A stretch of 33,823 bases of DNA from Hyphomicrobiales bacterium (GTDB taxonomy: Bacteria; Pseudomonadota; Alphaproteobacteria; Rhizobiales; Xanthobacteraceae): positions 1-33,823 of the forward strand of contig JAGXAC010000018.1 in NCBI GenBank assembly GCA_019075925.1, written 5' to 3'. Positions 1 through 33,823 of this stretch are shown here, one piece after another. The notes beneath the pieces are model-generated. The model saw nothing but the letters and a program-made list of their open reading frames with translations, made no database searches and had not been told where the DNA came from. Positions within the stretch are counted from its first letter, which is position 1. Each line of letters opens with the position of its first letter. A program made the translations under genes and the position numbers.

Positions 1-219
1 TGCCGCCGGCCAGGAGATGAATCGGAGCGCGGCGAGAATGCCGAGAACGGCGGCGGTTGCCGCCACGATCGTCGAGCCGAGCAGCAGCGCTGGTCCGGCA
101 TCGGCGGGCGCGCGGTCTTGGCGCAGCGGCAGATGCCCACTGGCCGCCAGCCCGTGCAGCGCCGCGGCCAGGACGAGCGCCACGAACAGCGCGAGCGGCA
201 CGATCTCACGGTTCGGCAA
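1..219 (-). CDS. Membrane protein, N-terminal part, cut by window edge
   Basis: The minus-strand frame is open for 73 codons from a TTG at 219 to the window edge. An AGGGGGAA Shine-Dalgarno lies just upstream, which is why I chose this start; no ATG precedes it before a stop. The reading shows two hydrophobic stretches, at about residues 6-27 and 42-68, separated by a short polar loop, so it is probably an integral membrane protein. I do not recognise the family from this fragment. It is divergent from the panB-like gene, and the 84-base gap between them carries an AT-rich dyad that could control both. The plus-strand ORFs over the same bases look like shadows. Confidence 0.5.
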   Translation of the reverse strand, partial: MPNREIVPLALFVALVLAAALHGLAASGHLPLRQDRAPADAGPALLLGSTIVAATAAVLGILAALRFISWPAA

Positions 220-258
220 TACGTCGTTCCCCCTGCGGCGCTTGACCCGGTCCAGCTA

Positions 259-275
259 ATATATGAGACATATAT
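259..275. promoter_or_regulatory. AT-rich inverted repeat, candidate operator
   Basis: ATATATG-AGA-CATATAT is a perfect dyad with 7-base arms and a 3-base spacer, in otherwise GC-rich DNA. It sits 28 bases before the panB-like start and between two divergent genes. The size and symmetry suit a dimeric regulator, and the GntR protein encoded one gene downstream is the obvious candidate. Its right arm shares the octamer ATATATCA with a second palindrome at 2260-2269. Confidence 0.45.
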
Positions 276-303
276 CACAACCACCGGGGCCGGGAAACGG
301 TCG

Positions 304-1224
304 ATGGCAACCAGCACGGACAGCAAGAGCGGGACGACGGCGCCGGCGGCGAACAAGCCCGATGCCGAGCGCAAGAAGCGCACCATCACCGAGATTCGCG
401 AGTCAAAAAAGACCGGCGAGAAAATGGTCTACATGTCGGTGCCGGATTATACCTCGGCCAAATGGGCCGAGCTCGCCGGCATCGACGTCGCGGTGGTCGG
501 CGACTCTCTGGCAATGGTCGCGCACGGCCACGCGAGCACCATCCCGGCCACCATGGACATGATGGTGATGCATGCGCAGGCGGTCCGGCGCGGCGCCCCC
601 AACACCTTCTCGCTCGGCTGCATGCCCTACCAGAGCTACCACACCGTGGAGCGGGCGCTGACCAACGCCACGCGGTTCATGCAGGAGGCGTTGTGCGACG
701 CGGTCAAGCCGCAAGGCGGCAAATCGCAGGCCCACATTTTGCGTGCGCTGGTCGACGCCGGAATCCCGACCGCCTCGCATATCGGGCTGACGCCGCACAC
801 CATCGCCATGTTCGGCGGCTTCAAGATTCAGGGCCGCACCGCCGATGCGGCGATGAAGATTCTCGAAGACGCGCTGGCGATCGAGGATGCCGGCTGCTTC
901 ATGCTGGAATTCGAGGCGGTGCCGGCGAAAATCGCCCGGCTGATTTCGGAGCAGCTCACCATCCCGACCATCGGCATCGGTGCGGGCGTCGGCTGCGACG
1001 GGCAAATCTTGCTATGTTACGACCTGCTCGGCGTGTTCACTGACTTCAAGCCGAAATTCACCAAGCGCTATACCAAGCTGACCGAAGTCGCCGTTGCCGG
1101 CATCACCCAATACATCAGGGAAGTGAAGGACGGTTCGTTCCCGGACGATGAACATTCCTATTCGGTCAACGAAGCCGAGTACGAGAAGTTCGCGGCGATG
1201 GTCGCCAAACGAAAGCAGATGTGA
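304..1224 (+). CDS. PanB-like ketopantoate hydroxymethyltransferase paralog
   Basis: This 306-residue protein aligns along its length with PanB, the enzyme that uses methylene-tetrahydrofolate to add a hydroxymethyl group to ketoisovalerate. Visible PanB motifs are VGDSL (D67), RRGAPN, GLTPH, FGGFKIQGR, FEAVP (catalytic Glu, E204) and GIGAG. Compared from memory with E. coli PanB, Asp84 reads Cys106 (SLGCMPY) and Glu114 reads Gln137 (VKPQGG), so two of the residues around the metal differ. There is no panC beside it. It is followed after one base by a GntR regulator, which suggests an inducible, probably catabolic role rather than pantothenate synthesis. The ORF track extends to 118, but that part overlaps the divergent gene and the dyad; ATG 304 with GGGAA upstream is preferred. 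The family call is firm; the reaction is open. Confidence 0.8.
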   Translation: MATSTDSKSGTTAPAANKPDAERKKRTITEIRESKKTGEKMVYMSVPDYTSAKWAELAGIDVAVVGDSLAMVAHGHASTIPATMDMMVMHAQAVRRGAPNTFSLGCMPYQSYHTVERALTNATRFMQEALCDAVKPQGGKSQAHILRALVDAGIPTASHIGLTPHTIAMFGGFKIQGRTADAAMKILEDALAIEDAGCFMLEFEAVPAKIARLISEQLTIPTIGIGAGVGCDGQILLCYDLLGVFTDFKPKFTKRYTKLTEVAVAGITQYIREVKDGSFPDDEHSYSVNEAEYEKFAAMVAKRKQM

Positions 1225-1225
1225 C

Positions 1226-1927
1226 ATGCCGCGGCCGCAAACCGCCGCATTGCGACGGCCGCGCCAAAGCGTGCGAACCGCGCCGACCGATACGCTGACT
1301 GACCAGGCTTATCGGCTGATCGAGGAGCAAATCGTCACGCTGCGGCTCAAGCCGGGCGACGTTCTTTCCGAGCAGATGCTGTCGGCGACATTCAAGATCG
1401 GCCGTACCCCGATCCGCGAAGCCCTGCATCGGCTGGCGCACGAAGGGCTGGTGACGATCCTGCCGCGCAAGGGCATCCTGGTCACCGACCTCAACCCGCG
1501 CCACCAGCTTTTGGTGCTGGAAGTGCGCCGCGAACTGGAGCGGCTATTGAGTCGGGCCGGCGCCGAGCGGGCGACGGCCGAGCAGCGCGAACAACTGCAG
1601 GAGATCGCCCGCGGCATGGACCGCGCCGCCAAAGGCAACGACGACATCGCTTTCATGCGGCTCGATCGCGAGTTCAACCGTGTCATGGTAGATTCCGCCC
1701 ATAACGGCTACGCCGCGCGTTCGATGAAACTCATCCAGGGACTGTCGCGACGGTTCTGGTACATGCACTATCGGGAGGCCGCCGATTTGCCGCTGTGCGC
1801 ACGCTTGCACGCCAATCAGGCGCGCGCGATCGCGCAGGGTAACGGCGAAGCGGCTGCCCGCGCCAGCGACAAGCTGATCGATTACGTTGAAGCTTTCACC
1901 CGCGCCACGGTGTCGATGCGGCCATGA
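1226..1927 (+). CDS. GntR family regulator, FadR/FCD subfamily
   Basis: This 234-residue transcription factor has an N-terminal winged helix (about residues 23-85, with the motif GRTPIREALHRLAHEGLV) and a helical FCD ligand-binding domain after it. Regulators of this type are usually repressors released by an organic acid. In the FCD domain the first metal motif, often FHxxL, reads FNRVM, so an Asn replaces the usual His. The start at 1226 comes one base after the PanB-like stop, and its last bases overlap the next start (ATGA at 1924), so the three genes are very probably cotranscribed. The longer ORF from 1148 would run inside the preceding gene and is rejected. Likely targets are the dyads at 259-275 and 2260-2269. 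Confidence 0.88.
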   Translation: MPRPQTAALRRPRQSVRTAPTDTLTDQAYRLIEEQIVTLRLKPGDVLSEQMLSATFKIGRTPIREALHRLAHEGLVTILPRKGILVTDLNPRHQLLVLEVRRELERLLSRAGAERATAEQREQLQEIARGMDRAAKGNDDIAFMRLDREFNRVMVDSAHNGYAARSMKLIQGLSRRFWYMHYREAADLPLCARLHANQARAIAQGNGEAAARASDKLIDYVEAFTRATVSMRP

Positions 1928-2223
1928 AAATCTACGAGGGCAAGCGCACCATCGATGGCCTCGTCGTCACGGTCGACGGCAACAGGCTGGCGGAGCATTA
2001 CGAGGTCAAGCAATTCACCAGGCGCGGCTTCGAATGGACCTATGAAGGGGCGAGCCCGCAGCAACTGGCTCTGGCGATCCTGGTCGAACATCTCGGCGAC
2101 GCCGAACGCGCCGTCGCGCTGTCGGAACCGTACATGCAAGACGTGATCGCCAATCTCGACAACGAGTGGCGGCTGACCGGTGATGACGTCGATGCCTATC
2201 TGCGCGCGAGCCGCGGCCGCTAG
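1924..2223 (+). CDS. DUF6166 family small protein
   Basis: This 99-residue soluble protein begins MKIYEGKRTIDGLVVTVDG and contains FEWTYEGASPQQLALAILVEHLGD, a pattern I recognise as the DUF6166 family. That family has no established function and often appears as a short conserved protein beside unrelated genes. There is no signal peptide or membrane segment. The start overlaps the GntR stop (ATGA), which implies translational coupling, so it probably belongs to the panB-like/GntR unit. Whether it modulates the regulator or acts in metabolism cannot be told from sequence. Confidence 0.75.
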   Translation: MKIYEGKRTIDGLVVTVDGNRLAEHYEVKQFTRRGFEWTYEGASPQQLALAILVEHLGDAERAVALSEPYMQDVIANLDNEWRLTGDDVDAYLRASRGR

Positions 2224-2259
2224 GCGCATTGTCGCCGGCTGCCGGCTGTGATAGATGCG

Positions 2260-2269
2260 TGATATATCA
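2260..2269. promoter_or_regulatory. TGATATATCA palindrome, candidate operator
   Basis: This perfect 10-base palindrome lies 49 bases upstream of the hydroxylase start, and is flanked by GTCGCC (2231-2236) and GGCGAC (2270-2275), which are themselves inverted. It shares ATATATCA with the dyad in front of the panB-like gene, so the same GntR protein may bind both. No binding data can be inferred beyond symmetry and position. Confidence 0.35.
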
Positions 2270-2283
2270 GGCGACAGGAAGCC

Positions 2284-2301
2284 GCGGCCGTGAGCGGCCG
2301 C
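2284..2301 (+). promoter_or_regulatory. GC hairpin in front of the hydroxylase gene
   Basis: GCGGCCG-TGAG-CGGCCGC can form a perfect 7-base-pair stem with a 4-base loop. It ends a few bases before the GGGAGA ribosome-binding site of the hydroxylase. No T-run follows, so a simple intrinsic terminator is doubtful; it could be an attenuator-like or mRNA-stabilising structure between the upstream unit and the hydroxylase. Confidence 0.4.
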
Positions 2302-2317
2302 ATTGGGAGACCCGGCC

Positions 2318-3088
2318 ATGATCAGCCAGCGCCAGATCGAATTCCGCCAGGAATACCGTTCCCGCATCCTCGGCTGGTATGACGGTTACCTGCATCTGAT
2401 CATCATCTACGCCATGGGTGCCGCGGCGTTCTACATCTATGTCGAGCACATCCACCGGGTGACCGCGCTGGAATGGCTGACGGTGCCGCTGACCTTCCTG
2501 CTCACTAATTTGTTCGAGTGGGCGGTGCATAAATACGTGATGCACCGGCCGATCGACATCAAAGGCCTGCGGTCGATCTACGAGCGGCACACGCTCAATC
2601 ATCACCAGTTCTTCACCGACGAGGAAATGCGCTTCCGCGATCACAAGGATTGGCGGGTGACGGTGTTCCCGCCGTTCGCACTGGTGGTATTCATCCTGAT
2701 GTCGCTGCCCGCTGCGGCCATTCTCGGCTCGATCTTCACCGCCAATGTCGGCTGGCTGTTCATGGCAACCACCAGCGGCATGTATCTGATCTATGAGTTC
2801 ATGCACTTTTGCTGCCACGTCGACGAAAACGCCTTCGTCCGCCATTGCCCATTCGTCAACTCGCTGCGCCGGCACCACACCGCGCACCACAACGCGCGAC
2901 TGATGATGGAGGTCAACATGAACCTGACCTTCCCGATCGCCGACTGGTTCTTCGGCACCTCGGATCTCGACCGCGGCCTCGTCGGCACCTTGCTCAATGG
3001 CTATGAGACGCGCTTCCTGAAGAAGAACCTGCGCGGTCGCCCGCGGTTGCCCAACGAGGCGGCGGCGACCCCGGTCGGCACCAACTAG
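2318..3088 (+). CDS. Fatty acid hydroxylase superfamily membrane protein
   Basis: This 256-residue integral membrane protein belongs to the di-iron fatty acid hydroxylase/sterol desaturase superfamily. The histidine clusters are all present: H71-x4-H76 (HKYVMHR), H91-x3-HH (HTLNHH), H163-x3-H167 (HFCCH) and H186-H-x2-HH191 (HHTAHH). Hydrophobic helices lie around residues 25-45, 54-69, 117-137 and 143-160. Such enzymes use O2 and two irons to hydroxylate or desaturate lipids at the membrane; the substrate here is unknown and could be a fatty acyl, carotenoid or polycyclic lipid. The track start at 2303 is a TTG overlapping the GGGAGA ribosome-binding site, so ATG 2318 is chosen. It lies downstream of the GntR unit, separated by a palindrome and a hairpin. 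Confidence 0.82.
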   Translation: MISQRQIEFRQEYRSRILGWYDGYLHLIIIYAMGAAAFYIYVEHIHRVTALEWLTVPLTFLLTNLFEWAVHKYVMHRPIDIKGLRSIYERHTLNHHQFFTDEEMRFRDHKDWRVTVFPPFALVVFILMSLPAAAILGSIFTANVGWLFMATTSGMYLIYEFMHFCCHVDENAFVRHCPFVNSLRRHHTAHHNARLMMEVNMNLTFPIADWFFGTSDLDRGLVGTLLNGYETRFLKKNLRGRPRLPNEAAATPVGTN

Positions 3089-3105
3089 ACCTCGCGGACA
3101 GCCGA

Positions 3106-3300
3106 ATGCCAAACGATGTCAAAGCAGTTCTGTCGGCCATTGCGCTGATCGTCGGCGCGGTCCTCGCCTTTTGGAGCGGATCGCCGATCCGCCACGGTTT
3201 TTCCACCTTCGTCGTCGTCACCACGATCTTCATGGTCGCGTCGATGTGGATTTTCCCGGAAGCCGGCGTGAAGAAGGGCGATGTGAAGCGGGTGAAGTAG
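3106..3300 (+). CDS. Small hypothetical membrane protein, two helices
   Basis: This 64-residue ORF starts 17 bases after the hydroxylase stop. It has two hydrophobic segments, at about residues 5-24 and 32-50, and a lysine-rich tail (KKGDVKRVK), giving a two-helix hairpin topology. The close spacing suggests cotranscription with the hydroxylase. I do not recognise the family. The Shine-Dalgarno is weak (GCGGACAG), so expression is less certain than for its neighbours. Confidence 0.55.
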   Translation: MPNDVKAVLSAIALIVGAVLAFWSGSPIRHGFSTFVVVTTIFMVASMWIFPEAGVKKGDVKRVK

Positions 3301-3355
3301 CTCCGAGTTGTCGGGACCGGCCGGCGCCGCGCGCCGCGCCAAGCGAACCGGCGGG

Positions 3356-5098
3356 CTACCGCGGCAGTCCGGCCCTGCACAAGGCGTCGTAGTGATGCTC
3401 GCGATCTTCCTTTCGCTTGTAGTGCAGCGTACGCATATAGGCTTCGACGCGAAATCCCGGCTCGCGCTTGAGCACTTCCGCCGCGTGTTGATGGGCCAGA
3501 GCTTCATTGCCGCTGGCGGCGTGACAAGCGGCGAGCAGCGCGTGGTGCAGATGGTCGGGCGCGCTGAGCCGGCCGAGCGCGGTAATCGCCTCGCCGTAGC
3601 GGCGCGCGGCGAAATAGGCCCGCGCCAGATGGTTCCAGAAACGTTCAGGGTGGTAGGGGTTGAGCCGCATCGCCTTCTCGATCCAGACGATGCCCTCTTC
3701 CGGCTGGCCGATCCACGTCAGCATCTCGCCCTGCTGCACGACGATCAGATCGTCGTTCGGGTTGAGGCTCAAAGCCCGCTGCTGATGGAAAGCAACCTTG
3801 TCGAAATCGCCGTTGGCGATGTTGACGGCGGCGAACAGCCGATGGACGTCGCTGTCATTGCTGTCGAGCTGTAGCGCCTTCTGCATCTCGAACTTCGATT
3901 CCTCGAAGGCCACTTGTGGGTCCCTGGCGTAGCCATTGACGAAGGCTTGGCCGAGCGTACACGCCCGCCAGGCACGGGCATGCGCATAATTGGGGTCGAG
4001 CGCGATGGCGCGATCGAGAAAGTGCAGGGCGGCTTCGTTGTCGGCGGGCGTCGAGCGGTGGTGCAGAAGCTTGCCGGCCAGCAAGCATTCATAGGCGGCC
4101 ATGTTGTCGGTCGGCTTGCGGGCGACGCGCTCGCTGGTTGCCGCCTCCACGCGTCCCGGCAGGGTCGCCACAATTGCAGTCGTCATTTCGTCCTGCAAGG
4201 CGAAGATGTCGTCCAGTTGGCGGTCATAGCGCTCCGCCCAGATATGGCGGTCTGCCTCGGCGTCAATCAACTGCACGGTGATGCGCACGCGATTGCCGGA
4301 TTTACGCACGCTGCCTTCCACCGCGTACTGGACGCGAAGCTCGCGCGCCACTTGCCGCACATCGACTGACTGTCCCTTGTATTTGAAAGCGGTGTTGCGC
4401 GAGATGACGAACAAATGCTTGAAGCGCGACAACTCGGTAATGATGTCCTCGGTCAGGCCATCGGCGAAGAATTGCTGCTCCGCTTCGTCGCTCATGTTGG
4501 TGAACGGCAGCACCACGATCGAGGAGCCGGTCGCCGTCGCCGCTGTTGCGTCGAGCGAGTGGCCGGCGGCGCGCGGCGAAATTCCGTAGGCGCGAACCGG
4601 CTCGGCGAAGTTCTTGACCCGCTGTTCGCCCATGTCCCTGTAGGACAGCGGCAACTTCTGTCGCACGTGCTGATAGACTGTTTCCGAGATGCAGATGCCG
4701 CCGGTCTCGGCCAGCGTCTCCAGGCGCGCCGCCAGATTGACGCCGTCGCCGTAGATATCGTCGCCGTCGACGATGACATCGCCGAGATTGACGCCGATCC
4801 GCAGTTGCATGCGCCGATCCTGCGGCAGCGAGGCGTTGCGCGCCTCCATGTCCCGCTGGATGTCCACGGCGCATTGCACCGCATTGACGATGCTGGCGAA
4901 CTCAGCCAGGACGCCGTCGCCCATCAGCTTGACGAGACGGCCGGAATATTTTTCGAGCAACGGCTCGAGAACTTCGCGTCGCCGGAGCCGGAGCATCGAC
5001 AGCGTTCCGGACTCGTCCGTGCCCATGAGCCGGCTGTAGCCCACCACGTCGGCGGCTAGGACGGCTGTCAGGCGGCGTTGGTCTCGCTCATCGCTCAT
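3356..5098 (-). CDS. Class III adenylate/guanylate cyclase with TolB-like and TPR regions
   Basis: This 580-residue protein has an N-terminal class III cyclase domain (about residues 8-180). Metal-binding aspartates are visible in LAADVVGYSRLM and KLMGDGVLAEF, and the purine/transition-state motif in YGDGVNLAARLE. A TolB-like segment follows (SIVVLPFTNMSDEAEQQFFADGL region, about 190-300), then TPR-like helical repeats to the C terminus. This arrangement is very common in Bradyrhizobium-like genomes, which carry many such cytoplasmic cyclases. The input signal is unknown. The track start at 5110 is a TTG; ATG 5098 is preferred. It has a likely own promoter with a -10 inside a palindrome and lies 91 bases beyond the livF stop, so it is probably not part of that operon. 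Confidence 0.85.
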   Translation of the reverse strand: MSDERDQRRLTAVLAADVVGYSRLMGTDESGTLSMLRLRRREVLEPLLEKYSGRLVKLMGDGVLAEFASIVNAVQCAVDIQRDMEARNASLPQDRRMQLRIGVNLGDVIVDGDDIYGDGVNLAARLETLAETGGICISETVYQHVRQKLPLSYRDMGEQRVKNFAEPVRAYGISPRAAGHSLDATAATATGSSIVVLPFTNMSDEAEQQFFADGLTEDIITELSRFKHLFVISRNTAFKYKGQSVDVRQVARELRVQYAVEGSVRKSGNRVRITVQLIDAEADRHIWAERYDRQLDDIFALQDEMTTAIVATLPGRVEAATSERVARKPTDNMAAYECLLAGKLLHHRSTPADNEAALHFLDRAIALDPNYAHARAWRACTLGQAFVNGYARDPQVAFEESKFEMQKALQLDSNDSDVHRLFAAVNIANGDFDKVAFHQQRALSLNPNDDLIVVQQGEMLTWIGQPEEGIVWIEKAMRLNPYHPERFWNHLARAYFAARRYGEAITALGRLSAPDHLHHALLAACHAASGNEALAHQHAAEVLKREPGFRVEAYMRTLHYKRKEDREHHYDALCRAGLPR

Positions 5099-5123
5099 GG
5101 TTTGTCGCAACCGCGGGGTTCCG

Positions 5124-5139
5124 CGACTAATTATAGTCG
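5124..5139 (-). promoter_or_regulatory. Cyclase promoter -10 inside a palindrome
   Basis: On the minus strand, CGACTA-TAAT-TAGTCG is a perfect inverted repeat that contains a consensus TATAAT. A possible -35, TTGCCG, lies 15 bases upstream, which is short. Transcription would start about 25 bases before ATG 5098. A small CGCGG/CCGCG hairpin (5112-5125) falls in the leader. A regulator bound to the palindrome would cover the -10. Confidence 0.4.
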
Positions 5140-5201
5140 GATTTGGGTAGCGGCAAGGCAGCCGCGGAGGGCGCTTCGAGGCGGGGTGGTGTAATCATGG
5201 T

Positions 5202-5930
5202 TTATGCAACGATCGAACGGCGAGCGACGCCGATCAGCCGGTCGAGCCGCGTGCGGTCCTGCTTCAACGGCTCGCTCATGCCGTCGTAGGTGATGCGGCC
5301 GCGGTCCATCACTACGATTCGCGGCGCCAGATCGAGCGCAAGCCGGGTATTTTGCTCGACGACAACAAGGGTTAGCCCCTGCGCGTCGGCCAAGTGTCGG
5401 ATCGCACGCGTCAGCTCTTCGACGTTTACCGGCGCCAGCCCCTCCGACGGCTCATCCATCAGAATCGCCGCCGGGTTGCCGACGAGCGCGCGTGCAATCG
5501 CCAGCATTTGCTGCTCGCCGCCGGACAACTGGCCGCCCCAATTCCGCTGGCGCTCCTGCAGCTTGGGAAACAGCTCGAACACCGAGGCGACCGTCCAAGA
5601 TCCCGGCCGTGCCGCGACTTCGAGATTTTCCCGCAGCGTGAGCGAGGGAAATATCTCGCGCTCCTGCGGCACGTAACCCAGTCCCGCCGCCACGCGCCGG
5701 TGCGGCGGAAGCCTGCTGATGTCGCGGCCGTGCAGACGGATGACGCCGCGATGCAGCGTCGTATGGCCCATGACGGTGGACAGCAGCGTCGTCTTGCCGA
5801 CGCCGTTGCGTCCGATGATCGCCAACGTCTCGCCGGCTTTGACGCCAAGCTGCACGTTCTCGATGATCACGGTCTCGCCGTAGCCGCCGGAAACCGCGTC
5901 GAGTTCGAGCGCCAATGCGGAGTCAGCCAC
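5202..5930 (-). CDS. livF: Branched-chain amino acid type ABC transporter ATP-binding protein LivF
   Basis: This 242-residue ATPase has Walker A (GRNGVGKTT), the Q-loop region, signature LSGGEQQ, Walker B (AILMDEPSEGLAP) and the switch histidine region reduced to VVVEQN, as usual in LivF. It pairs with LivG on the inner face of the membrane to drive import. Transporters of this family carry branched-chain amino acids but in these bacteria often carry aromatic acids, amides or other small organic acids. The start is GTG 5930, overlapping the livG stop by 8 bases. It is the last gene of the livKHMGF operon. Confidence 0.92.
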   Translation of the reverse strand: MADSALALELDAVSGGYGETVIIENVQLGVKAGETLAIIGRNGVGKTTLLSTVMGHTTLHRGVIRLHGRDISRLPPHRRVAAGLGYVPQEREIFPSLTLRENLEVAARPGSWTVASVFELFPKLQERQRNWGGQLSGGEQQMLAIARALVGNPAAILMDEPSEGLAPVNVEELTRAIRHLADAQGLTLVVVEQNTRLALDLAPRIVVMDRGRITYDGMSEPLKQDRTRLDRLIGVARRSIVA

Positions 5931-6687
5931 GGGACGGCTCCCGTTTTTCGCCGAGATAGATCGCGCGTACGCGCGGATCGGCGGAAATCTCGTCCGGAGT
6001 GCCTTCGGTCAGCACTGCTCCGGCAGCTAAAACGGTGATCCGCCTGGCGAAACGAAACACGACGTCCATGTCGTGTTCGATAATCAGCACGGCGATATTC
6101 GGATCGAGCTGCGAGATCACATCGAGGATCAGATGGCTTTCCGACGACGGCACGCCGGCCGCCGGCTCGTCGAGCAGCAGTAGCTTCGGCCGCTGCGCCA
6201 GCGCGATGGCGATTTCGACGAGGCGCTGCCGGCCGTAGGGTAATTCGCGCACCGGCCGGCTTGCATCGGAGATCAGCGCCAGCGATTGCAGATGATCAAG
6301 CGCTTCCGCGATCACCGCGGTTTCGCGGCCGGCGGATCGCCATAACCGGTTGCACGCGCCGGTGCGCTCGCCGATCGCCAGATAGATGTTTTCCAGCACG
6401 GTGAGGTTGCGAAAAAGCTGATTGACCTGAAAGGTGCGGGCGATGCCTCGGCGGGTGCGCGCCGCTTGCGACAGCGAGGTAATCTCGTCGCCGTCGAGCA
6501 ATACCTTGCCGGACGACGCCCGCACTCGGCCGGTGATCAGATTGACCAGAGTGGTTTTGCCGGCGCCGTTCGGCCCAATCAAGGCATGGCGGGCGCCGCG
6601 CGGCAAAGCGAGGCTGATGCCGCTCGCGACTTCCAGCGCGCCAAAGTTTTTCCGCAAGTCGCGGATTTCGAGCGCTGCCGCGGTCAT
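5923..6687 (-). CDS. livG: Branched-chain amino acid type ABC transporter ATP-binding protein LivG
   Basis: This 254-residue ATPase has Walker A (GPNGAGKTT), a LivG-type signature (LPYGRQRLVEIA, in place of LSGGQ), Walker B (LLLLDEPAAGV) and the switch motif IIEHDMD. FQVNQLFRNLTVLENI is the typical LivG Q-loop stretch. I chose ATG 6687 rather than 6702 because it makes an ATGA overlap with the livM stop, the standard junction in such operons; the earlier start adds only MAYPA. It works with LivF, LivH and LivM. Confidence 0.92.
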   Translation of the reverse strand: MTAAALEIRDLRKNFGALEVASGISLALPRGARHALIGPNGAGKTTLVNLITGRVRASSGKVLLDGDEITSLSQAARTRRGIARTFQVNQLFRNLTVLENIYLAIGERTGACNRLWRSAGRETAVIAEALDHLQSLALISDASRPVRELPYGRQRLVEIAIALAQRPKLLLLDEPAAGVPSSESHLILDVISQLDPNIAVLIIEHDMDVVFRFARRITVLAAGAVLTEGTPDEISADPRVRAIYLGEKREPSRG

Positions 6688-7721
6688 GGCTGGGTACGCC
6701 ATCGCAACAGCCGGTCGACGTTCAGCACCCTGAGCAACGTGCCGCGCCGGACAAGTAAAACGACGCCGATCAGCAACAGCCCGACGCCGAACTGCCAGAA
6801 TTCGGGGCTCGCCTTCGCCAGCTCATTTTGCAGCACCATGTACAGCGCGGCGCCGATGAAAGCCCCGTACAGCCGGCCGGCGCCGCCGAGGATGAGCATG
6901 ACCAGTACCGCCGCCGACTGGTCAAAGTCGAACACGCCAAGCGTGACGAAAGCGTTGGTCTGGGCAAACAGCGCGCCGGCGATGCCGGCGACGGCGGCCG
7001 AGATGGTGTAGGCAACTACCAGCCGCCAATGCACCGGTGAGCCGATCGCGTTCATGCGGCTGACGTTCTCCCGGATGCCGACCAGCGCTTGGCCGAACGG
7101 CGAATGGACGATCCGCCGCACGCAATAAAACACGATCAACAACACCCCGAGGCAATACAGATAATAGGTGTGGCCATAGATGTCGTAGTTGAACCGCCCG
7201 AACAGCGGCGCGATGTTGACGCCTGGAATGCCGTCATAACCGCCGGTGAAGTCGCGAAACAGATTGCCGCATTGCTGAAGCATAATGGTGGTCGAGAGCG
7301 TCAGAACCAGGAAGGCAAGGCCGCGGTAGTGCAGCAGGAGCCAACCGGACAGGAAGCCGGCAACGGCCGCGACGAGCGCACCGCACAGCACGCCGGAAAT
7401 CGGTTCGCTCCAGCCGAGATCGATAATCAGAAGCGACGCGCCATAGGCGCCGAGGCCGAAGAATGCCGCATGGCCGAGCGTGACGATCCCGGCATAGCCG
7501 AGAATCAAATCGAGTGACAGCGCAAACACGATCATGATCAAGGTTTGGCTGCCCAACACCATCTGGTTCGGAAAAATGAAAAACGCTGCGACGGCGGCGA
7601 GCCACGGCAGCGCTTCGGGGGGGCTGAAACGGCCGCGCCGCGCCAGCAGGCCGGCGGCGCGCGCGCGTTCGGCTGCAATCTCGCCGCCTGCATACGGCGA
7701 CAGGGATTTACTCGCGTCCAT
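6684..7721 (-). CDS. livM: Branched-chain amino acid type ABC transporter permease LivM
   Basis: This 345-residue permease has around nine hydrophobic helices and the LivM family motifs LGYAGIVTLGHAAFFGLGAYGAS and, near the C terminus, LILGGAGRLYGAFIGAALYM. A 40-residue polar N-terminal tail precedes the first helix. It forms the membrane channel with LivH. Its start overlaps the livH stop by 14 bases and its stop overlaps the livG start, so translation is coupled through the operon. Confidence 0.92.
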   Translation of the reverse strand: MDASKSLSPYAGGEIAAERARAAGLLARRGRFSPPEALPWLAAVAAFFIFPNQMVLGSQTLIMIVFALSLDLILGYAGIVTLGHAAFFGLGAYGASLLIIDLGWSEPISGVLCGALVAAVAGFLSGWLLLHYRGLAFLVLTLSTTIMLQQCGNLFRDFTGGYDGIPGVNIAPLFGRFNYDIYGHTYYLYCLGVLLIVFYCVRRIVHSPFGQALVGIRENVSRMNAIGSPVHWRLVVAYTISAAVAGIAGALFAQTNAFVTLGVFDFDQSAAVLVMLILGGAGRLYGAFIGAALYMVLQNELAKASPEFWQFGVGLLLIGVVLLVRRGTLLRVLNVDRLLRWRTQP

Positions 7722-8571
7722 AAAGTCCCGTCGGCTTGAACAGCAGGATCAGCACCGCAACCGCGTAGATGGCGAAGGTGCCGGCGTCGGAGAAAAAATA
7801 TTTGCCGGCGGTATCGGACATGCCGAGCACCAGCGCGCCGACGAGCGTCCCCCATATGCTGCCGGAGCCGCCGACCGCGACGACCAGCAGAAAGAAGACC
7901 AGATAGATGATGGCGAAGTTCGGGGTGAGGCCGAGCAACTGAATGGCAAGGCCGCCGCCCAGCGCGGCGAGCCCGCTGCCGACGGCGAACGTGATGGTGA
8001 ACAACAGATCGACGTCGATGCCGACCGATTGCGCCATACGCCGGTTGTCCACCGAGGCGCGGATCTTGGCGCCGATATTGGTGCGGTCGAAGCCGTACCA
8101 CAGAGCGGCAACCAGCGCCGCGCCGACGACGATCAGGAACACGCGATAGGCCGGGAAGCTCCGCGCGCCGACATTGATCTGGCCGGCAAGATAATCGGGA
8201 ATCCGGATGGCGTGCGTCAGCGGCCCGTAAAAATAGGTATAGGCGGCAATCGCCATGAACGTCAGCCCGATGGTCATCAGCACCTGATCAAGTTCGCCGG
8301 CGCCGTAGAGCCTGGCATAGAGTGCGCGTTCGAACAGCACACTGGCGGCGCCGACGACGACGAAGGTGATGGCAAGCGCGCCGAGAAACGGCACGCCCCA
8401 CGTGCTCGTCGCAGTCAGGACGAGGTAGCCGCCCGCCATGGCGAACGCGCCGTGCGCCAGATTGACGAAGCCCATCAGTCCCATCGTCACCGACAGGCCG
8501 ATCGACACGATAAAAAGGAACATCGACCAGGCCAGGCCGTCGAACAGGATGCTGACGATGGTGTTGACCAT
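7708..8571 (-). CDS. livH: Branched-chain amino acid type ABC transporter permease LivH
   Basis: This 287-residue permease has family motifs GLMGFVNLAHGAFAMAGGYL near the N terminus and VVAVGGSGSIWGTLVGALVLG near the C terminus, with about eight hydrophobic helices. The track start at 8580 is a GTG; ATG 8571 gives the usual LivH beginning (MVNTIVSILFDGLA), but neither has a clear Shine-Dalgarno, so the start is uncertain by three codons. It is separated from livK by 98 bases that hold a strong hairpin. Confidence 0.92.
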   Translation of the reverse strand: MVNTIVSILFDGLAWSMFLFIVSIGLSVTMGLMGFVNLAHGAFAMAGGYLVLTATSTWGVPFLGALAITFVVVGAASVLFERALYARLYGAGELDQVLMTIGLTFMAIAAYTYFYGPLTHAIRIPDYLAGQINVGARSFPAYRVFLIVVGAALVAALWYGFDRTNIGAKIRASVDNRRMAQSVGIDVDLLFTITFAVGSGLAALGGGLAIQLLGLTPNFAIIYLVFFLLVVAVGGSGSIWGTLVGALVLGMSDTAGKYFFSDAGTFAIYAVAVLILLFKPTGLYGRE

Positions 8572-8600
8572 GGGCGACACGCTTCAACCCCGGCGTCGAT

Positions 8601-8641
8601 GCGCCAGCCGCGGCGAGGATACCGGCCGCGGCCGCCGGCGC
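8601..8641 (-). promoter_or_regulatory. Hairpin between livK and livH
   Basis: GCGCC-A-GCCGCGGC pairs with GCCGCGGC-CGCC-GGCGC around a 10-base loop: an 8-base-pair inner stem and a 5-base-pair outer stem with an internal bulge. It sits just after the binding-protein gene and before the permease genes. In solute-binding-protein operons such structures commonly lower downstream expression or protect the upstream message, giving an excess of binding protein. No T-run is seen. Confidence 0.45.
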
Positions 8642-8669
8642 AAAGCCGATCGCGCCGAAGTCGCGCGCG

Positions 8670-9881
8670 TTACAAACCCGATCCGCAGCGGCCGAGCTTG
8701 AGAACCTTGCACTCGTCCTTCACCGCCGGGTAGGTCTCCAGCACCTTGATGCCGAGCTTGCCGTCTGCTTTCTTGATGACCTCCTCGGCGCGCTCCGGCT
8801 GAATGATGTCGCGCGTTTGCGGATCGATCTCGATCGGTCCGCGGACGCCTTCGTGCTTCCATCCCTTCAGCGCATCGATCACTTTGGCGCCGTCGTCCAA
8901 GTTGCCATGCAGCGTGTTGATGACGTGGAAGATGCCCGCCATCGTATCCATGCCGGCCGCCGACATGAAATCGGGATAGGAGTTCGGACCGTAGGCCTCG
9001 TGCCACGCTTTGACGAAGGCCTGATTGCCCGGGGTGTCCAGGTCGTCGGAATAGCTTGCCATCACCACCAGGCCGATGGCCGCGTCGCTCATATGCGCCA
9101 GTTCATAATCGGGAATGAGATCCATCGGGCCGATCAGCCGGATGCCGGCTTTACGCATGTTGAGGTCGCCGTAGGTCTTCATCACGCCGGCGGCGTGCGA
9201 ACCGGACGGAACGAAGACGTAGAAACAATCGGGATGCTCGTCCTTCACGCGCTGGAAAAACGGCGTAAAGTCCGGCACCGGCCCCGGCGGTCCCAAGCGG
9301 ACCTCGTCGACCACCTTGCCGCCGGCTTTTTCAAAAGCGGTCTTGAAAGCCAGCGTCGAATCCTGTCCCGGCGGAAAATCGGTGAAGGCGGCGGCGGCGG
9401 TTTTACAGTTGAACTTCGTCGCCGCGTAGGTGCCCATCGGGTAAGCCGGGTCCCACATGCTGAACGAAAAGCGCGCGATGTAGGGCGACAAATTGGTAAT
9501 CCACGCGGTGCCCGCATTGGCGATGAGCATCGGCATTTTGACCTGCGTCACCAGCGGCGCCACCGCGATGGCCGACGGCGAAAACACAAAACCGGTAAGC
9601 AACTTCACTTTGTCGTTGGTGATGAGTTCGGTGACCACGGTTCTGGCATTGGCGCCGGAAGGCGGACCTTCGTCGCGTTTGATCAGTTCGATCTTGTTGT
9701 CGCCGAGGTCCTTGGCGTGCAGCTTGACGTAAAGGTCGAATGCCTTGTCGATTTGATTGCCGAGATCGGACATCGGACCCGAATACGGCAGCACGACGCC
9801 GATTTTGATCGTCTCTGCGCTGGCCGCTCCGAGGGAGCAAAATCCGAACAGCGCAGCTGCAAGCGCTCCGGCGACCTTCAT
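8670..9881 (-). CDS. livK: Periplasmic substrate-binding protein of Liv-type ABC transporter
   Basis: This 403-residue protein has a clear signal peptide (MKVAGALAAALFGFCSLGAASA, predicted cut before ETIKIG) followed by a two-lobed type I periplasmic binding fold (KIGVVLPYSGPMSDLGNQ, typical of the Peripla_BP_6 family). It captures the ligand in the periplasm for LivHMGF. The ligand is unknown; the neighbourhood of aromatic-degradation genes suggests an aromatic or other organic acid rather than leucine, but this is inference. ATG 9881 is preferred to 9911 because AAGGAG lies 9 bases upstream and the signal peptide begins there. First gene of the operon, divergent from folD. Confidence 0.9.
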   Translation of the reverse strand: MKVAGALAAALFGFCSLGAASAETIKIGVVLPYSGPMSDLGNQIDKAFDLYVKLHAKDLGDNKIELIKRDEGPPSGANARTVVTELITNDKVKLLTGFVFSPSAIAVAPLVTQVKMPMLIANAGTAWITNLSPYIARFSFSMWDPAYPMGTYAATKFNCKTAAAAFTDFPPGQDSTLAFKTAFEKAGGKVVDEVRLGPPGPVPDFTPFFQRVKDEHPDCFYVFVPSGSHAAGVMKTYGDLNMRKAGIRLIGPMDLIPDYELAHMSDAAIGLVVMASYSDDLDTPGNQAFVKAWHEAYGPNSYPDFMSAAGMDTMAGIFHVINTLHGNLDDGAKVIDALKGWKHEGVRGPIEIDPQTRDIIQPERAEEVIKKADGKLGIKVLETYPAVKDECKVLKLGRCGSGL

Positions 9882-9940
9882 GATGCGTCTCCTTGGGTTT
9901 CTTCCCAACACGCGAGCGTTCCACGATGGGCGAGGTTTGC

Positions 9941-9969
9941 TCTTGATTTTGGGCAGTTTCGCACGTCAA
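9941..9969 (-). promoter_or_regulatory. Possible livK promoter
   Basis: On the minus strand TTGACG (9969-9964) is followed after 17 bases by TCAAGA (9946-9941). The -35 is good and the -10 is poor. It would start transcription about 55 bases before livK. This is a weak call based on spacing alone. Confidence 0.25.
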
Positions 9970-10061
9970 TTCTGCAATGGCAAAATCGGCCACGGACAAA
10001 ACAAAAGCCGCGTCGGTGTGCCGCATAGAAAGCGGTGTGTTGCGGCGGGGCAGGCAGGACA

Positions 10062-10949
10062 ATGACGAAGCGGATCGACGGGAGGGCGCGCGCAGACCGT
10101 TTGGTCGCCGATGTCGCGGCAGCGGCCGCACAGCTGAAAGCCGTCGCCGGCTTGGCGCCGGGGCTTTGTGCCGTTCTGGTCGGCGACGATCCAGCCAGCC
10201 AGGTATACGTTCGCAACAAAGGCAAGGCGGCGATCGCGGCCGGGATCAACAGCTTTCAGGAACATTTGCCGGCGAGCGCCAGCGAAGCCGAACTGCTGGC
10301 GTTGATCGCCGGGCTCAATTCCGACGATCGGGTTGACGGCATTCTGGTGCAGTTGCCGCTGCCCAGGCATATCGATCCCCAGCGGGTCATCGACGCCATC
10401 GATCCCGGCAAGGATGTCGATGGCTTCCACGCGCTCAATGTCGGCCGTTTGTGGAGCGGCGGATGGAACCGCGCGCTGCTGCCGTGCACGCCTTACGGCT
10501 GTCTGCTGATGCTGCGCGGCGAGTTGACCGATCTTGCCGGCGCCGATGCGGTCGTGCTCGGGCGTTCCAACATTGTCGGCAAGCCGATGGCGGCGCTGTT
10601 ATTGGCGGAGAACTGCACCGTCACGCTGGCGCATTCTAAAACCCGTGACATCGCCACGCTCTTGCGCCGCGCCGATATTCTGGTGGCGGCGGTGGGTCGG
10701 CCGGAATTCGTGCGCGGCGACTGGATCAAGCCGGGCGCCGTCGTCATCGACGTCGGCATCAATCGCGTTTCGGCCGCTGATGGAAAATCGACGCTCGTCG
10801 GCGACGTGGCGTTCGCCGAGGCACAAGGAATTGCCGGCGCGATCACGCCGGTGCCGGGCGGCGTCGGCCCGATGACCATCGCCTGTCTGTTGCGCAATAC
10901 GTTGATCGCCGCGTGCCGCCGGCGCGGCCAGGCGGAGCCGCAACTCTAG
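10062..10949 (+). CDS. folD: Bifunctional methylene-THF dehydrogenase/methenyl-THF cyclohydrolase FolD
   Basis: This 295-residue protein converts methylene-tetrahydrofolate to formyl-tetrahydrofolate with NADP. Family motifs are complete: YVRNK (active-site Tyr and Lys), [22 protein letters not shown], the nucleotide loop [11 protein letters not shown], and [11 protein letters not shown]. Length is normal. ATG 10062 is chosen over 10035 because GGCAGGA lies just upstream. It is divergent from livK across 180 bases. Position beside uptake and ring-cleavage genes, and about 9 kb from a PanB-like enzyme that would use methylene-THF, hints at a dedicated C1 role, but it may simply be the housekeeping copy. 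Confidence 0.93.
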
Positions 10950-10984
10950 ATGCCGATCCGGGCCAGTTGAGTCGGACTAGGGGC

Positions 10985-11307
10985 TCAGCCGGACTCAGCC
11001 GGTCTCGCAGTGAGTTTTAGCAACGCGACGAACAACGCGCCGATGAAACAGGGGATCGCCGCGGCGCGAGCGGCCCGAAGCCGAGCGCGCCGAGCGCCGC
11101 GCCAAGGAGCGCAGCGGAAAAGACCGGTCCGAGGGCTTGGCGCGACAAGTGCAACGCCTCGGCGATTGCGGGCGCGGTATAGCCGATCGCCTGGGTATCG
11201 TAGCCGTCGAACGCAGCCGCCAACATGCACGGCACCAGGATGCCGATCTGATAGGCGGTGATCGGATGCCGGTCGATCGTGTCGCTTACATTGACGGTTG
11301 TGGTCAT
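10985..11307 (-). pseudogene. Internally deleted MFS transporter, aromatic acid type
   Basis: From ATG 11307 the first ~79 residues read as the start of an AAHS-type major facilitator: AFDGYDTQAIGYTAPAIAEA, then GALGFGPLA, the beginning of the loop 2-3 motif. The frame then turns to PRRSPV... and stops. In the next frame the same DNA reads AAIPCFIGALFVALLKLTARP followed by a stop at 10985, which looks like the last helix of such a transporter. So about 300-350 central residues appear to be lost, with a frame change at the join. A direct repeat CTCAGCCGG lies next to the stop. It is divergent from the Pht5-like gene, as an uptake gene for its pathway would be. A real transporter of this family has about 420-450 residues. 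Confidence 0.7.
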
Positions 11308-11399
11308 CGCTCGTTCGAATCCGGGTGCCGGCGCGTATGCCGCACTGGCCTAGCATGCCGTCAGATCATAGGATCGAGTCAAACGGGAGGTGTATGGGC

Positions 11400-12308
11400 A
11401 TGAACGTGGCGACCGCCGAAAAAGTAAAGACCCTGAGCGCGTGCCTGGGAACCTACGCGCACACCAAGGCGCTCAAGGGCGGCGACATCAAATCCGATAA
11501 GGTGTCGCTTGCCTTCACCGAGATCAATCCAGTCAATCGCGCGTTCATGCTGATGGCGCGCGAGCAGAAGTTCGACGTGTGCGAGATGGCGATCGCCACG
11601 TACTTGCAGGCCAAGGCCTATGGGAAGCCGATCATGCTGCTGCCGGCGACCATGATGGCGCGTTTTCAGCACGGCGCGCTGCTCTACAACGCCGAACGCG
11701 GCACGCTGCGGCCGCAAGATCTGGCCGGCCGCCGCATCGGCGTGCGCGCCTTCTCGCAGACCACCGGCGTCTGGATCCGCGGCATCTTGTGGAAGGATTA
11801 TGGGCTCGATCTCTCCACAGTGAACTGGGTCACCTTCGAGGACGCTCACGTCGCCGAATATCGCGATCCGCCCGGCGTCGAGCGCGCCGCGGCCGGCAAG
11901 GACATCGCCAAAATGCTGATGGATGGCGAGCTCGATGCGGCTATCTTCGGCGGCGCCATGCCCGGCGATCCGCGACTGAAAAGTGTCATTCCCGATCCGG
12001 AAGCCGCCGGCAAAGCCTGGTGCGAAAAGCACGGCACCGTGCCGATCAACCATATGGTCGTCGTCAAGGATACTCTCGCGAAGTCCGACCAGGGCGTCGT
12101 GCGCGAAGTCTTTCGCATGCTGCTCGCGAGCAAGAAAGCGGCAGGTTTGCCTGCACCCGGCGCCGTCGACTTCGTTCCATTCGGTTACGATGCAGTGCGG
12201 CCGGCGCTCGAATTGATGGCCAGTTACGCCGCGGAAATGAAGCTCATTCCGCGCCGTTACGCAGTCGAGGAATTGTTCGACGACACGACGCGTGCCCTGC
12301 ACGTCTGA
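11400..12308 (+). CDS. 4,5-dihydroxyphthalate decarboxylase-like (Pht5-like) protein
   Basis: This 302-residue protein resembles Pht5 of phthalate degradation and related NMT1/PBP2-like proteins. Shared features are an N-terminal LSACLGTYAHTKAL, the stretch REQKFDVCEMAIATYL, the RIGVRAFSQTTGVWIRGIL motif and a mixed alpha/beta two-lobe fold without a signal peptide. Members include decarboxylases acting on hydroxylated aromatic acids and proteins of unknown role, so the substrate is uncertain. ATG 11400 is chosen over 11394 because GGGAGG ends 9 bases before it, against 3 for the earlier ATG. It faces the broken MFS gene head to head (92 bases) and ends 13 bases from the convergent VIT1-like gene. 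Confidence 0.75.
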   Translation: MNVATAEKVKTLSACLGTYAHTKALKGGDIKSDKVSLAFTEINPVNRAFMLMAREQKFDVCEMAIATYLQAKAYGKPIMLLPATMMARFQHGALLYNAERGTLRPQDLAGRRIGVRAFSQTTGVWIRGILWKDYGLDLSTVNWVTFEDAHVAEYRDPPGVERAAAGKDIAKMLMDGELDAAIFGGAMPGDPRLKSVIPDPEAAGKAWCEKHGTVPINHMVVVKDTLAKSDQGVVREVFRMLLASKKAAGLPAPGAVDFVPFGYDAVRPALELMASYAAEMKLIPRRYAVEELFDDTTRALHV

Positions 12309-12321
12309 CGGCGGCGGGCGG

Positions 12322-13020
12322 CTATCCGGTAAAGTTGCGATCGATCAGGACGCCAATCAGAACGCCCGCCAGCGCGGCGGCGATGCCGATGCAGACCGTT
12401 TCCAGCACGGTGCGTAGTATGTCGCGTTCGGCGATACGGGCGCGTCCAATGCCGAGCCCGATCAGCAGCGCCATAGTGACGACGCCGGAAATGACTCTCG
12501 CTTGCGGGATCGGTGCGAACACGAACGGCAGGATCGGCACCGCCGCCGCCAGAAAGTCGGCCAGCAACATCCATAGCGCCTGCTCCCAGGGGTTGAGCGG
12601 CTCGTCCGCCTGACTTTGCAGCGCCAGCATCAAACCGCCGAGCGCCGCGCGGTCGCCTTGCACGGCGCCGCTCAGTGCCGTCGATTGCTCGCGCGTCAGA
12701 CCGGCGGCTTTGAACCGGTTCGGCAGCGAAGCCGAGAACGCATCGAGCTCCCGGTCGGATTGCACCGAAGAGCGCCGTGCGTTGATCGCGTCTCGCGTCG
12801 TTTCAACATCGAGATAGGCCCCAGCCATCATCGAAACGGCGGCCGCTACCGCGCCGGAGGCGCCGGCGATCAGCACGGTCGCGCTGCTGGTGGTGGTCGC
12901 GGCGACGCCGAAGATCAGTCCAAAGATGGAGACGGTGCCGTCTTCCATTCCGAACACCACGGTGCCGGCGGAATTGGCCAGCGAGCTTTGCAGCCGCCGG
13001 AAAGCTGCGACGATGGTCAT
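12322..13020 (-). CDS. VIT1/CCC1 family iron or manganese transporter
   Basis: This 232-residue membrane protein carries the family's first-helix motif (VVFGMEDGTVSIFGLIFGVAA) and second-helix pattern (GASGAVAAAVSMMAGAYLDVETTRD). A cytoplasmic acidic/polar loop (about 70-150) follows, then three more helices. VIT1/CCC1 proteins move Fe2+ or Mn2+ out of the cytoplasm using the proton gradient. It is divergent, with 90 bases between starts, from an iron-dependent extradiol dioxygenase, and a strong palindrome lies in that gap. A link between the two through iron is possible but unproven. Confidence 0.85.
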   Translation of the reverse strand: MTIVAAFRRLQSSLANSAGTVVFGMEDGTVSIFGLIFGVAATTTSSATVLIAGASGAVAAAVSMMAGAYLDVETTRDAINARRSSVQSDRELDAFSASLPNRFKAAGLTREQSTALSGAVQGDRAALGGLMLALQSQADEPLNPWEQALWMLLADFLAAAVPILPFVFAPIPQARVISGVVTMALLIGLGIGRARIAERDILRTVLETVCIGIAAALAGVLIGVLIDRNFTG

Positions 13021-13072
13021 GATCGGCGGCCCCCCTCGTTCGGATTCCCCAGCACAAATTTACCGATTGCCC

Positions 13073-13087
13073 TCAATATGATATTGA
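13073..13087. promoter_or_regulatory. 15-base palindrome in VIT1/dioxygenase divergent promoter
   Basis: TCAATAT-G-ATATTGA is a perfect 7+1+7 palindrome, bracketed by a second inverted pair CCGATT (13063-13068) and AATCGG (13089-13094). It lies about 10 bases before the dioxygenase ribosome-binding site and between two divergent genes. Size and symmetry are typical of MarR- or GntR-type operators. No matching regulator gene is directly adjacent. Confidence 0.5.
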
Positions 13088-13110
13088 TAATCGGCCAGGA
13101 GAGAGCGGCG

Positions 13111-14115
13111 ATGCAACTGCAATCGCTCGGCTATGTCGGCATCCGCAGCAACGCGTTGGAAGATTGGGCGGCCTACGGCACCCGCTTCCTCGGCATGCAG
13201 CTCGTCGATCAAAGCAAAAACACGTTGGCGCTGCGCATGGACGATCGCAAGCAGCGCGTCGTCATTGCGGCCGGCGAAGGCGAAGGACCGTCCTTCTACG
13301 GCTGGGAAACGGCGGATGCGGCGGCACTCGAGGCGCTCGCGGCGCGTCTTGAGGCGGCGGAGATAGAGGTCGCCCGCGGTTCACGCGCGCTCGCCGAGGA
13401 GCGGCGCGTCAAGGACTTGATCGTCTTTGTCGATCCTGTCGGCACCCGGCTGGAAGCGTTCCACGGCGCTGAAATTGCGGCCCAGTCGTTTGAGCCGGGG
13501 CGCGCGATTTCCGGGTTCCGCACCGGGCCGCTTGGGATGGGACATGCCGTGCTCACGGCGGAGCGGATCGATGAGGTCGTGCCTTTCTACACCGATCTGC
13601 TCGGCTTCCGGCTCAGCGACTATTTCGTGCGTCCGTTCAAAGCCTATTTCTTCCATCTCAACCCGCGCCACCACAGCCTCGCTTTCATCGAAAGCGGTAC
13701 GAACGGCATCCATCATCTGATGGTTGAGCTCTGTTATCTCGATGATGTCGGGCAAGCCTACGACTTGGCGCTGCGCCAGCCAGAAAAGATCGGCACCACG
13801 CTCGGCCGCCACACCAACGATCAGGTGACGTCGTTCTACTCATGGTCGCCGTCGAAGTTCTTGGTGGAGTATGGTTGGGGTGGCCGCTCGATCGATCCGT
13901 CGAACTGGAAACCGCAGCTGCGCACCGACGGTCCGAGCCTGTGGGGGCATGATCGCCTGTGGCTGCCGCCGGACAAGCGCGAGGACGCGCGCGACCTGCG
14001 CATCAGCGTTGCCGCGGCCGGCGGCCGCGAACCGCTCAACGTCATGGACGGAAATTACCTGCGGGCGCGCGACGTTTGCCCCTGGTGGAACGCCAACCTG
14101 GTGGAGCGGATTTGA
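13111..14115 (+). CDS. Type I extradiol ring-cleavage dioxygenase (BphC-like, two VOC domains)
   Basis: This 334-residue enzyme has two vicinal-oxygen-chelate halves. The iron ligands of BphC-type enzymes are all visible: H145 (GMGHAV), H202 (GIHHLMVE) and E253 (FLVEYGWGG). The catalytic helpers H188 (RHHSLAF), H234 (GRHTND) and Y243 are there too. It should open a catechol-type ring next to the hydroxyls using O2 and Fe(II). Its C terminus is about 35 residues longer than classic BphC (298 residues). ATG 13111 has AGGAGAG 7 bases upstream; the 499-residue track ORF from 12616 is mostly the shadow of the divergent transporter. Ring substrate unknown. Confidence 0.9.
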   Translation: MQLQSLGYVGIRSNALEDWAAYGTRFLGMQLVDQSKNTLALRMDDRKQRVVIAAGEGEGPSFYGWETADAAALEALAARLEAAEIEVARGSRALAEERRVKDLIVFVDPVGTRLEAFHGAEIAAQSFEPGRAISGFRTGPLGMGHAVLTAERIDEVVPFYTDLLGFRLSDYFVRPFKAYFFHLNPRHHSLAFIESGTNGIHHLMVELCYLDDVGQAYDLALRQPEKIGTTLGRHTNDQVTSFYSWSPSKFLVEYGWGGRSIDPSNWKPQLRTDGPSLWGHDRLWLPPDKREDARDLRISVAAAGGREPLNVMDGNYLRARDVCPWWNANLVERI

Positions 14116-14117
14116 CA

Positions 14118-14141
14118 TTCGCCGGCCCTTTTAGCGGCGAA
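14118..14141 (+). terminator. Hairpin just after the dioxygenase stop
   Basis: TTCGCCG and CGGCGAA (7-base arms) flank a 10-base loop directly after the dioxygenase stop codon. No T-run follows the stem, so this is a weak terminator candidate. Confidence 0.35.
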
Positions 14142-14198
14142 CTCGCGAAGCGAATGCCAGATGCAAAGCTCCACTAGCGGCATGCAAGACCTGCTAGC

Positions 14199-14588
14199 TC
14201 ACCAGTTGTTGGCGCGTCGCACCGCGGTCCAGCTGCCGGCGCACTGGCCGGTCGACGTGCGCCATTGACCGCGGCCGTTATTGCCGACGAGCCGGCCGAA
14301 ACCGCTCGCCGAGCGTCCCGCCTCGGCAACGACGACGCGTATTTCGCCGCCCGGCGACACGCGGCCGGCGACACGGTAATTCTGTTCGGTGGCGAGCACC
14401 TGATTGTTGACAATCCTTACCGAGTACCGCAGCGAGCGGTCGCAATCGCCGCGCAGCGTGTTGATCACCACGCTCCAATTACCGTCATACGCGCCGGCGG
14501 CGTCGGCATCGGAAGAAGCGTAAAAGCCCGCCATCAGCAATGCGGCGGCGAAAGCGGCACCAAATATCGGGCGCAGAAAATGACTCAT
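14199..14588 (-). CDS. Small secreted hypothetical protein
   Basis: This 129-residue protein has a signal peptide (hydrophobic residues 8-20, likely cut after DADAAG). A mature domain follows with the pattern YDGNWSVVINTLRGDCD...RYSVRI...GRVSPGG...GFGRLVGNNGRGQW, which I recognise as a short, unnamed secreted family common in Bradyrhizobium-like genomes. It has two cysteines (GDCD and GQCA) that could pair. Function is unknown. Its ATG overlaps the stop of the patatin-like gene (ATGA), so the two are translationally coupled. Confidence 0.75.
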   Translation of the reverse strand: MSHFLRPIFGAAFAAALLMAGFYASSDADAAGAYDGNWSVVINTLRGDCDRSLRYSVRIVNNQVLATEQNYRVAGRVSPGGEIRVVVAEAGRSASGFGRLVGNNGRGQWRTSTGQCAGSWTAVRRANNW

Positions 14589-15901
14589 CGGTTTGCTCCG
14601 GTTTTTTCAATGCGACTTGGTTGCAGCGAAGCAGGAGCCGCAGGATAGGGCGGCGGCCGGTCGCTGAATGCGTTGGCGCCGCGGCCTTGTTCGACGCCGG
14701 TTTTAAACAGCGCGCCCATATATTTGGGATCGAACGCGCCGGCACTCGGCGCGTGGAAGCTTGTCGGAATCGTCGCGATGTTGAAATTGATGCCGCTTCG
14801 CTTGGCCGCGAGATAGGCGCGGTCGATCATCAGCCGCGTATCCACCGGCACCGCCATGTCGATCGATTGGGTCAGGATCGTGGGGGCGAAACGGTCGACG
14901 ACCTTGAAGTTCGGTTGCAGGCCCGTATTGACGACGACATAAAGCGCGGTCGCCGGCAGATGATATTGACTAGTCGCTCCCATCAGCGCCGCCGGCGCGA
15001 CGAAGAATTGGCCACCAAGGCCGCCGTCCACATGCATTTCGGTAAAATGTTTGCCGTTCGCTTCGACGTTGATCATCACCGGCGGGAAGCCGCCCGGCAC
15101 CGAAGCGGAGGCCAGCAGAATGCTGCAAAACAGCTTGGTTGCTCGCTCGCCGCCATGCGCGGCAATGGCGCCCATATTCCAGACCACCGAACGTTCGGTG
15201 TCGAGGTTGGTGGTTACGACAAACAGCCGCCGGCCGGCGCGGTGCGCGGCGGCAACATCCGCCATCAGCTCCGGCGTGATCTGCTTGGCGATAAAATCCC
15301 GCAGCGGCCAGGAATTGACGAAGCTCTCGCCGGTCGAGCTGCCGGCCTCAAAAATATCCGCGGCGGAAACCTGCGTGTAGGCCTTGCGCAGCTGCTCGTC
15401 GTAGCGCGGTCCGGCAAAAATAAATGGCGCCATCAGCGCCCCGGTAGAGACCCCGGTTACCACCTGATAGTCGGGACGTTTGCCGGCGGCAGTCAGTCCC
15501 GTCATCAAACCGGCGCCGAATGCGCCGTCGGAGCCGCCGCTGGAGAGAATGAGCCAAGGGCCGGGCTGCGCGGGAAGAGCGTTGGCGTAGTCGGTTTCCG
15601 AATCCGCCCAGAAGCGGGCATCGGGAATACCGGGGACTGCTGCTGCCGCATCTTCGGCCGCGGTAAACGGAATGCGCGGCGGCAGTTGTTTCGATGTGGA
15701 TGGCGCCGGGCCTGGGGCAGCGGGCTTCGTATGTCCGGTGGCCGTGCCGCCGCGCTTGGCGCGCGGTTGGCTATTGACTGCCTGGGCTTGCGCCGCGCCG
15801 GAGGCGTAGGGGAGCTCGGGCGACAGCAGTAACGAGGCCGCCAGCAGCGCGCCGGCGGCACCAATGATGGATCGCATCCGTAGGGAGATGGCGTTATTCA
15901 T
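14585..15901 (-). CDS. Patatin-like phospholipase, exported
   Basis: This 438-residue protein has an N-terminal hydrophobic signal or anchor (MRSIIGAAGALLAASLLLS), a Pro/Ala/Lys-rich linker, and a patatin domain. That domain shows the oxyanion loop SSGGSDGAFGAG (about residues 120-131), nucleophile motif GVSTG (S152) and catalytic DGG (D292), the complete Ser-Asp dyad of lipid acyl hydrolases. It should act in the periplasm or at the membrane on lipids. The track start at 16117 adds 72 residues with no coding character, so ATG 15901 is preferred, though its Shine-Dalgarno is weak. It lies upstream of, and coupled to, the small secreted protein. Confidence 0.8.
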   Translation of the reverse strand: MNNAISLRMRSIIGAAGALLAASLLLSPELPYASGAAQAQAVNSQPRAKRGGTATGHTKPAAPGPAPSTSKQLPPRIPFTAAEDAAAAVPGIPDARFWADSETDYANALPAQPGPWLILSSGGSDGAFGAGLMTGLTAAGKRPDYQVVTGVSTGALMAPFIFAGPRYDEQLRKAYTQVSAADIFEAGSSTGESFVNSWPLRDFIAKQITPELMADVAAAHRAGRRLFVVTTNLDTERSVVWNMGAIAAHGGERATKLFCSILLASASVPGGFPPVMINVEANGKHFTEMHVDGGLGGQFFVAPAALMGATSQYHLPATALYVVVNTGLQPNFKVVDRFAPTILTQSIDMAVPVDTRLMIDRAYLAAKRSGINFNIATIPTSFHAPSAGAFDPKYMGALFKTGVEQGRGANAFSDRPPPYPAAPASLQPSRIEKTGANR

Positions 15902-16085
15902 CCAGCAGAACCAGCAAGCCTCGATACCGCAATCCACAGCTATCGGCCGGCAAAAACGCACGTCAGGGGCAGATAGGCCTCGGCCGCGTAAAGTCAATCG
16001 TGCTGCGCCCAATACGCTGCCAACCCTAGGAATATGCGCCCAAATCCACAATCGGACTTTATTGCTTATCAACCATCTTGATAGC

Positions 16086-17021
16086 TCAGGCGTGTCGATC
16101 GGCGACGAAATGCGCACCCTCGATCAGGATCGCCGCGCTGGCGCCGAACGGCGCCAAGGCCTGCTCGGCTTCGGCGACCAGATCGCCCAATCGTGCCTTT
16201 GCTTTGGCGACTCCCAGCGCGCTCACCATGGTCGACTTGCCGGCGGCCGCGTCCTTGCCGGTCTGTTTGCCGACCATCGCGGTATCGCCTTCGAGATCGA
16301 GGAGATCGTCGGCGATCTGAAAGGCCTGGCCGACAGCCGATCCGTAGCGCTCGAGCGCGGTGCGTTGCGGCGCAGTCGCTGCGCCAAGCATGCCGCCGGC
16401 TTCACAGGCGAACCGCAGCAGCGCGCCGGTTTTCATGGCTTGCAGGATGCGTACCTCGTTTTCGCCCAGGCGCTGCGGCCCGGTGCCGGCGAAGCGGCCT
16501 TCGGCACCGAGATCGAGCATCTGCCCGCCGACCATGCCGCCAAGCCCGGCCGCGCGGGCAAGCGCGGCGACCAGTTCGACGCGGACGCCGGCATCGGGAT
16601 GGGTCTCGCGGCGCGACAGAATGTCGAAAGCGAAGGTCAATAGCCCATCGCCCGCCAGGATTGCGGTTGCTTCGTCGAATTTCTTGTGCGCAGTCGGCTG
16701 TCCGCGCCGCAAATCGTCGTTGTCCATGGCGGGCAAATCGTCATGGACCAGCGAATAGCAATGGACGCATTCGAGCGCGGCGCCCGCCATCAGCGGCTGT
16801 TGCCGCGGCACATCGAAAAGAGCGGCGCTCTCGACCACCAGGAACGGCCGGAAACGCTTGCCGCCGCCAAGGCTCGCGTAACGCATGGCTTCCATCAGCC
16901 GCGTCGGCCGGCCCATTTCGCCAGGCGCCGCGGCGGCCGCCAGCAGCCGATCGAGCAATAATTCGATATCTTTTGCCGTTGCATCGAGACGGGCGAGAAA
17001 AGCGCTATCTTTGCCGTTCAT
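16086..17021 (-). CDS. ispA: Farnesyl diphosphate synthase (polyprenyl synthetase)
   Basis: This 311-residue enzyme joins IPP and DMAPP/GPP into farnesyl diphosphate in the cytoplasm. The first aspartate-rich motif is DDLPAMD (94-100) and the second is DDLLD (238-242); GGGKRFRP and FQIADD are also present. The residues before the first motif (CVHCYSLVH) match the bacterial IspA pattern, which favours a C15 product over C20. It is divergent from hpnB, and FPP is the direct substrate of HpnD, so it is best seen as part of the hopanoid locus. Confidence 0.9.
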   Translation of the reverse strand: MNGKDSAFLARLDATAKDIELLLDRLLAAAAAPGEMGRPTRLMEAMRYASLGGGKRFRPFLVVESAALFDVPRQQPLMAGAALECVHCYSLVHDDLPAMDNDDLRRGQPTAHKKFDEATAILAGDGLLTFAFDILSRRETHPDAGVRVELVAALARAAGLGGMVGGQMLDLGAEGRFAGTGPQRLGENEVRILQAMKTGALLRFACEAGGMLGAATAPQRTALERYGSAVGQAFQIADDLLDLEGDTAMVGKQTGKDAAAGKSTMVSALGVAKAKARLGDLVAEAEQALAPFGASAAILIEGAHFVADRHA

Positions 17022-17050
17022 CGCTGATTTGCCTCGACACTTCCGTTGGC

Positions 17051-17105
17051 CCCAACAGGTGCTATCTCGTCATATAATTGGCAAGCCGGGCCGTCCACTG
17101 TTGGG
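17051..17105. promoter_or_regulatory. Candidate hpnB promoter with flanking inverted repeat
   Basis: A consensus TATAAT is at 17073-17078, 55 bases before the hpnB start. It lies between two halves of an 8-base inverted repeat: CCCAACAG (17051-17058) and CTGTTGGG (17098-17105). The left half belongs to a smaller dyad, GTTGG-CC-CCAAC (17045-17056). No convincing -35 was found at 16-18 bases. The region also has to serve the divergent ispA. Confidence 0.4.
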
Positions 17106-17132
17106 CCGCCCGGCTGCTACCAAAGGCTATCT

Positions 17133-18305
17133 GTGACGAACGAAGTTATAGGGTCAATGGCGCTGGTGATCTGGCTCTACTTGCTGGCCGGACGCGGTGG
17201 ATTCTGGCTGGCGGGGGAGCGCGACGAGGGGACCCCCGACCAGCCGCGGCGCTGGCCGGCAATTGCCGCCGTTATTCCGGCGCGCGACGAAGCCGACTGC
17301 GTGGGAGAGACCGTCGCTTCGCTCTTAGGCCAGGATTATTCCGGCACATTCACCATCATTTTGGTGGACGACCAAAGCCGCGACGGGACCGCGCAGGTCG
17401 CGCGAGACGCCGCCGCGGCGCTTGGCGCCGCCGAGCGCGTTCGCGTGCTGACGGGGCGGCCCTTGCCGGCCGGCTGGACCGGAAAGTTATGGGCGCAGCA
17501 TCAGGGCGTCGAAGCCGCCGAAGCGATGGCGCCGCAGCCGGATTACCTGCTTCTCACCGATGCCGATATCGTCTACGGGCCGGACTCACTCGCGGCGCTC
17601 GTCGCGCGGGCGTCTTCGCGCGGTACTGTGCTGACGTCGCTGATGGTGAAGCTGCGCTGCCGCAGTCTTGCCGAGCACGTTTTCGTTCCGGCCTTTATTT
17701 TCTTTTTCCAGATGCTCTATCCGTTCGGCTGGGCGAACGATCCGCGCCGCGCCACCGCGGCGGCAGCCGGCGGCTGCATGCTGGTGCGCCGAACTGCATT
17801 GAAAGCGGCGGGCGGCATGGCAGCGATACGCAATGCGCTGATCGACGACTGCGCGCTGGCCAAGAAACTAAAAGAGCACGGGCCGATCTGGATCGGCCTG
17901 ACCGATCGCGTCCACAGCCTGCGTGCCTATCCGGCCGTGGCCGACATCCGTCACATGGTTTCGCGCACCGCTTACGCGCAACTCAATTATTCGCCGCTGC
18001 AGCTTGCGGGTACCATCGCCGGTCTTGCGCTGACCTATCTTGCCCCCGTGCTGCTGGCGTTGTTCGCAACCGGTACCGCCGGTGTGCTCGGCATTGCCGT
18101 TTGGCTCATGATGGCGGTGGCCTTCCAGCCGACGCTGCGATTCTATCGCCTGTCCCCGCTCTGGGGACTGGCATTGCCGGCGATCGCCGCCGCCTATATG
18201 GCGTTCACGCTTGATTCCGCTTATCAGCATGCGCGCGGACGCGGCGGCATGTGGAAGGGCCGCGCCCAGGCTGATGTTCGCGATAACGTTTCGGAAGCAC
18301 GATGA
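17133..18305 (+). CDS. hpnB: Hopene-associated glycosyltransferase HpnB
   Basis: This 390-residue family 2 glycosyltransferase is membrane-attached. It has an N-terminal helix (IGSMALVIWLYLLAG), then the GT-A domain with AVIPARDEADCVGETVASLL, ILVDDQSRDGT and LTDADI, the DxD-type sugar-nucleotide site. Three more helices lie near the C terminus. HpnB is named for its constant place in hopanoid operons; its acceptor is not established. GTG 17133 with AAAGG upstream is chosen because it keeps the whole first helix; ATG 17157 is possible. The stop overlaps the hpnC start (ATGA), so it leads the hpnBCDE-shc operon. Confidence 0.88.
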   Translation: MTNEVIGSMALVIWLYLLAGRGGFWLAGERDEGTPDQPRRWPAIAAVIPARDEADCVGETVASLLGQDYSGTFTIILVDDQSRDGTAQVARDAAAALGAAERVRVLTGRPLPAGWTGKLWAQHQGVEAAEAMAPQPDYLLLTDADIVYGPDSLAALVARASSRGTVLTSLMVKLRCRSLAEHVFVPAFIFFFQMLYPFGWANDPRRATAAAAGGCMLVRRTALKAAGGMAAIRNALIDDCALAKKLKEHGPIWIGLTDRVHSLRAYPAVADIRHMVSRTAYAQLNYSPLQLAGTIAGLALTYLAPVLLALFATGTAGVLGIAVWLMMAVAFQPTLRFYRLSPLWGLALPAIAAAYMAFTLDSAYQHARGRGGMWKGRAQADVRDNVSEAR

Positions 18306-19207
18306 GTGAAGCAGGCATCGATGCCGGCGCCGACGCCGGCACCTGGCGGTCGGGCAAGGGACACCGGGATGAGAATTTCCCGGTCGCGTCATTCCTTATC
18401 CATCCGCGCCACCGTACCGCGATCCTGGCATTCTATAATTTCGTGCGCACCGCGGACGATATCGCCGATCATGCGACTCTGCCGCCGGCCGAAAAGCTTC
18501 GTTTGCTGGATCGGCTCGACGCCGGCCTCGTCGGTGCCGATGCCGAAGATCCGGCCGCGGTGCGGTTGCGCGCGGCGCTGGCCGAGCGAAATCTGTCGCC
18601 AAAGCATGCGCAAGACCTGCTCGCCGCCTTCAGGCTCGACGTCACCAAGCTGCGGTACAAGGATTGGGACGATCTGATCGGCTATTGCTCGTTGTCGGCG
18701 ATGCCGGTCGGCCGCTTCGTCTGCGACGTGCATGGCGAGAGCCGCGCCGTCTGGCCGGCGAACGACGCGCTATGCGCGGCGCTGCAGATCATCAATCATC
18801 TGCAAGATTGCAAGGACGACTATCGCAATCTCGACCGGGTCTATGTTCCGCAGGATGCGCTCGCAGCCGGCGGCGTCAACGTTGCGGCGCTCGGCGAACC
18901 GCAAGCATCGTCCGCATTGCTCGCGGTCCTGCATGGTCTCGCCGCGCGTACCGAGCGGCTACTCGCCGAAAGCGATGTGTTCGCGCTATTGATCGAGGAC
19001 CGGCGGCTCGCTCTGGAGGTTTCGGTCATCAACACCCTGGCGCACCGGCTGACCCGGCTGTTGATGGCGCGCGATCCGTTGCACGACCGTGTACACCTGC
19101 CGGTGCCCGCAGTCGCCGGCTGGACGCTTGCCGGCATCCTTAACGGCGCCGCGCGCCGATTGGGCCGGCGCTCTTCGACGACGACGCACAAGCCGCGGGG
19201 TGCGTGA
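18302..19207 (+). CDS. hpnC: Hydroxysqualene synthase HpnC
   Basis: This 301-residue protein is of the squalene/phytoene synthase fold. Visible motifs are RTADDIADH, SAMPVGRF and the second aspartate-rich NHLQDCKDDYRNLDR. By established work on this family HpnC converts presqualene diphosphate, made by HpnD, into hydroxysqualene. It overlaps hpnB by ATGA and ends directly against the hpnD start. Length and motifs are normal. Confidence 0.92.
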   Translation: MSEAGIDAGADAGTWRSGKGHRDENFPVASFLIHPRHRTAILAFYNFVRTADDIADHATLPPAEKLRLLDRLDAGLVGADAEDPAAVRLRAALAERNLSPKHAQDLLAAFRLDVTKLRYKDWDDLIGYCSLSAMPVGRFVCDVHGESRAVWPANDALCAALQIINHLQDCKDDYRNLDRVYVPQDALAAGGVNVAALGEPQASSALLAVLHGLAARTERLLAESDVFALLIEDRRLALEVSVINTLAHRLTRLLMARDPLHDRVHLPVPAVAGWTLAGILNGAARRLGRRSSTTTHKPRGA

Positions 19208-20029
19208 GTGACCACGTCGACGCCGGTGGCGCAAACCGCCTCCCGCAGCTCGTTCTATTTAGGCATGCGCATCCTGCCGCCCGCGCAGCGCGAGGCGATG
19301 TACGAAATCTATTCGTTCTGCCGGGCGGTCGATGACATCGCCGACGATCCCGGACCGCGCGAGCCGCGCCGCCGGCAATTGGCGCAATGGCGCGCGGATG
19401 TCGATGCGATCTACGCGGGGACGCCGCCGCCCGCGTTCGGCGGGCTGGCGCGCGCGGTGCACAGTTTCGATCTGCAACGCGAAGACCTGCATGCCATCAT
19501 CGACGGCATGGACATGGACGTGATCGCCGACATCCGGGCGCCTGACCGCGCGACGCTCGATCTTTATTGCGACCGCGTCGCCTGTGCGGTGGGCCGCCTG
19601 TCCGTGCGCGTGTTTGGCATGCCGCAGGACGCGGGTCGCGCGCTTGCGCATCATCTGGGCATGGCGTTGCAATTGACCAACATCCTGCGCGATCTCGATG
19701 AGGACGCGTCGCTCGGCCGGCTTTACTTGCCGCGCGAAGCCTTGCAGGCGCATGGCATCGCCGCCACCGACCCCGGAACGGTCTTGGCGCATCCGGCCCT
19801 CGCCAAGGTCTGTAACGAAATCGTCGTGCTTGCGGAGCAGAATTTTCGGAAAGCGCGCGAGATCATGGCGCAAAACTCGCGGCGCGTGGTGCGGGCGCCG
19901 CGCATCATGGGCGAGGGATATCACGTCATTCTCGAGGGCCTGGTTGCGCGCGGATTTGCGCCGCCGCGGCAACGGGTCAGGCTGCCGCGCGTGCGGCTTC
20001 TTTTCATTGTCTTGCGCAATCTGGTGTGA
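19208..20029 (+). CDS. hpnD: Presqualene diphosphate synthase HpnD
   Basis: This 273-residue protein of the squalene/phytoene synthase fold has SFCRAVDDIADD, YCDRVACAVG and QLTNILRDLDEDA. HpnD joins two farnesyl diphosphates head to head into presqualene diphosphate, the first committed step to squalene. The start is a GTG directly after the hpnC TGA with no gap, and the stop overlaps the hpnE start by one base (TGATG). The farnesyl diphosphate presumably comes from the divergent ispA. Confidence 0.92.
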   Translation: MTTSTPVAQTASRSSFYLGMRILPPAQREAMYEIYSFCRAVDDIADDPGPREPRRRQLAQWRADVDAIYAGTPPPAFGGLARAVHSFDLQREDLHAIIDGMDMDVIADIRAPDRATLDLYCDRVACAVGRLSVRVFGMPQDAGRALAHHLGMALQLTNILRDLDEDASLGRLYLPREALQAHGIAATDPGTVLAHPALAKVCNEIVVLAEQNFRKAREIMAQNSRRVVRAPRIMGEGYHVILEGLVARGFAPPRQRVRLPRVRLLFIVLRNLV

Positions 20030-21276
20030 TGAGCGGAACTGTTCACATCATCGGCGCCGGCCTTGCCGGTCTTTCCGCTGCGGTGCGGCTTTCGGCGCGC
20101 GGCCGGACTGTCGTCGTGCATGAGGCGACGGCGTTTGCCGGCGGCCGCTGCCGCTCCTACCACGACGCTTCGATCGGCATGACGATCGACAACGGCAATC
20201 ACCTGCTGCTGTCCGGCAATCGCGCCGCCCTCGATTATCTGCGCAGTCTAGGCGCCGAGGATCGGCTGGTCGGCCCGTCGAACGCGGAATTTTCGTTCGT
20301 CGATCTCGCCGGGGACCGGCGCTGGACCTTGCGTTTCAACGATGGGCGCATTCCCTTCTGGGTGCTGGATGCCAAGCGGCGAGTGCCGGATACCAACGTT
20401 CTCGATTATCTACCGCTGGCGCGGTTGCTGTGGGCCGGCCGGGGTAAAACTGTCGGCGAGGTCATCGCCTGCAAGGGCGTCCTGTATGACCGGCTGGTCG
20501 AGCCGCTCTTGCTGGCGGCGCTCAACATCGACGCGCCGCTCGGTGCGGCGCGGCTCGCCGGTGCGGTGATCCGCGAGACGCTCGCCTCCGGCGGACGCGC
20601 TTGCCGGCCGCTGATCGCGCGCGACGGATTGGGACCGACGCTGGTCGAGCCGGCGCTCGCCCACTTGAAGGCGCGCGGCGTCGAGGTGCACATGGAGCAC
20701 CAGCTCCGGTCGGTGCAGCTCGGCGCGGAGCGGGCGGAAGCTCTCGATTTCGGCCGCGAGACCCTCGAACTCGGCCGTAACGACACGGTGATCCTTGCCG
20801 TGCCACCCTACATTGCCGCTGGGCTGCTGCGCGAGCTTGTCGTGCCGACCGAGTTTCGCGCCATCGTCAATGCGCATTTCCGCATCGCACCGCCGGCGAC
20901 ACTGCCGCCGATCCTCGGTGTGCTCAACGCCACGGTGCAATGGATCTTCGCATTTCCGGGTCGGGTTTCGGTCACCGTCAGCGCCGGCGACCGGCTCATC
21001 GACGTGCCGCGCGAAGAACTTGCCAGGAAAATCTGGAGCGATGTCGCCCGCGCGAGCGGATTGCCGCCTGAATTGCCGCCGTGGCAGATCGTGCGCGAGC
21101 GGCGCGCGACTTTTGCCGCCACGCCCGCACAGGACGCGCGTCGGCCGGGCGCCGCCACCCGCTGGCATAATCTTGTTCTTGCCGGCGATTGGACGGACAC
21201 CGGGCTGCCCGCTACCATCGAAGGCGCGATTAGATCCGGCAACCGAGCCGCCGAAATTATTGCGAACCGGCCATGA
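20029..21276 (+). CDS. hpnE: Hydroxysqualene reductase HpnE (FAD-dependent)
   Basis: This 415-residue flavoprotein has an N-terminal Rossmann motif (HIIGAGLAGLSAAVRLSARG) and a C-terminal FAD contact (LVLAGDWTDTGLPATIEGAIRSG) as in phytoene desaturase-like oxidoreductases. HpnE reduces hydroxysqualene to squalene, finishing the HpnCDE route. The track start is a GTG at 20026; ATG 20029 is preferred and shares one base with the hpnD stop. The stop overlaps the shc start (ATGA). Confidence 0.92.
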   Translation: MSGTVHIIGAGLAGLSAAVRLSARGRTVVVHEATAFAGGRCRSYHDASIGMTIDNGNHLLLSGNRAALDYLRSLGAEDRLVGPSNAEFSFVDLAGDRRWTLRFNDGRIPFWVLDAKRRVPDTNVLDYLPLARLLWAGRGKTVGEVIACKGVLYDRLVEPLLLAALNIDAPLGAARLAGAVIRETLASGGRACRPLIARDGLGPTLVEPALAHLKARGVEVHMEHQLRSVQLGAERAEALDFGRETLELGRNDTVILAVPPYIAAGLLRELVVPTEFRAIVNAHFRIAPPATLPPILGVLNATVQWIFAFPGRVSVTVSAGDRLIDVPREELARKIWSDVARASGLPPELPPWQIVRERRATFAATPAQDARRPGAATRWHNLVLAGDWTDTGLPATIEGAIRSGNRAAEIIANRP

Positions 21277-23267
21277 TCGAAGACGCGTTACAACGACAAA
21301 ATCGCTCCCCGGAGCAGGCCGCGTCGGCGCGCTCGCCCGGTGAATCGCTCGACCGACATATCCATAAGGCGACGCAAGCGCTGCTCGCGCAGCAGCGTCC
21401 CGATGGTCATTGGGTATTCGAACTTGAAGCCGATTGCACCATTCCGGCCGAGTATGTGCTGCTGCGGCATTATCTCGGCGAGCCCGTCGATGCCGCGCTC
21501 GAAGCCAAGATCGCAGTCTATCTGCGCCGTACCCAAGGCGAGCACGGCGGCTGGCCGTTATTCCGCGACGGCGATCTCGACATCAGCGCGACGGTGAAGG
21601 CGTATTTCGCGCTCAAGATGATCGGCGATCCGATCGATGCCGTTCACATGCGGCGCGCACGCGAAGCCGTGCTGGCCCGCGGCGGCGCCGAGCGCGCCAA
21701 TGTCTTCACCCGCATCATGCTGGCGTTGTTCGGCTTTATTCCGTGGCGCGCGGTGCCGGTGATTCCGGTCGAGGTCATGCTGCTGCCGAAGTGGTTTCCG
21801 TTCCACCTCGACAAAATTTCCTATTGGAGCCGCACCGTCATCGTGCCGCTGTTGGTGCTGATGGTGAAGAAGCCGCGCGCGCACAACGCCAAGAACGTGC
21901 GCATCGACGAATTATTTGTGGCGCCGCCGCAGAGCATCGGCCCGACGCCGAAAGCGCCGCAGCAGAAGGCGTCGTGGTTCTGGTTTTTCCGCGGCGTGGA
22001 CAACGTTCTGCGCGCTGCGGAGCCGTCCTTTCCCACGCGAACGCGCCAGCGCGCCATCGACGCCGCGGTCGCCTGGGTGAGCGAAAGATTGAACGGCGAG
22101 GACGGTCTCGGCGCGATTTTTCCGGCGATGGCGAATTCGGTGATGATGTTCGCGGCGCTCGGTTATCCGGAAAATCACCCGCAGCGCGCCATCGCGCGCA
22201 AGTCGGTGGAGAAGCTCCTGGTCGTGCATGAGCACGAAGCCTATTGCCAGCCCTGCGTTTCGCCGATCTGGGATACCGGCCTGACCTGTCACGCGCTGCT
22301 GGAGGTCGGCGGTGAGAACGTGGAAGCGTCGGTCAAGCGCGGCCTCGATTGGCTGGTGCCGATGCAGGTGCTCGACGTGCGCGGCGACTGGATCGCGCGT
22401 CGCGGCGGCATCCGTCCCGGCGGCTGGGCGTTCCAATACGCCAACCCGCATTATCCCGACGTCGACGATACCGCCGTCGTCGCCATGGCGATGGATCGGG
22501 TGCAAAATCTGTCCGGCCGGCAGACCTATCGCGACAGCCTTGCGCGTGCGCGCGAATGGATTTTGGGAATGCAGAGTTCGAACGGCGCCTGGGGCGCGTT
22601 CGACGCCGACAATGAATATTATTATTTGAACAACATTCCGTTCGCCGATCACGGCGCGCTGCTCGACCCACCGACCGAGGATGTCACCGCGCGCTGCCTG
22701 TCGATGCTCGCGCAATTTGGCGAGACAGCGGAAAACAGCGCGGCGGTGGCGCGCGGCGTCGATTATCTACGGCGCACGCAGCTTGCCGAAGGAAGCTGGT
22801 TCGGCCGCTGGGGCATGAACTACATCTACGGCACCTGGTCGGTGTTGTGCGCGCTCAACATGGTGGGGATCGATCACCAGGCGCCGGAGATGCGCAAGGC
22901 GGTGGAATGGCTTGCCGCCATTCAGAACGCGGACGGCGGCTGGGGCGAAGACGGCGCAAGCTACAAGCTCGACTATCGCGGCTATGAACCGGCGCCGTCG
23001 ACTGCGTCACAGACCGCCTGGGCGCTCCTTGGCCTGATGGCGGCCGGCGCAATCGATCATCCGGCGGTCGTGCGCGGCATCGATTATCTGGCACGCAGCC
23101 AGGGTGCGGACGGCTTCTGGGACGAGCCTCGCTACACCGCGACCGGTTTCCCGCGCGTATTCTATCTGCGCTACCACGGCTATGCGAAATTCTTCCCGCT
23201 GTGGGCGATGGCGCGCTACCGCAACCTCAAACGCGGCAACGCCAAGAGCGTCGCGTGGGGGATGTAG
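21273..23267 (+). CDS. shc: Squalene-hopene cyclase
   Basis: This 664-residue cyclase (HpnF) folds squalene into the five-ring hopene or hopanol. The catalytic acid motif DVDD is at 396-399, and several QW repeats are present (QGEHGGW, QSSNGAW, QLAEGSW, QNADGGW, QGADGFW). A membrane-entry region rich in Trp, Phe and Pro lies around 145-180 (FIPWRAVPVIPVEVMLLPKW). Length is usual for the family. Last gene of the plus-strand hpn operon; HpnG, which often follows, is absent, and the next gene faces the opposite way. Confidence 0.96.
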   Translation: MIEDALQRQNRSPEQAASARSPGESLDRHIHKATQALLAQQRPDGHWVFELEADCTIPAEYVLLRHYLGEPVDAALEAKIAVYLRRTQGEHGGWPLFRDGDLDISATVKAYFALKMIGDPIDAVHMRRAREAVLARGGAERANVFTRIMLALFGFIPWRAVPVIPVEVMLLPKWFPFHLDKISYWSRTVIVPLLVLMVKKPRAHNAKNVRIDELFVAPPQSIGPTPKAPQQKASWFWFFRGVDNVLRAAEPSFPTRTRQRAIDAAVAWVSERLNGEDGLGAIFPAMANSVMMFAALGYPENHPQRAIARKSVEKLLVVHEHEAYCQPCVSPIWDTGLTCHALLEVGGENVEASVKRGLDWLVPMQVLDVRGDWIARRGGIRPGGWAFQYANPHYPDVDDTAVVAMAMDRVQNLSGRQTYRDSLARAREWILGMQSSNGAWGAFDADNEYYYLNNIPFADHGALLDPPTEDVTARCLSMLAQFGETAENSAAVARGVDYLRRTQLAEGSWFGRWGMNYIYGTWSVLCALNMVGIDHQAPEMRKAVEWLAAIQNADGGWGEDGASYKLDYRGYEPAPSTASQTAWALLGLMAAGAIDHPAVVRGIDYLARSQGADGFWDEPRYTATGFPRVFYLRYHGYAKFFPLWAMARYRNLKRGNAKSVAWGM

Positions 23268-23368
23268 CTACAAACCATTTCCGCTCCCTCTTGGGGGCGC
23301 CAGCCAGCTTAAACAGCTACTCGATCATGATGGCGACAGCGCAAACGCCCAACTTATTGGCCGGCTCA

Positions 23369-23384
23369 TTGCGCGGGCGCGCAA
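23369..23384. terminator. Palindrome between convergent shc and hpnH
   Basis: TTGCGCG-GG-CGCGCAA is a perfect inverted repeat inside the 160-base gap between the convergent shc and hpnH stops. It could end transcription from both sides, although the loop would be very short and no T-run is seen. Confidence 0.3.
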
Positions 23385-23427
23385 GCTCGCTTGAAGTTGA
23401 GATTCGCAGCCGGATGGTAAGAGCGAC

Positions 23428-24603
23428 CTAGGCGGCGCTCACTGATGTCTTGGCCGCTTGTTTGGCCGCTTCTTTCGCCGCCTTCTCACGCGCCTCGTTG
23501 GCCCGGATCTGCGAGAGCGTGAGCTGCACGTTCGAGTCGAACACGTATTGGGCCGGCCGCTGGTGTGACATATCGATTTCCGGCGCCATCGGACCCTCAG
23601 TCTTGATGCCGCGCCAGGCTACGCCAAGCGCCCGCAGCGGGTGCTGCACGATCTCCTCGGTCGCCGTCGCCTCGTAACCGCAATGCGCCATGCAGTTCGC
23701 GCACTTCTCGTAGCGGCCGGTGCCATAGGCATCCCAGTCGGTCGTCTCCATTAATTCCTTGAACGTCTTGGCATAGCCTTCGCCAAGCAGGTAGCAGGGC
23801 TTCTGCCAGCCGAAAATATTGCGCGTCGGCATGCCCCACGGGGTGCAATGGAATTCCTGGTTGCCGGCGAGGAAGTCGAGGAACATGCTGGAATGAGTGA
23901 TGTTCCAGTTCTTGTTCTTGCCGAGCGCAAAAACCTGCCGGAACAGTTCTTTGGTCTTTTTGCGCGCCAGGAAATGCGCCTGGTCCGGCGCCCGCTCGTA
24001 GGCGTAGCCCGGCGAAATCGAAACGCCGACGCCCATTTCCTTGGCCAGATCGAGGAATTTTGCGATGTCCTCGGCCGGATGTCCGTCGTAGACCGTGCAA
24101 TTGACGTTGACGGTGAAGCCCTTGGCCTGCGCCGCCTTGATTGCCGAAACCGCCTTTTCGTAGCCGCCTTCCATGCATACTGACTTGTCATGGTGCTGTT
24201 TAAGTCCGTCGAGATGCACGGAGAAGAACAGATACGGCGACGGTTCAAACACACTGAGCTTCTTTTCCAGCAGCAGCGCGTTGGTGCACAGTGACACGAA
24301 TTTCTTGCGTGCGACGATGCCCTTGACGATCTCGCCGATCTCTTTGTGGATCAGCGGCTCGCCGCCGGGAATGGCGACCATCGGCGCGCCGCACTCATCG
24401 ACCGCGTCGAGACATTCTTTCACGGAAAGACGCTTGTTCAGAATCGCGTCGGGATAATCGATCTTGCCGCAGCCGAAGCAGGCGAGGTTGCAGCGGAACA
24501 GCGGCTCCAGCATCAGCACCAACGGGTAGCGTTTCTGCCCCGTGAGCTTCTGCTTCATCACATACGTTCCGACGGCAACCTTCTGTCGTAATGATACGGT
24601 CAC
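23428..24603 (-). CDS. hpnH: Adenosyl-hopane synthase HpnH (radical SAM)
   Basis: This 391-residue radical SAM enzyme carries the cluster motif CNLACFGC (C38-x3-C42-x2-C45), AIPGGEPLIH and a C-terminal cysteine pattern (CANCMAHCGYE). It joins the adenosyl group to hopene to make adenosylhopane, the first step in side-chain building. The tail is Ala/Lys-rich and likely flexible. The start is GTG 24603 with AAAGGA 9 bases upstream, giving the usual N terminus for the family. It lies 76 bases downstream of ispH on the same strand, a pairing seen in related bacteria. Confidence 0.94.
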   Translation of the reverse strand: MTVSLRQKVAVGTYVMKQKLTGQKRYPLVLMLEPLFRCNLACFGCGKIDYPDAILNKRLSVKECLDAVDECGAPMVAIPGGEPLIHKEIGEIVKGIVARKKFVSLCTNALLLEKKLSVFEPSPYLFFSVHLDGLKQHHDKSVCMEGGYEKAVSAIKAAQAKGFTVNVNCTVYDGHPAEDIAKFLDLAKEMGVGVSISPGYAYERAPDQAHFLARKKTKELFRQVFALGKNKNWNITHSSMFLDFLAGNQEFHCTPWGMPTRNIFGWQKPCYLLGEGYAKTFKELMETTDWDAYGTGRYEKCANCMAHCGYEATATEEIVQHPLRALGVAWRGIKTEGPMAPEIDMSHQRPAQYVFDSNVQLTLSQIRANEAREKAAKEAAKQAAKTSVSAA

Positions 24604-24679
24604 AACCCGATTCCTTTTTCTTGTTTGCCTATGCGTCTTGTTGTTCGCCTAACTGAGTCTTGCCGCTACCGGCGGCGGT

Positions 24680-25636
24680 TTAGACCTTGGCGGCGGCCCG
24701 CGCCATCGGCCTGCTGTCGGTCAATTCCGGCGGCAAGCGAAATTCGATGGTTTCCTGACGGCCGGTGAGCTCGCTGACTTCCACCGGCCCGAGCCGGCGA
24801 AGCGCATCGATCACATCCTCCACCAGCACCTCCGGCGCAGATGCCCCGGCGGTAATGCCGACCGTCTGCGCCCCTTCGAACCATTCGGGCTCAACTTCGC
24901 TGCCGTCGGCGATCAGGTAGCAAGGCGTGCCCACCTCGTGGCCAATTTCGCGCAGCCGGTTGGAATTGGAACTATTCTTGGCGCCGACGACCAGAATAAC
25001 GTCCACCAGCGTCGAAAGTTCGCGCACCGCGGTCTGCCGGTTTTGCGTGGCATAACAGATGTCGCGCGTCTCCGGTCCGACGATATCGGTGAATCGGCGA
25101 TGCAGTGCCGCAATGATGCCGCGGGTATCGTCGACGCTCAGTGTCGTCTGGGTAACGTAAGCGACCGGGGTGTCGGAGGGAATGTCGAGCTTGTCGACAT
25201 CGGTCTCGGTCTGCACCAGCGTCACCGGTTCGGAAATCTGGCCCATAGTGCCTTCGACCTCCGGATGACCCGCGTGGCCGATGAGAATGAGCCGGCGCCC
25301 CTGTGCGACGTAACGCTTGCCTTGATTGTGAACTTTGGTGACCAGCGGGCAGGTGGCGTTGAGCACCGGTAATTCGCGCAATGCGGCTTCTTCCTCGACG
25401 CTCTTGGCGACGCCGTGCGCGCTGAAAATGGTTACCGCATGCGGCGGGACTTCGGACAGGTCTTCGACGAAATGCGCACCCTTGGCCTTGAGGCTCTCGA
25501 CCACATGCTTGTTGTGCACAATCTCGTGACGAACATAGACTGGCGGCCCATACTTTTGCAGTGCCCGCTCGACGATCTCGATGGCGCGGACGACACCGGC
25601 ACAAAATCCGCGGGGTTGAGCGAGTATGACCTTCAT
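24680..25636 (-). CDS. ispH: 4-hydroxy-3-methylbut-2-enyl diphosphate reductase IspH
   Basis: This 318-residue iron-sulfur enzyme performs the last step of the MEP pathway, producing IPP and DMAPP. The three cluster cysteines are C12 (GFCAG), C96 (NATCPLV) and C194 (DICYATQ), and the active-site TQTTLS and KNSSNSNRL motifs are present. ATG 25636 has GGAGG just upstream; the longer track ORF adds 43 residues without family similarity. It probably forms an operon with hpnH and is divergent from hpnN, so precursor supply and hopanoid extension appear to share control. Confidence 0.95.
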
Positions 25637-26101
25637 CGGAGACCTCCGGGCGTGCCCGACCGCGGCCTTGCGCCGCAATCGCGGCAGGTCAGCCCTGCCG
25701 TGTTCCATTTCCAATACTTCGGCCGCGCGGCCCTGACAATCAACTTGGCCACGATGTTGTAACAATCAACCCCGCTTGTTGGCCTTGCCGGCGGGTCTCT
25801 GGTCGCGCGGGGCGACCCGCTCCGAGCCACCTTTGCGGGTTATCAAGTACCTTGTCCAGTTGGCCAAATGCCACCCGGGAAAGCCTCGACAATAGGAATA
25901 TATCCATGATTTTACTTTCAGGGCATTTCGGGCATCTAGAGCCCGCAGCCAGTGGCTGGAGATTCCATGATTGATTCAAATGACCACGCCCCTTCATCGG
26001 CGGCGCCGCTTTGGCCGTACATGGCGGCCAAGCCGGACCGGCGCGCCACCATTTTGCCCTTGTCTTAACGCCTCAAACGTTGGTTTGTCGCTAACACCCC
26101 T
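25637..26101. other. 465-base divergent region between ispH and hpnN
   Basis: No long gene is seen here. The region must hold the promoters of ispH (left) and hpnN (right). It contains a GGTCGC-GCGGG-GCGACC hairpin (25801-25817), a wider GCGGGTC/GACCCGC pair around it, an AT-richer stretch at 25896-25920, and a CAGCCA-G-TGGCTG dyad (25946-25958) directly before the Shine-Dalgarno of a possible 41-codon leader ORF. Confidence 0.5.
25967..26092 (+). CDS. Possible 41-residue leader ORF before hpnN
   Basis: An ATG at 25967 with GGAG 5 bases upstream opens a frame of 41 codons, ending at a TAA 9 bases before the hpnN ATG. The peptide begins MIDSNDHAPSSAAPLW and has no clear domain. It is too short for the ORF track. 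Its interest lies in its position: hpnN itself has no recognisable Shine-Dalgarno, so ribosomes finishing this ORF could start hpnN. Chance occurrence is quite possible. Confidence 0.3.
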
Positions 26102-28735
26102 ATGAAAACGCTCACTGCCCTTGTCGTCCGTACGATTCGCTTTTGCATTCACCACTCGTGGTGGGTGGTCGGCGGGCTGTTGCTTGTTGCCGTGGCGTCC
26201 GGCTGGTACGCGGCCACGCATTTTTCGATGACCACGGACATCAACCAGCTGATTTCCAGCAACAGTCCTGGCCGGCAGCGTGAACTCGCGTTCGAAAAGG
26301 AATTTCCGCAGTTCGACACCATCGTTGCAGTCATTGACGCGCCGACGCCGGAAAAGGTCGAGGCGGCAACCGCGGCCCTGGTGGGGCGATTGGCGGAACA
26401 AAAAAATGTCTTTCGCAATGTCGACGAGCCGCAGGGTGGCTCGTTCTTTGCCGAGAACGGCCTTTTGTTTGCTCCGGTCGACGCGCTTGGCAAGCAGCTT
26501 GCGCTGTTGCAAAAGGCCCAGCGTCTCGTGCAGGTGCTGGCCGCCGATCCCAGTCTGCGCGGCGTAATCCGCACGCTGCAATTCGGCTTGCTTGGAGTTC
26601 AATCGGGCAAACTCAAGCTCGACGATATGGTTTGGCCGCTGACCGAGGCCGCTGACACGCTCGACCAGGTCAATGCCGACAAGCCGGCGAACTTCTCCTG
26701 GCGCGTGCTGGTGCAGGGCCAAGCGCCGAAGCCGACCGACCTGATAAAGTTCCTGCGCATTCAGGCGGTGCTCGACTATTCCGAGTTGGAGCCGGGGCTC
26801 AAAGCAAGCAATGCGATCCGCAAGGCGGCTGCCGATCTCAACCTTGCTTCCACCTATCAGGCGCGTGTGCGGTTGACCGGCCCGGTGCCGATGAACGACG
26901 AGGAATTCGCCACCATCAAGGAGAATGCGGCGCTCAACGCGATACTGACGATCGCCGTCGTGCTGTTCATCCTGTTCATGGCGTTGCGCTGGTGGCGCAT
27001 TATTTTTGCCGTGTTCGTCAGTCTTGCCGTCGGGCTTTCGCTCACCGCTGCCCTCGGCTTGCTGATGGTCGGCTCGCTCAACCTGATCTCGGTTTATTTT
27101 GCCGTATTGTTTGTCGGCCTTGGCGTCGATTTCGGGCTTCAGTTCAGCGTCCGTTACCGGGCCGAGCGGCATAAAGTCGACGGTTTGTACGAAGCGCTGC
27201 TGCATTCCGGCCGGCGCGCCGGCGCCCCGCTGACGCTGGCGGCGCTCGCGACCGCCGCGGGCTTTCTGGCCTTCCTGCCGACGGCCTACAAAGGATTGTC
27301 CGAGCTCGGGCTGATCGCCGGCGTCGGCATGTTGATCGCTTTCGCCACCAGCATCACGATGTTGCCGGCGCTATTGAGCCGCTTCAACCTGCCCGCCGAG
27401 CGGCATCAACTCGGCTATAGCTTTCTCGGACCGGTCGACGATTTTCTCGAACGCAACCGCACGCCGATCCTCATCATCACCGCGATCGCGATCCTCGGGG
27501 CGTCGCCGCTATTGTATTGGCTGCGGTTCGATTTCAATCCGATGAACCTGCGCAACCCGAACGGCGAGGCGGTTGCGACCTATCTGCAACTCGAACGGCT
27601 GGGCTCAGGCGGCGCCAACGACATCGAGGTGCTGGAGCCGTCGCTGGCGGCGGCGGACCAGATGGCGGCCAAAATTCTGACGCTGCCGCAGGTGGCGCGC
27701 GCCGTGACGTTGTCGACGTTCATACCGGAGCACCAGGAGCAGAAGCTCGAACTGATCAAGGCGGCCGCTGCAACGCTCGGGCCGGCGCTTTCGCCCAATG
27801 CGGTCAGCCCGCCGCCGACCGACGCGGAAAATGTCGCCGTTATCAATTCGACAGTCGATGCGTTGACCAAGCTCGCGGGCAACACCAGCGGCCCGGGACC
27901 GGACGCGGCCCGGCGGCTGGTGGCCGCGATGACAACGCTGGCAAAGGGCGATCGCGCCGCGCGCCAGCGCGCCGAGGTGGCATTTGTTCAGCCGTTGAAA
28001 ACCGCCCTCGACGATGTGCGCAATCTCCTCAAGGCGAAGCAGATCACCCGGGAAAATTTGCCGAAGAGTCTCGTCGCGCAATGGGTCACGGCGGATGGCA
28101 AGGCGCGGTTGCAGATTTCGCCAAGCGGCGACGCCAACGACAATACGACCTTGCGCACCTTTGCCCACGATGTTCTCAAGGTCGAGCCGAACGCAACCGA
28201 AGGCCCGATCTCGATTCTGGAAGCGCGCCGCACCATCATCACCGCGTTTTTGCAGGCGGCGGCCTGGGCGCTGTTGTCGATCGCCGTGCTGTTGTGGGTC
28301 ACGTTGCGGCGGCTCGGCGACGTATTGCTTACCCTCATTCCGCTTTTGGTTGCCGGCGTGGTGACACTCGAAATCTGTGTGGCGATCGACATGCCGCTCA
28401 ATTTCGCCAACATCATCGCGTTGCCGCTGTTGCTCGGCGTCGGCGTGGCATTCAAAATCTATTACATCATGGCGTGGCGCGAGGGGCAGACCAAGTTGTT
28501 GCAGTCGGTGCTCACGCGCGCGGTGACATTCAGTGCCTGTACGACGGCGACCGCCTTCGGCAGCCTGTATTTCTCCAGCGACCCGGGCACTTCGAGCATG
28601 GGCAAATTGCTGGCGATCGCGCTGTTGACCACGATGACGGCGGCGGCGGTCTTTCAGCCGGTGCTGATGGGTAAGCCGCGCGAGCAGCAAATGCGCGAGC
28701 ACGCGCGCCGTAAGGCCATCGGCGCGGCTGATTGA
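26102..28735 (+). CDS. hpnN: Hopanoid transporter HpnN (RND superfamily)
   Basis: This 877-residue inner-membrane protein has the two-halved RND/MMPL layout. A first helix (WWVVGGLLLVAVASGW) precedes a large periplasmic domain (about 45-275), then five helices including the sterol-sensing-like block (VYFAVLFVGLGVDFGLQFSVRYR). A second anchor, a second periplasmic domain with an Ala-rich helical insertion (about 545-690) and a last helical bundle follow. HpnN carries hopanoids to the outer membrane. It is alone on its strand, divergent from ispH and convergent with a DUF2147 gene. The sequence just before ATG (AACACCC) is not a ribosome-binding site. Confidence 0.94.
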   Translation: MKTLTALVVRTIRFCIHHSWWVVGGLLLVAVASGWYAATHFSMTTDINQLISSNSPGRQRELAFEKEFPQFDTIVAVIDAPTPEKVEAATAALVGRLAEQKNVFRNVDEPQGGSFFAENGLLFAPVDALGKQLALLQKAQRLVQVLAADPSLRGVIRTLQFGLLGVQSGKLKLDDMVWPLTEAADTLDQVNADKPANFSWRVLVQGQAPKPTDLIKFLRIQAVLDYSELEPGLKASNAIRKAAADLNLASTYQARVRLTGPVPMNDEEFATIKENAALNAILTIAVVLFILFMALRWWRIIFAVFVSLAVGLSLTAALGLLMVGSLNLISVYFAVLFVGLGVDFGLQFSVRYRAERHKVDGLYEALLHSGRRAGAPLTLAALATAAGFLAFLPTAYKGLSELGLIAGVGMLIAFATSITMLPALLSRFNLPAERHQLGYSFLGPVDDFLERNRTPILIITAIAILGASPLLYWLRFDFNPMNLRNPNGEAVATYLQLERLGSGGANDIEVLEPSLAAADQMAAKILTLPQVARAVTLSTFIPEHQEQKLELIKAAAATLGPALSPNAVSPPPTDAENVAVINSTVDALTKLAGNTSGPGPDAARRLVAAMTTLAKGDRAARQRAEVAFVQPLKTALDDVRNLLKAKQITRENLPKSLVAQWVTADGKARLQISPSGDANDNTTLRTFAHDVLKVEPNATEGPISILEARRTIITAFLQAAAWALLSIAVLLWVTLRRLGDVLLTLIPLLVAGVVTLEICVAIDMPLNFANIIALPLLLGVGVAFKIYYIMAWREGQTKLLQSVLTRAVTFSACTTATAFGSLYFSSDPGTSSMGKLLAIALLTTMTAAAVFQPVLMGKPREQQMREHARRKAIGAAD

Positions 28736-28753
28736 CCGGCAAGCGTTCTTCGC

Positions 28754-29317
28754 TCAGTGGGTCGCGGCGTTCGTGGGCCGCGAAGGCGGCCGGGATGGCG
28801 TTTTGGACCTGTGCGCCGCTACATTGGGATTAAAGCGCGGATCGATCTCGTTGAAAGCCGCCTCCGGCAGCCGCGTCCAATATTGATCTTGTCCCAGCAA
28901 TGAAATGCCGAGATAGCCGCGCACCACGAGGGTCTGCCCATCCGGCGAGAGCGTCATCTTGGCGTTGTAAACCTGCCCGTAGCGCGGATCGAGAATGTTG
29001 CCGTCATTATAGTTCAGGCCGTCGCGCTTCATGCCGCGAATAATGTCCAGACCGAGCCACGGCTTATTGTGGCGGTCGTCCGTGCAGCGATCGCACACGA
29101 CGTCGGCGGATTCGCCCGGTTTAAGGAACATGCGCACGATCAACCCCTCGTAGAGGCCGCCGCGATCGCGGATCAGGAACCAGCCGGTCGGCTCGCCGCT
29201 GTCCTTGTCGAGCGCCTGCCAGAGGCCCGCGGCGCTCGGTTCGGCAGCAAAGGCTTCCATGGCGCCGATAAGCGACAGGCTCGCAGCGACAAACAGAGTC
29301 GCAAACCGCACATGCAT
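28754..29317 (-). CDS. DUF2147 exported protein
   Basis: This 187-residue protein has a signal peptide (MHVRFATLFVAASLSLIGAMEAFA, cut before EPSAAG). A DUF2147 domain follows, seen in GLWQALDKDSGEPTGWFLI, the ICD-like CDRCTDDRHNKPWLGLDIIRGM and GYLGISLLGQDQYWTRL. A low-complexity Ser/Pro/Arg tail ends it. The two cysteines in CDRC may form a disulfide. DUF2147 proteins are small periplasmic beta-barrel-like proteins of unknown role. ATG 29317 with GGAG 9 bases upstream is preferred to 29359. It ends 18 bases from the hpnN stop, convergent, so any link to hopanoids is by position only. Confidence 0.85.
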   Translation of the reverse strand: MHVRFATLFVAASLSLIGAMEAFAAEPSAAGLWQALDKDSGEPTGWFLIRDRGGLYEGLIVRMFLKPGESADVVCDRCTDDRHNKPWLGLDIIRGMKRDGLNYNDGNILDPRYGQVYNAKMTLSPDGQTLVVRGYLGISLLGQDQYWTRLPEAAFNEIDPRFNPNVAAHRSKTPSRPPSRPTNAATH

Positions 29318-29453
29318 CGTTGATATCTCCGGTCGGGCAGCCTTCAAGCATGCTGGCAAAGCGGCGCGAGGTCAATTGCTGGCGCGCTCGCGGGCAACTA
29401 GCCGGGCTCGGGTCGGCACGCCGCATCGTGGTCGTATCGGAGACGAGCGGTGA

Positions 29454-29482
29454 TTGACAAAATCGGCTCGCCAGCCTCCATA
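29454..29482 (+). promoter_or_regulatory. Possible promoter of the second liv operon
   Basis: TTGACA (29454-29459) is a perfect -35 match. At 17 bases the -10 reads TCCATA, which is poor. It lies 23 bases before the livG start, leaving a very short leader. Weak call. Confidence 0.3.
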
Positions 29483-29504
29483 GGCAGCCTTCGCGAGCCG
29501 GTCG

Positions 29505-30236
29505 ATGAATTCACCCATTTTGGCACTGGACAAGGTCTCCAAGCATTTTGGCGCAATCGTCATCGCTGACGGCATCGACCTTGCGTTGTCCGAAGGCGAG
29601 GCGCTCGGCATCATCGGACCGAATGGCGCCGGCAAGACGACGTTGTTCGGGATTGTCAGCGGCACGGTGGCGCCCGATTCCGGCCGCGTTCTCTATGCCG
29701 GCCGCGACATTACCCACATCTCACCGGCGCAGCGTTGCACGATCGGCATCGGCCGATCGTTCCAGGTCCCGTTGCCGTTCGCCGGTATGAGCGTGTTCGA
29801 AAATCTGGTGGTGGCGGCTGCGTTCGGCGGCCGCCGCCGTGAGCGCGAAGTCTATCAAGGCTGCATGGATATTCTCGATCGCTGCGGGCTGGGCGAAAAG
29901 GCCAACCGCCGCGCCGGCAGCCTGACGCTGATCGACCGCAAGCGGCTGGAGCTGGCGCGGGCGCTCGCCACTGATCCGCGCGTCCTCCTGCTCGACGAGG
30001 TGGCCGGCGGATTGACCGAGCGCGAATGCCATGTGCTGATCGGCCTTATCGCCGACATCAGGCGCAGCGGGGTGTCGATCATCTGGATCGAGCACGTCGT
30101 GCACGCGTTGCTGGCCAGCGTCGACCGGCTGCTCGTCCTGCACAACGGCGCGTTCATTGCGGCCGGCGATCCGCACACGGTGATAAAGAGCCCCGCGGTC
30201 ATGGAAATCTACATGGGGATCGAAACCGATGTCTGA
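29505..30236 (+). CDS. livG: Liv-type ABC transporter ATP-binding protein (LivG), second operon
   Basis: This 243-residue ATPase has Walker A (GPNGAGKTT), the Q-loop stretch RSFQVPLPFAGMSVFENL, a divergent signature (LTLIDRKRLELARALA in place of LSGGQ) and Walker B LLLLDEVAGGLTE. These variants mark a LivG subgroup found in transporters for organic acids and amides. It begins a tight livGFHM operon, with its stop overlapping the livF start by 8 bases. It is clearly different from the LivG at 5923-6687, so the two systems are not a recent duplication. Confidence 0.92.
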   Translation: MNSPILALDKVSKHFGAIVIADGIDLALSEGEALGIIGPNGAGKTTLFGIVSGTVAPDSGRVLYAGRDITHISPAQRCTIGIGRSFQVPLPFAGMSVFENLVVAAAFGGRRREREVYQGCMDILDRCGLGEKANRRAGSLTLIDRKRLELARALATDPRVLLLDEVAGGLTERECHVLIGLIADIRRSGVSIIWIEHVVHALLASVDRLLVLHNGAFIAAGDPHTVIKSPAVMEIYMGIETDV

Positions 30237-30936
30237 GGCGCCGCTCCTCGCAGTAGGCGATCTCGATGCGTTCTACGGCGACTTCCAGGCGCTGTTCGGG
30301 CTTTCAATGGAGGTCCGGCCGGGCGAAGCGATCGCAGTGATCGGCGCCAACGGCGCCGGTAAAAGCACGCTTCTGAAAACCATCGCCGGTTTGTTGCCGG
30401 CACGGCCGGAGGCAATTGTTTTTGGTGGTACGCCGATCGGCGGCATGCCCGCGCATGCGGTCGCGGCGCGCGGTATTGCGCTGGTGCCGGAGGGGCGCGG
30501 CCTGTTCAGCTCGCTCAGCGTCGAGGAAAACCTCATGATCGGCGGCCAGCTCAATCGCTCCGGGCCGTGGAATCTGCAACGCATCTATCAGTTGTTTCCC
30601 GGACTTGCAGAACGCCGGCACTTGCCCAGTACGGCGCTTTCCGGCGGTCAGCAGCAAATGGTCGCGATCGCGCGCGGCTTGATGTCCAATCCGAAACTTC
30701 TGCTGTGCGACGAAATCAGCCTCGGCCTCGCACCGATCGTGGTGCGTGAGATTTACGCCCGCCTGCCGGCGATTCTGGCCGAGGGAATTTCGCTCATCCT
30801 GGTGGAACAGGACGTGGTGCAGGCGCTCAAGGCGACGCAACGCGTCTACTGCCTGCAGGAAGGGCGCGTCGCGCTCACCGGTGCAGCCAAAGATTTGACC
30901 CACGAAGCGATCGCCGCCGCGTATTTCGGGGTGTGA
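30229..30936 (+). CDS. livF: Liv-type ABC transporter ATP-binding protein (LivF), second operon
   Basis: This 235-residue ATPase has Walker A (GANGAGKST), signature LSGGQQQ, Walker B LLLCDEISLGLAP and the LivF-type end ILVEQDVVQAL. The ALVPEGRGLFSSLSVEENL stretch is characteristic of LivF. It pairs with the preceding LivG. Seven bases separate it from the permease gene livH. Confidence 0.92.
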   Translation: MSEAPLLAVGDLDAFYGDFQALFGLSMEVRPGEAIAVIGANGAGKSTLLKTIAGLLPARPEAIVFGGTPIGGMPAHAVAARGIALVPEGRGLFSSLSVEENLMIGGQLNRSGPWNLQRIYQLFPGLAERRHLPSTALSGGQQQMVAIARGLMSNPKLLLCDEISLGLAPIVVREIYARLPAILAEGISLILVEQDVVQALKATQRVYCLQEGRVALTGAAKDLTHEAIAAAYFGV

Positions 30937-30943
30937 GGCGTCG

Positions 30944-31813
30944 ATGACCGATTGGATCAATGTCATCCTGCAGGGCATCCTGGTTGGCGGGCTTTACGCC
31001 ATGTTCGCCGCCGGACTCTCGCTCATCTTCGGCGTCATGCGGCTGGTCAACATCGCTCATGGCGATCTCATCGTTCTCGCCGCTTACGTCGCGCTGGTGA
31101 CCACCGAAACGCTTGGCGTCGGTCCGCTCGTCTCGCTGATCATTGTGGTGCCGCTGATGGCGGCGATTGGCTACCTGCTGCAACGTGCGGTGCTTAATCG
31201 CACGCTGGGCGAAGACTTGCTGCCGCCGCTGCTGGTGACGTTCGGTCTATCGGTGATCATCCAGAACGGTCTGCTCACGCTGTTCACCGCCGACGACCGC
31301 AAGCTCGACGCCGGCCACATCGAGGTGGCGACCTACCGGTTGTTCGATGGCGTCTATATCGGTGCGTTGCCGTTGCTGCAGTTCGTCGTCGCCATCGCCG
31401 TGATCGCGGCTCTGCAATTCATCTTCTATCGCACGGCGCTCGGCCGCGCGTTTCGCGCCACCGCCGATAATCCGGCGGTGGCGCGGCTGATGGGTCTCGA
31501 CAACCGGCACGTATTTGCGCTGGCGATGGCGTTGTCGCTCGCCGTCGTGGCGATTGCCGGCGTGTTCCTTGCCATTCGCGCCAACTTCGATCCCTCGATC
31601 GGGCCGGCGCGGCTGATTTTCGGCTTCGAGGCGGTGATCATCGGCGGGCTCGGCAGCCTGTGGGGTACGTTCGCCGGCGGCCTGGTGCTTGGCGTCGCAC
31701 AGGCGGTCGGCGCCCACATCAATCCAGGCTGGCAAATCCTCGCCGGTCACGTCGCCTTTCTCGTCATTCTCGCCGTGCGTCCGGAAGGATTGTTCCCGAG
31801 GATTCGGACATGA
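30944..31813 (+). CDS. livH: Liv-type ABC transporter permease (LivH), second operon
   Basis: This 289-residue permease has family motifs GLYAMFAAGLSLIFGVMRLVNIAHGDLIVLAAY and AVIIGGLGSLWGTFAGGLVLG and about eight helices. The stop overlaps the livM start (ATGA). It forms the channel with the next gene product. Confidence 0.92.
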   Translation: MTDWINVILQGILVGGLYAMFAAGLSLIFGVMRLVNIAHGDLIVLAAYVALVTTETLGVGPLVSLIIVVPLMAAIGYLLQRAVLNRTLGEDLLPPLLVTFGLSVIIQNGLLTLFTADDRKLDAGHIEVATYRLFDGVYIGALPLLQFVVAIAVIAALQFIFYRTALGRAFRATADNPAVARLMGLDNRHVFALAMALSLAVVAIAGVFLAIRANFDPSIGPARLIFGFEAVIIGGLGSLWGTFAGGLVLGVAQAVGAHINPGWQILAGHVAFLVILAVRPEGLFPRIRT

Positions 31814-32841
31814 GCATCCGTGTCGGCTTTGCCAGCCGGTCGAGCCGCATCGGCATGGCGGCGAGCGCGGTGGCGCTGGTGGTGCTGGCCGCCGCACCGT
31901 TTTGGGGCGGCCGCGACGATCTCCAGTTGCTGTCGCAGATCTACACCTATGTCGCGCTGGCGAGCCTGTGGAATCTGCTCGCCGGTTATGCCGGCCTCGT
32001 TTCGGTCGGCCAGCAAGCCTATGTCGGCCTGGGCGCCTATCTTCTTTTCGGCTTCGCCATTCTCGGCGGCGTACCGCCGCTTTGGTCGATCCCGCTCGCC
32101 GGCGTCATCGCGGCACTGACCGCGATTCCGGTCGCCGCGCTGGTCTTCCGCTTGCGCGGCCACTATTTCGCGATCGGCACGTGGATTATTGCCGAGGTTT
32201 TCCGTCTGATCGCTTCGCAAGTATCCGTGCTTGGCGGCGGTTCCGGCACCAGCCTGCCGGCGCATATCGTGCTCGCCATCGCTTCGACCCGGCAGCTTCG
32301 CGATTTCCTGGTGTACTGGATCGCGCTGGCGCTGGTGGTGGTTATTTTGGCGTTGATCGTTCTGTTGCTCCGCTCGCGCTACGGGCTGGCGCTCAAGGCG
32401 ATCCGCGACAGCGAACTGGCGGCGGCCTGCAATGGCATCGACGTCCAGCGCACCAAGGTGCTGGTTTATATCTTCACCGCATTCGGCACCGCCATGGTCG
32501 GCGCGCTGATCTTCTTCCAGCGGTTGCGGGTTTCTCCGGATTCTGCTTTCAGCGTCAACGACTGGACCGCGTTCGTGATCTTCATCACCGTGATCGGCGG
32601 CATCGGGCGCATTGAAGGCCCTATTATCGGCACCGTCGTATTCTTTGCGCTTCGGCAAACACTCGCCGATCTCGGCACGATTTATTTGCTCATGCTTGGT
32701 GCGGTGGCGATCGTCGTCATGCTGGCGGCGCCGAAGGGCATCTGGGGTCTGATCGTCGAGCGCTTCGGCTGGCAGATTTTTCCGCTGGAGCGCACCGTCG
32801 TCCGCGACACCGGTAGCGCCGGCGCGGCAAAACGCGCATAA
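31810..32841 (+). CDS. livM: Liv-type ABC transporter permease (LivM), second operon
   Basis: This 343-residue permease has LLAGYAGLVSVGQQAYVGLGAYLL and FITVIGGIGRIEGPIIGTVVFF, the two LivM hallmarks, and about nine helices. ATG 31810 overlaps the livH stop; the track ORF from 31660 runs inside livH and is rejected. It is followed after 26 bases by a BKACE gene with its own good ribosome-binding site. No substrate-binding protein of this operon is inside the window. Confidence 0.92.
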   Translation: MSIRVGFASRSSRIGMAASAVALVVLAAAPFWGGRDDLQLLSQIYTYVALASLWNLLAGYAGLVSVGQQAYVGLGAYLLFGFAILGGVPPLWSIPLAGVIAALTAIPVAALVFRLRGHYFAIGTWIIAEVFRLIASQVSVLGGGSGTSLPAHIVLAIASTRQLRDFLVYWIALALVVVILALIVLLLRSRYGLALKAIRDSELAAACNGIDVQRTKVLVYIFTAFGTAMVGALIFFQRLRVSPDSAFSVNDWTAFVIFITVIGGIGRIEGPIIGTVVFFALRQTLADLGTIYLLMLGAVAIVVMLAAPKGIWGLIVERFGWQIFPLERTVVRDTGSAGAAKRA

Positions 32842-32867
32842 AACAGAGACGAAAGGGAGAACGACCG

Positions 32868-33797
32868 ATGGCGAACAAGATCATCATCAGTTGCGCGATC
32901 ACCGGCTCGATCCACACCCCGACCATGTCGGAGGCGCTGCCGATCACGCCCGATCAGATCGCCACGCAAGCGGTCGATGCCGCCAAGGCCGGCGCCGCCA
33001 TCCTGCACCTGCACGCGCGGGATCCGAAGGACGGCCGGCCGTCGCCCGACCCGGACGTGTTCAAGCAGTTCCTGCCGCGCATCAAACAGGCGACCGACGC
33101 GGTAGTGAACATCACCACCGGCGGCGCCGTCACCATGACGGTGGAGCAGCGCATCTCCGCGGCGCAGACGCTCTCGCCGGAGATGTGTTCGCTCAACATG
33201 GGATCGATGAACTTTGCGCTATATCCGATGGCGAAGCGCTACAAGAACTGGAAATACGACTGGGAGGAAGGCTACCTGTCGAATTCCGACGCCTACATCT
33301 TTCCCAATACGTTTCGCGACATCGAAAAGATCGCCAACATCCTCGGCGAGGGGCACGGCGTCAAATTCGAGCACGAATGCTACGACACCGGCCACCTGTA
33401 CAATCTCGCCCATTGCATCGACCGCGGCATGTTCAAGCCGCCGGTCTTCCTCCAACTTATTTTCGGCATTCTCGGCGGCATTGGCCCCGAACTCGACAAC
33501 CTGCTATTCATGAAACGGACCGCGGATCGCCTGTTCGGCAAGGACTATTACTGGTCGGTGCTGGCCGGCGGCCGCCATCAGATGAATTTCGCCACCAACG
33601 CCGCGATGATGGGCGGCAACATCCGCGTCGGGCTCGAGGACTCGCTCTATATCGGTCCGGGCAAGCTCGCCAAAAGCAACGCCGAACAGGTGACCAAGAT
33701 CCGCCGCATCGTCGAGGATCTCGGCTACGAGATCGCGACGCCAAGCGAAGCGCGGGCGCTGCTCGGGCTCAAGGGCGCCGATCGTGTGAAGTTTTGA
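32868..33797 (+). CDS. Beta-keto acid cleavage enzyme (BKACE, DUF849)
   Basis: This 309-residue TIM-barrel enzyme has the zinc ligands H47 and H49 (LHLHARDP) and E257 (RVGLEDSLY), with R253 and D258 in the same motif. GGRHQMNFATNAAMMGGN is also typical. BKACE enzymes condense a beta-keto acid with acetyl-CoA and split it into an acetoacetyl product and a new CoA ester; the founding member acts in lysine fermentation, and most others have different beta-keto substrates. AAAGGGAGAA lies 8 bases before ATG. It is likely the fifth gene of the second liv operon, so the transporter may import its substrate or a precursor. Confidence 0.9.
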   Translation: MANKIIISCAITGSIHTPTMSEALPITPDQIATQAVDAAKAGAAILHLHARDPKDGRPSPDPDVFKQFLPRIKQATDAVVNITTGGAVTMTVEQRISAAQTLSPEMCSLNMGSMNFALYPMAKRYKNWKYDWEEGYLSNSDAYIFPNTFRDIEKIANILGEGHGVKFEHECYDTGHLYNLAHCIDRGMFKPPVFLQLIFGILGGIGPELDNLLFMKRTADRLFGKDYYWSVLAGGRHQMNFATNAAMMGGNIRVGLEDSLYIGPGKLAKSNAEQVTKIRRIVEDLGYEIATPSEARALLGLKGADRVKF

Positions 33798-33806
33798 CGG
33801 AGCTTT

Positions 33807-33811
33807 AGGAG
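33807..33811 (+). promoter_or_regulatory. Ribosome-binding site of a following gene
   Basis: AGGAG lies 9 bases after the BKACE stop. A TTG at 33820 would be the correct distance for a start, but the window ends there, so the next gene cannot be read. Confidence 0.3.
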
Positions 33812-33823
33812 TTTGATTATTGG

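Follow-up and report, generated by a model that had tools for sequence, protein, structure and literature searches.

Ketopantoate hydroxymethyltransferase (PanB, EC 2.1.2.11; PF02548, TIGR00222; structures 1m3u, 3vav and 1oy0) is the closest described relative of the enzyme considered here, which is encoded in a 33,823-nt stretch of DNA (the window) and which we denote PanB*. A more distant comparison is given by the PEP mutase / isocitrate lyase superfamily, including 2-methylisocitrate lyase and 2,3-dimethylmalate lyase, whose members have the same kind of barrel fold and perform Mg-enolate chemistry on 2-oxo or hydroxy acids. Folate is dispensable when PanB works as a metal-dependent aldolase, an activity known with cobalt as well (PMC7610986, PMC7611260), and variants at positions 202, 212 and 214 of the Escherichia coli enzyme alter its substrate scope (PMC7610986). 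In marine bacteria, a corrinoid route of glycine-betaine demethylation uses MtgBCD, DUF1638 and MetF2 (PMC12478193). Related corrinoid, DUF1638, methyl-THF methyltransferase and MTHFR-like genes are found by some PanB* genes and genes of its sister clade, but that paper mentions no panB, and most PanB* loci are without such genes. Searches of the open-access literature (subscription papers lay outside their scope) turned up no account of the PanB* genes as a set, and within that literature we regard PanB* as a new PanB-family branch whose regulon is undescribed.

The open reading frame at positions 304..1224 of the plus strand encodes 306 amino acids. The sequence-only reading had taken it for a PanB-like enzyme with PanB motifs and a retained catalytic Glu, and this held: PF02548 is the one Pfam domain of the protein (319 bits), which also lies above the NCBI TIGR00222 PanB equivalog cut-off (289 versus 207.55 bits). 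When aligned by HMMER with PanB proteins of solved structure, among them that of E. coli (1m3u), the protein showed the same correspondences that had been proposed from motifs, namely D45 to D67 (502-504), D84 to C106 (619-621) and E114 to Q137 (712-714). In the E. coli enzyme (1m3u) the compared residues have their roles around the metal. Of the metal-site trio D45/D84/E114 only D45 is retained, and K112 (K135), H136 (H159) and the catalytic E181 (E204, 913-915) are all present. One genome was scanned for each species, which gave 314 loci encoding relatives; unless another set is named, counts below refer to the best 80 of these (79-93% identity), from Alpha- and Betaproteobacteria. All of the best 80 have C106 and Q137, as do further orthologs that were fetched, so the two residues are due neither to sequencing errors nor to chance. 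In order to list other fixed changes, 115 PanB*-type sequence rows, in which one ortholog sometimes occurs in more than one locus, were compared with 38 canonical rows. The family has also fixed L42V, F87Y, M88Q, V179E (E202, 907-909), Q142H (H165, 796-798) and V214L, Y25 is replaced by Pro in nearly all PanB*-type rows, and D45, S46, K112, H136 and E181 are invariant in these rows. V179 of E. coli PanB is two residues ahead of the catalytic Glu and, judging by strand geometry, the side chain at this position would be directed like that of the catalytic Glu.

The AlphaFold model of PanB* (pLDDT 80.6, pTM 0.80) has low-confidence loops at residues 164-171 and 243-249. Its top Foldseek matches are PanB structures (3vav, 1m3u), with TM-scores to the target of 0.86-0.88, 33-39% identity and E-values of 1e-19 to 1e-26. 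The next fold matches, 2-methylisocitrate lyase and its relatives, have 11-16% identity and E-values of about 1e-8, i.e., far weaker matches than PanB. Both in sequence and in fold, PanB* is thus nearer to PanB than to lyases of the PEP mutase / isocitrate lyase type.

A tree built from 74 sequences places the PanB* family in a single clade (support 100/99) outside the canonical PanB clade, and this clade is still recovered when the signature columns are masked (98/87). Its sister (98/93) is a smaller PanB-like clade, e.g., loci L164-L170, which has the same Gln, Glu and His signature but Ser or Ala in place of the Cys; its nearest member is about 53% identical to PanB*, and the loci read have neither DUF6166 nor FA_hydroxylase genes as neighbours. 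Canonical PanBs are separate from both. PanB* therefore has the PanB fold but stands as a family of its own, sister to ketopantoate hydroxymethyltransferase. Two other kinds of PF02548 protein were seen in the same material. Loci L133, L134, L135, L136 and L137 hold a third clade, apart from canonical PanB, with Thr at S46 and with D84, E114 and E181 kept. A far paralog at 7732-8586 of L139 (genome G006) keeps D84 and has E114 changed to Asp, H136 to Gln and the catalytic E181 to Thr.

Orthologs of 77-93% identity extend from a 1.3-Mb genome of 30% GC (about 80% identity) through Methylobacterium and Burkholderiales, and several methylotroph genera are among the hosts. The distribution is patchy, as PanB* occurs in 11 of 387 sampled alphaproteobacterial genomes. 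In a plasmid search the sole ortholog was on the large plasmid pMNOD02 of Methylobacterium nodulans (NC_011887.1, locus L185), the other 374 records being below 60% identity. This ortholog is annotated as panB and belongs to a set of panB*, DUF6166, sterol desaturase, MFS and GntR genes adjoining LIV-type ABC genes. In one genome that is 99% complete (G008; 8780-9166 of L138), an in-frame deletion inside panB* takes out about 200 residues, the catalytic core, and the remaining cluster with its operators shows no sign of damage; either natural loss of function or faulty assembly may account for this.

The relation of PanB* to pantothenate synthesis can be read from genomes that contain it. The genome of the window has a second, canonical panB on another contig (C159), and its only panC is on a further contig (C14); this agrees with the earlier statement that panC is not nearby and, along with the separate clade, strongly supports the view of the gene as a paralog. 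Among 13 genomes with panB*, four (G212, G380, G409 and G443) have PanB* as their only PF02548 protein and have no credible panC; two of them (G212 and G443) are single contigs, and the panC match in G380 is only 22 bits over 49 residues. PanB* is thus kept by genomes in which it is unlikely to serve pantothenate synthesis. Since the genome of the window has canonical panB and panC and four relatives lack a credible panC, PanB* is very unlikely to be a pantothenate enzyme. As a separate observation, a PF02548 match of 127 bits lies inside a 624-aa open frame near position 1117316 of contig 1 of genome G083 (L160), which also has PanB* and a canonical PanB adjoining panC.

Genes around panB* were called with codon-position GC, without which GC-rich antisense open reading frames mask genes, and the counts given here are lower bounds as contig ends cut loci. 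One base after the panB* stop, as the sequence-only reading had it, comes the ATG of a GntR/FCD regulator (1226..1927, plus strand; PF00392, PF07729). It is found in 64 of the 80 loci, within 200 bp of panB* in 51, and so the check proposed earlier, whether Cys/Gln is fixed in a clade adjoining GntR genes, came out positive. The regulator gene overlaps by four bases (ATGA) a DUF6166 gene (1924..2223, plus strand; PF19663; 48 of 80 loci), and this is followed by the gene of a membrane FA_hydroxylase / sterol-desaturase-like protein, diiron by family, which has its own operator (2318..3088, plus strand; PF04116; 57 of 80 loci). Divergent from panB*, a small membrane protein gene truncated by the contig end (1..219, minus strand) resembles a neighbour in L033 and has the same position in about 16 loci. 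In relatives, a PhyH dioxygenase is present in 25 of 80 loci, and three carriers occur, never two of them in one locus: TRAP (30), LIV-type ABC (12) or MFS (12). In sequence, the TRAP carrier's binding protein comes closest to 2hzk/2hzl, the latter of which we take to be the 2-oxo-acid binder TakP; ketoacid and lactate binders also match. Neither PhyH nor the LivK-type carrier of the cluster was found in the genome of the window (assembly 88% complete), which makes them accessory and leaves panB*, gntR, DUF6166 and the hydroxylase as the minimal set. Beside some PanB* members there are MtaA/corrinoid, methyl-THF methyltransferase and MTHFR-like genes, and two loci of the Ser/Ala sister clade adjoin MttB-like, RACo-like, methyl-THF methyltransferase and DUF1638 genes (assignments beyond the HMM matches were made by eye).

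Other genes of the window were considered as partners and set aside. The LIV-type ABC genes at 5202-9911, FolD at 10035-10949, which is outside the conserved set, and the ring-cleavage and NMT1-like genes all had no matches, or weak non-orthologous ones, near PanB* in the 80 relatives. Further along the window, by eye, a hopanoid gene cluster at 17046-24603 contains two squalene/phytoene synthase-like genes, a desaturase-like gene, a squalene-hopene cyclase and an HpnH-like radical SAM protein. A BKACE protein at 32868-33797 (540 bits against a curated cut-off of 430 for 3,5-dioxohexanoate:acetyl-CoA acetone transferase) directly follows what by eye is a branched-chain-type ABC carrier set at 29505-32841.

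A 21-bp palindrome, TRATAKA-N7-TATATCA, joins panB* to the hydroxylase gene. The first site, TAATATATGAGACATATATCA (257..277, no strand assigned), matches the pattern exactly and ends 26 bases ahead of the panB* start codon; the second, TGATAGATGCGTGATATATCA (2249..2269, no strand assigned), is ahead of the hydroxylase gene. Two sites in the window compare with 0.03 matches expected, and in the whole 3.55-Mb assembly the operator occurs at exactly these two places. The motif was found ahead of panB* in 47 of 81 upstream regions (that of the window included), compared to 27 of 405 random stretches. A matrix built from upstream regions of panB* orthologs gave 99 sites in 61 of the 80 loci (1.1 Mb), most of them directly preceding panB*, FA_hydroxylase, PhyH, DUF6166/TRAP or corrinoid-methyltransferase genes, and the reversed-matrix control gave no match in the 80 loci. 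Matches at panB* itself are partly circular, as the matrix was trained on these regions, whereas those at other genes, such as the operator ahead of the FA_hydroxylase gene in 29 relatives' loci, are not. Nine of 11 further whole genomes also have sites, one to four each, most of them in the panB* cluster. No sigma-70-like promoter was found near panB*. We infer that the GntR/FCD protein binds the 21-bp operators, and it would respond to a carboxylate ligand. The very high conservation, common operator and interchangeable carriers together point to one definite substrate for the system.

The sequence-only reading had also allowed for a different metal. The idea of a different metal through the Cys was weakened, and a new metal site based on Cys was downgraded, because Ser or Ala occupies that position in the sister clade, whose Gln, Glu and His changes are those of PanB*; C106 is thus probably not a required metal ligand. 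What stays constant in the aligned PanB* and sister-clade sequences is that two carboxylates (D84 and E114) are lost and that Glu202 and His165 are gained. The metal may be held by D67 and newly arranged groups, with E202 and H165 as candidate replacement ligands and C106 non-essential.

The separate and conserved family, the changed metal site, and the operator common with a membrane hydroxylase gene suggest that PanB* probably does one-carbon chemistry on a compound other than the pantothenate precursor. Corrinoid and methyl-transfer neighbours, methylotroph hosts and the kept enolisation residues of PanB suggest that this is C1 chemistry on a 2-oxo acid, and a different aldol or retro-aldol reaction, as proposed earlier, remains plausible. 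Our best explanation, which we hold tentatively and at somewhat less than even chance, is a GntR-controlled regulon in which a substrate is hydroxylated and PanB* then removes a C1 unit from a 2-oxo acid. The substrate would enter the cell, in relatives through TRAP, ABC or MFS carriers, and be hydroxylated by the membrane hydroxylase, with the help of PhyH or a flavoprotein in some species; PanB* would then cleave the beta-hydroxymethyl 2-oxo acid so formed via an enolate, and the carbon would be passed to tetrahydrofolate or released as formaldehyde. PanB chemistry would thereby be turned to C1 removal, not vitamin making. Which way the reaction runs is a guess; we favour release of the hydroxymethyl group, since no other enzyme partner is as constant as the hydroxylase and since relatives have uptake carriers. 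Several points count against this explanation: members of the FA_hydroxylase family often act on lipids and not on small acids, the genome of the window lacks PhyH and the LivK-type carrier of the cluster, and H165, one of the two candidate ligands, sits in a low-confidence loop of the model.

The same regulon could serve the forward reaction, in which PanB* attaches a C1 unit, drawn from methylene-THF or formaldehyde, to a 2-oxo acid for C1 assimilation or detoxification. Canonical PanB works in that direction and accepts formaldehyde (PMC7610986), the methyl-group-handling enzymes beside several members would provide methylene-THF, and there are methylotroph hosts; however, the uptake carriers and oxygenases look catabolic, and the hydroxylase, the most constant enzyme partner, would have no obvious role, so that we consider this direction unlikely, if quite conceivable. 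Loss of D84 and E114, the carboxylates that accompany D45 around the Mg of PanB, together with the place of the PEP mutase / isocitrate lyase superfamily as next in fold, would fit a lyase or hydrolase that acts without C1 transfer on another oxo or hydroxy acid, using the kept Glu, Lys and His. We find this doubtful, as PanB is nearest by far in fold and sequence and as the D45, S46, K112, H136 and E181 set is invariant. Finally, the equivalog score and the annotation of the M. nodulans plasmid ortholog would be expected of an ordinary PanB with tolerated substitutions, kept as a spare copy for pantothenate synthesis. The separate clade with fixed active-site changes, the presence of a canonical copy, the four genomes that keep PanB* without a credible panC, and a regulon of oxygenases and carriers make this highly improbable.

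At least 80 sequenced species carry a PanB*-type enzyme. Vitamin-B5 predictions based on panB can be wrong, since the copy in the window passes the automatic cut-off and PanB* is the only "panB" in four genomes without a credible panC. The active site of PanB* would offer an example from nature of how metal ligands can be rearranged in a C1-transfer aldolase, and the operator with its regulator gives a direct handle for finding the substrate. As a broader and more speculative possibility, which we regard as unlikely at present, the genes would form a widespread, undescribed C-demethylation pathway in which a membrane diiron hydroxylase converts a methyl group beside a 2-oxo group to CH2OH and a PanB descendant with relocated metal ligands transfers C1 to tetrahydrofolate in a retro-aldol reaction. 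If true, such a pathway would feed C1 metabolism in bacteria ranging from streamlined 1.3-Mb alphaproteobacteria to Methylobacterium.
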